From Bacteroidales bacterium (GTDB lineage Bacteria > Bacteroidota > Bacteroidia > Bacteroidales > UBA932): 44,506 nucleotides of DNA. Positions 1-44,506 of the stretch are shown piece by piece. The DNA is taken from contig JAFWPA010000031.1 in assembly GCA_017509685.1 (NCBI GenBank), positions 1 through 44,506 on the forward strand, in the 5' to 3' direction. Within the stretch, counting starts at the first letter, position 1, and every line of letters starts with the position of its first letter. Position numbers and translations under genes: made by a program. The notes below the pieces were generated by a model that worked only from the letters and a program-made list of their open reading frames with translations, searched no databases and had not been told where the DNA came from.

Positions 1-78
1 AGATGTGGCACTCTCTCCAGAAAGATAGCGTCTTACCACTATCAACTTTTCTTCTAATGAATGTGTTTTCTTAGGCAT
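1..78 (-). CDS. IS3-family transposase OrfA, N-terminal 26 residues (cut by window edge)
   Basis: An open frame starting at ATG 78 runs leftward out of the window. Its 26 residues begin MPKKTHSLEEKL and continue with IVVRRYLSGES, the typical first helix and turn of the small helix-turn-helix protein OrfA encoded by IS3-family elements. OrfA binds the IS ends and is normally fused to the DDE catalytic OrfB by programmed -1 frameshifting. Only the first helix is visible, so whether this copy is intact is unknown. It sits next to a recognisable IS terminus, which supports the call. Confidence 0.75.
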   Translation of the reverse strand, partial: MPKKTHSLEEKLIVVRRYLSGESATS

Positions 79-115
79 AAACCCCGAAAGTTATGTCTAA
101 CTTTTGGGGGTCACA
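1..115 (-). mobile_element. Partial IS3-family (IS150-like) insertion sequence, 5' end
   Basis: The left edge of the window holds the start of an insertion sequence read on the minus strand. Beyond the transposase start codon (position 78), positions 80-113 form an imperfect inverted structure, CCCCGAAAGTT / AACTTTTGGGG, and read outward on the minus strand as TGACCCCCAAAAGTTAGACA. This resembles IS150-group terminal repeats (established knowledge). The outer boundary is put near 113-115 because the similarity stops there. The other end lies outside the window, so target duplication cannot be checked. Confidence 0.7.
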
Positions 116-335
116 TCACGAGTATAGGGGGAGGGGCCCGCTGGATACAAGCCCCGGAGGGGCGCAGGAGACAGTGGGAGGGGCCGGAGTGAGCGAAGCG
201 AACGGAGTTCCGCAGGAAGGAGTCTCTGCCGCAGGGCAACAATCGAAACCAAACGAAATGCTAAACGCTTTGAAGGGGTTTCGAATACGAAAAAAAAAGG
301 TTACATTTGTGGATAGTTAAGGAAAACTATTCCAC
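116..335. other. GC-rich non-coding stretch between IS end and phosphatase gene
   Basis: About 220 bases with runs of G (GGGGGAGGGG, GGGAGGGGCCGG) and words such as GCGAAGCGAACGGAG that recur in other intergenic stretches of this window. An open frame of 75 codons spans 93-320, but it crosses the IS end, is low in complexity and resembles no protein family, so I do not call it. The 3' part is AT-rich and carries the promoter of the next gene. Confidence 0.5.
302..309 (+). promoter_or_regulatory. -7 box TACATTTG for the alkaline phosphatase gene
   Basis: TACATTTG matches the Bacteroidetes TAnnTTTG element and lies 26 nt before the start codon at 336. An A-tract precedes it. No clear TTG -33 word sits 19-21 bp upstream. 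Confidence 0.5.
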
Positions 336-1460
336 ATGAAAAAGACACTGATTCCATTAGTTATCTTTATTTTGGCAGCGGTTTCCTGCAAGGAGAATGA
401 AACCGCGCTGCAGTATTATGCCACTCCTCATACTTACGATATCGTAAAGGTTCAGGAGCCGCCGCAGAGCAATGAGGTGCGCAACATCATTTTCCTCATT
501 GGAGACGGTATGGGACTGGAGCAGGTTTCCTGCGCCTGGGTGCTGAATCACGGTAAACTGAACCTGGACAATATGTCCCACATCGGCCTGTCCCGCACTT
601 ACGCTACGGATGAGCTCATCACCGATTCCGGTGCGGGCGGAACGGCGCTGGCGGCGGGCGTGAAGACGGCCTATAGCCACGTGGGTACGGCGGCCGATAC
701 CACAGACCTCTACTCCATCCTGGTGGATGCCGCCAAGGTGGGCAAGAAGACCGGTACGGTGGTCACCTGCCACTTTGCCGATGCTACGCCCTGCGACTTC
801 TGCTGCCACAACGAGTACCGTTATAATCAGGACGACCTCATAGCCGACTATGTGACCTGCGGCGTGGATTACCTGGCGGGCGGCGGCCTGGACTGGTTCA
901 CCGTGAACCGCAAGGACGGCCGTGACATCACCAAGGAAATGGCCGATGCCGGCTACACCGTAGCCCTTACCGAGGAAGAACTGATGCAGGCCGAGTTGCC
1001 TGTCATCGGCATCCTTTCCCCGGACAACCTGCCTGTGGCTCAGGAGAGGGGAGACCTCTTCCGCCGGATGGTGGCGCAGGGCCTGAAGGAATTGTCGGCC
1101 AATGAGAAGGGCTTTGTGATGATGATTGAAGGATCCTGCATTGACGACTGGCTGCATGGCAACGACATTGAGAAGGCCATGGAGGAGCTCCTGGACTTTG
1201 ACCGCACTCTGGGCGACGTGCTGGAATTCGCCGCCAAGGACGGACATACCCTGGTCGTGGTTACCGCTGACCACAGCACCGGCTGCCTTACCCTGCAGGA
1301 TGGTAACCTGGAGAAGGGGGAGATTGGCGTTTTCTTCGCCAGCGAGAGCCACAACGGCATCGCCGTGCCCGTGTATGCCTGGGGCCCCGGCTCCGAAATG
1401 TTCACCGGCATCCGTGAGAATGCCGAATGGGGACAGCTTGTAAAAAGTTTTGTAAAGTAA
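336..1460 (+). CDS. Alkaline phosphatase family lipoprotein (PhoA-type)
   Basis: A 374-residue phosphomonoesterase that would release phosphate from organic esters outside the inner membrane. Residues 1-18 form a lipoprotein signal with lipobox AAVSC (Cys18). IFLIGDGMG (residues 52-60) supplies the first zinc/magnesium-binding Asp57. TDSGAGGTA (96-103) holds the nucleophile Ser98. MIEGSCIDDW, VTADHSTGC and the SHNG...VPVYAWGPG segment supply the remaining metal ligands of the family. Length is in the usual range for bacteroidal members. The nucleophile motif reads DSG rather than the DSA of E. coli PhoA. It leads a tight same-strand group; the transporter starts 2 nt after its stop. Confidence 0.9.
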   Translation: MKKTLIPLVIFILAAVSCKENETALQYYATPHTYDIVKVQEPPQSNEVRNIIFLIGDGMGLEQVSCAWVLNHGKLNLDNMSHIGLSRTYATDELITDSGAGGTALAAGVKTAYSHVGTAADTTDLYSILVDAAKVGKKTGTVVTCHFADATPCDFCCHNEYRYNQDDLIADYVTCGVDYLAGGGLDWFTVNRKDGRDITKEMADAGYTVALTEEELMQAELPVIGILSPDNLPVAQERGDLFRRMVAQGLKELSANEKGFVMMIEGSCIDDWLHGNDIEKAMEELLDFDRTLGDVLEFAAKDGHTLVVVTADHSTGCLTLQDGNLEKGEIGVFFASESHNGIAVPVYAWGPGSEMFTGIRENAEWGQLVKSFVK

Positions 1461-1461
1461 T

Positions 1462-2373
1462 ATGACAGAGAAAAAACACAACTGGCTGCTGTATGCCCTG
1501 ATAACCATGATTACCTGGGGCATCTGGATGACGTTCTCGGACCCCACTATCGGGGAGATCTATCTGGGAATCCCCAAGGATTTCCCGTCCGAGATGGTGT
1601 ATGTGATCTGGGCGCTGTCCATGATTCCCTGCGCCATTTTTGCCTTGATTAACATCAAGTTCAAGTTGGACACGCGGCCCAAGTCCGTGGCGCTGAGTAT
1701 GGGCGTGGGTCTGCTGGGCGCGGGCGGACAGCTGGTGCTGTTCCTGGCGCTCAAGTACGCCCCTTCCTATCTGGTGATGCCCATGATCAGCGTGGCGCCC
1801 ATCGTGACGGTGCTGTTATCGGCCACCTTCCTCAAAGAGAAAGTGTCCAAACTGGGCATTGTGGGTATTATACTGGCTTTTGTGGCCATCATCTGCTTCG
1901 CCATTCCCAGTGACACCGAAGGCAGTGCGCAGGGCTGGCTGTGGATCCTGCTGGCGGCCGTGGTCTTCATCTGCTGGGGCATCCAGGCCTTTGTGATGAA
2001 GTTGGCCAACAACCATACCCCCGACGCTGAAAGCGTGTTCGTGTACATGGCCATCGCCGCCGTGGTGCTTATCCCGGTGGCGTTCCTGCTCAAGTCTCCG
2101 TCGGCCCTCACCGAATACGGCATGGCGGTACCTACAAAGGTATTCTTCGTGCAGATCCTCAATGCCATCGGCGCCTTCACCCTGGTCTATGCCAACCGTT
2201 ACGGCAAGGCCATGGTCATTGCTCCGCTGGCCGATGCCTGTTCTCCCGTGATTTGCTGCCTGCTGTCCATTGTGCTGCTGCTCATCGCCAATATGGACGC
2301 CCTGCCCACCGTGTGGCAGATTACCGGTATGGTGGCGGCTATCAGTTGTGTATTTATCTTCAGTAGAGAGTAA
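1462..2373 (+). CDS. DMT-superfamily (EamA-like) transporter
   Basis: A 303-residue polytopic inner-membrane protein with about ten hydrophobic segments in two halves, the layout of drug/metabolite transporters of the EamA or sugar-transporter (GRP/RhaT-like) type. Segments include LSMGVGLLGAGGQLVLFLAL and the Trp/Gly-rich start LYALITMITWGIWMTF. Members export or import small metabolites; the substrate cannot be read from sequence. It begins 2 nt after the phosphatase stop and is followed after 5 nt by the histidine phosphatase, so it is probably cotranscribed with both and may move a dephosphorylated product. That role is inference. Confidence 0.8.
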   Translation: MTEKKHNWLLYALITMITWGIWMTFSDPTIGEIYLGIPKDFPSEMVYVIWALSMIPCAIFALINIKFKLDTRPKSVALSMGVGLLGAGGQLVLFLALKYAPSYLVMPMISVAPIVTVLLSATFLKEKVSKLGIVGIILAFVAIICFAIPSDTEGSAQGWLWILLAAVVFICWGIQAFVMKLANNHTPDAESVFVYMAIAAVVLIPVAFLLKSPSALTEYGMAVPTKVFFVQILNAIGAFTLVYANRYGKAMVIAPLADACSPVICCLLSIVLLLIANMDALPTVWQITGMVAAISCVFIFSRE

Positions 2374-2378
2374 GCCCT

Positions 2379-3635
2379 ATGAAACGTATTTTCCTGCTGC
2401 TGGCCCTGGCCCTTCCGCTGGCCGCCTGCGCCCCCCGCGAAACCGTCGTTCCCGTTCCCGCGGGCATAGAAGACAACCTGTTCCGTACGGGCGTGAACAC
2501 CAGCCCCTATGAGTATTTCCCCCAGGCCGAGACGCCGGTTCCGGCCGGTTACAAGCCTTTCTACATCAGCCATTACGGCCGCCACGGCTCCCGCAGCGAC
2601 TGGGGTGGAGCGCATTACGAGAAAGTGCTGGAAGCCTTCGGCAAGGCCCACGAGGCCGGTGTGCTCAATGAGGAAGGGGAGAAGGCCTATGGCACCATCC
2701 AGGAGATCTTCCGCCTGCACAATGACATGAACGGCCGTCTTACGCCCCGCGGCGCCCGCGAGCACCGTGCCATTGCCGGCCGTATGTACGGTAAATACAA
2801 GAACGTGCTGAAAAGCGGCCGCATCCGTGCCGTTTCCAGCACTGTGCCGCGCTGCATCGTGAGCATGGCCGCCTTCACCGGCGAGCTTCTGTCCCGGAAC
2901 CCTAAGCTGGATATCGGCTGGGATACCGGCGAGCGCTTTATGGAATACTGCAGCAGCCACGAGCCCAAGGACCTCACCGTGGACGCTTACAAGCTCATCA
3001 CGAAGCACGCCGAATCCCAGAAGCCGGACACCGTGACCTTCGCCTCCCACGTGTTCAATGACGTGGATGCCGGCCGCGCCGCCGTGGGCGGTTCCATCGA
3101 GAAGCTCCTGGACGGCACCCTGTCCTTCGCGGCCATCTCCGGCGCCTTCGACCAGGACGACAACCTCCTGCGCCTGTACAATGTGGCCGATCTGGAGCAC
3201 TATTCCCGCAACGTGTCCCTGAACCTGTACCTGCGCCAGTGCAACAGCCTGGAGTTCGGTGACCGCCGTATGGCCGTGGCCGAAACCGTGAACTGCGTGG
3301 AGGACGTCATCGCCAAGGCCGATGCTGCCATCGCCGACGGCGAATATGCCGCCGACCTCCGCTTCGGCCACGACTACCAGCTCCTGGCCGTTTGCTCCAA
3401 GATGGGCGTCAAGGGAATCGGCGAGCGCATGGACGCCGACGAAGCCGTGAACTGGCCCTGCTGGCAGTACAGCCCCTTCGCCGGCAACCTGCAGATGATT
3501 TTCTACAAGAACGCCGCCGGTGACGTGCTGGTGAAGTTCTACATCAACGAACGTGAGACCGGCCTCCTTGGCCTGGAAGGCGGCCCTTACTACAAGTGGG
3601 AAGATGTCAAACAAATATGGAAACCCAATGAATAA
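2379..3635 (+). CDS. Histidine-type (acid) phosphatase lipoprotein, phytase/MINPP-like
   Basis: A 418-residue member of the histidine phosphatase superfamily, branch 2. The signal ends in lipobox LAAC (Cys17), so it is predicted to be a surface or periplasmic lipoprotein. YGRHGSR (residues 67-72, Arg68-His69...Arg72) is the phosphohistidine motif, and FGHDY (His331-Asp332) is the HD pair that supplies the general acid. Bacterial relatives hydrolyse inositol phosphates or other phosphomonoesters. Eukaryotic-type MINPP enzymes have HAE instead of HD, so substrate remains open. It lies between a transporter and a lipoprotein in one operon; the next gene's ATG overlaps its end by 8 nt. Confidence 0.88.
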   Translation: MKRIFLLLALALPLAACAPRETVVPVPAGIEDNLFRTGVNTSPYEYFPQAETPVPAGYKPFYISHYGRHGSRSDWGGAHYEKVLEAFGKAHEAGVLNEEGEKAYGTIQEIFRLHNDMNGRLTPRGAREHRAIAGRMYGKYKNVLKSGRIRAVSSTVPRCIVSMAAFTGELLSRNPKLDIGWDTGERFMEYCSSHEPKDLTVDAYKLITKHAESQKPDTVTFASHVFNDVDAGRAAVGGSIEKLLDGTLSFAAISGAFDQDDNLLRLYNVADLEHYSRNVSLNLYLRQCNSLEFGDRRMAVAETVNCVEDVIAKADAAIADGEYAADLRFGHDYQLLAVCSKMGVKGIGERMDADEAVNWPCWQYSPFAGNLQMIFYKNAAGDVLVKFYINERETGLLGLEGGPYYKWEDVKQIWKPNE

Positions 3636-4947
3636 GATAAGCCTTACCATATTGGCCGCCCTGGCCATCGCCTCCTGCGCCTGCGGCCCCAAACAGGACG
3701 TCCCGAATCCCGATCCCGGCACCACAACGCCGGAAACGCCGGAGACCCCGCCGGAGAATTTTGAAGTCCACGTGCCGTTGAAGTCAGAGGTTACCCACGT
3801 GCAGCCCATGACGGGTATCGTGCTGTGGAATACCAGCAGCTCGGTCAAAAAGGATTATGTGCAGCTGGAGTTCTCCTATATGCTGTACAGCGACGTGTGC
3901 AAGGAGAAGGACGTCTATGACTGGACGCCCATGGACAAACTCCTGGAGCAGGTGGCGGCCCGCGGTCACCAGGCCGTGGTGCGCTTCCGCTATACCTATC
4001 CGGGTTATGACCCCGGTGCCGTTCCGGAGTATATCAAACAGTGGGAAGGCTACGAGGCCACACACGCAAAGAGTGAAGGCCGCATGACTGAATTCCCGGA
4101 CTGGCGCTGCGAGGAACTGCAGCGTTTCCATATGGAGTTCCACAGGCTCTTTGCCGAACGCTATGACAAGGACCCCCGTCTGGCCTTTGTGGAAACAGGT
4201 TTCGGCCTTTGGGCGGAGTACCATATCTATGACGGTCCCTGCATCATTGGCAAGACATTTCCTTCGCACGAATTCCAGGCGCAGTTCCTGCCCAAGATGG
4301 ACGAATGGTTCAAGGATACGCCCTGGCTTATCTCCATCGACGCATCCGACATCAAATACGCCCCCTTCCGCAAACAGAAGGACCTGCTGAACCTGAAATT
4401 CGGCAACTTCGACGATTCCTTCATGTGCGAGGACTGGGACGGCTACAACTGGGGCTGCTGGCGGTTCTTCGGCGAAGACCGTTACAAGAAGGCTCCCGCC
4501 GGCGGTGAGTTCAGTTATTATACCAGTTATGACCAGAAGCACGCCCTGGACCCTGCGGGCATGTATGGACGTGTGTTCGAAGACGTAGTGGCCAAAGTGC
4601 ATATGACCTTCATCATCGGCAACGACCAGCCCGGCAAGCAGACGCCGGAACGCATAGCCGAAGCTGCCATGTCCATGGGCTACCGCTTCGAAATCCGTGA
4701 TTTCGTCATCGGCGAAAACAATACGGCCCGCATCCTCATTGCCAATGTGGGTGTTGCACCCATCTACCGCGATGCCTTCGTGGAGCTGGACGGCGTGAAA
4801 GGAGAGCTGAATCTGCGCACCCTGATGCCCGGCGACGAAGCCTGGATCACCTTCCCCCACGCCACGTTGGAATCCGTTCCCCACATCGTCTGCGACCACT
4901 TGGTCGAGGGCCAGGAAATCCAATACCAAGCCGATATCAATCTTTAA
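3628..4947 (+). CDS. DUF4874/DUF4832-like lipoprotein (glycosidase-like fold)
   Basis: A predicted lipoprotein of 440 residues. I choose the ATG at 3628, overlapping the preceding stop by 8 nt, because it gives a proper signal (MNKISLTILAALAIASC) with a lipid-attached Cys; the longer frame from 3553 has no signal. A Pro/Thr/Glu-rich linker follows the Cys. The body has the pattern of DUF4874 then DUF4832 proteins: MDKLLEQVAARGHQAVVRFR early, ETGFGLWAEYH in the middle, and AMSMGYRFEIRDF before a beta-rich tail. These families resemble TIM-barrel glycosidases, but no activity is established. Translational coupling suggests action with the phosphatase. Family call is from memory of motifs. Confidence 0.7.
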   Translation: MNKISLTILAALAIASCACGPKQDVPNPDPGTTTPETPETPPENFEVHVPLKSEVTHVQPMTGIVLWNTSSSVKKDYVQLEFSYMLYSDVCKEKDVYDWTPMDKLLEQVAARGHQAVVRFRYTYPGYDPGAVPEYIKQWEGYEATHAKSEGRMTEFPDWRCEELQRFHMEFHRLFAERYDKDPRLAFVETGFGLWAEYHIYDGPCIIGKTFPSHEFQAQFLPKMDEWFKDTPWLISIDASDIKYAPFRKQKDLLNLKFGNFDDSFMCEDWDGYNWGCWRFFGEDRYKKAPAGGEFSYYTSYDQKHALDPAGMYGRVFEDVVAKVHMTFIIGNDQPGKQTPERIAEAAMSMGYRFEIRDFVIGENNTARILIANVGVAPIYRDAFVELDGVKGELNLRTLMPGDEAWITFPHATLESVPHIVCDHLVEGQEIQYQADINL

Positions 4948-4948
4948 A

Positions 4949-4983
4949 AAAAGCTCGCCAAATCAACGGCGAGCTTTTTTTGT
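4949..4983 (+). terminator. Rho-independent terminator after the phosphatase operon
   Basis: GCTCGCC (4953-4959) pairs with GGCGAGC (4968-4974) around an 8-nt loop, followed by a run of eight T and preceded by an A-run. It can serve both the plus-strand operon and the convergent minus-strand gene ending at 5000. Confidence 0.9.
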
Positions 4984-4999
4984 ATTTGATGCTTACAGC

Positions 5000-6406
5000 T
5001 TACTGGAGCATGTTGGCTTTGAACTTGTTGATGTCGTCCTGGGAGATACCAATCTCAAGCAGGTAGGCGTTCACGCCGTCCTGGAAGGAACCTTCACCGG
5101 CATAGCCCCAGATGACGTTGGCGGCGCCCTTGTAATCTACGCGGCGGGTCATCTTGGTCTTTTCACCGTCGGAGGTGGCATAGCCGTGAGGAGCGAACTG
5201 GGTGATCTCGTATTCCTGGGAGATGTCGCCTTCCGGAACGCCCAGGATACCCAGGGTGAGCATGGCCACGGTACCGGTACGGTCACGGCCCAGGGAGCAG
5301 TGGAAGTACACGGGCTTGTTCTGGTCCACCATATCAAAGATGAACTGCATGCACTGGCGGGTCTTTTCCTTATCCTGCTGGAGCATCTGGGAATAGCCTT
5401 CCTCGATGACGGGAGCGCAGAAATCGTAGTCGTCCACAATGCCCTTGAGGGAACTGTCGGAACTTACATCGCTATGGCCGCGGAGGTCCAATTCGGCCTT
5501 GAGGCCTTCTACCTTGATGGCGTTCTTACCGCTCTTGGCCAAGCCGTCGAAGCGGCCGCCACGGTATACCATGCGGTATTTGATGGTTTTGCCGTCCGTG
5601 GTCTTCCAACCGCCCAGGTCTCGGCTGTTGCGCATATTCTTGAAATAAACCTGGTGCAATTTACCCACGGTGTCGAAGCTGCCCTGCTTAATCACCTTGC
5701 CGTTGGATTCCACCTTGAAGGTGTAGTGCGTGTTGGGAAGCAGGTTGGTGATGGTTACATAGAGATTGTTGGCAGTGGGAGTGTAAGTCCATTCGCGGGT
5801 GGGTTCCGTTACGGTAACCACTACGTTCTGGGCCGTCTGGTCGGTCCAGCGGATGGTGTATTCCGACGGTTTGTCGGACTTGCCGGGGCATACGTCCACA
5901 TTGTTTTCTTCGGCCCAGGTGAGCAGCGAAGTGAAGCTGCAGTCGTGGGTGGGATACTGGATGTCCGTGAGGAATTTCTCCACATTGGCGTTGGTGGCCA
6001 GGATGTCCGTGGCACCGTCTACGATCTCCGGGGGGATGTCTGCCGGCGGCTCGGGAGGAGTGACGGCCGATACGGTAACGGTGATGGTGGTCTCTGCGGC
6101 GGTGAACTTGCCTTCCACGGCGGCTACGCTGAGCTTGAGGTTACCGTTGCCGGCTTTCACACCGGTAACCAGACCGGTTTCGGATACGGTGTACACGCCG
6201 GATTCGTCGGGGGTATAGACGATGGGGGCGGTGGAGTTGGTAGAAGCCGTAATCTGGGCGGTGCTGCCTTCCTCTACGGTGATGTTACTGGCGGTGATGG
6301 TTGCCTGTACCGGATCCGGCTGGGGTTCCGGAGTAGGATCCTTCTTCCCGCAGCAAACAATCACGGGAAGGACCAGAAGGGTCACAAATAAATAGCGGAA
6401 TTTCAT
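5000..6406 (-). CDS. Tyrosine/dual-specificity phosphatase lipoprotein with N-terminal Ig-like domain
   Basis: A 468-residue predicted lipoprotein (signal to Cys18/19, then a Pro-rich linker). Residues 34-112 look like a Big_2-type immunoglobulin-like domain (ITVEEGSTAQITAS, GLVTGVKAGNG). Residues 180-245 look fibronectin-III-like. From about 255 a Y_phosphatase3-type domain begins (NSRDLGGW, YRGGRFDGL), with the catalytic loop HCSLGRDRTG at 369-378: Cys370 nucleophile, Arg376 phosphate-binding. It would dephosphorylate protein or small phosphoesters outside the cytoplasm. It converges with the phosphatase operon and is divergent from the response regulator, with a long inverted repeat in its promoter. 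Confidence 0.87.
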   Translation of the reverse strand: MKFRYLFVTLLVLPVIVCCGKKDPTPEPQPDPVQATITASNITVEEGSTAQITASTNSTAPIVYTPDESGVYTVSETGLVTGVKAGNGNLKLSVAAVEGKFTAAETTITVTVSAVTPPEPPADIPPEIVDGATDILATNANVEKFLTDIQYPTHDCSFTSLLTWAEENNVDVCPGKSDKPSEYTIRWTDQTAQNVVVTVTEPTREWTYTPTANNLYVTITNLLPNTHYTFKVESNGKVIKQGSFDTVGKLHQVYFKNMRNSRDLGGWKTTDGKTIKYRMVYRGGRFDGLAKSGKNAIKVEGLKAELDLRGHSDVSSDSSLKGIVDDYDFCAPVIEEGYSQMLQQDKEKTRQCMQFIFDMVDQNKPVYFHCSLGRDRTGTVAMLTLGILGVPEGDISQEYEITQFAPHGYATSDGEKTKMTRRVDYKGAANVIWGYAGEGSFQDGVNAYLLEIGISQDDINKFKANMLQ

Positions 6407-6442
6407 GGTATAAATTAGTGATTAGTAGTTGCGGTTGTCCCA

Positions 6443-6450
6443 CAAAGATA
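6443..6450 (-). promoter_or_regulatory. -7 box TATCTTTG for the tyrosine-phosphatase lipoprotein
   Basis: On the minus strand TATCTTTG lies 36 nt before the start codon at 6406. The upstream edge of the box is 2 nt from a nested inverted repeat (6453-6491). Confidence 0.6.
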
Positions 6451-6452
6451 GT

Positions 6453-6491
6453 GATTATCCGTTTCATTTGTTCCATTTGGAACGGATAATC
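6453..6491. promoter_or_regulatory. Nested inverted repeat, candidate operator in divergent promoter region
   Basis: GATTATCCGTT (6453-6463) and AACGGATAATC (6481-6491) are perfect 11-bp inverted arms. Inside and overlapping the right arm is a second perfect palindrome, GTTCCA-TT-TGGAAC (6470-6483). The structure covers the -10 to -50 zone of the minus-strand promoter. No T-run follows, so it is not a standard terminator. Confidence 0.55.
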
Positions 6492-6559
6492 GCAAACAAA
6501 ACGTTTCGTTTGCTTTCGTTTCTTCTGTGCAATATATTTACAAAGTCCTTGTTTTTTGT

Positions 6560-6567
6560 TAATTTTG
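6560..6567 (+). promoter_or_regulatory. -7 box TAATTTTG for the response regulator operon
   Basis: TAATTTTG matches TAnnTTTG and lies 20 nt before the ATG at 6588. The -33 region reads TTTAC, a weak match. Confidence 0.5.
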
Positions 6568-6587
6568 CATAATAAAGTTATACGCCA

Positions 6588-7739
6588 ATGAAAGTTCTGA
6601 TTGTAGACGATGAGCGCGCCATCCGCTATTCCCTCAAGGAGATTCTGGAGATGGAGAATTACCAGGTAGAAACGGCCGAAAACGGCCAGGAAGGCCTGGA
6701 AAAAGCCCGGAAGGAGAAGTATGACGCCATCTTCTGCGACATCAAGATGCCCCAGATGGACGGTACCGAAATGCTGGTGAAACTCATCGAGGAAGGCATC
6801 GAGTCCCCGGTAATCATGGTTTCCGGCCATGCCGATATCATTACGGCGGTGGACTGCATCAAGAAGGGCGCCTTCGATTTCATCGAGAAGCCCCTGGACC
6901 TGAACCGCATCCTCATCACCCTGAAGAACGCCACGGACAAGGCCAACCTGGTCAAGGAAACCAAGATCCTGAAGAAGAAAATCTATGGCCGGGAGATGGT
7001 GGGGGCATCGGCCCCTATCGGCCACCTCAAGGAGATGATCGGCAAGGTGGCGCCCACCCAGGCCAGCGTCCTCATCACGGGCCCCAACGGGTCCGGCAAG
7101 GAGCTGGTGGCCCAGAGCATCTATCAGCTTAGCGACCGCTCCATGATGCCTTTCGTGGAGGTGAACTGCGCCGCCATCCCGTCAGAGCTCATCGACAGCG
7201 AGCTCTTCGGCCACAAGAAGGGGTCGTTTACATCGGCCATCCGGGACCACAAGGGCAAGTTTGAGCAGGCCGATGGCGGCACCATCTTCCTGGACGAGAT
7301 TGGCGATATGTCCCTGCCCGCACAGGCCAAGGTGCTGCGCGTGCTGCAGGAGCGGAAGCTCACTCCTGTGGGCGGCGACAAAGAGATCACCGTGGACGTA
7401 CGCGTGATCGCCGCCACCAACAAAAACTTGCAGGAAGAGATTGCCAAGGGCAATTTCCGCGAGGACCTGTACCACCGGCTCAGCGTGATTGTGCTGCGGG
7501 TTCCCGGCCTGGACGAGCGCAAGGAGGACATCCCCCTGCTGGTAGAGCACTTCGCCGGCAGCATCTGCGCCGAAGCCGGCAAGCCCGGCGTCACTTTTGC
7601 CGATGATGCCATGAAGCTGCTCCAGGAGCGCTCCTGGCCCGGCAATATCCGGGAACTGCGCAACGTGGTGGAACGCCTGCTCATCCTGGGCGGCAACCCC
7701 GTCACGGCGCAGGACGTAAAAGACTACGTCATCTTCTAA
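6588..7739 (+). CDS. Sigma-54-type response regulator without DNA-binding domain
   Basis: A 383-residue NtrC-class protein. Residues 1-118 are a receiver domain with acidic pocket Asp7/Asp8, phospho-acceptor Asp51 (FCDIKMP) and Lys101. Residues 138-370 are an AAA+ ATPase: Walker A GPNGSGKE (165-172), Walker B FLDEIGD (234-240), and the sigma-54 contact loop as GSFTSA (212-217) where the classic form is GAFTGA. The protein ends at residue 383, just after the helical subdomain, so the usual C-terminal Fis-type helix-turn-helix is absent. Such truncated regulators are known in Bacteroidetes. No partner kinase is next to it. The AsmA-like gene starts directly after its stop codon. Confidence 0.88.
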   Translation: MKVLIVDDERAIRYSLKEILEMENYQVETAENGQEGLEKARKEKYDAIFCDIKMPQMDGTEMLVKLIEEGIESPVIMVSGHADIITAVDCIKKGAFDFIEKPLDLNRILITLKNATDKANLVKETKILKKKIYGREMVGASAPIGHLKEMIGKVAPTQASVLITGPNGSGKELVAQSIYQLSDRSMMPFVEVNCAAIPSELIDSELFGHKKGSFTSAIRDHKGKFEQADGGTIFLDEIGDMSLPAQAKVLRVLQERKLTPVGGDKEITVDVRVIAATNKNLQEEIAKGNFREDLYHRLSVIVLRVPGLDERKEDIPLLVEHFAGSICAEAGKPGVTFADDAMKLLQERSWPGNIRELRNVVERLLILGGNPVTAQDVKDYVIF

Positions 7740-10700
7740 ATGAAAGTAGGGAAGGTCATACGGAATGTACTGATTGTCCTGGTGGCCCTGGTGCTGCTGG
7801 TGCTGGTTTCCTATCAGATTCTGCTGCGGCCCAAGGTGCTCACGGGCATCGTGAACAAACTGGCGGCGGAATATGTAGAGGGAACTGTGAACTTTCGGGA
7901 AATCCGTGCCCACCTCATCAAGAGCTTTCCCCATGTTACCATAGACGCCGAAGACTTTTCCATCACGTATCCGCACCAGCGGTATGCCCGCTATGACAGC
8001 GTGTACACGGAGAACACCCGGCGGCGGTTCAGCCTGCTCAAGGCCGGATGGGACAAGTCCGGTGAGGGGATGGATACCCTGGTGGCGTTCAAAAAGCTGA
8101 GCGTGTCGCTCAACTACATGGCGCTGATTAACCAGAACCTCATCCACGTGCACAAGCTGGAACTGGCCCATCCCCGCATCTTCGCCCATTATTATGATGA
8201 AACCGCCGCCAACTGGGACATTCTTCCCATCGGCGGAGGAGAAAAGGATACGGCTGCCAAGGAAAGCAAGCCGCTGCCTCCCATCAAGCTGGAAAGCATC
8301 GCGCTCACGGACCGGCCTTTCATTGTTTTCACCAATCCCAAGGACACTCTGCACGGTATGTTTACCATGCGCCGGCTGGTCCTGGACGGCTCGCTGGAAA
8401 CCGACCAGCTGTACCGGTCCCGGCTGCAGCTGGCCATTGACTCGCTCATGGTTTCCGGCCGCCTGCCCGCCGATACGGTGTCCCTCCGCCTGCAGAAGTT
8501 GCGGGCCCAGGCCAAGGACCGGAACTTCACCCTGGACGCCGACGCCAGCGTGAGCCTTCGCACCGGAGACTACGGCCGCGTGCGCCTGCCCGTCCACCTG
8601 GACGCCGATGCAGACCTGCCGGAACATGAGGCGGGGGAGCTGGAAGCCGTGGTGAACAGCCTGAACCTGAGCCTGTCTTCCCTGAACCTGGAGGGGAAGG
8701 GTACCCTGTACAGGCACAAGGACGGCATCCTTTCCGTGGACCTGACGGCGGCCGTGCGGGACTGCCCCATCGGCCAGATGGCCCGCGATTTCCAGGATAA
8801 TGTTCCCGCTTTGAAAGAACTGCCCACCGACGCCATTCAGGCCAGCGTGAGCGCGCAGGCAAAGGGTGACTGGGGCGGCGGTAGGATGCCCACGGTAGAC
8901 GCCAGCGTGGACAAGCTGGTGGTAGACGTTTGGGGCTCCCACATCCGGGCCTCCGGCAGCGCCAAGGACCTGCTGGGCAAGGACCCGCTCGTGAACCTGG
9001 ACGCATCGTTCCGGGCCCGCGTGGATTCCCTCACGAACGTGTTTACCCGGGAGATGGGCATCACGGGCACCGGCACCCTGGACGGCCAGGTCAAGGGCCG
9101 CGCCCGGCTGTCGCAGCTGAATATGGCGCGCATCGGCAATGCTTCTGTGTCGGCCGATATCGCGGCGCAGGATCTGGACATCCGGGGAGACTCCCTGAGC
9201 GCCCTCATCCCGCGTCTGGCGCTGAATCTGGAGTCCAAGGGTAACACCATTGACAGGAGTCTCAAGCAAGGGGAGCGCGTACTGGCCCTGAAAGCCGATG
9301 CCGACACCCTCAGCGTCACCCTCAAGGATATGTTCGTACGCAGCGGTCCGCTGCAGCTCCTGGCGCAGAATTCGGCCGAAATCCTCAAGGGTAGCAAGAA
9401 TATGACGCCCATGATGGGCATCCTCAAGCTGAGCAGCCTGCGCATGCGGGACTCCGACGGTATGAGCGTGAGCCTGCGGGACAACGTAGAGACCATCCGC
9501 ATAGAGCCTCCCACGGAGGGCAGGCCCAATCCCAAGCTTACCGTCCGCTCCAAGACTGGCAGCGCACGTGCCCGCCTGGCCGCCGATATGGTGATGCTCA
9601 AGGACTTGAAACTGGATGTATCGGCCAGCCGCCATACCCGGCGTCAGCCCAATGAAGAGCGTCGGACCCGTCTGCTGGACTCCCTGCAGCGCGTGTATCC
9701 GGACATCCCGCGGGATTCCCTGCTGCGGCATTCGCTCCGGAACCGCCTGGCGCAGGAAAGCCGGGACGCCTTTGCCGCCAAGGACGTGAAGATCAGTCTC
9801 TCCGACGCCCTGAAGGGGTATGCCAGGGACTGGGACTTCGAAGGGAACATCGGCCTGGAAAGCGGCCGTCTTCTCATGCCCGCCTTCCCGCTGCGCACCG
9901 CCGTTTCCGCGGTGAAGGGTTCCTTCGACAACGATACCCTGGATCTGAAGAACATCACGGTGAACGCGGGGGTGTCGGATTTGTCGGCCCGCGCCTGTCT
10001 CACCGGTCTTCGCCGCGCGATGCTGGGCCGGCGCCGCAGCCTCCTGAAACTGAAGGCCGACGTTACCTCCAACTACATAGACGCCAACGAACTGATGCGG
10101 GCCTATGCCTATTCCACTACCTATGAGCCGGAGAAATCCCTCTCGCAGGCTTCCGACGCCGCCGTTGAGGCCGCTGTGGAGCAGGTGGAGCTAACCGAAA
10201 GCACCGGCAGCAAACTGCTGGTGATTCCCTCCAACCTGGAGGTGGCGTTCACGCTGGAGGCCGCCGGCATCAAGTACGACAGCCTGGAGGTGAGCTGGGC
10301 GGCGGCCGACGTGGCCATGCGGGAACGCACGGTGCAGGTAACCAACGCCCTGGCCGCGTCCAATATGGGCGACATCTACTTCGAAGGCTTCTACACCACC
10401 CGCAGCCAGGAGGATATCCGGGCGGGTTTCGACCTGAACCTGGTGGATATCACGGCCGAAAAGGTGATTACGCTGTTCCCGGCCATCGACACCCTGATGC
10501 CGCTTCTCACCACCTTCGTGGGAGACCTGGACTGCGAGATGGCCGCCACCACGCAGCTGGATACCATGATGAATGTGATCCTGCCTTCGGTAGACGGCAT
10601 TGTCAAGATTTCCGGCAAGGACCTGGGCCTGAAAGAGAGCCAGGAACTGGCCAAGATTGCCAAACTGCTGATGTTCCGTAACAGGAAGGAGGCGCACATA

Positions 10701-11231
10701 GACAATATGTCGGTGACGGGTATCGTCCAGAACAATATTTTGGAAATCTTCCCGTTCGTGCTGGACGTGGACCGCTACCAGCTGGCCGCTGCCGGCACCC
10801 AGCACCTGAGCAGCGAGTTCGACTACCACGTGTCCGTAATCAAGAGTCCGCTCATCCTCAAGTTCGGCCTCAATGCCTGGGGCCCGGATTTCAGCGACAT
10901 CCATTACAGCCTGGGCAAGGCCAAGTTCCGCAGTGCCAACGTGCCCGTTTACACCAAGGAACTCAATACGGTGCAGTATAACCTGATAGGCGCCATCCAC
11001 AATATCTTTGACGCCGGCGTGGAGAAAGCGCTGGAAGAGAACCGTACGGGAGCGTACTTCGGCCAGGTGGCCGTGGGAGAGGCGCCCGCCCAGGAAGACT
11101 TCCAGGCCGAATCCCTGCAGGGGATGGAGGTGTTCCTGGCCGATGTCCTGGAGCAGACCGCCACCCGCCGCGAAGCCCTCAAGGAAGAAGTGATCCGCCT
11201 GGAAACAGAAGCCGCCAAGAACCATGAATAG
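7740..11231 (+). CDS. Large AsmA-family protein
   Basis: A 1163-residue protein with one N-terminal membrane anchor (about residues 7-27) followed by a long periplasmic body rich in beta strands. The opening after the anchor (LAAEYVEGTVNFREI, then HVTIDAEDFSI) and the C-terminal AsmA-like half (IKYDSLEVSWAAADVAMRER, NMGDIYFEGFY) are typical of AsmA/TamB-like repeating-beta-groove proteins that move lipids between membranes or affect outer-membrane assembly. The exact cargo is unknown. Its ATG abuts the regulator's stop codon, and prmA overlaps its end by 8 nt, so the three are likely one transcript. Confidence 0.82.
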   Translation: MKVGKVIRNVLIVLVALVLLVLVSYQILLRPKVLTGIVNKLAAEYVEGTVNFREIRAHLIKSFPHVTIDAEDFSITYPHQRYARYDSVYTENTRRRFSLLKAGWDKSGEGMDTLVAFKKLSVSLNYMALINQNLIHVHKLELAHPRIFAHYYDETAANWDILPIGGGEKDTAAKESKPLPPIKLESIALTDRPFIVFTNPKDTLHGMFTMRRLVLDGSLETDQLYRSRLQLAIDSLMVSGRLPADTVSLRLQKLRAQAKDRNFTLDADASVSLRTGDYGRVRLPVHLDADADLPEHEAGELEAVVNSLNLSLSSLNLEGKGTLYRHKDGILSVDLTAAVRDCPIGQMARDFQDNVPALKELPTDAIQASVSAQAKGDWGGGRMPTVDASVDKLVVDVWGSHIRASGSAKDLLGKDPLVNLDASFRARVDSLTNVFTREMGITGTGTLDGQVKGRARLSQLNMARIGNASVSADIAAQDLDIRGDSLSALIPRLALNLESKGNTIDRSLKQGERVLALKADADTLSVTLKDMFVRSGPLQLLAQNSAEILKGSKNMTPMMGILKLSSLRMRDSDGMSVSLRDNVETIRIEPPTEGRPNPKLTVRSKTGSARARLAADMVMLKDLKLDVSASRHTRRQPNEERRTRLLDSLQRVYPDIPRDSLLRHSLRNRLAQESRDAFAAKDVKISLSDALKGYARDWDFEGNIGLESGRLLMPAFPLRTAVSAVKGSFDNDTLDLKNITVNAGVSDLSARACLTGLRRAMLGRRRSLLKLKADVTSNYIDANELMRAYAYSTTYEPEKSLSQASDAAVEAAVEQVELTESTGSKLLVIPSNLEVAFTLEAAGIKYDSLEVSWAAADVAMRERTVQVTNALAASNMGDIYFEGFYTTRSQEDIRAGFDLNLVDITAEKVITLFPAIDTLMPLLTTFVGDLDCEMAATTQLDTMMNVILPSVDGIVKISGKDLGLKESQELAKIAKLLMFRNRKEAHIDNMSVTGIVQNNILEIFPFVLDVDRYQLAAAGTQHLSSEFDYHVSVIKSPLILKFGLNAWGPDFSDIHYSLGKAKFRSANVPVYTKELNTVQYNLIGAIHNIFDAGVEKALEENRTGAYFGQVAVGEAPAQEDFQAESLQGMEVFLADVLEQTATRREALKEEVIRLETEAAKNHE

Positions 11232-12066
11232 TTTCGATTACCTGGAAGTTGCCATCAGGCTGGACCCCTTCACGCAGGAAGGGGCCGATATCCTGATGGC
11301 CGAACTGTCGGACCTTCCCTTCGACTCCTTTGTCACGGAGGAACCCTGCCTTAAGGCCTACATTCCCCGGGAGCAGTACCGCCCCCAGGACGTGAAAGTG
11401 GTCCTGAGCGGCTATGATTTCGTGGCCGATTTCAAGGCCTTCCCCGTGCAGGGCCGCAACTGGAACAAGATATGGGAGGATTCCTTCCAGCCCATAGTGG
11501 TAGACGGTACGGTCACCGTGAAGGCGCCGTTCAACACAGATGTTCCCCACACCCGGTACAATATATGGATAGACCCGCAGATGGCTTTCGGCACCGGCTA
11601 TCACCAGACCACCTATATGATGATGCAGCGGATGCTGGGCATCCCCATGCGCGGCCTGTCTGTGGTGGATATGGGCTGCGGTACGGCTATTCTGGCCATC
11701 CTGGCCGCCAAGATGGGCGCCCGCAAGGTCTTTGCCGTGGACATTGACGCCGTGGCTGCCCATTCGGCCTGGGGCAACTGCCGCTGGAACAAGGTGGGTA
11801 CCCGCGTGGAAACCGCCTGCGGAGACGCTTCTTTGTTGCAGATGGGTACTTATGACGTGCTGCTGGCCAATATTCATCGTAATATCATCCTGGAAGACAT
11901 GGCCACTTATGTGCGTTCTTTGCGGCGCGGCGGCCACCTTCTCCTGAGCGGGTTCTATGAGGCCGATGTCCCTGTTATTCGGGAGTCCGCCGAGGCTGCC
12001 GGCCTGGCGTTTGCCGGCCAGTCCTCCCGCGAAGGCTGGGCCTGTGTAGAGTTTGTGAAAGCTTGA
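11224..12066 (+). CDS. prmA: Ribosomal protein L11 methyltransferase
   Basis: A 280-residue SAM-dependent methyltransferase that modifies ribosomal protein L11 in the cytoplasm. The Rossmann motif I is VVDMGCGTAILAILAAKMGA (about residues 142-161), followed by VFAVDIDAVA (motif II acidic residue). AFGTGYHQTT precedes motif I and is the PrmA hallmark of substrate/SAM binding. A LLANIHRNIIL segment supplies the NPPY-like motif IV region. Length is typical for bacteroidal PrmA. The start overlaps the AsmA-like gene by 8 nt. Confidence 0.9.
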   Translation: MNSFDYLEVAIRLDPFTQEGADILMAELSDLPFDSFVTEEPCLKAYIPREQYRPQDVKVVLSGYDFVADFKAFPVQGRNWNKIWEDSFQPIVVDGTVTVKAPFNTDVPHTRYNIWIDPQMAFGTGYHQTTYMMMQRMLGIPMRGLSVVDMGCGTAILAILAAKMGARKVFAVDIDAVAAHSAWGNCRWNKVGTRVETACGDASLLQMGTYDVLLANIHRNIILEDMATYVRSLRRGGHLLLSGFYEADVPVIRESAEAAGLAFAGQSSREGWACVEFVKA

Positions 12067-12073
12067 TGTTGTT

Positions 12074-13273
12074 ATGCGTAACGTATTTTCAGGCCTGATA
12101 ACCTGCTGCCTGCTGCTGGTTCTCTCCTGCGCTCCCCGGGTGACTCCCGAGAGCCCGCTGGACATTGTTTTCCGGAAGAACTATCCGCTCACATATGCCC
12201 TGGAACAGAATCCTTCCCTGGTGCAGGCCGATTCCACCCTGCAGGCCCTGGCCCGGCAAAAGTACGAAGCCCTTTCAGGCGCCGCGGACGGATGGGAGGC
12301 GGTGCGGCAGAGCCGCTTCAGCGAAGAGGAGATGGCCTTGTCGGCCGCCCGGCTGGGTGCTTTGGCCCCTCAGCTGCCGGGACTTGTCAGCTTTCTGAGG
12401 GAGAAGGGCTACTATTCTGTTTTCAATGATTTGCCGGACGATGCCTTCCTGGAAGCCGCCTGGAAACAGGATGCCGAAGGGATGAACCATGTGCTGGATG
12501 TGTACGCGCTGGGGGAGTCGCCGCGCTATGCCGCCATCGACCGGATTACCGCTTCTCCGGACGGCCAGGAAATGGCCTATGTCCGTAACCTGGCCTGGTC
12601 CAACGTGCTGGCCGTGGCCAAGGATCGTCCTTTTTATGCACTCACCCTGGAAAGCGCCCTGGCCTGGCTGGATGCCAACGACCGGTTCGAGGCCGCCGAT
12701 TTTGAACCCCTGGAAAACGGCATCAACGCCAAGGCTTATCAGGCTGTAGGCAAAACCCGCTGGGAGCAGTATCCCTATTCAGTGATTCTGGTGCTGGGCT
12801 GTGGCCCGGAGCGGGAAGGGGAGGCCATCAGTCCCCAGAGCCGTCTCCGCACCAAGTACGCGGCACAATTGTACCAGGATGGAAAGGCGCCTTTTATTAT
12901 GGTAAGCGGTGGCCGGGTTCATCCTTTCAAAACGCCGTACTCAGAGGCCTTGGAGATGAAACAGTACTTGATATCAGTCTGCGGTATCCCGGAAGAGGCC
13001 GTCATCGCCGAGCCCCATGCCCGTCACACCACCACCAATGTCCGCAATGCCGCCCGCATGATGCTGCGCCTGGGTATTCCCGGATTTGGCATCATTACTT
13101 CCGGAGAGGAACATATAAACTATGTGACCGGAGAAGGCTTCCTGAACAAATGCAGTCAGGAAATGCTCACCGTTCCCTTCACCCTGGGCACCCGCCTCTC
13201 TCCCCGGGAAGTCACGTTCTCTCCGCTTCCCTCCGCCTTCCAGGTGACCCCGCTGGATCCCCTGGACCCGTAG
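12074..13273 (+). CDS. YdcF/DUF218-family lipoprotein
   Basis: A 399-residue predicted lipoprotein (VLSCAPR lipobox near residue 19). The N-terminal 220 residues are helical and of unknown function. The C-terminal part is a DUF218/YdcF domain: VILVLGCGPE, then SRLRTKYAAQLYQDGKAP, MVSGGRVHP, EPHARHTTTNVRNAA and FGIITSGEEH. In E. coli the related SanA, ElyC and YdcF proteins affect envelope integrity and undecaprenyl-phosphate recycling; whether this one does is not known. It starts 7 nt after prmA and probably ends the operon. The tRNA-Leu gene follows 40 nt later. Confidence 0.8.
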   Translation: MRNVFSGLITCCLLLVLSCAPRVTPESPLDIVFRKNYPLTYALEQNPSLVQADSTLQALARQKYEALSGAADGWEAVRQSRFSEEEMALSAARLGALAPQLPGLVSFLREKGYYSVFNDLPDDAFLEAAWKQDAEGMNHVLDVYALGESPRYAAIDRITASPDGQEMAYVRNLAWSNVLAVAKDRPFYALTLESALAWLDANDRFEAADFEPLENGINAKAYQAVGKTRWEQYPYSVILVLGCGPEREGEAISPQSRLRTKYAAQLYQDGKAPFIMVSGGRVHPFKTPYSEALEMKQYLISVCGIPEEAVIAEPHARHTTTNVRNAARMMLRLGIPGFGIITSGEEHINYVTGEGFLNKCSQEMLTVPFTLGTRLSPREVTFSPLPSAFQVTPLDPLDP

Positions 13274-13295
13274 CGGCTATTTCAATTATTTTTCC

Positions 13296-13303
13296 TATCT
13301 TTG
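13296..13303 (+). promoter_or_regulatory. -7 box TATCTTTG for tRNA-Leu
   Basis: A perfect TAnnTTTG element 10 nt before the mature tRNA 5' end. Confidence 0.7.
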
Positions 13304-13313
13304 CAATCCCATT

Positions 13314-13395
13314 GCGGGTGTGTTGGAATTGGTAGACAACCCAGACTTAGGATCTGGTGCCTTACGGCGTATGGGTTCGAGTCCCTTCACCCGCA
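13314..13395 (+). tRNA. tRNA-Leu (anticodon UAG)
   Basis: The acceptor arms GCGGGTG (13314-13320) and CACCCGC (13388-13394) pair fully, with discriminator A13395. The anticodon stem CCAGA/TCTGG encloses loop CTTAGGA, giving anticodon TAG, which reads CUA and other CUN codons. A class II variable arm (TGCCTTACGGCGT region) and T-loop GGTTCGAGTCC follow. CCA is not encoded, as usual in Bacteroidetes. The 3' end GAGTCCCTTCACCC recurs in reverse complement inside two of the cassette repeats. Confidence 0.95.
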
Positions 13396-13440
13396 CGAAC
13401 TTACGCTATCGCACAGGGCCGACGCTTCGTAAGTCCGCCC

Positions 13441-13500
13441 ACGTTACCCTCTCCCTAAATCCCTCCCCTCGGGGGAGGGACTCGGCGTCAGAAGACGCCG
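13441..13500 (+). repeat. tRNA-associated 60-nt double-palindrome repeat, copy 1
   Basis: Contains CCCTCCCCTCGGGGGAGGG and CGGCGTCAGAAGACGCCG hairpins in tandem. The reverse complement of 44166-44225 matches it at 59 of 60 positions. Both copies lie 3' of a tRNA gene and read in the same direction as that tRNA. Confidence 0.9.
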
Positions 13501-13541
13501 TTCGGCCCGTCCCGGGCCTCATATCACCCGCGCGAAGCAAA

Positions 13542-13570
13542 GCCCCGGCATGCAATTAGGATGTCGGGGC
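13542..13570 (-). terminator. Hairpin terminator after the OxyR-like gene
   Basis: GCCCCGGCAT / ATGTCGGGGC arms (one mismatch) with a 9-nt loop, followed on the minus strand by TTTGCTTC. A 29-nt copy of the same design ends the OhrR operon at 27793-27821. It may also stop tRNA-Leu readthrough from the other side. Confidence 0.75.
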
Positions 13571-13595
13571 CTTTTCTTTTCTATAAACAAGGGAT

Positions 13596-14519
13596 TTATA
13601 GACATAAATATCCTTTCCTTATTACCCCCTCCAGAAGGGTTCCGGGAATGATGCGCCTGACTGCATTCACCACGGCATTCAGTTTTGCCTCGTGAATGTA
13701 ATCGGTGCGGATAACAAGGGAGATGGTCCTGCCTGGCACGGGATCCACGATGGGACGAAGGCAATTCTGCTGGCTGTACAGGATGAAGTTGGAATGCGTC
13801 TCAGGGATGATGGTAATGCCCCCATTCTCGTTGACAACTTGAATAAGGATGCCCACGCGGCCTCCCTCAAAGAATCGGTCGTAAGTGATTTCACCAGATT
13901 TCAGTTCCGACGGATCCAATTGACGAAGACCGTCACGGATAATCCAAACTGGCTGCTCTAGAATGCTTTCCATGCGGATGCTTTCCTGTGCGTATACGGG
14001 ATTATTGGATGCGACATAGGCCAAGAAGCGTTCGTGATAAAGGGGAATCTCCAACAGATCCACATCCCGTACCGGCCCCGCCATTATACCCATATCCACC
14101 TCGGCTTTCCTGAGTTTGTCCTTGATGGTATCAGTGAGCATTTCCTCCGTTTGAAGGGCAATAGAAGGATAATTCTCGCCGAAGTATTTGAAAAAGCCAG
14201 GAATCAGCACCGGCGCCACCGTTGAAATTAGGGCAATCTTCAGTGGCCCGGTCAGCGTTTCTTTTTCTGTGCGGGTCATTTCGGAAATCTGCTCCACATT
14301 ATAAAGAACCACCTTTGCACGGTCAATGACTTTCCGGCCAATCTCGGTGGGCGCCAGTGGATGGGCATCCCTGTCAAAGAGCCGTACGTCCAATTCTTCT
14401 TCCAGTTTCTTGACCATCAGGCTAAGAGTGGACTGAGTTAAGCCGCAAGCCTCGGCCGCTTTCCCGAAGTGCCGATAATCGTCGATGGCGATGATATAGC
14501 GCAGTTGCTGAAGAGTCAT
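13596..14519 (-). CDS. LysR-family regulator, OxyR-like but without the redox cysteine pair
   Basis: A 307-residue LysR-type regulator. I start at ATG 14519 (MTLQQLRYI) rather than the upstream 14546, because a TATCTTTG promoter at 14549-14556 puts the transcript start between them and GGAAAGG precedes 14519. Residues 1-60 are the winged helix-turn-helix (GKAAEACGLTQSTLSLMVKK). The rest is the two-lobed effector domain, most like OxyR (MGIMAGPV, NENGGITIIPETH). In OxyR the peroxide-sensing Cys sits in a GHC-LR motif; here the segment reads RDGLRQLDP with no Cys. It is divergent from trkH, its likely target. A peroxide-sensing role is therefore doubtful. Confidence 0.78.
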   Translation of the reverse strand: MTLQQLRYIIAIDDYRHFGKAAEACGLTQSTLSLMVKKLEEELDVRLFDRDAHPLAPTEIGRKVIDRAKVVLYNVEQISEMTRTEKETLTGPLKIALISTVAPVLIPGFFKYFGENYPSIALQTEEMLTDTIKDKLRKAEVDMGIMAGPVRDVDLLEIPLYHERFLAYVASNNPVYAQESIRMESILEQPVWIIRDGLRQLDPSELKSGEITYDRFFEGGRVGILIQVVNENGGITIIPETHSNFILYSQQNCLRPIVDPVPGRTISLVIRTDYIHEAKLNAVVNAVRRIIPGTLLEGVIRKGYLCL

Positions 14520-14569
14520 AACCTTTCCGTTAATTGATTTTTTCAATGCAAAGATAAAAAATTTTGTAT

Positions 14570-14599
14570 TGATAAATGGATTTTGGCAGAATATCTTTG
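14570..14599 (+). promoter_or_regulatory. Promoter of trkH (TTG, 19 bp, TATCTTTG)
   Basis: TTG at 14570-14572 and TATCTTTG at 14592-14599 are 19 bp apart, the Bacteroidetes primary-sigma arrangement. The transcript would begin near 14605, which excludes the frame's upstream start at 14583 and supports ATG 14619. It lies back-to-back with the OxyR-like gene's -7 box at 14549-14556. Confidence 0.75.
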
Positions 14600-14618
14600 C
14601 CCCGTCAATTCATTATTT

Positions 14619-16067
14619 ATGAACTGGAGGCTCATCACTTGGTATTTCGGCGTCTCGTTGCTCCTGGTAGCAGCGCTAATGACCGTGTCCGGTATCGTGG
14701 CATGCTGTACAACCGGCGATGAAAGCCGCACGCCACTTCTTTTCTCAGCCTACCTTACCGGTACGGTCGGTTTCTTCCCGTTAATCTTTGTACGCAAAAG
14801 TCAATACAGACTCAGTTTCAAAGAAGGAAACTGTATCGTGGTAGGAGCCTGGCTACTTTCCTGTCTGTTTGGGATGCTGCCCTTCCTCTTCTACGGCAGG
14901 GAGTTTACTCCCATCAATGCACTCTTTGAAAGCGTTTCCGGTTTTACTACTACCGGAGCCTCCATCCTGAATGACATCGAGTCTCTTCCGCGCGGCCTGC
15001 AATTGTGGCGCATTTCCACAGCCTGGGTGGGCGGCATAGGCATCGTCACCCTTTTCTCTATGCTCGCCGGGAAGTCCGACAAAACCACTTTGTCCGGGGC
15101 CGAAATTTCCAATGTCGCACGCGAATCTCTGGCCGGGGAAAAGAATGGAAGCTTTGCCAACCGGATGCTCATCACCTATATCGCTTTGACGTTCGTTACA
15201 CTCTTTTCCCTGAAACTCACCGGAATGGGATGGTTCGATGCCGCTACAAACGCCATGTCCGCATGTAGCACCTGCGGTTTTTGCACCCGGAATACAAGCA
15301 TTGCTTTTTATGCCAATCCTGCAGCAGAGACGGTCCTAACCGTCGCCATGCTTGCCGCAGGTGTCCATTTCGGAATCCTTTTCCTGGCTTTCCTTAAGGG
15401 CAGACCCCGTTTCATCTGGAAGTCCGAGACTATCAAGGTTTTCCTCTCCTTGGTAGGCATTGCCATCGTCATCGTCACGACTGATCTTATGCTCAGAGGG
15501 CATTACTCCTCTTTTGCCCAGGCTCTCCGTGACGCCTCCTTCCAGGTGGCATCCATATCAACGACTACAGGCTTTGCTACGCAGGACACCACGCTCTGGC
15601 CCCCGCTCAGTATGTCAGTACTGATCATCTGTTCACTCATCTGCGGTTGTTCCGGCTCCACCTCCGGCGGCATCAAAGTGGACCGGGCCATTCTGGCGGC
15701 AAAGGGAATTTACCGGAAAGTGAAACTGACCGTGGAACCCAACGGAATCTACTTTGTCCGGGTGGACGGCAGGGCACGTTCAGAAGAACAGATAAGCGAT
15801 GCCTATGGCTATATTTTCAGCTACCTCATCCTGATGGTCGTTTTCGCTGCCGTCAACATCGCATTCGGAGAGGACTTTACTACTGGCGTCACTGCTTCCA
15901 TAGCCTGCATCGGCAACGTCGGCCCAGGTTTCGGCGACGTTGGATCCATGTCTAATTATTCAGATTTCCCGGCCATTCTAAAGTTTACCGGAATGATAGA
16001 GATGCTCATCGGACGACTGGAGATATTTCCGGTGCTTTACCTCTTCCGCTCAATCAAGAAAAGTTGA
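14619..16067 (+). CDS. trkH: TrkH-family potassium uptake protein
   Basis: A 482-residue inner-membrane K+ (or Na+/K+) channel-like subunit. Four pore-loop selectivity segments are visible: SVSGFTTTGAS, ACSTCGFCTR, ISTTTGFATQD and GNVGPGFGDVG, each with the pore glycine. About ten to twelve membrane segments surround them, and GCSGSTSGGIK matches the TrkH loop. TrkH normally needs the cytoplasmic RCK protein TrkA; no trkA lies in this window. The start is set by the promoter at 14570-14599. The divergent OxyR-like regulator may control it. Below its stop begins the accessory cassette array. Confidence 0.92.
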   Translation: MNWRLITWYFGVSLLLVAALMTVSGIVACCTTGDESRTPLLFSAYLTGTVGFFPLIFVRKSQYRLSFKEGNCIVVGAWLLSCLFGMLPFLFYGREFTPINALFESVSGFTTTGASILNDIESLPRGLQLWRISTAWVGGIGIVTLFSMLAGKSDKTTLSGAEISNVARESLAGEKNGSFANRMLITYIALTFVTLFSLKLTGMGWFDAATNAMSACSTCGFCTRNTSIAFYANPAAETVLTVAMLAAGVHFGILFLAFLKGRPRFIWKSETIKVFLSLVGIAIVIVTTDLMLRGHYSSFAQALRDASFQVASISTTTGFATQDTTLWPPLSMSVLIICSLICGCSGSTSGGIKVDRAILAAKGIYRKVKLTVEPNGIYFVRVDGRARSEEQISDAYGYIFSYLILMVVFAAVNIAFGEDFTTGVTASIACIGNVGPGFGDVGSMSNYSDFPAILKFTGMIEMLIGRLEIFPVLYLFRSIKKS

Positions 16068-16158
16068 AGCAATCAACTAGTTCCCGGTTCGTTGAAAGAA
16101 CAAACTTCATTTAATCTTGGAAACTCTACCCTGGACACTAATTTATATCCATCTGAAT

Positions 16159-16222
16159 ACCAAATAGATACACAGCTATAAAGTCATCAAAATTGGTTAG
16201 ATAATTGTCCCGTTGCCCGCAC
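16159..16222 (+). repeat. 64-nt cassette repeat, copy A
   Basis: First of six same-length, same-orientation copies. It begins ACCAAATAGATACAC, has AATTGGTTAGATAATTG in the middle and ends GTTGCCCGCAC. It lies 91 nt after trkH. Together with its right flank (to 16278) it is nearly identical to copy B and flank over 120 nt. Confidence 0.93.
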
Positions 16223-16278
16223 GCGAATTCGCCCGGCCCTTGACGGCCGGGCTTTCGCGTGCCAGGGTGAAGGGACTC
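16219..16278 (+). other. GC hairpin plus tRNA-3'-end-like tail after copy A
   Basis: GCACGCGAA...GCCCGGCC pairs with GGCCGGGC...TTCGCGTGC (16219-16262). The tail GGGTGAAGGGACTC (16265-16278) is the exact reverse complement of 14 nt of the tRNA-Leu 3' end at 13379-13392. On the minus strand this reads as a tRNA 3' end followed by a terminator stem. Confidence 0.75.
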
Positions 16279-16285
16279 CGTTTTT

Positions 16286-16381
16286 ACGATCTTAGTCCAA
16301 AAAAAGGGGACAAATCAGATTAAGATCGTCAATAATGACAATCTTAGTTTAAGTCTAGCGCGATTTCAAAACTAAGATCGT
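16286..16381. promoter_or_regulatory. Array of four GATCTTAGT operator-like words with no adjacent plus-strand gene
   Basis: ACGATCTTAGT (16286-16296), TAAGATCGT (16321-16329), AATCTTAGT (16340-16348) and ACTAAGATCGT (16371-16381). The outer pair is a perfect 11-bp inverted repeat. The forward, reverse, forward, reverse order matches the array in front of the Fic gene at 18721-18790. The only gene beside it runs toward it from the right and ends at 16416. Confidence 0.55.
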
Positions 16382-16415
16382 CCGCAGCAGCAAACATGAC
16401 AAGGAGAGACGCCGA

Positions 16416-17264
16416 TTATTGGATTTCAGGGGTGTTTGTACCGGTGTCCAGAGCGGGTTTATCCTTGGCGTTTAGGGAAGAGATTACTGTGCCACCCACA
16501 CGTTTTTCAATGTTTTCACGGGCATCTCCTGCAATGATGCCTCCCTCCTTTGCTATCTGCTTGCTTTCCGAGAAGGTCTCTGGTTGACGAGCCTGGGATA
16601 TGGCCTTGGTGGAGACCTCGGCCAGCATGTTCAGGACCAGTTCTATGTCGGTCATATTGTCCCGGAGGTTTTCCTTCTTCAGACCCTTTAGGTCTTTGTA
16701 TTCCCTGACAGTCAAACCGCTCCAGGCTATGGTCATTTCGTTTGTGAGAATGGCATACTCTTTTTCCTTCTGGATGCCGCGAGCCTTCCATTCATCTGTC
16801 AGTTCTTTCCGCATCCGGATCGATTGAAGGCGCTGGTTGATCCATCCCTCAGAATAACCTTTTGCCCTATAATATTCGGCACCACGAAGTATGGCTAACT
16901 CAGGATCTTGAATCTCATCGATACGCTCGCTGGCGACCTTGGCAATCCACTGTTTGAAGGGTTCGGCCTTGGGAGATGGAATGGACTGGATAAGGCGGAA
17001 AAGTTGCTGCTGATCTGCGACATCGGTCTGGCGCATCTTGCCATCGGCAGCGCGCATTTTGAAAGCGTGACAATTTGTCACGGTTTCATTCCCCTCCTTA
17101 CGCAGCCTCTCTTTTAGCTTCCTCCAATATGCCGCCGCATCAACACTGTCAGTCAATGCTGCACATACATCCACAATCGAGAAATACCATTTCTCCTCTT
17201 CCTGATTCCAGGCTGTCCTGATTCTCTTTTCTCCGAATAACTGGAGCGCTTCTTTATTTCCCAT
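16416..17264 (-). CDS. BRO-N / DinD-like protein
   Basis: A 282-residue protein with the BRO-family N-terminal DNA-binding domain at about residues 8-110 (LFGEKRIRTAWNQEEEKWYF, VDVCAALTDS, YWRKLKERLRKEG). The remainder resembles the DinD/DNA-damage-inducible family (GAEYYRAKGYSEGWINQRLQ, DEWKARGIQKEKEYAILTNE). Such proteins occur in phage antirepressor modules and as stand-alone accessory genes; E. coli DinD inhibits RecA activity. It is the only gene between repeat copies A and B, and it faces against the repeats' direction. A weak -7 box (TATCTTCG) lies at 17283-17290. Function here is unknown. Confidence 0.72.
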   Translation of the reverse strand: MGNKEALQLFGEKRIRTAWNQEEEKWYFSIVDVCAALTDSVDAAAYWRKLKERLRKEGNETVTNCHAFKMRAADGKMRQTDVADQQQLFRLIQSIPSPKAEPFKQWIAKVASERIDEIQDPELAILRGAEYYRAKGYSEGWINQRLQSIRMRKELTDEWKARGIQKEKEYAILTNEMTIAWSGLTVREYKDLKGLKKENLRDNMTDIELVLNMLAEVSTKAISQARQPETFSESKQIAKEGGIIAGDARENIEKRVGGTVISSLNAKDKPALDTGTNTPEIQ

Positions 17265-17368
17265 AACTCACTTCAATTTCTACGAAGATAGCCATTCTTT
17301 ACTGTAGAAGCAAGAATTATAATCCGCATTCCTTCTTAATATTTTTAAAAAACACCAATCGTCTGTAT

Positions 17369-17432
17369 ACCAAATAGATACACCATATTAAAGTCCTCAA
17401 AAATGGTTAGAATTTTGTTAACAACCCCGCAC
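17369..17432 (+). repeat. 64-nt cassette repeat, copy B
   Basis: Same 64-nt length and orientation as copy A. It carries the variant 3' part TTTTGTTAACAACCCCGCAC, shared in essence with copy F. It lies 104 nt beyond the start of the minus-strand BRO-N gene. Confidence 0.93.
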
Positions 17433-17488
17433 GCGAATTCGCCCGGCCTTCGACGGCCGGGCTTTCGCGTGCTAGGGTGAAGGGACTC
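17429..17488 (+). other. GC hairpin plus tRNA-3'-end-like tail after copy B
   Basis: Same hairpin and tail as after copy A, with three differences over the 56 nt beyond the 64-nt unit. Copies A and B thus bound a 1,210-bp unit with 120-nt direct repeats. Confidence 0.75.
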
Positions 17489-17637
17489 ACTTCGTTCAAC
17501 CCCCGCTGCTTCGCAGCTGCCCCCAGGGGCCATTGAAGGGGCTGCGCCCCCTCAAACACCCCCAAGTCGGCCTTCCAGGCCTCCGAAGTCCCTCCGCTGG
17601 TTTTGCCTCGTCGACACGGCAAATTAGAAATTATTAG

Positions 17638-17645
17638 TATCTTTG
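17638..17645 (+). promoter_or_regulatory. -7 box TATCTTTG for the lipoprotein gene
   Basis: Perfect TAnnTTTG element 25 nt before the ATG at 17671. It shows that this cassette gene carries its own promoter. Confidence 0.6.
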
Positions 17646-17670
17646 TGCATAATGTTGAGGTTTGCCATTT

Positions 17671-18600
17671 ATGAAAAGAATTATCCTGATTTCAATGTTA
17701 TTCCTTTCAATGACCGCATGCATCATCATGCCATCGAAAAAAACGGCGGAGTATAAGGATATTTCCTTCTATTATATTCCCAACGTGAATATTGGGATAG
17801 GCGTCTATTCCAATGATACTCAGCAGACCGTTCGTGTTTTTCATAAGTCCGAACAAGTTACGGAGCGCCATGAAGGGATTCCGGAAAGCAGCGACAAACA
17901 ATCTACGGGCATCTCTTTCAGAATAGATTCCAGTATGGTTCTTTCTTTAACGGACTACTATCGTTTCCCCAAAGTATATCTGCTTTCAGGTTATAGCGAG
18001 GCCTCAAAAATCAGAGTTAATCCGCAGTATGGCTATGTAGTTTTAGCGAAGAGCATGCAGTCTTACCCTGAAGGGGTTCGTTATGTAAACGTTTCATTAC
18101 CTGTCAGAAATGACCGGTTGGAATACTCTGACATCGACGGAATAAAGTACGAAATTCTTCCACTCCCGATAGACACACTCAAGCTTCGTCTGGCCAGTAC
18201 TCAGGGCACTCGTTCTTATGCAAAACCTGGCGATTTCCACTACCTTCCCGAACTTTTCGACAACGCCGACCCCGAAGCAGACCTGGATTCACAGTTAACC
18301 CTTTATCCTGATAATCGTTGTTTCGACTATAGAGGAACCACAGTTAAGACTAGCCCCAATCTACATTCAGAAGGATGGTTCTATAGCCAAGGCTTTTATA
18401 TTAATCCGAAGGTTCCCAACTATATATTCACCAGTCCATTCGATTATTTCAGCTTCACTGGCGATGTTCGCATCGTCATTTCTGATATCGTCGGAATGGT
18501 AGTGGAATACGAAAGCAGACCTGATCGCATACGACATCCGAGAGAACCTTGGGTCTGGATAGATTGGAAGGATAAAAAGACACTTTACTTCCGTCAATAA
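17671..18600 (+). CDS. Hypothetical lipoprotein
   Basis: A 309-residue protein of no family I recognise. I choose ATG 17671 (the frame extends to a TTG at 17662) because it gives a clean signal, MKRIILISMLFLSMTAC, with a lipobox Cys at 17. The rest is soluble, moderately rich in Tyr, Ser and Asp, with beta-strand-like alternation, and has no internal repeats or catalytic motif that I can name. It is AT-richer than the core genes around it. It lies between repeats B and C, has its own promoter, and repeat C starts 30 nt after the stop. Confidence 0.8.
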   Translation: MKRIILISMLFLSMTACIIMPSKKTAEYKDISFYYIPNVNIGIGVYSNDTQQTVRVFHKSEQVTERHEGIPESSDKQSTGISFRIDSSMVLSLTDYYRFPKVYLLSGYSEASKIRVNPQYGYVVLAKSMQSYPEGVRYVNVSLPVRNDRLEYSDIDGIKYEILPLPIDTLKLRLASTQGTRSYAKPGDFHYLPELFDNADPEADLDSQLTLYPDNRCFDYRGTTVKTSPNLHSEGWFYSQGFYINPKVPNYIFTSPFDYFSFTGDVRIVISDIVGMVVEYESRPDRIRHPREPWVWIDWKDKKTLYFRQ

Positions 18601-18630
18601 TCAATGCGCATAGCCGTTATTTAATTGAAC

Positions 18631-18694
18631 ACCAAATAGATACACGGCCCTAAAATCGTCAAAATTGGTTAGATATTTGTCCCGTTGCCCGCAC
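18631..18694 (+). repeat. 64-nt cassette repeat, copy C
   Basis: ACCAAATAGATACAC...TTGGTTAG...GTTGCCCGCAC, 30 nt after the lipoprotein stop codon. It is followed directly by a terminator. Confidence 0.93.
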
Positions 18695-18724
18695 AAGCCG
18701 GCCTTTTCGAGGGCCGGTTTTTTT
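18695..18724 (+). terminator. Terminator directly after repeat C
   Basis: CCGGCC / GGCCGG stem with a short loop, then seven T. The T-run merges with the first operator word of the Fic promoter. Confidence 0.8.
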
Positions 18725-18790
18725 GACAGAAATTTTGCAACCTGTCAAAATTTTGCTATTTTTGACAGTTGAAAAGAAAACTGTCAAAAA
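18720..18790 (+). promoter_or_regulatory. Fic promoter covered by four TTTTGACAG operator words
   Basis: The promoter is TTTTG (18733-18737), 19 bp, TATTTTTG (18757-18764). Around it lie TTTTGACAG (18721-18729), CTGTCAAAA (18742-18750), TTTTTGACAGT (18759-18769) and ACTGTCAAAAA (18780-18790). The last two form a perfect 11-bp inverted repeat overlapping the -7 box and the start codon. The transcript would begin near 18770, so ATG 18790, not TTG 18769, is the start. Confidence 0.75.
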
Positions 18791-19899
18791 TGGAAGCATA
18801 CGATAGATATACTCCCTTCAATCAACTTCCGCCCCTTCCACCTGACCAGGCGCTGTACATGGATGCGGAAGTGGGAACAAAACTGGTGCAAGCGAGCAGG
18901 CGTCTGGCCGAATTGAAAGGCCTTGCAGCCACGCTCCCCAACCAGACCATCTTCGTAAATACCATTGCCCTGCGGGAAGCGAAAGCCAGTAGTGCCATTG
19001 AGAATATTTTCACCACGGACGATGAACTCTATCGTAGTTTATCCTACCAGGAAGACGACTACCTGGAAGGACCGGCCAAAGAGATTCTGCATTACAGGGA
19101 AGCACTCTGGAAAGGTTTTCAGAACATAACCAAAGAGAAAAACCTCAGTGTTGAAACAGTGGTGGACGTCTTTCGTCAAGTAAAAAAGACGCACGAAGGG
19201 ATTCGTCCCTACCAGGCAGAAATTGTAATCAAAAAAAGAGGCTGGGGGTCTTTGGTTGCGGAAACCATCTATACTCCTCCAAGAGGGAAAGGAATAGTAG
19301 AAAAAAAGATGGCCGACTGGATTGACTTTCTGAACGACGATTCCGCCTACCCCGTTGATCCGCTCCTAAAAATGGCAATGGCTCACTATCAGTTTGAAGC
19401 TATCCATCCATTCAGGGACGGCAACGGCAGGACAGGCAGAATCCTATGCATTATCTATTTGATCCAAAAGGGGCTTCTGGACCTGCCCATCCTATACCTT
19501 AGCGCCTATATCCTCCAGAACAAAGATGCATACTACTACGCCCTCAACAGCGTGACGGGACTCAGGGACTGGAAGGCGTGGATTCTTTATATGCTCGAAG
19601 CCGTTTCACAAACATCGGAATATACTATTGATAAGATAAACCGTATCCGTTCTTTGATGGAAAAGACGGAAAGAATCATCTTGGAGAACAAACTCTCCCT
19701 GGCCAGACTCAACCTTTCCAAGCTGTTCGAACAGCCCTACATCCGTCCCAAGAATCTGCTCTCGAGTACAATTAAGAGCGTAAATACGGCCAAGAAGTAC
19801 CTCAGTCAGCTGGAGGGCCTGGGCCTTCTCACAAAAGAGCGAATCGGCAAGGAGTATATCTGGTTCAACACCGAGCTGATGGCTATTTTGTCAGATTAA
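18790..19899 (+). CDS. Fic-family AMP-transferase, class II, with C-terminal winged helix
   Basis: A 369-residue Fic protein that would transfer AMP from ATP to a hydroxyl on a target protein. The full core motif HPFRDGNGRTGR is at residues 206-217 (catalytic His206, Asp210, both Arg). The N-terminal helix carries SSAIEN (about residues 67-72), the (S/T)xxxE(G/N) inhibitory motif whose Glu blocks ATP gamma-phosphate binding, so it is self-inhibited (class II). The C-terminal 80 residues look like a winged helix (TIKSVNTAKKYLSQLEGLGL) that could bind the operator words in its own promoter. The gene is a single unit between repeats C and D. Target protein unknown. Confidence 0.9.
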   Translation: MEAYDRYTPFNQLPPLPPDQALYMDAEVGTKLVQASRRLAELKGLAATLPNQTIFVNTIALREAKASSAIENIFTTDDELYRSLSYQEDDYLEGPAKEILHYREALWKGFQNITKEKNLSVETVVDVFRQVKKTHEGIRPYQAEIVIKKRGWGSLVAETIYTPPRGKGIVEKKMADWIDFLNDDSAYPVDPLLKMAMAHYQFEAIHPFRDGNGRTGRILCIIYLIQKGLLDLPILYLSAYILQNKDAYYYALNSVTGLRDWKAWILYMLEAVSQTSEYTIDKINRIRSLMEKTERIILENKLSLARLNLSKLFEQPYIRPKNLLSSTIKSVNTAKKYLSQLEGLGLLTKERIGKEYIWFNTELMAILSD

Positions 19900-19913
19900 T
19901 GATTAACCTGCAA

Positions 19914-19977
19914 TCCCAACAAATACACAGCCCTCAGCTCTTCAAAAATGGTTCGATAATTGTCTCATTGCCCGCAC
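19914..19977 (+). repeat. 64-nt cassette repeat, copy D
   Basis: The most divergent copy in its left half (CCAACAAATACACAG) but with the conserved ATGGTTCGATAATTG and ATTGCCCGCAC. It begins 14 nt after the Fic stop codon. Confidence 0.88.
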
Positions 19978-20007
19978 AAGGCCGCTTCGGAAAGAGGCGG
20001 TACTTTT
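19978..20007. terminator. Terminator between repeat D and the membrane-protein gene
   Basis: CCGCTT / AGGCGG stem (19982-20000, with one G-T pair), then TACTTTTTT. It sits directly after the repeat and at the stop of the minus-strand gene, so it may act in the plus direction for the Fic transcript. Confidence 0.65.
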
Positions 20008-20727
20008 TTATCGGCTCCAGCCTTCCAGACAATAAATTTTGCTCGTAAGTAATCGCCTTTCGGAAGAACCTTTAGGAGTGAATATCAAATCTATTCTCAC
20101 AGCATAGGGCTCTCCCCAACTGCCATCATACAAGGTGGCTTTAGATGATGCCACCTCCCCAAATGCAGTATGTCCTGAGATAGGATAAATAATGGGTTTA
20201 TGATTGACATAAAAATCCAATTTGTAATTGGACGTAATCTCATATGACTCCAGAGCAATTTCACCATCTGGCAATTGAGGTGCTGACAATCGGTAATAAT
20301 AGACACCAGGTTGTCCTTCTTTATCCTCAAGCAGAATCCAAGTAGTGGAATCTGACGGATTGGCGGGGAACCCCTTCTCCTTAGGAAGTGAATACTCCAA
20401 CCCTTCAGGGATAGGATGCCTTGCCCCAAAATGGTCATGCATTCCCGAAGTATATATAGAAAAGAAGCTAAAAAGTAAGAAGATAATGACAGAAAAGACA
20501 GTTGCAGCTAATGAACGCCAGAAAAGTTTTCGCTCCTTCATTATCAAAACAACGAAGGGCAGAATGAGTATTAGCATCAACGACAGTCCAAATAGTATAT
20601 AAATTATATTAGGGAACCAATATTCCTGAAAAGGGTTGCCGTTGAGATAGACTATAATAATCAAGAAACAAAAGTAGGCTATATAGAAAGCCTTCCAATA
20701 CCTGAACGTATTCTCTTTGATTCTCAT
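20008..20727 (-). CDS. Hypothetical membrane protein with C-terminal extracytoplasmic domain
   Basis: A 239-residue protein if started at ATG 20727 (MRIKENTFRYW); the frame continues to 20778 but a TACATTTG -7 box at 20733-20740 on the minus strand puts the transcript start between. That leaves a leader of only a few bases. Three hydrophobic helices are visible (about residues 15-31, 39-62 and 71-92), then a soluble domain from 95 on, with no motif that I recognise. It is AT-rich. It is divergent from the DUF6169-like gene; both lie between repeats D and E. Confidence 0.75.
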   Translation of the reverse strand: MRIKENTFRYWKAFYIAYFCFLIIIVYLNGNPFQEYWFPNIIYILFGLSLMLILILPFVVLIMKERKLFWRSLAATVFSVIIFLLFSFFSIYTSGMHDHFGARHPIPEGLEYSLPKEKGFPANPSDSTTWILLEDKEGQPGVYYYRLSAPQLPDGEIALESYEITSNYKLDFYVNHKPIIYPISGHTAFGEVASSKATLYDGSWGEPYAVRIDLIFTPKGSSERRLLTSKIYCLEGWSR

Positions 20728-20735
20728 GAGTGCAA

Positions 20736-21245
20736 ATGTACTCTTTATTTTTGAACGGAAAACCAACGACATCTCCAAATTGTTGCAATTTTTCTATTAT
20801 TCGTATTCGGGCATGGGAATCCAACGGTCAGTATTACTTCGACACCCCATCAGGGGCGCGATACGTCGCGTACTTTTTGGATTTGTCTTCGTTCGCAGAG
20901 AACCTATACACTTTCAACTTCGATAGAATCCAGGACGGTGCCCCCAATAATGCAGACAGCAACGTTTTTGACACCATTTGCGCTATCCTGCAGGGGTTCT
21001 TTGTAAAGCATCAGAATTCAATGCTGCTAGTATGCGACACAATAGATGGAAGAGAAGAAGCCAGAATGAGACTATTCAATTCATGGTTTATTAGGATAGT
21101 TCCGGAAGGACTAACCAAGATTGACAGAAGCGGCAAAGCAGAAGCATACAACCTGTTTGTCTCACTCCTTGTCTGGGCCGATAATCCAATGCGCGACGCC
21201 CTAGTCTCTATCCTTGAAGAATACTGTCAAACTATGCTTCAATAA
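20736..21245 (+). CDS. DUF6169-like protein (start uncertain)
   Basis: Up to 169 residues from ATG 20736. The pattern matches small bacteroidal DUF6169 proteins: QYYFDTPSGARYVAYF, then DTICAILQGFF, LLVCDTIDGREEARMRLFNSWF and SLLVWADNP. Function of the family is unknown. The start is problematic. A plus-strand -7 box TATTTTTG at 20746-20753 lies inside the frame, and no ATG/GTG/TTG follows it in this frame. The neighbouring frame reads LLQFFYYSYS just before, so a one-base slip near 20812-20815 (a GGG run) may have split the true N-terminus, either in nature or in the assembly. Stop is 7 nt before repeat E. Confidence 0.65.
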   Translation: MYSLFLNGKPTTSPNCCNFSIIRIRAWESNGQYYFDTPSGARYVAYFLDLSSFAENLYTFNFDRIQDGAPNNADSNVFDTICAILQGFFVKHQNSMLLVCDTIDGREEARMRLFNSWFIRIVPEGLTKIDRSGKAEAYNLFVSLLVWADNPMRDALVSILEEYCQTMLQ

Positions 21246-21252
21246 GCCGTAA

Positions 21253-21316
21253 ACCAAACAGATACAGCACCATAAAATCCTCAAAAATGGTTCGATAATT
21301 GTCCCATTGCCCGCAC
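21253..21316 (+). repeat. 64-nt cassette repeat, copy E
   Basis: ACCAAACAGATACAG...ATGGTTCGATAATTG...ATTGCCCGCAC. It starts 7 nt after the preceding stop codon. A weak stem (TCTTC/GAAGA, 21333-21350) followed by TGTTATTTTC comes after it. Confidence 0.93.
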
Positions 21317-21374
21317 GATATCTTTCCGCAGGCATCTTCCCTTTAGAAGACGCTGTTATTTTCTTAAAAATTAG

Positions 21375-21382
21375 TACTTTTG
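21375..21382 (+). promoter_or_regulatory. -7 box TACTTTTG upstream of the GH5 remnant
   Basis: TAnnTTTG element 41 nt before the ATG at 21424. It could still drive the remnant and the large lipoprotein gene behind it. Confidence 0.5.
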
Positions 21383-21423
21383 CACTGCTATCACGGAGTA
21401 ATAATTGTCAATTGTAAATCACT

Positions 21424-21657
21424 ATGAATAAAAACACCCTTTCCGCCTTCGTAGCAGTCGTTCTAGCCATCCTGCTCACTGCATCCTGTTCTTCCGGCAG
21501 TTCCTGGGTCAAAGTGCAGGGAAACAAGTTCATCGGCCCGGACGGGAAAGAACTGGTTTTTCGCGGACTTTGTTTCTCGGACCCGGTCAAACTGGTGCGC
21601 GGCATCTGCTCCTCCTTCACCGAACCCGTTCCCGGCCGCCTTCTGGCAAAGATATAG
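21424..21657 (+). pseudogene. N-terminal remnant of a GH5-type glycoside hydrolase lipoprotein
   Basis: A 77-residue frame. It has a lipoprotein signal (LLTASCSSGSS) and then FIGPDGKELVFRGLCFSDP, followed by KLVR. This is the standard opening of cellulase-family GH5 enzymes (the first strand of the barrel with the RG motif). The match stops after KLVR, and a short unrelated tail (GICSSFTEPV...) ends the frame. The catalytic barrel of about 300 residues is missing. The next gene starts 34 nt later. It is not a fragment of the GH5 gene at 25787, whose opening differs (GAGWNLGNTLD). Confidence 0.72.
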
Positions 21658-21691
21658 CTACAAAATAGTAAAATTAAATCAATACTAGAAT

Positions 21692-24076
21692 ATGAGACTT
21701 GGCCGAATTATCATCATAGCAGGTTTATTGCTGGCGCTGGCCGCCTGCAAACACGAGAATCCTGTTTATGTCACCGTCAATGAAGAGTTTGATGTCGTTA
21801 TAGACAACACAACGGAGTCTGTAAAGATGGTTATCGAAGGGGGCTTCAACCCCCATATCAGGCAGGTGGTTTCCAATGCCGACTGGCTTCAAGTCCGTTA
21901 TTCCGGAACCATCAAACTGGATGAGTTCAAAGACCCTGATACGGGCTTCTACTGGCTCAGCGGAGGGGAATACCCCCAGTTCGAACTCTCCTATACAACC
22001 TATGATTATCTGGATGAGTATGACGAGAGGGATACGGATGTGATAATCACGACCGAATCCGGCAACACACTGACACTTCACGTAACCCAGGGCGACCGGA
22101 GCCTGGAGTCTGACGAAGAAAAACCCAACTACTGCTTCGTGCCCACCGGACAGGGCGTCTTCCTGGTGCTGAACACCGGAGGCGGTATGGGCGGTCCCAG
22201 GTTGAGCGATATCAAGTCTGTCAATACGGACTTTGAAGCCGACTGGACCCAGGAAGAGGCCATCTACCTGTTCGACGGGAAAGGCCCTGAGGTAGTGAAC
22301 GGCATCAAGGGATATACTATCGTACCGCTTCCATGGGCCGACATCAACGAATCCCATCTTCCGGACGGGGAGGCCAAGAAAATGCTGAAGAACGGCCAGT
22401 GGAAGCTGGTGCTAAACTACACTGGCAACCGCTCCCTCCCGAATTTCAACTACTTCGCAATGTATAATCCTTATGTGGGCAAGCTACGTTTCTTCTATTA
22501 CCTGGCAGGCGATGCCAATATGAAGGATATCAACGACCATCTGTGGGCCGTCACCGTTCCCAGCGAGTGGGCGGCCGCTTTGGAACGCCCCTACGCCCTG
22601 GCTTATGACTTCACCGACCACGGCAAACTCAGCAATTACCGCAACAGCCGCTTCACGTACCTGACAACGCCTTATACGGACGACGGACGCTTCGGCACTT
22701 CCGGCAACATCATTCCGGAGAGCGGCTGGTGGGCCATAGACATAGATATCCCCTCCATGGCCCAGTTTGACCGGACCGCAATCGCCAAGAAAGATATCAG
22801 CCTCAGGATGCTCACCTTCAACAAGGACCACGTTTCGCTCCAATCCCTTGTCAAGGCCGACATCAACGGCTCTTTCAACGGGAATCTGAATCTGGATGCC
22901 CTCTGGAAGAAGCCTCGTTCCGTCAGCAGTCTGGGCACCGTACTTTCCACCATCACCGGCCTGGGATCCGACTTGACTGCCGACGATAATTTCAGCGCTT
23001 ACTTTCTGGATGCTATGGACAAGGCCAAGACGGCCGATCCCTATGCCCTGGGCCTGGCTGTGGCCAGCATCGGTTTTAAAGCCATCTCAGGCGTAATAAC
23101 GGGATTGGACGAGGAGGAGGAGCCCGACATCTCGAAGACCGGACAGATGGAAGGGACCATCAAACTGGACCTCAAAGGGACCATCGACACGGAAGGCTTC
23201 ATAAGGGGAGACCGTCAGTCCGGTCTCAAATTCCCGACGTTTACCGTGGACAAATTGGCAAAGGATGCCGGCATAGGAGAAGGCATTTGGAATTTGGAAA
23301 CCGCCCCCGTTGCTTATTATACCGCTGCCTGCCTTTATTTTGAAAAAGAAGAAGACCGGGAACACTATCTGGGCAACAGTGCCTCTTCCGGGGCCGTGGA
23401 CTACTTCTTCGATCCCTCTTCGGTGCGTATCAAGCTGAATGAGAGACTTTTCCCGGCTAACCAGATTCACTCCATGTCCATCAGGATGACGCCCGAAATT
23501 CCCGTGAAGGAGGCCAAAGCCTCATGGCCTTCCAGAGAGGCGATGGGCATTCCGTTGAAGGCGCCCAGGGTGGATTACATGGCAAGGAAGAGGAAAATCT
23601 ATAACCTCGAGAACGACGGTTATCCCGGAATGCCCCTTCCGCAGGAAATGATTCCGAAAATCAGCAGGCTGGGCTATGTCAACAAGGCCCTGATGTTCTA
23701 TACCAAAACGGAAGAGGAAGACCCGTTCAACCCGGATATGAACCTGTGCGGCCTGGGTGTCCCGAAACAGTTCCTGTCCTGGCCGTTCTGGCTGGATTAT
23801 TCCCTGCCGTCCGACAAGGAAATGTACCTTCCGGAGTTGTCCGTAATCCTGAACCTCTATATTCAGTTGAAGGACGGAACCCGGTGCACCTATACCAGAA
23901 CCTATCCGGTCCGGTTCCAGTATGTAGAATCCTTCGACGAGTACAATAATTTGCTTCGGGGCGCTGTTGACCGGTTGGGAAAGGTTCCTTACGCGAAATT
24001 CCTTCACCAGAACGACCAGACGGCCGAGAAGATGGTTCAGCGGGAAATAGGATTGCGGTACTATTGGGAATATTAA
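21692..24076 (+). CDS. Large hypothetical lipoprotein with a BACON-like N-terminal domain
   Basis: A 794-residue predicted lipoprotein (MRLGRIIIIAGLLLALAAC, lipobox LAAC). Residues about 25-130 look like a BACON-type beta-sandwich: paired Val/Ile strands, SNADWLQVRYSG, and the closing LTLHVTQGDR. BACON domains are found in Bacteroidetes surface enzymes and are thought to bind carbohydrate or mucin. The remaining 650 residues contain no enzyme motif that I recognise. They are rich in Tyr, Asp and Lys and contain an acidic stretch (GLDEEEEPD). It lies in the longest repeat-bounded unit (E to F). It has no clear promoter of its own apart from that before the GH5 remnant. Confidence 0.75.
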   Translation: MRLGRIIIIAGLLLALAACKHENPVYVTVNEEFDVVIDNTTESVKMVIEGGFNPHIRQVVSNADWLQVRYSGTIKLDEFKDPDTGFYWLSGGEYPQFELSYTTYDYLDEYDERDTDVIITTESGNTLTLHVTQGDRSLESDEEKPNYCFVPTGQGVFLVLNTGGGMGGPRLSDIKSVNTDFEADWTQEEAIYLFDGKGPEVVNGIKGYTIVPLPWADINESHLPDGEAKKMLKNGQWKLVLNYTGNRSLPNFNYFAMYNPYVGKLRFFYYLAGDANMKDINDHLWAVTVPSEWAAALERPYALAYDFTDHGKLSNYRNSRFTYLTTPYTDDGRFGTSGNIIPESGWWAIDIDIPSMAQFDRTAIAKKDISLRMLTFNKDHVSLQSLVKADINGSFNGNLNLDALWKKPRSVSSLGTVLSTITGLGSDLTADDNFSAYFLDAMDKAKTADPYALGLAVASIGFKAISGVITGLDEEEEPDISKTGQMEGTIKLDLKGTIDTEGFIRGDRQSGLKFPTFTVDKLAKDAGIGEGIWNLETAPVAYYTAACLYFEKEEDREHYLGNSASSGAVDYFFDPSSVRIKLNERLFPANQIHSMSIRMTPEIPVKEAKASWPSREAMGIPLKAPRVDYMARKRKIYNLENDGYPGMPLPQEMIPKISRLGYVNKALMFYTKTEEEDPFNPDMNLCGLGVPKQFLSWPFWLDYSLPSDKEMYLPELSVILNLYIQLKDGTRCTYTRTYPVRFQYVESFDEYNNLLRGAVDRLGKVPYAKFLHQNDQTAEKMVQREIGLRYYWEY

Positions 24077-24154
24077 ACAAAAACCGCCCACCGGATTTAG
24101 GGTGAGCAAAGAACGTTGTAGAGAGATTCTGGACAAGACAAAAGAATTACAGCT
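24077..24154. other. Short spacer with a possible 24-codon leader frame
   Basis: A GTG at 24102 opens a 24-codon frame (VSKERCREILDKTKELQLW...) that overlaps the next gene's start in another frame and stops at 24176. It may be a coupled leader or the remnant of a lost partner gene; there is too little to decide. Confidence 0.3.
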
Positions 24155-24454
24155 ATGGATAAAAGACAGGTTATAAAAATCGTCAAACGGTACAAGGAGG
24201 CAGTAACTGCCAAGTTTGGGCCGGTTACTGTCTATTTGTTCGGATCCTATAGCAAGGGTAACGCCCGGGAGGACAGTGATATTGACGTTGCAGTTATTGT
24301 CCCGGAAGTTCAAGGAGATTTCTTGAAAGAGTCTGCAAAACTGTGGCGTATCACTTTGGAGGTAAATACCTTGATTGAACCCATTCTTATTGAGTCTTCG
24401 CATCCGTCTCCACTATATGAAGATATTCTTCACACCGGAATCATGGTTGCATAG
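24155..24454 (+). CDS. MNT-type minimal nucleotidyltransferase
   Basis: A 99-residue protein of the DNA polymerase beta-like nucleotidyltransferase superfamily. VYLFGSYSKG (residues 27-36) and EDSDIDVAV (about 40-48) form the GS...DxD active site. Family members of this size (MntA) often act as antitoxins that adenylylate a neighbouring HEPN RNase toxin (HepT). No HEPN gene is present; only a 24-codon frame precedes it. It may therefore be an orphan antitoxin or act on another partner. Repeat F begins 16 nt after its stop codon. Confidence 0.82.
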   Translation: MDKRQVIKIVKRYKEAVTAKFGPVTVYLFGSYSKGNAREDSDIDVAVIVPEVQGDFLKESAKLWRITLEVNTLIEPILIESSHPSPLYEDILHTGIMVA

Positions 24455-24470
24455 TCACATCTATTTGTAA

Positions 24471-24534
24471 GCCAAATGAATAGACCGCCATAAGGTCTTC
24501 ATAATTGGTTAGAAATTTGTTAACAACCCCGCAC
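24471..24534 (+). repeat. 64-nt cassette repeat, copy F
   Basis: GCCAAATGAATAGAC...TTGGTTAGAAATTTG, then GTTAACAACCCCGCAC. It shares the GTTAACAAC variant with copy B. It is followed at once by the operator words of the second Fic gene. Confidence 0.92.
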
Positions 24535-24535
24535 T

Positions 24536-24594
24536 TTTGAGCGACATTTTTGAGCGACATGGCTTGGAAGTGTCGCTCTAAGTTTGTAGTTTTG
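24536..24594 (+). promoter_or_regulatory. Second Fic promoter with GAGCGACA operator words
   Basis: The promoter is TTG (24564-24566), 20 bp, TAGTTTTG (24587-24594). TTTTGAGCGACAT occurs twice in direct repeat (24535-24547 and 24548-24560), and TGTCGCTC (24571-24578) is the inverse. GAGCGACA (24552-24559) and TGTCGCTC flank the -33 box symmetrically with 11 nt between. ATG 24614 follows. Confidence 0.65.
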
Positions 24595-24613
24595 CAGGGA
24601 ATAAGATAGTATT

Positions 24614-25615
24614 ATGGACGATCATCAGTATATCAACCAGCAGGAACCGGAGAAAAGCAGGAGATACGTCAACTGGCAGGCGGCAAAGGGACTGCAGGAC
24701 GTAGATGGGCTTAAGACTTCTGACTATCTGGACAAGGTTGCGGCAGACAACATTGAGGGTAAAATATCGGCCTATGAGGCCAAGGACCTTATTGATACCT
24801 ACTACGATGCCAAGGAGGACAGGGAGAAGGATTCTTTGTACGAGGAGGCCGACAAGGTAGCTTCCATGATAAACATCCTTATCGGCGAAATAGGCTTTTC
24901 ACTATCGTCTGAAGAACTGAAATCCATTCACAAACGCCTGTTTGAAGGGGTATTTGAGCATGCCGGGACATACAGAAAAAACAACATCCTCAAGCACGAA
25001 TGGGTTCTTGACGGCGATACTGTCACTTACGGCAACGCATACAATCTTGAAGACAGCGTTGAGAACTTGCTCCGTGGAGAAAGACTCACGCCGTTTAGGA
25101 GTCTTGACGAAAAAGAGACCGTATGGCACATCTCAAAGTTTGTCTCCGAACTCTGGAGAATACATCCGTTTGCAGAAGGCAATACCAGAACCACGGCTGT
25201 ATTTGCAATAAAGTACTTACGGATGTTGGGCTTCGACGTGGACAATTCCATCTTTGAAGCACATTCTCGCTTTTTTAGAGATGCCCTCGTCAGAGCCAAT
25301 TATGCCAATATAAGAAAAGGCATATACGAAGACAGGGATCCGCTGGATGACTTCTTTTCAGACCTTATGATTGGAACGAGGCATGAGTTCCATAGCCGAT
25401 ATCTGCACATATATGCCGATAAAGCCAAACTAGAGACCAAAGATATTGACACCAGCATAATGGAAATGGTCAAAATGGATCGGCATGTAACCCGACAGAA
25501 GATAGCCGATACCCTTGGCGTCAGCGTCAAAACCGTTGAACGTCACATCAAGAATCTACCGATTCACTTCTCCGGCCCGGCAAAGACCGGAGAGTGGGTG
25601 TGTGTGGAACAGTAG
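24614..25615 (+). CDS. Fic-family protein with variant core motif and C-terminal helix-turn-helix
   Basis: A 333-residue Fic-domain protein. The core reads HPFAEGNTRTTA (residues 184-195): His184, Glu188, Asn190 and Arg192 are present, but the second Gly is Thr191 and the final Arg of the canonical GNGRxxR is Ala195. The EGNTRT form is common among bacteroidal Fic proteins. No (S/T)xxxE(G/N) inhibitory motif is visible. Residues about 40-64 (NIEGKISAYEAKDLIDTYY) recall VbhA-type antitoxin helices, a weak match. Residues about 290-318 (TRQKIADTLGVSVKTVERHI) are a helix-turn-helix, suitable for the operator words upstream. It follows repeat F and has no 64-nt repeat after it. Confidence 0.85.
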   Translation: MDDHQYINQQEPEKSRRYVNWQAAKGLQDVDGLKTSDYLDKVAADNIEGKISAYEAKDLIDTYYDAKEDREKDSLYEEADKVASMINILIGEIGFSLSSEELKSIHKRLFEGVFEHAGTYRKNNILKHEWVLDGDTVTYGNAYNLEDSVENLLRGERLTPFRSLDEKETVWHISKFVSELWRIHPFAEGNTRTTAVFAIKYLRMLGFDVDNSIFEAHSRFFRDALVRANYANIRKGIYEDRDPLDDFFSDLMIGTRHEFHSRYLHIYADKAKLETKDIDTSIMEMVKMDRHVTRQKIADTLGVSVKTVERHIKNLPIHFSGPAKTGEWVCVEQ

Positions 25616-25650
25616 CGTTTTCGTTAAGTGACTAATATTCGGCAGTTTAT

Positions 25651-25688
25651 GCATTTTACTCCCAGCAAAACCTCCTGGAGTAAAATGC
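25651..25688. repeat. 12-bp perfect inverted repeat after the second Fic gene
   Basis: GCATTTTACTCC (25651-25662) and GGAGTAAAATGC (25677-25688) with a 14-nt loop. Flanking words TAAGTGACTAAT and TAAGTGATTTAT form a direct repeat outside. There is no T-run. It lies where a seventh 64-nt repeat would be expected and may mark the right edge of the array. Confidence 0.55.
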
Positions 25689-25755
25689 GTAAGTGATTTA
25701 TTATCAATGAATTACGATTTACGGGTCACTTGAGGGAAATTCAAACTTTTATTTG

Positions 25756-25763
25756 TAGATTTG
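25756..25763 (+). promoter_or_regulatory. -7 box TAGATTTG for the GH5 gene
   Basis: TAnnTTTG element 23 nt before ATG 25787. It rules out the frame's earlier start at 25730. Confidence 0.55.
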
Positions 25764-25786
25764 TACTATCCTTCACGGAAGGGGTA

Positions 25787-27052
25787 ATGAAAAAAGCCAT
25801 CATACTGTGCATTTTTGCCGCGCTTGCATTCGGGTGCAGGCCGATGGATGCCCCCGCCCCGCCGCAGGAGAAGCCACAGGACAAACAGGACGAGTCCGGT
25901 AGGCCCGATGAACCAGACAAGCCTGATACACCGGACGCCACGGACCCCTTTGAAAGCGCCGCGGAAGCAGTCCTCAACATGGGCGCCGGCTGGAACCTTG
26001 GCAACACCTTGGATTCAAACAGCGGAGACACCAACAATATGTGGATAGAGGCCTGGACCTCCCGCACACCAAAGGATTACGAAACCTCCTGGGGGCAGCC
26101 GGAGACCACCCGAGAACTTATCCATATGTTCAAGGAAGCCGGTTTTGGGGTAATCCGCGTGCCCGTAACCTGGTACCCCCATATGGGCACAATCACACTC
26201 CACGGCCAGAACAAATGGAATCCCGCCACCTGGATGGGTACAACTGTGGACCCAGTGTGGATGGCCCGCGTGAAGGAAGTTGTGGACTATGTGATTGACG
26301 AAGGGATGTACTGCATCCTCAACGTCCACCACGACACAGGATCCGCCTCCACGGCGTGGATAAGTGCTTCAGAAGCAGGTTTCAACGCCGCAAAGGACCG
26401 CTACAAGGTTCTGTGGCAGCAGATTGCCATCACATTCAAGGACTATGGGGAGAAACTCCTCTTTGAGTCCTACAACGAGATGCTGGACCAGTACGACTCC
26501 TGGTGTTTTGCCTCATTCGCGGCCCCCGGAAACTATGACGCCGCCGTGGCCCAGGGTGCCTACAAGGCCATATACAACTACGCAGCACTGTTCACACAGA
26601 CAGTGCGTGCAACCGGCGGCAACAACCTCTACAGGAACCTTGTGGTGAACACTTACGGCGCCTGCAGCGGCGACGGCACCTGGAACTCCCACCTCAAGGA
26701 CCCCATATCCAGCATCCAGATTCCGGAAGAACCCGGCCACATAGCCATAGAGGTGCACAGTTACTGGGATGCCGGGAAATTTGCGGCGCAGAAGGCCGAT
26801 ATCGACCGCCTGTTCACAAACCTTGACACATATATTGTAAAACGTCTTGGGGTACCCGTAATCATTGGCGAATGGGGCGGCGGGACCAATGACGACAATG
26901 ACGCCAACGTCACCTTTGCCGGATATTTCTCCGGAAAAGCCAGGGAGGCCGGAATTGCCGCCTGCTGGTGGATGGGCCTTTCCGACGGAAGTGACCGCAT
27001 CGTCCCCGCCTGGGCAATGCCAAGGACCAAGGACGCCATCCTTCAAAAATAA
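25787..27052 (+). CDS. GH5-family endo-glycanase (cellulase-type) lipoprotein
   Basis: A 421-residue secreted glycoside hydrolase, probably cleaving beta-1,4 glucans or related plant polysaccharides. ATG 25787 gives a lipoprotein signal (Cys17 in LAFGC) followed by a Pro/Asp/Glu linker to residue 55. The barrel begins with GAGWNLGNTLD (66-76). The HH pair in LNVHHD (178-183), the acid/base Glu231 (ESYNE) and the nucleophile Glu362 (IIGEWGG) are in the GH5 order. EVHSYW (322-327) supplies the His-Tyr that contacts the nucleophile. It has its own promoter, is intact, and lies 4 kb from a GH5 remnant of a different subtype. Confidence 0.92.
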   Translation: MKKAIILCIFAALAFGCRPMDAPAPPQEKPQDKQDESGRPDEPDKPDTPDATDPFESAAEAVLNMGAGWNLGNTLDSNSGDTNNMWIEAWTSRTPKDYETSWGQPETTRELIHMFKEAGFGVIRVPVTWYPHMGTITLHGQNKWNPATWMGTTVDPVWMARVKEVVDYVIDEGMYCILNVHHDTGSASTAWISASEAGFNAAKDRYKVLWQQIAITFKDYGEKLLFESYNEMLDQYDSWCFASFAAPGNYDAAVAQGAYKAIYNYAALFTQTVRATGGNNLYRNLVVNTYGACSGDGTWNSHLKDPISSIQIPEEPGHIAIEVHSYWDAGKFAAQKADIDRLFTNLDTYIVKRLGVPVIIGEWGGGTNDDNDANVTFAGYFSGKAREAGIAACWWMGLSDGSDRIVPAWAMPRTKDAILQK

Positions 27053-27210
27053 GGCCCTGTCGTTTCGCTCCAAAGGTCCTTCGATTCGGCCTTCCGTGCA
27101 CGAAAACCGGCTCTACGGTGCACGGGGTGGTCAAAATCGGCCCTCCGTGCACGAAATCACCCTCTCCGGTGCACGGGGACGGCTCTGGCAAAACTTCATT
27201 TCCATATTGT
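27053..27210. other. Intergenic stretch with a palindrome pair
   Basis: Lies between convergent GH5 and GNAT genes. It contains two 32-nt palindromes (27094-27125 and 27145-27176) and no gene. The palindromes may end transcription from both sides, although no T-run is present. Confidence 0.6.
27094..27176. repeat. Pair of 32-nt GTGCAC palindromes, 51-bp phase, copy 1
   Basis: Units 27094-27125 and 27145-27176, each CCGTGCAC...GTGCACGG around an AAA-containing, C-rich centre. Start-to-start distance is 51. The same design and spacing recur at 44011-44093. Confidence 0.85.
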
Positions 27211-27729
27211 CTATCGTTTAATTTCCAATCTCAGGACCCTCATAGGACGGTCGGAGCCGGCCAGGGCTTCATCTATGCAGATTTCGCCGGTGGGGACGAA
27301 GCCGCACTTTTCCATTACGCGGCCGCTGGCGGGGTTGTCAATGAAGTGGCTGCTGATCAGTGATGGGATGTCCGTTGTCTGGCGGATGTGGTCAATCATC
27401 AGCCCAAGGGCCTCTGTGCAAATGCCCTGGTTCCAATAGGGCTTTCCCACCCAATAGCCCACTAACGGCTCGCCCGGGCGGGACGGGAGATTGTTGCCCT
27501 CACAAGGTACATATCCCATTGCGCCGATGGCTTCGCCCGACTCCTTGAGTTCGATGGCCCAGGTGGTGTCATTGTGGAAAACGGTCCGGATCACTTCCAG
27601 GCTTTCCTTCACGGATTTATGCGGCGGCCAGCCTGCACGCGTCCCCACATCCGGGTCGGAGGCATATTTGAATAAAGCATCGGCATCATTTTCGCGCCAA
27701 GGGCGGAGTATAATCCTTTCTGTTTCCAT
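27211..27729 (-). CDS. GNAT-family N-acetyltransferase (RimJ/RimL-like)
   Basis: A 172-residue acetyltransferase started at ATG 27729; a GTG one codon upstream is less likely. METERIILRPWRENDADALF is the standard N-terminus of the Acetyltransf_3 (RimJ/RimL-like) group. VGYWVGKPYWNQGICTEAL carries the acetyl-CoA-binding Q/RxxGxG/A-like loop (NQGICTEA), and NPASGRVMEKCGF is the conserved motif B region. Substrate unknown: N-termini, small amines or antibiotics are acetylated by relatives. It is a single gene convergent with the GH5 gene. Confidence 0.88.
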   Translation of the reverse strand: METERIILRPWRENDADALFKYASDPDVGTRAGWPPHKSVKESLEVIRTVFHNDTTWAIELKESGEAIGAMGYVPCEGNNLPSRPGEPLVGYWVGKPYWNQGICTEALGLMIDHIRQTTDIPSLISSHFIDNPASGRVMEKCGFVPTGEICIDEALAGSDRPMRVLRLEIKR

Positions 27730-27792
27730 CACTAGTTCCTTTTTACAAACTTACTCATTTTACGACACATTATCAAACCAGGACAAAATAAA

Positions 27793-27821
27793 GCCCCGGC
27801 ATTCCATCAGGATGTCGGGGC
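27793..27821 (-). terminator. Terminator after the peroxide-defence operon
   Basis: GCCCCGGCAT / ATGTCGGGGC stem, 9-nt loop, followed on the minus strand by TTTATTTTG. A same-length copy is at 13542-13570. It begins 6 nt past the stop of the small winged-helix gene. Confidence 0.85.
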
Positions 27822-27827
27822 TTTGTT

Positions 27828-28001
27828 CTACTTTGCCGGTTCCCACTTGCAGCGGACGGGGGAGACGATGGCGCCTTCTTTCTTCAGTTCGGCGAAAGCC
27901 TTGTCTACCTCTTTTCGGTCGATGCCGGTGATTTCTGCAATCTTGCCTGCGTTCACGGGAGCACCGAATTCGCGCATGGCCTGTAATACTTTTTCTTTCA
28001 T
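27828..28001 (-). CDS. Small winged-helix transcriptional regulator-like protein
   Basis: A 57-residue protein, MKEKVLQAMREFGAPVNAGK then IAEITGIDRKEVDKAFAELK and a KEGAIVSPVRCKWEPAK tail. The pattern of helix, helix-turn-helix and wing is that of short stand-alone winged helices seen in Bacteroidales, usually named only 'transcriptional regulator'. The Lys/Cys/Trp C-terminus is characteristic. Its start lies 17 nt after the stop of the OhrR-type gene, so it is the last gene of the operon. Whether it binds DNA on its own is not known. Confidence 0.8.
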   Translation of the reverse strand: MKEKVLQAMREFGAPVNAGKIAEITGIDRKEVDKAFAELKKEGAIVSPVRCKWEPAK

Positions 28002-28017
28002 AACGACAGTGATTTGG

Positions 28018-28455
28018 TTATTGTTTGAGTTGGTCGATGATGTCGTCCAGCATAACGAATAGCCCGGGGAAGGTTTCTGGAGTCACGCTTTCGCAGAGGA
28101 CGGCGTTGCCCACGGTCTCGGGGACATCGGTCAGTTTCTGTTGAAGGTCACGGCCCTTTTTGGTAAGTTTCACAATCATCTGGCGGGCATCTTCTTTGCC
28201 CTTGCTGCGGGTCACTATACCCTCGGCCTCCATCCTTTTCAGCAGGGGAGTGACGGTGTTGGTTTCCAGCAGCAGGCGTTTGGCAATGTCGTTCACCGGC
28301 TGCGCATCTTTTTCCCACAAAACCAGCAATACCAGGTACTGCGGGTACGTAAGCCCGTGCTCACCCAGCAGCGGATGATACGCTTGGGTGAGCAGACGGG
28401 ATGCGGTATACAGCCTGAAACAGAGCTGGTTTTCCAGTTTGAATTTTTCTTCCAT
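28018..28455 (-). CDS. ohrR: MarR-family regulator of the OhrR type
   Basis: A 145-residue MarR-family repressor. The N-terminus LENQLCFRLYTASR has Cys12 in the place of the OhrR sensing Cys (NQLCFALY in well-known OhrR proteins), which reacts with organic hydroperoxides and releases the repressor from DNA. The winged helix lies at about residues 50-100 (DIAKRLLLETNTVTPLLKRM, then KEDARQM wing). It overlaps the glutathione peroxidase stop by one base and is cotranscribed with the genes it probably controls. The candidate operators are at 29416-29465. Confidence 0.85.
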   Translation of the reverse strand: MEEKFKLENQLCFRLYTASRLLTQAYHPLLGEHGLTYPQYLVLLVLWEKDAQPVNDIAKRLLLETNTVTPLLKRMEAEGIVTRSKGKEDARQMIVKLTKKGRDLQQKLTDVPETVGNAVLCESVTPETFPGLFVMLDDIIDQLKQ

Positions 28456-28931
28456 TAAAGCATTTGCTCAATGTCCTTCTGCATCTTTTCCGGAGTCACA
28501 GTAGGTGCATAGCGTTTGATAACGGTGCCGTCCCGGTTGATCAGAAACTTGGTGAAGTTCCACTTGATGGCATTGCCGAAAGTGCCCTTGGCTACGGATT
28601 TCAGATACTTGTAAATGGGATGTGCATTGTCCCCGTTCACGTCAATCTTTTTCATCAGAGGGAAAGTGACGCCGTGGTTGAGGCGGCAGAACTCGGCAAT
28701 CTCTTCGTCGGAGCCGGGCTCCTGATGGGCGAACTGGTCGCAGGGGAAGCCGACGATGGCCAGTCCCTTGTCTTTATACTTTTGGTACAGGGCCTCCAGG
28801 CCGTCGTACTGAGGGGTAAAACCGCACTTGGATGCGGTGTTTACAATGAGCAGAACCTTTCCTTCGAACTGTGCGAAGTCAAATTCAAGACCCTTGTTAT
28901 TCAGGGCTTTGAAGTCATAAATCTTTGCCAT
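28455..28931 (-). CDS. Glutathione peroxidase-family thiol peroxidase
   Basis: A 158-residue cysteine-type glutathione peroxidase, which in bacteria usually runs on thioredoxin. It reduces organic and hydrogen peroxides. NTASKCGFTPQY holds the peroxidatic Cys36. VGFPCDQFAHQEPG holds the conserved Gln and a second Cys. WNFTKFLI supplies the catalytic Trp-Asn. It lies between the ferritin-like gene (1 nt upstream) and the OhrR-type repressor, a coherent organic-peroxide defence operon. Confidence 0.93.
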   Translation of the reverse strand: MAKIYDFKALNNKGLEFDFAQFEGKVLLIVNTASKCGFTPQYDGLEALYQKYKDKGLAIVGFPCDQFAHQEPGSDEEIAEFCRLNHGVTFPLMKKIDVNGDNAHPIYKYLKSVAKGTFGNAIKWNFTKFLINRDGTVIKRYAPTVTPEKMQKDIEQML

Positions 28932-28932
28932 C

Positions 28933-29388
28933 TTACAACTGTTTTACAAGCCAGTTCTGATAACCAATCTTTTCGATGAGGTCCAGCTGTTCCTCGTCCC
29001 AGTACTGGTCCTCTTCCTCGTCCAGCAGATAGGCCTTGGTAAGGTCGTAGGTAGTAGGATCGGCGGCGAGAGCGGGCATGGCCTTGTAGAGCGTCTCAAC
29101 GCCTTCCTTCTGCAGTTTGTGGTCGGCCTCGATGTAGGCTTTGGGATCTTCGATAAGTTTGGCCTCGCTGCATACCTTTACTTCGGGAACTACGCCAAGG
29201 TCCAGAAGGCGGTCGGTGTATTTCTCCACCCAACCCATTTCCTCTGTATAGTGGCCGATGTACTTCTCGCCCAGCTTGGTGAAGCCCTGGCTCTTGAAGA
29301 GTTGTCCCTGCATCTTGTGTACGAAAGCGCTGCCGGCAAGCTCGTTGATGATCATCTGAGAGATCTGGATAGTGTTAGTAAAGTCCAT
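28933..29388 (-). CDS. Ferritin-like (bacterioferritin/Dps-type) protein
   Basis: A 151-residue four-helix-bundle protein. YIGHYTEEMGWVEKYTDRLL (about residues 43-62) matches the Glu/His-rich second helix of bacterioferritins, and EEEDQYWDEEQLDLIEK supplies the acidic fourth helix. Likely function is iron oxidation and storage, lowering Fenton chemistry during peroxide stress. It heads the operon with gpx, ohrR and the small winged-helix gene. Promoter and candidate operators lie at 29416-29465. DUF-type ferritin-like families are alternatives for the exact name. Confidence 0.75.
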   Translation of the reverse strand: MDFTNTIQISQMIINELAGSAFVHKMQGQLFKSQGFTKLGEKYIGHYTEEMGWVEKYTDRLLDLGVVPEVKVCSEAKLIEDPKAYIEADHKLQKEGVETLYKAMPALAADPTTYDLTKAYLLDEEEDQYWDEEQLDLIEKIGYQNWLVKQL

Positions 29389-29415
29389 GATGTTTTGTAT
29401 TTTATTGTTAGTTTA

Positions 29416-29465
29416 TATCGTTCACGATGCAAATATACGACTTTATTTTTATATCGCAAGCGATA
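29416..29465 (-). promoter_or_regulatory. Promoter of the peroxide operon flanked by two TATCG-N4-CGAT palindromes
   Basis: On the minus strand TTG (29457-29459), 19 bp, TATATTTG (29430-29437) forms a full promoter. TATCGC-AA-GCGATA (29452-29465) covers the -33 TTG. ATCGT-TC-ACGAT (29417-29428) lies just past the -7 box over the transcript start. Two like palindromes placed over both promoter ends suggest repressor control, most simply by the OhrR-type protein of the same operon. Confidence 0.7.
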
Positions 29466-29467
29466 AT

Positions 29468-31474
29468 TTAAAAATGAACGATTATTTTAAACGTCACATT
29501 CCGTCCCATATTGGCGATGCCGATGTACTTGAGCCGGCTCAGATGGGGCATATAGGCCTGGTCGGTAAGGTTGGAGCCGATGATATAAAGGGACAGGCGC
29601 GTCTTCCCCTTGATGACGATGTCCGTTCCGGCCGATGCACCCAGCAGCAGGTAGGCGGGCGTGGCCGTTTCCGTGCCGCCGGCAGCATAGAAGTGGTTCT
29701 GCGCCATGTTCCAGTCCAGGTTCAGGGAAACGAAGGCATTGTTGAACAGCCGACCGTCGTGGGTAATCTCCCATTTTACCTCTGAATACAGGCGGGGTGC
29801 CGGAATCAGCGGGAGGTCGTCGCCGTTCTTCTCGCGGGCATAGACGCAGGAGAAGGCACTGCTCAGGTGCAGGGCGTGGATGGGATGGATATCGATGCCG
29901 ATTTCCCCGCCGCCCAGATGCGCCAGCCCGCTGCGGAAGGCATAGACCGGGAGGCCTTCATCGGACACGGCCCCGTTGCGCGCCGCAAAGATGTAATTGT
30001 CTATGCGGCTGATGAATACGGCCGTCTGCACAGAGACATACCGCGACGTGAAATCCAGGCCCAGGTCTCCCTGCAGGCTGTATTCAGGTTTCAGGTCCTT
30101 GTTGCCCAGTTCAAAGCGGAAGGTGCCCTCGTGTTCTCCGTTGGAGCCCAGCTCGGCCAGGTTCGGGGCGCGAAAACCCCGCGCCACGTTGGCCCTTACG
30201 GTGAAGTGTTTACCCAGCGGCCGCACGGCGCCCAGGCTGGCGCTGATGCCGGGGAAACGGCGGATGAAGTCCTGGAACCGTCCCGCCAGGGCTTCGCTGT
30301 GAAGCCAGCGGATATCGGCCCTCAGGCCTCCGGACAGGGTCCATTCGCCAAGGGTTTTGGTGGCGGTGGCAAAGAGGCCTGCGTCGAAGAGACCATAGGC
30401 GGGAATCAGGTATTCTTCGCCCAGGTTATCGCTCTTCTGGCCCATTCCGGCCAGTCCGAAAGCGGTTTTCCAACCGCTGCCGAAGGTGGCCTGGTAGCGA
30501 AGGTCGTAGTTCACGGTGTTCAGCCGGAAGTCCAGAACGGGGGCATCGGCGCTCTCCTCGAACTCCTGCCGGCGGTTCTGCTGCCAGCCCAGAAGAATCT
30601 TCAGACTGCCGGGGCCCAGGTGGAGGGTGTTGTCGGACACCACTTTATAGTGGCGCACGTGCTGGAAGGGGAGTGCGGGCGTATACCCATAGTTGGCCCC
30701 TTCGCCCTCTATCATGCCGGGCGTAAGATGGAAATAAGTGAACCGGAGACGGGAGTAGCCCCAGGAGCCGTTCCGGCCTAACATGGCAGAGGCGGCCCGT
30801 TCGCGATAGCCGGAATTGGCCACCTGGCCGTTGAGGGTGTTCCTGTATGCGTGGGCATACTTGTCGGAGAAACGGCCGCCAATCAGCCAGCCCTTGATGT
30901 TTCCATCGGCCGCAAGGGAATAGCCCAGCAGGCCGTTGTTGGTCTGATATTCGGTCGACAGGCTTCCGCCGAACTCGCCCGGTCCGCGGACGGGCTCCGG
31001 ACGGAAGATGAGGATGCCGGCCAGGGCGTCGGAGCCGTACATCAGCGAGGCGGGTCCCTTGAGGATTTCCACGGAATGGATGCTGTTGCCGTCAATTTCC
31101 ACGCCGTGCTCGTCGCCCCACTGCTGGCCTTCCTGGCGGATGCCGTCGTTCACCACCACCACGCGGTTATAGCCCATGCCACGGATGACCGGTTTGGAAA
31201 TGCCGCCGCCGGAGGTGATTTCGCTCAAACCGGGTTCGGCGGCTATGGCGTTGATGATGTTGCTGCCTGCGCGGGCGGCCAAATCGGCCGGCCGGATTAC
31301 CGAAACCGGCGCGGGCATCTCTTTCATTTTGCTGTCACCGGCCAGGCCGGTGACCACAATTTCATTAATCTGCAGATGCTTGTAAAACACATCTGTAGAG
31401 TCCGGATGATTCTCCTGAGCGGCCGCCGCCATGCAAACGCACAGCAGCGGCAATACAATGATTGTCTTTTTCAT
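29468..31474 (-). CDS. TonB-dependent outer-membrane receptor
   Basis: A 668-residue receptor. Signal peptide about residues 1-19 (ends AAAAQ). EIVVTGLAG (39-47) looks like the TonB box region, followed by the plug domain (VIRPADLAARAG, KPVIRGMGYNRVVVVNDGIR, VEILKGPASLMYGSDALAG). The rest is a 22-strand barrel ending in GRNVTFKIIVHF with the terminal Phe. It lacks the carboxypeptidase-like domain and SusD partner of glycan receptors, so a metal or metal-chelate substrate is likely. The upstream His/Cys-rich secreted protein, 29 nt away and on the same strand, supports zinc or copper; this is inference. Confidence 0.9.
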   Translation of the reverse strand: MKKTIIVLPLLCVCMAAAAQENHPDSTDVFYKHLQINEIVVTGLAGDSKMKEMPAPVSVIRPADLAARAGSNIINAIAAEPGLSEITSGGGISKPVIRGMGYNRVVVVNDGIRQEGQQWGDEHGVEIDGNSIHSVEILKGPASLMYGSDALAGILIFRPEPVRGPGEFGGSLSTEYQTNNGLLGYSLAADGNIKGWLIGGRFSDKYAHAYRNTLNGQVANSGYRERAASAMLGRNGSWGYSRLRFTYFHLTPGMIEGEGANYGYTPALPFQHVRHYKVVSDNTLHLGPGSLKILLGWQQNRRQEFEESADAPVLDFRLNTVNYDLRYQATFGSGWKTAFGLAGMGQKSDNLGEEYLIPAYGLFDAGLFATATKTLGEWTLSGGLRADIRWLHSEALAGRFQDFIRRFPGISASLGAVRPLGKHFTVRANVARGFRAPNLAELGSNGEHEGTFRFELGNKDLKPEYSLQGDLGLDFTSRYVSVQTAVFISRIDNYIFAARNGAVSDEGLPVYAFRSGLAHLGGGEIGIDIHPIHALHLSSAFSCVYAREKNGDDLPLIPAPRLYSEVKWEITHDGRLFNNAFVSLNLDWNMAQNHFYAAGGTETATPAYLLLGASAGTDIVIKGKTRLSLYIIGSNLTDQAYMPHLSRLKYIGIANMGRNVTFKIIVHF

Positions 31475-31503
31475 TCTGTTTAGTTTTAAAGGTTGATGAC
31501 TGA

Positions 31504-31851
31504 CTAAAAACAGAATGAAACGGGCGGTGCTCTGGGAGAGGATTGAGAGGTGAAACGAAGGATGACATCACCGGATATGCCATTGACCACAGTGATGCAA
31601 TCCGAAGACAACAGATTGGCAACCGGCCCGGCGGTGGGCACATATACCTGCGCCAGTAACTGACATATCAGACATTCGTCCGTGCCTGGCTGTGCAGTAA
31701 GGTGTCCCTGGTGCGGCTGGTGATGTGCGCAGTCATCACAGGAAATTTCCTGCAGAAGCGGTTCGTCGTGATGATGAAACGGCGCCAGGAATACTATCGA
31801 TAAAACTATCGACAGCAGGAGATTAGCCGATATGCGCCGGTTCAAAAGCAT
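31504..31851 (-). CDS. Small secreted/membrane His- and Cys-rich protein, putative metal binder
   Basis: A 115-residue protein with an N-terminal hydrophobic segment (ANLLLSIVLSIVFLAPF), then FHHHDEPL, CDDCAHHQPHQGH and CLICQLL. The paired Cys and clustered His suggest binding of a soft or borderline metal such as zinc or copper outside the cytoplasm. Similar short proteins sit next to TonB receptors in Bacteroidetes. It leads the receptor gene on the same strand. A TATCTTTG -7 box is at 31860-31867, so the transcript would begin only a few bases before ATG 31851, nearly leaderless. Confidence 0.75.
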   Translation of the reverse strand: MLLNRRISANLLLSIVLSIVFLAPFHHHDEPLLQEISCDDCAHHQPHQGHLTAQPGTDECLICQLLAQVYVPTAGPVANLLSSDCITVVNGISGDVILRFTSQSSPRAPPVSFCF

Positions 31852-31859
31852 TGTGGTTG

Positions 31860-31887
31860 CAAAGATAACTAAAAATGCCTATTTTTG
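31860..31887. promoter_or_regulatory. Back-to-back promoters (minus TATCTTTG, plus TATTTTTG)
   Basis: TATCTTTG on the minus strand (31860-31867) serves the His/Cys-rich gene. TATTTTTG on the plus strand (31880-31887) serves the gene starting at 31892. Both leave leaders of about 0-6 bases. Confidence 0.55.
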
Positions 31888-31891
31888 TAGC

Positions 31892-32446
31892 ATGAAGGCT
31901 AAGTATCTGTTTTTATACATGCTTGCGGGAACGGCATTCCTGGCGGTTTCCCTATGGGTCTATCTTTCGGGCGGGAAAAGTGCCCGGGCGGTGAATGCCA
32001 AGTACAGGCTGGGCGGTATTCTGCTCACGGCCTGGTCCGTCCTTTCCATGGTTTCCTGCGACGTGCCGGGAGTGCCCCCCACAGACGGAACGGACGAAGG
32101 CTTGATCATGTGCTATGACCCTGCGCCGGACAATTATGTCTCTTTGTCCATGGTGCATAAGAATCCTTCCGCGTCCTATCAATATTCCCAGATCAGTCCG
32201 GGAGATGACATTGTGGTTCAATTTTACAATCCACAGTTTAAGGACTATGTACTTGTGGTTAAGGCCGATGATGAGAAAACTGTTTTGCAGCAAAGCGAAA
32301 TCAGTATTAAGGACCCCGGCAAGTTAATCTACAATATCCCTTTGTCCGACGAAATCACCTACAAAGGCCAGGCCGTTATATGGGTAGAGGGTGTGGCAGA
32401 CACACAGAATACGCTCTGCAGCTATATGTCCATTGAAATCATCTGA
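31892..32446 (+). CDS. Hypothetical membrane-anchored protein coupled to a radical-SAM gene
   Basis: A 184-residue protein. ATG 31892 is chosen because the -7 box at 31880-31887 excludes the earlier start at 31832. Two hydrophobic segments (LYMLAGTAFLAVSLWVYL and GGILLTAWSVLSMVSC) precede a soluble domain of about 130 residues with beta-like character (SYQYSQISPGDDIVVQFYN, DYVLVVKAD). No family is recognised. Its stop overlaps the ATG of the SPASM radical-SAM gene (TGATG), so both are translated together. It could be the substrate, anchor or partner of that enzyme. Confidence 0.75.
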   Translation: MKAKYLFLYMLAGTAFLAVSLWVYLSGGKSARAVNAKYRLGGILLTAWSVLSMVSCDVPGVPPTDGTDEGLIMCYDPAPDNYVSLSMVHKNPSASYQYSQISPGDDIVVQFYNPQFKDYVLVVKADDEKTVLQQSEISIKDPGKLIYNIPLSDEITYKGQAVIWVEGVADTQNTLCSYMSIEII

Positions 32447-33453
32447 TGCCGCGTTTTCACATAGAAAACATCGTCTATGAACTTACCGGAGTCTGCAACC
32501 AGTGTTGCAGGGTCTGTTATAACTATTGGCGGGACGGCAAAACGCCCATCCCCGCACCGGACCCATCCCAGGCGCGTAAAACCCTTCGCAAACTGCTTTC
32601 CCAGGCATCTGTGGACACGTTTTCTTTTTCCGGCGGAGAGCCGCTGCTACTGAAAAACGTGCACGATCTGGTCCTTCAGGCCCGCTTCAAGGGCTGCAAA
32701 GTGAACGTCCTCACCAACGGAACCCTCCTTACACAGGACAGGCTGGACAATTTCCAGCGTCTGGGTATCAGTGCCCTTCAGATCCCGCTGCTGAGTGCCG
32801 ACCCCGCCATACACGACGCCCTCACCAGCCTTCCCGGCTCCTGGGAAAAAGCCCTGGATGCACTGCGCAGGGCTGGCGAAACAGGAATCGGCGCGGCCGT
32901 ACTGGTCATTACAAAAGTCAATGCCCCGGGAATAGCGCGTACCCTGGACCTGATCCGGGACTGCGGCATCAGAACCGTGATGGTGAACCGCTTCAACATC
33001 GGCGGCCAGGGAATCAAGAACGCCGCGGAGCTGGTTCTGGGCAAAGAGGAACTGGCCGATGCCTTCCGCACCGTGGAAGCGTTTGCCGCCGCCCACCCTC
33101 AGATGCGTTTTGTGAGCGGGGTGTGCACGCCGCTTTGCCTGCTGGAAACATCGGCCTTCCCGCATATCAGATTCTCTACGTGCAGCACTGACCTTTCCCG
33201 CCGCCCTGTCACGGTGAACTACCGCGGCGAGGTGCGTTTCTGCAACCATTCCCCAAAGGTCCTGGGAAACATCTTTGAAAGGCCGATAAAAGAAATCCTC
33301 ACCGACGAAGAAGTGGGCCGATGGTACTCCGCCGTCCCCGAAAAATGCGCCGCCTGTCCCCTCCTGTCCCGTTGCGCCGGTGGCTGCCGCGCCGCCTCGG
33401 AGCAAGTCTTCGGCACCTTCGCCCACGAAGACCCCGTCCTTACTTACCCATAA
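32446..33453 (+). CDS. Radical SAM/SPASM-domain protein
   Basis: A 335-residue radical-SAM enzyme. Cys17, Cys21 and Cys24 (TGVCNQCCRVCYNYW) form the CxxxCxxC site for the 4Fe-4S cluster that cleaves SAM. SFSGGEPLL (about residues 66-74) is the GGE motif. The C-terminal SPASM-type region has Cys at VCTPLC, FSTCS, VRFCNHSP and CAACPLLSRCAGGC, enough for auxiliary clusters. SPASM proteins mostly modify ribosomally made peptides or mature enzymes. The membrane-anchored gene overlapping its start is the obvious candidate partner; no classic short precursor peptide was seen nearby. Confidence 0.88.
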   Translation: MPRFHIENIVYELTGVCNQCCRVCYNYWRDGKTPIPAPDPSQARKTLRKLLSQASVDTFSFSGGEPLLLKNVHDLVLQARFKGCKVNVLTNGTLLTQDRLDNFQRLGISALQIPLLSADPAIHDALTSLPGSWEKALDALRRAGETGIGAAVLVITKVNAPGIARTLDLIRDCGIRTVMVNRFNIGGQGIKNAAELVLGKEELADAFRTVEAFAAAHPQMRFVSGVCTPLCLLETSAFPHIRFSTCSTDLSRRPVTVNYRGEVRFCNHSPKVLGNIFERPIKEILTDEEVGRWYSAVPEKCAACPLLSRCAGGCRAASEQVFGTFAHEDPVLTYP

Positions 33454-33483
33454 TTGGTGATTCTTTTTGTGAAGAATTGTTGG

Positions 33484-33491
33484 TAACTTTG
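33484..33491 (+). promoter_or_regulatory. -7 box TAACTTTG for the aldolase gene
   Basis: TAnnTTTG element 21 nt before ATG 33513. It favours that start over the TTG at 33504. Confidence 0.55.
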
Positions 33492-33512
33492 TGGTGAGAA
33501 ACATTGCACATT

Positions 33513-34340
33513 ATGAAAACCATAAAAGAAGTCCTTTACGATTGCCAGGCCAAAAAGACGGCGGTGCTGGCTACCAATTTCTACAATTACGAGACCCTTA
33601 TCTGCGTTGCCAAGGCCGCACAGGCCATGAACGCGCCGGTTATGCTGCAGCTTACGAGGTCTTCCATAGACTATATGGGACTTCATACGGCATACAAGAT
33701 GGGCCGTCAGGTCATCGAGGACTACGGTCTGCAGGGATACATCCACCTGGACCACGGCCCCTCTCTGGAACTGGTGCAGAAGTGCCTGGACGAAGGCTTC
33801 GACTCCGTAATGATCGACGCCTCCGAAAAGCCCTTCGAGGAGAACGTGGCCACATCGGCCAAGGCCGTGGAGATGGCCAAACCCTACGGCGCCAACGTGG
33901 AGGCCGAACTGGGATACGTGGCCAAGCTGGGCCAGGAGCAGGGCGGCGGATTCACCACGCCGGAACAGGCGGTGGAGTTTGTTAACCGCACGGGCGTGGA
34001 CGCCCTGGCGGTGTCCATCGGATCGGCCCACGGCTTCTACAAACAGCCGCCGCATCTTGACATCCCCCGCCTGGCCGCCATCCACGCCGCTACGCCCGTG
34101 GCCCTGGTGCTGCACGGTTCCTCCGGCATCCCGCACGACCAGGTGAAGGAAGCCATCGCCAACGGTATCGTCAAAGTGAACCTGGCCACGGAAATCAAGG
34201 ACAACTTCATGCGCGCCCTCAAGCAGGTTCTCTCCGAAAGCGACGAAATAGACCTCCGCAAAGTCTTCCCCAAGGCCATGCTGCCCGTGGTGGAACTCCT
34301 CAAAGAAAAGTATTCCGTCACCGGCGCAAAGGTTCTTTAA
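33513..34340 (+). CDS. Class II ketose-bisphosphate aldolase (fructose/tagatose type)
   Basis: A 275-residue zinc aldolase that splits fructose-1,6- or tagatose-1,6-bisphosphate (or a related sugar phosphate) into triose phosphates. ATG 33513 (MKTIKEVLYDCQAK) is the usual start. IHLDHGPS holds a zinc His and the catalytic Asp. MIDASEKPFEEN, VEAELGY, SIGSAHGFY and LVLHGSSGIP carry the remaining zinc and phosphate ligands. VKVNLATEIK is the conserved late strand. Size and motifs fit the GatY/FbaA class. It stands alone between its own promoter and a strong terminator. Confidence 0.9.
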   Translation: MKTIKEVLYDCQAKKTAVLATNFYNYETLICVAKAAQAMNAPVMLQLTRSSIDYMGLHTAYKMGRQVIEDYGLQGYIHLDHGPSLELVQKCLDEGFDSVMIDASEKPFEENVATSAKAVEMAKPYGANVEAELGYVAKLGQEQGGGFTTPEQAVEFVNRTGVDALAVSIGSAHGFYKQPPHLDIPRLAAIHAATPVALVLHGSSGIPHDQVKEAIANGIVKVNLATEIKDNFMRALKQVLSESDEIDLRKVFPKAMLPVVELLKEKYSVTGAKVL

Positions 34341-34383
34341 GCCCTCGTTTTTGCTAAACATTTGATTAGTAACTATTTATACG

Positions 34384-34416
34384 AAGTCCTCCGGGTGAAA
34401 ACACCCGGAGGACTTT
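34384..34416 (+). terminator. Terminator after the aldolase gene
   Basis: AAGTCCTCCGGGTG (34384-34397) pairs fully with CACCCGGAGGACTT (34402-34415) around AAAA. The stem is long; the trailing T-run is short (TTT). Confidence 0.85.
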
Positions 34417-34461
34417 GCATAATGCGTTGTAAAACAGACATTTAACAAAAACGGCCACCTA

Positions 34462-34493
34462 TTTGTTCTTAAAGGATTCTTTTTTTACATTTG
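34462..34493 (+). promoter_or_regulatory. Promoter (TTTG, 20 bp, TACATTTG) of the OM barrel gene
   Basis: TTTG at 34462-34465 and TACATTTG at 34486-34493 are 20 bp apart. The transcript would start near 34498. Confidence 0.7.
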
Positions 34494-34501
34494 TAAAAAC
34501 T

Positions 34502-35101
34502 ATGGATATGAAAAAGCACATTCTTTTCCTGGCGGTTGCGCTGCTGTTGGCAGTGCCGTCTTTCGCACAGAACAAACTGGCCATGGGTATTGACCAGCAT
34601 GTGGGTATCGGCCTTGGCGGGGCAAGTCCCGTCGTGTTCGGTAACACTTCCTTCGTGGTGCAGTACACGTTTGCACAATACTTCCAGGTGGGCGCCGGCG
34701 CCGGGTTGCGTTATGGAGTTCCTACTTACAGCTATGACCTGACCACCGGGGACAAGAAGAGGGCGTTTGAGTTAGACGTGCCCATCTTCCTGCGCGCTGG
34801 TGTCAAGTTCTCCATCGTGAGCGTCAAAGTGGACGTGGGATACGCCGTGGGTTTGAAGGCATGGGCTTTAGTCAGCTTAAAGGAGGGCATAAGTCGTGAC
34901 TTGCATTACAACGGCTTCTTCCTGGAACCGCACATTGACCTGGGCGGGGACCACAATGCCGTGGGTGTGGGTATCCTTCTGCAAAACGCCAGTTATCTGG
35001 AAACCCAGTCCAATACGGATGGCGGTTCGGCGTCCGGGTCCGGTAACAACGTGAGCAAGCTCCTGCCCGCCATTACGCTGCGGTACAGCCGCTATTTCTA
35101 G
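34502..35101 (+). CDS. Outer-membrane beta-barrel protein
   Basis: A 199-residue protein from ATG 34502; ATG 34508 (MKKHILFLAV) is an equally good start. Signal peptide ends at PSFAQ. The mature part alternates polar and hydrophobic residues with many Gly and aromatic residues (VGIGLGGASPVVFGN, YFQVGAGAGLRYGVP, VKVDVGYAVGLKAW) and ends YSRYF with terminal Phe, the barrel-insertion signal. An eight-stranded OmpW/OmpX-like barrel is likely; transported compound unknown. It has its own promoter and is a single gene. Confidence 0.8.
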   Translation: MDMKKHILFLAVALLLAVPSFAQNKLAMGIDQHVGIGLGGASPVVFGNTSFVVQYTFAQYFQVGAGAGLRYGVPTYSYDLTTGDKKRAFELDVPIFLRAGVKFSIVSVKVDVGYAVGLKAWALVSLKEGISRDLHYNGFFLEPHIDLGGDHNAVGVGILLQNASYLETQSNTDGGSASGSGNNVSKLLPAITLRYSRYF

Positions 35102-35157
35102 TGGCCATTTCCCAAAAAAATTGTATCTTTACAAGATAATTCATAACTGTCACGAAA

Positions 35158-36609
35158 ATGACTAAAACTGTGAAAAAAACCTGTATGTGGATTGCCATCG
35201 TGGTGGCAGTGCTGTTTGTCTGCGGTTTGGTGATCAACGGCATCGCGGGCGCCCAGCTTCGCAAGGTGCTCTCCGGCGTACCCGGCGGCCAGATTGATTT
35301 CGGGCGCGTGCACGTAGCCCTGCTGCGCGGCAACGTGGAAGTCAAGGACGTGTCGGTGACGCTTGAAGACAGCACCGAAAACCATATCGAAGGCTTCGTC
35401 AAGTCCATCCGGCTGGAAAAGATCCTCTGGACCGATCTCACTAAGGGAGAGGCTCTTGCCAAACGCCTGGTGGTGAAGGACGGCAAGATTGGCATGCATA
35501 ACCCGAAGAATTCCATGAAGGTTTCCGCGCAGGGAATCAACGTTTCCGTACACGATGTGGGCTATATAATCAAGGAAGGCCGCGTAGAGTACAACGACAG
35601 TCTGTACAGCGTATCCCTGGACAGCCTGGACTATATTGACGAGCTGGGTGTCTCCCGCATTCAGATAGGTCACCTGGCCACTGCCGATGCCGGTCCCGTG
35701 GAAGTGTTGGGCATGCGCTTTTACAACTGCGTTCCCCAGGAACAGCTGGCCGAAAAGATGGGCAAGGTTTCCGTGATGTGGGTTGATGCCAAAATGGACA
35801 GCTTGAGCACCAGCCCCCTTAACATTCCCCGTCTGGTTACCAGTAAGAACATAGAGATTGACAAGATCCGGCTGGTTAGCCCGGAGGTGGTCCTCCTGCA
35901 GGACGACCGCTACCCGCCGGCAGTGCCGTATCCCACTTTCCAGGAAGGAATCAACACCCTGAAGACACCCCTTCTGATCAAGGAAATCGACGCCAGCATC
36001 AAGGCCTTCACTTTTATCTGGGAAACCACGCACGTGAACCGCGGTACCTTCCCCATGCACAATATGCAGCTTTCCGTCAAGTCGGCCAGCAACGCTCCCA
36101 ACAACCTGATGGAAATGAAAGTGAAGAGCGGCCGCAAAGACAAGGCCCGCCTGGATTTCACCCTGCGTGTGCGTAACGATAAAAAGGAGAGCACTTCCGG
36201 CAGGATGCTCATTTATGACCTGGAAGGTTCTACCCTGGATCCTTTCATGCGGCCGCTGTTCGGCGCCACCGCCCAGGCCGATATCCACCAGATAGACGCC
36301 CAGTTCAAGGGAGACAAGAGCCAGATGACCAACGACTTCCTCATGCTGTATGACAACCTGGCCCTGAAGGCCTGGGACGATGTAGACGCCCCCTACAAGA
36401 TTGTCTCCAAGAACAGCGGTGTCATCAACTTCTTTGCCAAACTGGTGGTGCCCAAAGCCAATCCCGCGGTGGCCGGCAAGGACCCCAAGAAGGTGGAAAC
36501 CTCTTTCGAACGCAATACCTGGCTGCCGTATCCGTCCTACATCATTCAGGCCCTTACCACCGGTATGCTGCACACGGTTCTTCCTGGCAGCACCGTCAAG
36601 AAGAAATAA
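35158..36609 (+). CDS. AsmA/DUF748-like membrane-anchored protein
   Basis: A 483-residue protein with one N-terminal membrane segment (about residues 10-30) and a long extracytoplasmic beta-rich body. IDFGRVHVALLRGNVEVKDV and RLEKILWTDL followed by VVKDGKIG resemble the repeating strands of DUF748/AsmA-type proteins. The basic C-terminus STVKKK ends just before cmk (2 nt). A near-consensus TATCTTTA (35124-35131) lies upstream. Likely an envelope lipid- or assembly-related protein; precise role unknown. Confidence 0.7.
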   Translation: MTKTVKKTCMWIAIVVAVLFVCGLVINGIAGAQLRKVLSGVPGGQIDFGRVHVALLRGNVEVKDVSVTLEDSTENHIEGFVKSIRLEKILWTDLTKGEALAKRLVVKDGKIGMHNPKNSMKVSAQGINVSVHDVGYIIKEGRVEYNDSLYSVSLDSLDYIDELGVSRIQIGHLATADAGPVEVLGMRFYNCVPQEQLAEKMGKVSVMWVDAKMDSLSTSPLNIPRLVTSKNIEIDKIRLVSPEVVLLQDDRYPPAVPYPTFQEGINTLKTPLLIKEIDASIKAFTFIWETTHVNRGTFPMHNMQLSVKSASNAPNNLMEMKVKSGRKDKARLDFTLRVRNDKKESTSGRMLIYDLEGSTLDPFMRPLFGATAQADIHQIDAQFKGDKSQMTNDFLMLYDNLALKAWDDVDAPYKIVSKNSGVINFFAKLVVPKANPAVAGKDPKKVETSFERNTWLPYPSYIIQALTTGMLHTVLPGSTVKKK

Positions 36610-36611
36610 CT

Positions 36612-37325
36612 ATGACCATTCCGGATATCATCATTGCCATAGACGGCTATTCCTCTACCGGTAAGAGCACGTTTGCCAAGCTGGTAGCCTCTGAATTCGG
36701 TTTCCTATACCTGGACAGCGGCGCCATGTACCGTGGCGTCACCCTTGCGGGCCTGGAAGCCGGCGTCATTGCCGACGGCAAGATTGACGAGGAAGCCCTG
36801 CTGCCGGTGATGGCTCCGCTGGAGCTGCATTTCCAGCGGGAGGACGGCGCCACCAAACTCTTTCTGGGAGAGCGCTGCATAGAAAAGGAAATCCGCGGCT
36901 GGGAGGTGTCCCAGTACGTGTCGCCCGTGAGCGCCATTCCGCAGGTGCGGGCGTGGGTAGACGACAAGCTGCACAAGTTCTCTGAAGGCGGCCGCGTCAT
37001 CATGGACGGCCGGGATATCGGCACCACCGTCTTTCCCAACGCCGAACTTAAGATTTTTATGACGGCCGATCCCGCCGTGCGCGCCCAGCGCCGCTACGAC
37101 GAACTCCTGCTCAAGGGAGAGAAGACCACGCTGGAGGAGGTAGAGGCTAACCTGAAGGACCGGGACTACCGGGATTCGCATCGGCCCACCTCTCCGCTCC
37201 GGCAGGCGCCCGACGCCTTTGTGCTGGACAATACCCATATGAACCTGCACGAGGAACTGGTATGGATGCTGGGCCTGCTGCAGGGTAAGTTCGGCCTTCT
37301 GGAAAGCCCCGGCCTGTCATGTTAA
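36612..37325 (+). CDS. cmk: Cytidylate kinase
   Basis: A 237-residue nucleoside-monophosphate kinase that phosphorylates CMP/dCMP with ATP. AIDGYSSTGKSTFAK (about residues 8-22) is the P-loop. FLYLDSGAMYRGVT is the CMP-binding signature, and VIMDGRDIGTTVFPNA the lid-flanking segment. KDRDYRDSHRPTSPLRQAPD is the conserved C-terminal region with the Arg pair. The Gly-Tyr-Ser-Ser P-loop form is usual in Bacteroidetes. It overlaps ispH by 7 nt. Confidence 0.95.
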   Translation: MTIPDIIIAIDGYSSTGKSTFAKLVASEFGFLYLDSGAMYRGVTLAGLEAGVIADGKIDEEALLPVMAPLELHFQREDGATKLFLGERCIEKEIRGWEVSQYVSPVSAIPQVRAWVDDKLHKFSEGGRVIMDGRDIGTTVFPNAELKIFMTADPAVRAQRRYDELLLKGEKTTLEEVEANLKDRDYRDSHRPTSPLRQAPDAFVLDNTHMNLHEELVWMLGLLQGKFGLLESPGLSC

Positions 37326-38197
37326 ACGTTGAGATTGATACCGGATCCGGCTTCTGCGGGGGAGTGATCCGCGCCGTTACGCGCGCAGAAGAAGTGCTGG
37401 CCCGCGGCGTGCGCCTGTATTCACTGGGCGCCATCGTACACAACGAAGAAGAACTTTCCCGCCTTAGCAAGAAGGGACTGGTGACCATCCAGCAGGTGGC
37501 CGATATCCCCGAGGGGGAGACCGTCCTCATCCGCGCCCACGGAGAACCCCCTTCCACCTACGAGGCTGCCGCCGGCCGCAAGCTGGAGGTGATTGACTGT
37601 TCCTGCCCCGTGGTGCTGCAGCTACAGCGGAACATCCGCGAGGCCTACGCTCGCCTGCACGCCGACGGTCAGCACGGGCAAGTGCTCATTTTCGGCCGGG
37701 TGGGTCATGCGGAAGTGCTGGGCCTGCTGGGCCAGGTGGGGGGAGACGCCCTGGTGCTGGAAGACGCCGCCATGCTAGAGGAAGCGCTTCAGAGCGGCGC
37801 CATAGACTTGTCCCAGCCGCTGGAAATCTTCTCCCAGACCACCAAGAGTCCCGACGAATACGACGCCCTGTGCCAGCGGCTCATCTCCCGTGGTGCAAAA
37901 CTCATGGTGCACGATACCATCTGCGCGCAGGTGGCCTCCCGTCACGAACGGCTGTCGGCGTTTGCCGCCGGGCACGACATCATCCTCTTCGTCTCCGGCA
38001 AACAGTCCTCCAACGGCAAGGTGCTCAGCGACCTCTGCCTTAGCGTGAACCCCCGCACCTACCTCATCGGCGGCGCCGCAGACCTGGATGCATCCTGGTT
38101 CCGTGACGGGCAGTCCGTTGGCGTTTGCGGCGCCACTTCCACCCCCAAATGGCTGCTGGAAGAGGTGGCCGAAGCAGTAAGAAATCTAATTATATAA
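37319..38197 (+). CDS. ispH: 4-hydroxy-3-methylbut-2-enyl diphosphate reductase
   Basis: A 292-residue iron-sulphur enzyme for the last step of the MEP isoprenoid pathway, giving IPP and DMAPP. Three conserved cysteines ligate the cluster: Cys13 (GFCGGV), the VIDCSCPVV Cys pair region and the HDTICAQV Cys. IRAHGEP contains a substrate-binding His. FSQTTKSPDEY and SGKQSSNGKVL supply the diphosphate-binding Thr/Ser/Asn. It is coupled to cmk by a 7-nt overlap, and the fumarase starts 3 nt after it. Confidence 0.95.
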   Translation: MLNVEIDTGSGFCGGVIRAVTRAEEVLARGVRLYSLGAIVHNEEELSRLSKKGLVTIQQVADIPEGETVLIRAHGEPPSTYEAAAGRKLEVIDCSCPVVLQLQRNIREAYARLHADGQHGQVLIFGRVGHAEVLGLLGQVGGDALVLEDAAMLEEALQSGAIDLSQPLEIFSQTTKSPDEYDALCQRLISRGAKLMVHDTICAQVASRHERLSAFAAGHDIILFVSGKQSSNGKVLSDLCLSVNPRTYLIGGAADLDASWFRDGQSVGVCGATSTPKWLLEEVAEAVRNLII

Positions 38198-38200
38198 TAT

Positions 38201-39832
38201 ATGGCAGTAGAATTCAAATACGCTCCTATGTTTCAGTTGGGCAAAGATACCACTGAATACTACAAGATTCCCGGCTCCGAGAAACTGGTCTCCACGGCCG
38301 ATTTCGAAGGGCACAAGATGCTGAAGGTGAGCCCAGAGGCCCTTACGCTGGTGGCTCAGCAGTCTTTCCACGACTGCGAGTTTATGCTGCGGCGCTCCCA
38401 TAACCTGCAGGTGGCCAAAATTCTCCAGGACCCCGAGGCCTCCGAGAATGACAAATACGTAGCCCTGCAGTTCCTCCGCAACGCCGAGACTGCCGTGAAG
38501 GGCATCCTGCCTTTCTGCCAGGACACCGGTACGGCCATCATCCACGGCGAAAAAGGACAGGGCGTATGGACCGGCTTCGAAGACGAAGAAGCTCTTAGCC
38601 TGGGCGTGTTCAACACCTTTACCAAGGAGAATCTGCGCTATAGCCAGAACGCTCCGCTGGATATGTACAACGAGGTGAACACCAAGTGCAACCTTCCCGC
38701 CCAGATAGATATCGAAGCCGTGCAGGGTAACGAATACCATTTTATTATGGTGGCCAAGGGCGGCGGCAGCGCCAACAAGACCTATTTCTACCCCATGACC
38801 AAGGCTACCATCCAGAACGAAGGCACCCTGCTTCCGTTCCTGGTGGAGAAGATGAAGAGCCTGGGTACGGCGGCCTGCCCTCCTTACCACATCGCCTTCG
38901 TGATTGGCGGAACATCGGCCGAGAAGAATCTCCTTACCGTGAAGCTGGCCAGCATCAAGTTCTACGACAACCTGCCCACCACCGGCGACAAAACCGGCCG
39001 CGCCTTCCGTGACGTGGACCTGGAGGAGAAGCTTCTGAAGGAGGCGGCGAAGATTGGCCTGGGCGCCCAGTTCGGCGGCAAGTACCTGGCTCACGACATC
39101 CGCGTGATCCGTCTGCCCCGCCATGGTGCCAGCTGCCCCATCGGCATGGGCGTGAGCTGCAGCGCAGACCGCAACATCAAGTCTAAGATCAACGCCGACG
39201 GCGTGTGGATTGAGAAGATGGACACCAACCCGTCCGAACTCATCCCCGAAGAATTCAGCCGTCCCGGCGAAGGCCCTAAGGGTATTGTGATTGACCTGGA
39301 CAAGGGAATCGATGCCGTGCGCGCCGAACTTACCAAATATGAGGTGGGTACGCGCGTGAACCTGCAGGGAACCATCATCGTGGCCCGCGACATCGCTCAC
39401 GCCAAGCTGAAAGCCCGCCTGGATGCAGGGGAGGGGCTGCCCGCCTATTTCAAGGACCATCCCATCCTGTACGCCGGCCCGGCCAAGACCCCGGAAGGAT
39501 ATCCTTGCGGCTCCATGGGCCCCACCACGGCCAACCGTATGGATCCGTATGTGGATGAGTTCCAGGCCAACGGCGCCTCGCTGGTGATGATTGCCAAGGG
39601 CAACCGCACGCAGCAGGTTACCGACGCCTGCAAGAAGCACGGTGGCTTCTACCTGGGTACCATCGGCGGTGTGGCTGCCGTTCTGTCCCAGAGCTGCATC
39701 CGCAGCATCGAATGCGTGGAATACCCGGAACTGGGCATGGAAGCCGTGTGGAAGATTCGCGTGGAAGACTTCCCGGCCTTCATCCTGGTGGACGACAAGG
39801 GCAACGACTTCTTCAAGAAGTTGGGGCTCTAG
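38201..39832 (+). CDS. Fumarate hydratase, class I
   Basis: A 543-residue oxygen-sensitive 4Fe-4S fumarase that hydrates fumarate to malate. [13 protein letters not shown] (about residues 105-117) carries the first cluster Cys. The sequence also has [35 protein letters not shown] and the C-terminal beta-domain motif [15 protein letters not shown]. Length fits the fused alpha/beta FumA/FumB type. It ends the AsmA-like, cmk, ispH, fum run. Class II fumarase-like aspA lies 3 kb downstream, so both fumarate-forming and fumarate-using enzymes are close together. Confidence 0.94.
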
Positions 39833-39839
39833 TAACTGA

Positions 39840-39868
39840 AAATCTCGCGTTTTAGCGAGATTTTTTAA
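39840..39868 (+). terminator. Terminator after the fumarase gene
   Basis: AAATCTCGC / GCGAGATTT stem with a 6-nt loop, ending in a run of six T. Confidence 0.9.
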
Positions 39869-39876
39869 TTTTTTAC

Positions 39877-39936
39877 TACTTTGTATTGCAAAGTACCAAA
39901 AAATATTTATATCTTTGCAGTGAAAAATACTTTGCA
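39877..39936 (+). promoter_or_regulatory. PspC-PadR operon promoter with TACTTTG/CAAAGTA operators
   Basis: TACTTTG-TATTG-CAAAGTA (39877-39895) overlaps the -33 TTG (39886-39888). TATCTTTG (39910-39917) is the -7 box, 21 bp away. A second word TACTTTGCA (39928-39936) lies on the start of the transcript, just before ATG 39939. The PadR-type repressor of the same operon is the likely ligand. Confidence 0.7.
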
Positions 39937-39938
39937 AG

Positions 39939-40496
39939 ATGAAAAAGGTAGTTAATGTTTCGTTGGCAGGGCGCAGTTTCACCCTGGAAGAAGATGCTTA
40001 CAAGCGGCTCACAGATTATCTGGAGCACTATAAGGCCCGTCTTACGGTGACCGACAGCCAGAAGGCGGAGGTAATGGATGAGATAGAGGGACGCGTGGCC
40101 GAACTCTTTTACCAGTCGGTAGGAACGGGGGACCGCGTTGTTTCCCTGGCCCTGGTAGAGCAGGTGGCCGATGCGCTGGGCATGCCCGACGGCTCCGCCG
40201 AGACCCAGCGCGTGTACACGGAAGAGGCTACGGCCGAAAAGAAACTGTTCCGGGATCCGGACAGCAAGAAGCTGGCCGGTATCTGCAGCGGCCTGGCCAT
40301 CTACCTGGACGTGGACGTCACGCTCATCCGTATCCTGATGCTGCTGGCCATCATCTTCGGAACGGCCGGCATCTGGATTTACATCATCTTCTGGATTGCC
40401 GTCCCCGTGGCCGATACCCCTGCCAAGAAATGTCAGATGCACGGCCTGGCCCCCACGCCGGCCAATATGTCCCGTTTCAGCACTTATTCCAAATAA
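39939..40496 (+). CDS. PspC-domain protein (short)
   Basis: A 185-residue protein. Residues 1-90 form a cytoplasmic helical domain (EEDAYKRLTDYLEHYK, MDEIEGRVAELF) that recurs in the larger paralogue of this operon. A PspC domain follows (KKLFRDPDSKKLAGICSGLAIYLDVDVTLIRI) with one hairpin of membrane segments (LLAIIFGTAGIWIYIIFWIAVPV). PspC proteins respond to envelope stress and control phage-shock-type systems. It starts 3 nt after the second operator word and heads the PspC, PadR, PspC operon. Confidence 0.88.
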   Translation: MKKVVNVSLAGRSFTLEEDAYKRLTDYLEHYKARLTVTDSQKAEVMDEIEGRVAELFYQSVGTGDRVVSLALVEQVADALGMPDGSAETQRVYTEEATAEKKLFRDPDSKKLAGICSGLAIYLDVDVTLIRILMLLAIIFGTAGIWIYIIFWIAVPVADTPAKKCQMHGLAPTPANMSRFSTYSK

Positions 40497-40499
40497 GCT

Positions 40500-40829
40500 A
40501 TGGATACCACCAGTGAAAATGTCCGCTCCCAAATGCGGAAAGGTGTGCTGGAATATTGCATCCTGCGCATCCTGAGCCGGAAGGAGGCCTACGCCTCCAG
40601 TATTCTGGAAGAGCTCAAAAACGCCAATATGCTGGTGGTGGAGGGTACCCTGTACCCCCTCCTCATCCGGCAGAAGAACCAGGGCCTGCTAAGTTACCGC
40701 TGGGAAGAATCTACCCAGGGTCCGCCCCGCAAATACTATGTGATAACAGACAAAGGCCGGGACCAGCTGGCCGAAATGGATGCCGCCTGGCAGGAATTGG
40801 TAAACAGTATTGAAACCTTAAGAAAATGA
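40500..40829 (+). CDS. PadR-family transcriptional repressor
   Basis: A 109-residue PadR-type regulator. The winged helix spans about residues 15-90 (KGVLEYCILRILSRKEAYAS, EGTLYPLLIRQKNQGLLSYR, GPPRKYYVITDKGR). The EGTLYPLL and GPPRKYY segments are the PadR recognition helix and wing. It has little C-terminal dimerisation helix, as in short PadR_2 forms. It starts 3 nt after the first PspC gene and overlaps the second by 4 nt. It probably represses the operon through the TACTTTG sites. Confidence 0.9.
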   Translation: MDTTSENVRSQMRKGVLEYCILRILSRKEAYASSILEELKNANMLVVEGTLYPLLIRQKNQGLLSYRWEESTQGPPRKYYVITDKGRDQLAEMDAAWQELVNSIETLRK

Positions 40830-41851
40830 AAATAACGGAGCAATTGAGTATCGGCGGATACGCCTTTACGGTAGAAAAAGACGCTGCTGCAGCGTTACAG
40901 GAATACATTGGCGCCCTGGAGAAGCACTATCTGTCCCAGGAGGGTGGCAAGGAAATCATGGATGGTATCGAGGAACGGATGGCCGAGCTCCTGCTGGACA
41001 AGGCGGGCCGCGGCGGCGTGGTCACGCTGGATCACGTGAATGCCGTCATCAACATCCTGGGCCGGCCGGAACGCATAGAGGCCGATGACCCCGGTCCGGA
41101 GACCGCCCACAACGAGAAAGGCACCCGCAAACTGTTCCGGGATATGGAGAACAAGCGTCTGGGCGGTGTGTGTGCCGGCCTGGCCACCTTCTTCCAGATA
41201 GATGTGGTGTGGCTGCGCCTGGCCTTTGTGGTGCTCACGCTGGTGGGCCTGTTCGCCTTGTCCAGCCGCGGAATGGTCACCCTGGGCATGCCGGTGGTTT
41301 ACTGCATCCTGTGGATTGCCATGCCTGCCGCCAAGACCGCACAGGACCGCTGGGCCATGAACGGGGATTCCGGTACGGCCGATGAAATCCGCCGCAACGT
41401 GCAAGCTGGCCTGCACGAGATGGGCAACGCCGCCCGCGAAGTGGGGAAGTCGGACTTCTTCCAGCAATTCGGCAAGCTCATCCTGCTGGTGGTGGGCATC
41501 GTGCTACTGGTATCCGGCACATCGGCCATCGCCTCCCTCTCCATCATCAGCCTGAACAACCTGCCGGTGATGGGCCTTTCCTGGGAAGGCTGGCTGGACC
41601 GTCTGGCAGAGGACTTCCCCTGGCTGGCCGAATGGCTGGGCCAACCCTGGGTGCTGTGCCTGCTGGCCTTGTCCGTGCTGCTACCCCTCGTGGGGATGGT
41701 GTATGGCGGCGTAATGATGGTGTTCGGCTTTAAATCTCCCTCCTGGCGCCCCGGACTGGTGATTTTCATCCTGTGGCTGGTGGTGCTGGTGGTGCTCTCC
41801 GTCACGCTTGTCACGGGCTCCATGGCCGATTATTTCAATTTTTCTTGCTAA
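40826..41851 (+). CDS. PspC-domain membrane protein (long)
   Basis: A 341-residue paralogue of the first gene in the operon. Residues 1-90 repeat its N-terminal domain (EKDAAAALQEYIGALEKHY, IMDGIEERMAELL). A PspC domain follows (RKLFRDMENKRLGGVCAGLATFFQIDVVWLR). The C-terminal half adds about four more membrane segments (FGKLILLVVGIVLLVSG, PWVLCLLALSVLLPLVGMVY, LVIFILWLVVLVVLSVTLV). ATG overlaps padR by 4 nt. Envelope-stress sensing is the inferred role. Confidence 0.88.
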   Translation: MKITEQLSIGGYAFTVEKDAAAALQEYIGALEKHYLSQEGGKEIMDGIEERMAELLLDKAGRGGVVTLDHVNAVINILGRPERIEADDPGPETAHNEKGTRKLFRDMENKRLGGVCAGLATFFQIDVVWLRLAFVVLTLVGLFALSSRGMVTLGMPVVYCILWIAMPAAKTAQDRWAMNGDSGTADEIRRNVQAGLHEMGNAAREVGKSDFFQQFGKLILLVVGIVLLVSGTSAIASLSIISLNNLPVMGLSWEGWLDRLAEDFPWLAEWLGQPWVLCLLALSVLLPLVGMVYGGVMMVFGFKSPSWRPGLVIFILWLVVLVVLSVTLVTGSMADYFNFSC

Positions 41852-41873
41852 CTTTGGGGAAACACTCATCATT

Positions 41874-42506
41874 ATGGCCATCAAAATCAACCTGCAGGAA
41901 ACCGAGACCGAACTCTTCTGCTCCTCCAAATGGTGGGGCGACCCCGACCTTCCCGCCGATATGGAATATCCCACGGCCCAGGCCGAAGAGGACGGGGAAA
42001 CCTTCGACTACCCCCTCACCTTCATTTGCCAGATAGACTGCGAAGACATCGCCCCCTTCGATCCGGAAGGGAAACTACTCCATCAGGGCATGTTCTATGT
42101 CTTCGCCGGCCTGGACGAATACCTGGACCTGGACAGCCCCTGGCACAACGGATTAGGCCTTTGGGACAAGAAGCAGGTGGTGGTCAAATACACCAAGGCC
42201 ATCAACTTCGAGACCTTCCGCAGTGCCATCCTGGTGGACGACGATGACCAGCCGCTTACGCAACCGGCCCTGAAAATGACGTTCGAAGCCTGCCCGGACA
42301 ACGCCGACTGCACCAAACTCCTGGGCTTCCCCTTCTTTGAAGAGGTACTCCAGGAAATGGAAGGCTACGTGAACTTCCTGCAGATTGACTCCGACACCGC
42401 CGGCCTCCGCTTCTACGACGAAGGCATGCTGAATCTCCTATACAAAAATGCCGACCTCGCGGCCGGCAAATGGAAGTTGGTAAAAGGCTATATGACCTCC
42501 TGCTAG
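41874..42506 (+). CDS. DUF1963/YwqG-like protein
   Basis: A 210-residue soluble protein started at ATG 41874; a TAACTTTG -7 box at 41849-41856, overlapping the stop of the PspC gene, excludes the upstream start at 41808. KWWGDPDLPADMEYP and LTFICQIDCEDIAPFDPEGKL followed by GMFYVFAG are hallmarks of the YwqG/DUF1963 family, where the DLP and FxxQ motifs are conserved. Function of the family is not established. It is convergent with aspA, 6 nt apart stop to stop. Confidence 0.82.
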   Translation: MAIKINLQETETELFCSSKWWGDPDLPADMEYPTAQAEEDGETFDYPLTFICQIDCEDIAPFDPEGKLLHQGMFYVFAGLDEYLDLDSPWHNGLGLWDKKQVVVKYTKAINFETFRSAILVDDDDQPLTQPALKMTFEACPDNADCTKLLGFPFFEEVLQEMEGYVNFLQIDSDTAGLRFYDEGMLNLLYKNADLAAGKWKLVKGYMTSC

Positions 42507-42512
42507 GAGTGT

Positions 42513-43925
42513 TTACTTGATAAACTCGTGGCTGGCGGTCATGGCCTTGGGATCCAGGGCTTCGTCCAGTTTTTCCTTGGTCATGAGACCGTGCTCCAGG
42601 ACCAGGTCGTAGACGCTGCGGCCGGTTTCCAGGGCTTCCTTGGCCACCTTGGTAGAGGCTTTGTAGCCGATGTAGGGGTTGAGGGCCGTCACAATGCCGA
42701 TGGAGTGTTTCACCATCTCGTAGCAATGCTCGGCGTTCACAGTGATGCCGTCGATGCACAGGGTGCGCAGGGTGTTCATCACGTTGATGAGCCAGGTCTG
42801 GCTTTCCAGGATGCACTGTACGATGACGGGTTCCATCACGTTCAGCTGCAGCTGGCCGGCCTCGGCGGCAAAGCACACGGCGGTGTCGTTACCAATCACC
42901 TTGAAGCATACCTGGTTGGTGACCTCGGGAATCACGGGGTTCACCTTGCCGGGCATGATGGATGAACCAGGTGCCATGGCAGGGAGGTTGATCTCGTGCA
43001 GGCCGCAGCGGGGACCGGAAGCCATCAGGCGAAGGTCGTTGCAGGTCTTGGAAAGCTTCACGGCCAGGCGCTTGAGGGCGGCCGAATAGCTCACGTATGC
43101 ACCAGTGTCGGGGGTAGCTTCCACCAGGTCGGGTGCTTTCTCGAAGGTATCGCCGGTGAATTCGGTGAGGCGCTTGGTGCAGAGTTCTGCAAATCCAGGA
43201 ACGGCGTTGAGGCCGGTGCCGATGGCAGTACCGCCCATATTAATCTCCTTAAGCAGAACGGCGTTACGCTCCAGGTTGGCGATTTCCTCTTCCAGGTTGT
43301 TGGCGAAAGCGTTGAATTCCTGGCCCGACGTCATGGGAACGGCGTCCTGCAACTGGGTACGGCCCATCTTGATGATGTCCTTGAATTCCTCACCCTTGGC
43401 ACGGAGGGAAGCGATGAGGTCCTGCAGGGCTTTCTCCACGTGCTTGTTCATACGGAAGAACGTGTAACGGAAAGCGCTGGGATAAGCGTCGTTAGTGCTC
43501 TGGGCGCAGTTCACATGGTCGTTGGGAGAGCAGAACTGATACTCACCTTTCTTGTGACCCATGAGTTCCAGGGCACGGTTGGCAATAACCTCGTTGGCGT
43601 TCATGTTCACGGAAGTACCGGCGCCGCCCTGCATCATATCCACGGGGAACTGGTCCCACAGCTTACCGTTCACAATCTCCTTGCAGGCCTCGATGATGGC
43701 CTTGGCGATGTTCTTGTCCAGGGCACCCAGTTCGGCATTGGCACTGGCCGCCGCCATCTTCACATAGGCCATGGCAATGATGTACTCCGGATAGTCGTAC
43801 ATATGCGTGGTGGAAATCTTGTAATTGTTGATGGCCCGCTGGGTTTGTACACCGTAGTAAGCATCAATGGGAACCTGAAGTTCGCCGATAAGGTCACTCT
43901 CGACCCTGAATTTGGTTTCAGCCAT
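42513..43925 (-). CDS. aspA: Aspartate ammonia-lyase
   Basis: A 470-residue member of the fumarase/aspartase superfamily, interconverting aspartate with fumarate plus ammonia. GSSIMPGKVNP (about residues 318-328) is the superfamily signature loop with the catalytic Ser. The N-terminus KFRVESDLIGELQVPIDAYYG and the MQGGAGTSVNMNANEVIANR segment are of the AspA rather than FumC type. ARGL-type fumarases differ there. It has its own promoter (TACATTTG at 43970-43977) and is separate from its convergent neighbour. Confidence 0.9.
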   Translation of the reverse strand: MAETKFRVESDLIGELQVPIDAYYGVQTQRAINNYKISTTHMYDYPEYIIAMAYVKMAAASANAELGALDKNIAKAIIEACKEIVNGKLWDQFPVDMMQGGAGTSVNMNANEVIANRALELMGHKKGEYQFCSPNDHVNCAQSTNDAYPSAFRYTFFRMNKHVEKALQDLIASLRAKGEEFKDIIKMGRTQLQDAVPMTSGQEFNAFANNLEEEIANLERNAVLLKEINMGGTAIGTGLNAVPGFAELCTKRLTEFTGDTFEKAPDLVEATPDTGAYVSYSAALKRLAVKLSKTCNDLRLMASGPRCGLHEINLPAMAPGSSIMPGKVNPVIPEVTNQVCFKVIGNDTAVCFAAEAGQLQLNVMEPVIVQCILESQTWLINVMNTLRTLCIDGITVNAEHCYEMVKHSIGIVTALNPYIGYKASTKVAKEALETGRSVYDLVLEHGLMTKEKLDEALDPKAMTASHEFIK

Positions 43926-43969
43926 AGTATTGTTATAGGGTTATAATAATTGTTTCCAAATCTATCATA

Positions 43970-43977
43970 CAAATGTA
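43970..43977 (-). promoter_or_regulatory. -7 box TACATTTG for aspA
   Basis: TAnnTTTG on the minus strand, 44 nt before the start codon at 43925. Confidence 0.55.
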
Positions 43978-44010
43978 CGCAATATTCTTCAACAAAAAAA
44001 GCACCCCTCT

Positions 44011-44093
44011 CCGTGTGCAAAACAGGCCTCCTATGCACACCGAGGCCTCCAAAACCACCTTCCGTGTGCAAAACAGGCCTCCAGTGCACACGG
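44011..44093. repeat. Pair of 32-nt GTGCAC-type palindromes, 51-bp phase, copy 2
   Basis: Units 44011-44042 and 44062-44093, each CCGTGTGC...GCACAC(C)G(G) around AAAACAGGCCTCC. Unit length, 51-bp phase and central words match 27094-27176. Outer arms AAGCACCC (43999-44006) and GGGTGCTT (44106-44113) can close the whole pair into one long hairpin between aspA and tRNA-Gln. Confidence 0.85.
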
Positions 44094-44265
44094 ACATCTG
44101 GGAGAGGGTGCTTGATGCCTGTGTATGAGAGAATTCGGAGCGAAGCGACCGAGCCTGCAGGCGAGCGGCGTCTTCTGACGCCGAGTCCCTCCCCCGAGGG
44201 GAGGGATTTAGGGAGGGGGTAACGTAGGGCATGTTGGTGCACTCGGCACCCGGCCGAGTGCACCA
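44094..44265. other. Intergenic palindromes between aspA and tRNA-Gln
   Basis: No gene. It holds the second copy of the 60-nt tRNA-associated repeat (44166-44225) and a hairpin GGTGCACTCGGC / GCCGAGTGCACC (44236-44264). Confidence 0.7.
44166..44225 (-). repeat. tRNA-associated 60-nt double-palindrome repeat, copy 2
   Basis: The reverse complement of 13441-13500 with one difference in 60. It is 78 nt 3' of tRNA-Gln and in the same direction as that tRNA. Confidence 0.9.
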
Positions 44266-44309
44266 GTTCAACAGAAAAGGAGCGCTTTTGCGCTCCTTTT
44301 CTGTTGAAC
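44266..44309 (-). terminator. Terminator of tRNA-Gln overlapping the tRNA 3' end
   Basis: GTTCAACAGAAAAGGAGCG (44266-44284) pairs perfectly over 19 bp with 44291-44309, with a 6-nt loop. The upstream arm (44304-44309) lies within the tRNA acceptor 3' strand, so the terminator stem and the mature tRNA fold compete for the same bases. Confidence 0.8.
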
Positions 44310-44374
44310 TGCAGCGATTCGAACGCTGACTGAGGGAACCAAAATCCCTAGTGCTACCATTACACCACAGTTCA
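44304..44374 (-). tRNA. tRNA-Gln (anticodon UUG)
   Basis: Read on the minus strand, acceptor arms TGAACTG and CAGTTCA pair fully, with discriminator A. The anticodon stem AGGGA/TCCCT encloses TTTTGGT, anticodon TTG. T-loop GCGTTCGAATCGC is canonical. No CCA is encoded. A TATCTTTG -7 box lies at 44386-44393 on the same strand, 12 nt upstream. Confidence 0.95.
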
Positions 44375-44385
44375 ATACCGGGCTG

Positions 44386-44393
44386 CAAAGATA
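44386..44393 (-). promoter_or_regulatory. -7 box TATCTTTG for tRNA-Gln
   Basis: Perfect TAnnTTTG element on the minus strand directly upstream of the tRNA. It lies downstream of the stop codon of the partial gene at the window edge. Confidence 0.7.
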
Positions 44394-44408
44394 CAAATAA
44401 TTCCTTAA

Positions 44409-44506
44409 TTAGAATAAGGTGGGGTGATTTTCTTCCAGTTCGCTCAGGACTTTGTTCATGATGGCTTCGCGGAAGAGGACGGATTTGGCGTGCACCTTGA
44501 AACGGG
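44409..44506 (-). CDS. C-terminal 32 residues of an unidentified protein (cut by window edge)
   Basis: The frame enters from the right edge and ends at TAA 44409-44411. The visible tail reads RFKVHAKSVLFREAIMNKVL and then SELEENHPTLF: a basic segment followed by an amphipathic helix with an acidic end. Codon use (GTC CTG, GAA) matches the core genes of this window, so it is probably a real conserved gene, but 32 residues are too few for me to name it. Confidence 0.6.
   Translation of the reverse strand, partial: RFKVHAKSVLFREAIMNKVLSELEENHPTLF

Follow-up and report, generated by a model that had tools for sequence, protein, structure and literature searches.

Small gene cassettes probably accreted in tandem at the 3' end of tRNA-Leu(UAG) in a genus of Bacteroidales

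In a window of 44,506 nt from a Bacteroidales genome (the whole stretch of DNA analysed; GenBank assembly GCA_017509685.1, contig JAFWPA010000031.1) direct repeats divide an accessory region into units with different genes, and the locus raises the question of what these repeats are and how the units came to stand between them. A sequence-only reading had listed six co-oriented, gap-free copies of 64 nt and seen in them the layout of an integron. Realignment of 69-nt copies, whose last 64 nt are the copies listed earlier, bears out their number, orientation and lack of gaps. The other five copies of the window are 62–80% identical to the reference copy, and the core pattern GGTTMGAWWWTTGTNNNNNNNCCCGCAC, with at most three mismatches, has six matches in the window versus 0.02 expected. 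For copies C to F, the distance from the preceding stop codon (18600, 19899, 21245 and 24454) is indeed 30, 14, 7 and 16 nt. Among the proposed genes, the BRO-N, Fic, DUF6169, nucleotidyltransferase and second Fic proteins are each matched by Pfam, which also gives a GH5 domain at 25730–27052; the putative GH5 remnant would lie at about 21425. The two backward-facing genes of the region encode the BRO and the membrane protein, and an HMM scan of frames of at least 150 aa finds no tyrosine recombinase in the window (Table 1).

Table 1. Coordinates of the array and its upstream flank in the window.
Feature	Position	69-nt form	Strand	Basis or remark
prmA-like methyltransferase gene, chromosomal flank upstream of the tRNA	11224..12066		+	Pfam PF06325
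tRNA-Leu(UAG), proposed primary attachment site (attB)	13314..13396		+	ARAGORN; 3' end ...GTCCCTTCACCCGCAC
First unit (tRNA to site A)	13397..16222		+	LysR and TrkH
LysR regulator, first unit	13596..14546		-	Pfam
TrkH, first unit	14583..16067		+	Pfam
Site A (attR-like: arm and tRNA 3' tail)	16159..16222	16154..16222	+	
BRO-N protein, PADLOC PDC-S13	16416..17264		-	Pfam, PADLOC
Site B	17369..17432	17364..17432	+	
Putative lipoprotein, unit B-C	17662..18600		+	Label from earlier reading; no Pfam match
Site C	18631..18694	18626..18694	+	
Fic protein: Fic_N, Fic, SoFic C-terminal domain	18769..19899		+	Pfam
Site D	19914..19977	19909..19977	+	
Putative membrane protein	20008..20778		-	Label from earlier reading; no Pfam match
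DUF6169 protein	20730..21245		+	Pfam
Site E	21253..21316	21248..21316	+	
794-aa protein, unit E-F	21692..24076		+	No Pfam match
MNT-type nucleotidyltransferase, PADLOC PDC-S09	24155..24454		+	Pfam, PADLOC
Site F	24471..24534	24466..24534	+	
Fic protein with HTH, PADLOC PDC-S72	24614..25615		+	Pfam, PADLOC
GH5 protein, last unit	25730..27052		+	Pfam GH5 domain

Two features had been overlooked. One is the tRNA-Leu(UAG) gene at 13314–13396; the other is that the last unit, which follows 24534, has no closing site in the window, while its relatives close with a site whose arm is shortened. Given the position of the tRNA gene, the stretch with LysR and TrkH is the first unit of the array. An Rfam scan of 15500–27800, a stretch that does not reach the tRNA-Leu, yielded nothing above the gathering score and one match below it. 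Relatives of prmA sit ahead of the array in nine more loci.

All window copies terminate in CCCGCAC, the sequence with which the tRNA-Leu(UAG) gene itself finishes, and this gene stands upstream of the array. Same-genus genomes yield 141 site rows, or 133 without the eight rows from overlapping pieces (L245–L247), none of which is among the 83 rows (50 pieces) sharing a piece with a tRNA-Leu gene. The tRNA is upstream and on the same strand in all 83, with the anticodon UAG in 80 and GAG in three; the array-bearing pieces L158 and L194 are anchored behind tRNA-Leu(GAG). For two more pieces the tRNA is 11 kb (L141) and 14 kb (L136) upstream. No tRNA-Leu is present within 18 kb upstream in L135 or within 14–16 kb upstream of the two sites of L157; the remaining rows with no tRNA in the piece have less than 8 kb of upstream sequence.

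The agreement of tRNA and site, calculated for the 72 of 83 rows with a readable strict core, is 0.92–0.97 per position over the last seven letters and 0.22 at the eighth. All seven letters agree in 55 of these 72 sites, and one further mismatch is a tRNA end called one base long. The core type TTAACAAC has little in common with the tRNA beyond the last 7 nt. Moreover, where the host tRNA ends in CCCGTAC, the site carries CCCGTAC in four of four genomes, versus 1 of 43 others (Fisher p 3e-5, kinship ignored). Outside position –3 the tRNA tails of other genomes match the sites nearly as well as the own tails, since the tail hardly varies. The same tRNA-Leu is used by integrase-bearing elements in G107 and G171, which terminate in its displaced tail. 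We interpret the copies, with considerable confidence, as attR-type sites and the units as small integrative cassettes whose target is the 3' end of tRNA-Leu(UAG); on this reading the array arose by tandem accretion.

The integron layout suggested by the sequence-only reading has to be given up, as the repeats are displaced tRNA-Leu 3' ends with a conserved arm, and attC boxes and folding are absent. A chromosomal integron, or an integron-like array with attC sites, is extremely improbable: the layout of the array does resemble an integron, and 14 of 104 sites have GTTRRRY in their core, but its combination with upstream RYYYAAC is found in only two of the 104 and in none of the six window copies, five of which fold no better than shuffles (copy F has z –2.1). 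The integron integrase TIGR02249 exceeds the cut-off in none of 12 genomes, which are incomplete drafts, and the exchange falls most simply in the tRNA tail. A crossover of the attC type at G^TT was dropped once this tail was recognised.

The site model was built from 74 of 75 distinct sites (a Myxococcales match, L054, was omitted as chance). The flanks re-assort sharply at the site. The 92 pairs with the same left flank drop to background at position 28, and the 25 pairs with the same right flank rise there (27 less two, in which one site was counted twice; the picture is unchanged). Clustering of the flanks, which took in 100 of 104 sites, yields 50 left-flank clusters with one common arm kept; all 16 left-flank clusters with several members join more than one right cluster, and the reverse is true for 12 of 13. 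Among core positions, 17, 19 and 20 alone track the left neighbour, while 14–16 and 18 are raised with either neighbour. Arms are shortened at some sites, with breakpoints at about –25 to +10, and fused units also occur. The crossover is placed most simply within the 7-nt tRNA tail.

Site orientation is uniform in all 29 contigs with at least two sites (32 pieces if overlaps are counted). The common orientation of direct repeats, together with a linked recombinase seen in L128 only, would also fit general homologous recombination between the 64-nt repeats alone, the tRNA link being a by-product of one founding island. We find this explanation improbable, as the repeats are short and, in the window, 62–80% identical to the reference copy, the tail tracks the host tRNA base, and L158 and L194 stand behind tRNA-Leu(GAG) instead.

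Under tandem accretion, a site would consist of an arm of ~50 nt, ACCAAATAGATACAC...TCNTCAAAAWTGGTTMGATAATTGT plus seven variable nucleotides, followed by CCCGCAC; the arm would stay with the left-hand unit, and the next unit would begin directly after CCCGCAC. These last nucleotides of the tRNA gene are the likely 7-nt overlap for strand exchange. A unit would integrate downstream of the tRNA gene itself or of a tail copy already resident there, rebuilding the tail on one side and leaving the displaced copy on the other, and recombination of two direct copies would free one or more units as a circle. Integrase-less and with a shared attachment arm of ~50 nt, the cassettes probably depend for their movement on an integrase in trans; none was found. 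We infer that it is a tyrosine integrase that drives the exchange and that the units circulate as circles.

In the own genome (79% complete) the exact matches are not scattered, all six falling in this array. Sites are present in 84 of 400 same-genus genomes, the own one included (136 matches versus four control matches), and no exact core match is found in 237 genomes from 24 other genera of the family. A phage or plasmid origin was considered and rejected: viral contigs contain no exact copy of the core pattern, and a search of phage and plasmid records with a 69-nt copy gives no match at E 0.01. The units have a median size of 1.8 kb (range 0.8–6.6 kb), and of the 41 complete units, those bounded by sites on both sides, 20 contain a family of toxin–antitoxin (TA) or defence type; this cargo, including candidate defence genes, may be kept for stabilisation or phage defence. 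The earlier idea that one Bacteroidales genus has a cassette system bounded by repeats, in which units recur and are gained and lost, stands without its integron part.

The gain and loss of units is seen in unit-level presence and absence and in differing unit order between relatives, and units appear to pass between species. Units shared by two species are 77–98% identical versus mostly 67–78% for the backbone. The unit exceeds the backbone by at least five points in 22 of 24 pairs with at least 600 nt of shared unit and at least 300 nt of shared backbone, a selection that favours conserved units; one pair is reversed by five points. Units identical at about 97% occur in species with ~70%-identical backbone. 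For example, the window and G546 have in common the LysR–TrkH unit (97.9%) and the Fic unit (96.3%), which meet at one site in G546 and are separated by two extra units in the window; positions 13538–16223 are 97.9% identical to the G546 unit, against 70% for the alignable backbone upstream of the tRNA. In a search of 121 genomes TrkH had a match in 26, the other 25 being at 66–79% identity, and the Fic unit (gene at 18769–19899) recurs in other genomes at about 86–97%.

As for the recombinase, none of the 41 complete units contains a tyrosine recombinase (the search covered tyrosine, not serine, recombinases), and among 101 pieces one is found in L128 only. In ten site-bearing genomes (49 of 52 PF00589 matches) the sole group found in all ten is a loose one holding XerD, the clustering having left out three of 23 recombinase matches, for which no locus sequence was at hand; XerC/D may be a candidate. 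Two families were considered as helpers. The presence of F2 (308-aa, XerC/D-like, from G510) is unrelated to that of sites, 22 of 84 versus 80 of 316 genomes (p 0.89, kinship uncorrected), and this family was rejected; for genomes with two or more sites p is 0.04, also with kinship uncorrected. F1 (L089 type) is associated with sites, 26 of 84 versus 53 of 316 genomes (p 0.005, kinship uncorrected; p 1e-4 for a 58%-identity subset picked after the table was seen), and a distant relative (31%) lies 131 nt behind tRNA-Leu in L261. As neither site nor tRNA is present in the examined flanks of ten F1 loci, and three F1 copies have ends of another kind, F1 is not claimed as the helper.

With no adjoining tyrosine recombinase in the window and one in a single array piece of 101 (L128), window genes on mixed strands and a cargo of Fic, BRO, MNT and TA, a recombinase-associated interbacterial defence (rAID) cluster can hardly be credited, although it shares Bacteroidales hosts, small genes and intergenic motifs as described in PMC12247911; this was judged on recombinase, orientation and cargo. 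The near absence of integrases in or beside the arrays (L128 is the exception) is also consistent with decayed accretion, where units are CIMEs of autonomous tRNA-Leu-targeting elements that lost their integrases, and arrays now change by deletion and, once DNA has been exchanged, by ordinary homologous recombination, with no dedicated system. Shortened arms, fused units, integrase-bearing elements at the same tRNA and the CIME arrays on record (PMC5704250) point the same way. Still, one common arm across units of 0.8–6.6 kb with different flanks, units of about 97% identity amid backbones of about 70%, and the sharpness of re-assortment at the site argue against decay, and we consider it rather unlikely. 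A bolder reading, offered tentatively and with slightly less than even confidence, is a dedicated cassette system of this rumen-associated genus. In it, an unlinked integrase, encoded by the host or a helper, would act in trans at the 3' end of tRNA-Leu(UAG) and shuffle small common-arm cassettes, of which about half have TA or candidate defence genes; the tRNA gene would replace attI and IntI.

Integron cassette arrays are usually discussed apart from tRNA-targeted islands. Here, units of integron-cassette size with no integrase of their own stand one after another behind a tRNA gene, and TA or candidate defence genes are present in half of those that are complete. If a trans-acting integrase is confirmed, uncultured gut Bacteroidales would have a simple way to capture defence genes, and such arrays could be located in metagenomes by the 64-nt sites. 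Our impression is that many contigs stop near a site, and short-read assemblies may miss parts of arrays.

Among known systems, the ssrA islands of Dehalococcoides, as described in PMC3146451, stand in tandem behind one RNA gene (tmRNA). A direct repeat of the 3' end of this gene closes each island, preceded immediately by a conserved 15-bp motif; sixteen islands have an integration module including a serine recombinase, and those lacking it were suggested to be cis-mobilizable. The array is likewise made of tandem units behind an RNA gene and closed by its 3'-end repeat, whereas its units are small, half of them have TA- or defence-type families, and none of 41 has a tyrosine recombinase, the only class searched. 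CIMEs are described in PMC5704250 as decayed ICEs or IMEs free of integrase and transfer genes; they keep att sites and follow one another at the end of their target gene. The array, too, is a tandem row at a target-gene end; it has att-like sites, and no tyrosine integrase is found in its complete units. Unlike CIMEs as described there, its units have one arm in common despite their different genes, and they show high identity across species. The Bacteroidetes IMEs NBU1 and MTnPi4 (PMC5704250) also attach at the tRNA-Leu 3' end, but carry a tyrosine integrase, which the array units lack. The rAID clusters are Bacteroidales arrays with intergenic motifs as well, and, according to PMC12247911, have a tyrosine recombinase beside co-oriented immunity genes, unlike the array, which has no adjoining one. 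Like integrons, the array has small units, a co-oriented repeat closing each of them and a fixed anchor. TA and defence cargo is a further trait that integrons have in common with it. Unlike in integrons, a tRNA tail stands in place of attI, attC features are absent and no IntI exceeds the cut-off. The known kind closest to the array is that of tRNA-targeted islands and CIMEs; the array works rather like an integron and is built differently.

The six gap-free direct 64-nt copies of the repeat, each consisting of an arm and a CCCGCAC tail, were confirmed exactly where the sequence-only reading had placed them (see the table), and the core pattern, with up to three mismatches allowed, has 6 matches in the window against 0.02 expected. 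Of the genes named in that reading, those with a Pfam model, namely BRO-N, the two Fic genes, DUF6169 and the nucleotidyltransferase, were likewise recovered by Pfam; the GH5 remnant is putative.

A tRNA-Leu(UAG) gene, identified by ARAGORN upstream of the copies, has the 3' end GGGTTCGAGTCCCTTCACCCGCAC. We collected 141 site rows in 88 pieces of fetched DNA (133 without overlaps). For 83 rows (50 pieces) a tRNA-Leu is found in the same piece, and all 83 lie downstream of it on the same strand, 80 behind tRNA-Leu(UAG) and 3 behind tRNA-Leu(GAG), the distance from tRNA end to site end being 491–11,647 nt. In two further pieces the tRNA is 11 kb (L141) and 14 kb (L136) upstream; no tRNA-Leu was found within 18 kb upstream in L135 or within 14–16 kb upstream of two sites in L157, and the remaining tRNA-less rows each have less than 8 kb of upstream sequence.

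In the last seven letters, sites and tRNAs agree at 0.92–0.97 per position; the tail shows so little variation that the tRNAs of other genomes agree almost equally well, position –3 being the exception. This informative position –3 agrees at 0.97 with the genome's own tRNA vs. 0.83 with those of other genomes, and where the host tRNA ends in CCCGTAC, the sites end in CCCGTAC in 4 of 4 genomes, compared to 1 of 43 others (p 3e-5, uncorrected for kinship). Both the tail agreement and the host-matched position identify the repeats as displaced tRNA-Leu gene tails, so that the LysR and TrkH stretch is the first unit of the array.

Coordinates of features in the window and in fetched pieces
Feature	Position	Remark
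tRNA-Leu(UAG)	13314–13396	window
LysR + TrkH	13397–16222	window, first unit
Copy A	16159	window, start
Copy B	17369	window, start
Copy C	18631	window, start
Copy D	19914	window, start
Copy E	21253	window, start
Copy F	24471	window, start; as 24466–24534, sole copy of six folding better than most shuffles (z –2.1)
Unit opening	16223–16280	window, site right flank
Unit opening	17433–17490	window, site right flank
Two 42-nt repeats	27086–27178	window, behind last unit; 86% alike
Shortened-arm site	2443	L065
Shortened-arm site	6558	L061
Shortened-arm site	2317	L070
Shortened-arm site	9205	L128
Shortened-arm site	~12880	L157, reverse strand
Integrase block	573–2093	L089 (genome G000, contig C42)

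The search for the repeat across relatives, proposed together with the cassette interpretation, finds sites within the genus, and outside it no exact core match in 237 genomes from 24 other genera of the family. Exact matches occur in 4 of 299 genomes of the family, all 4 in the genus of the window (62 genomes), while with up to two mismatches 136 matches were found in 84 of 400 same-genus genomes, its own included, vs. 4 when the pattern was reversed. In named genome contigs, exact scanning yielded 62 stretches. Their titles point to MAGs of Bacteroidales or Bacteroidia, often from rumen or reticulum samples, with a Candidatus Cryptobacteroides onthequi record among them; the exception is a single Myxococcales match, which is taken as chance.

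Neighbors of the sites re-assort. Among 100 sites with both flanks (of 104 distinct sites), each of the 16 multi-member left-flank clusters is joined to at least two right-flank clusters, and 12 of 13 right-flank clusters are joined to at least two left-flank clusters. The latter figure is weaker, since right-flank clusters can be held together by terminator-like sequence that their members have in common. For 92 pairs with only the left flank in common, identity exceeds background across most of the core and falls to background at position 28, where identity climbs in 25 pairs with only the right flank in common; core positions 17, 19, and 20 track the left unit, and positions 14–16 and 18 show raised identity with either neighbor. 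The exchange is thus most simply placed, judging by these profiles, within core positions 21–27, CCCGCAC. Units with a site at both ends (n = 41) span 765–6641 nt, with a median of 1820. At the opening of many units, terminator-like hairpins precede a recurring GAAGGGACTC motif; the same arrangement is seen behind the tRNA.

Gain or loss of units, suggested as a check, was observed. In the same-genus genome G546 the LysR-TrkH and Fic units are joined at one site, and in the window the BRO and lipoprotein units stand between them. These common units are 97.9% (LysR-TrkH) and 96.3% (Fic) identical, and upstream of the tRNA the two genomes show 70% identity over 2.9 alignable kb, with one 1.2-kb stretch at 81%. 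Of 24 genome pairs with a common unit, 22 have units at least 5 points above the backbone, one has a smaller excess, and one is reversed. The boundary behind the tRNA is not clean in every case: the first ~170 nt there in G546 match sequence behind window copy B, and the following ~100 nt match window 27078–27176 at 94%, so that unit leaders are mosaic.

At several shortened-arm sites, with varying breakpoints, similarity to relatives stops at about –25 to +10 of the core. Short letters in common at some breakpoints suggest that the arms may have been shortened by illegitimate deletions. By eye, the L128 site adjoins an apparently truncated start of a PIN-type gene.

Cargo in the window comprises BRO-N (PADLOC PDC-S13), Fic (SoFic), MNT (PDC-S09), Fic-HTH (PDC-S72), DUF6169, GH5, and TrkH, and elsewhere includes MNT-HTH with HepT-like HEPN, Phd, YoeB, AbiEii-like, and RhuM (PDC-S05) proteins, PDC standing for phage defence candidate. 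Families annotated as toxin–antitoxin or defence type are present in 20 of 41 complete units, the remaining families being mostly unannotated; function is predicted.

HMM search of 101 fetched pieces revealed a single tyrosine recombinase, that of L128, whose gene is flanked by the tRNA and a Fic unit. In ten site-bearing genomes, only a loose XerD-holding group is common to all (49 of 52 matches examined; short fragments link clusters). The 308-aa XerC/D-like family shows no association with site presence; the L089-type integrase family is associated with sites, and none of ten loci examined for it has a site or tRNA nearby. Among 40 loci behind tRNA-Leu(UAG), two genomes (G107 and G171) carry 67%-identical integrases beside a displaced tail ~6.5 kb downstream (L277, L267), so integrase-bearing elements use the same tRNA end, though with another arm; these are probably autonomous elements of the same attachment site. 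A trans-acting integrase as the mover of the units is therefore an inference. Three genomes (L266, L267, L268) also have a XerD-like gene 2–14 kb downstream of tRNA-Leu(UAG). Separately, the integrase block of L089 is 97–98% identical to those of L091 and L308, from three species, with the left flank and the gene behind differing in each; this has the look of a further small integrative element that carries one cargo gene.

The integron reading was rejected, as IntI, attC boxes, and folding all fail, while the cassette interpretation holds in substance: small integrative cassettes that lack an integrase stand in tandem, anchored at a tRNA gene. Among the matches listed from the open-licence literature, none deals with arrays of this kind in the genus, which, given this search scope, is weak evidence of absence. 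rAID clusters (PMC12247911) are alike in order (Bacteroidales) and look, but differ in the tested features. In the cited literature, the closest cases include the Dehalococcoides ssrA islands (PMC3146451) and CIMEs with accretion, including NBU1 and MTnPi4 at tRNA-Leu (PMC5704250).
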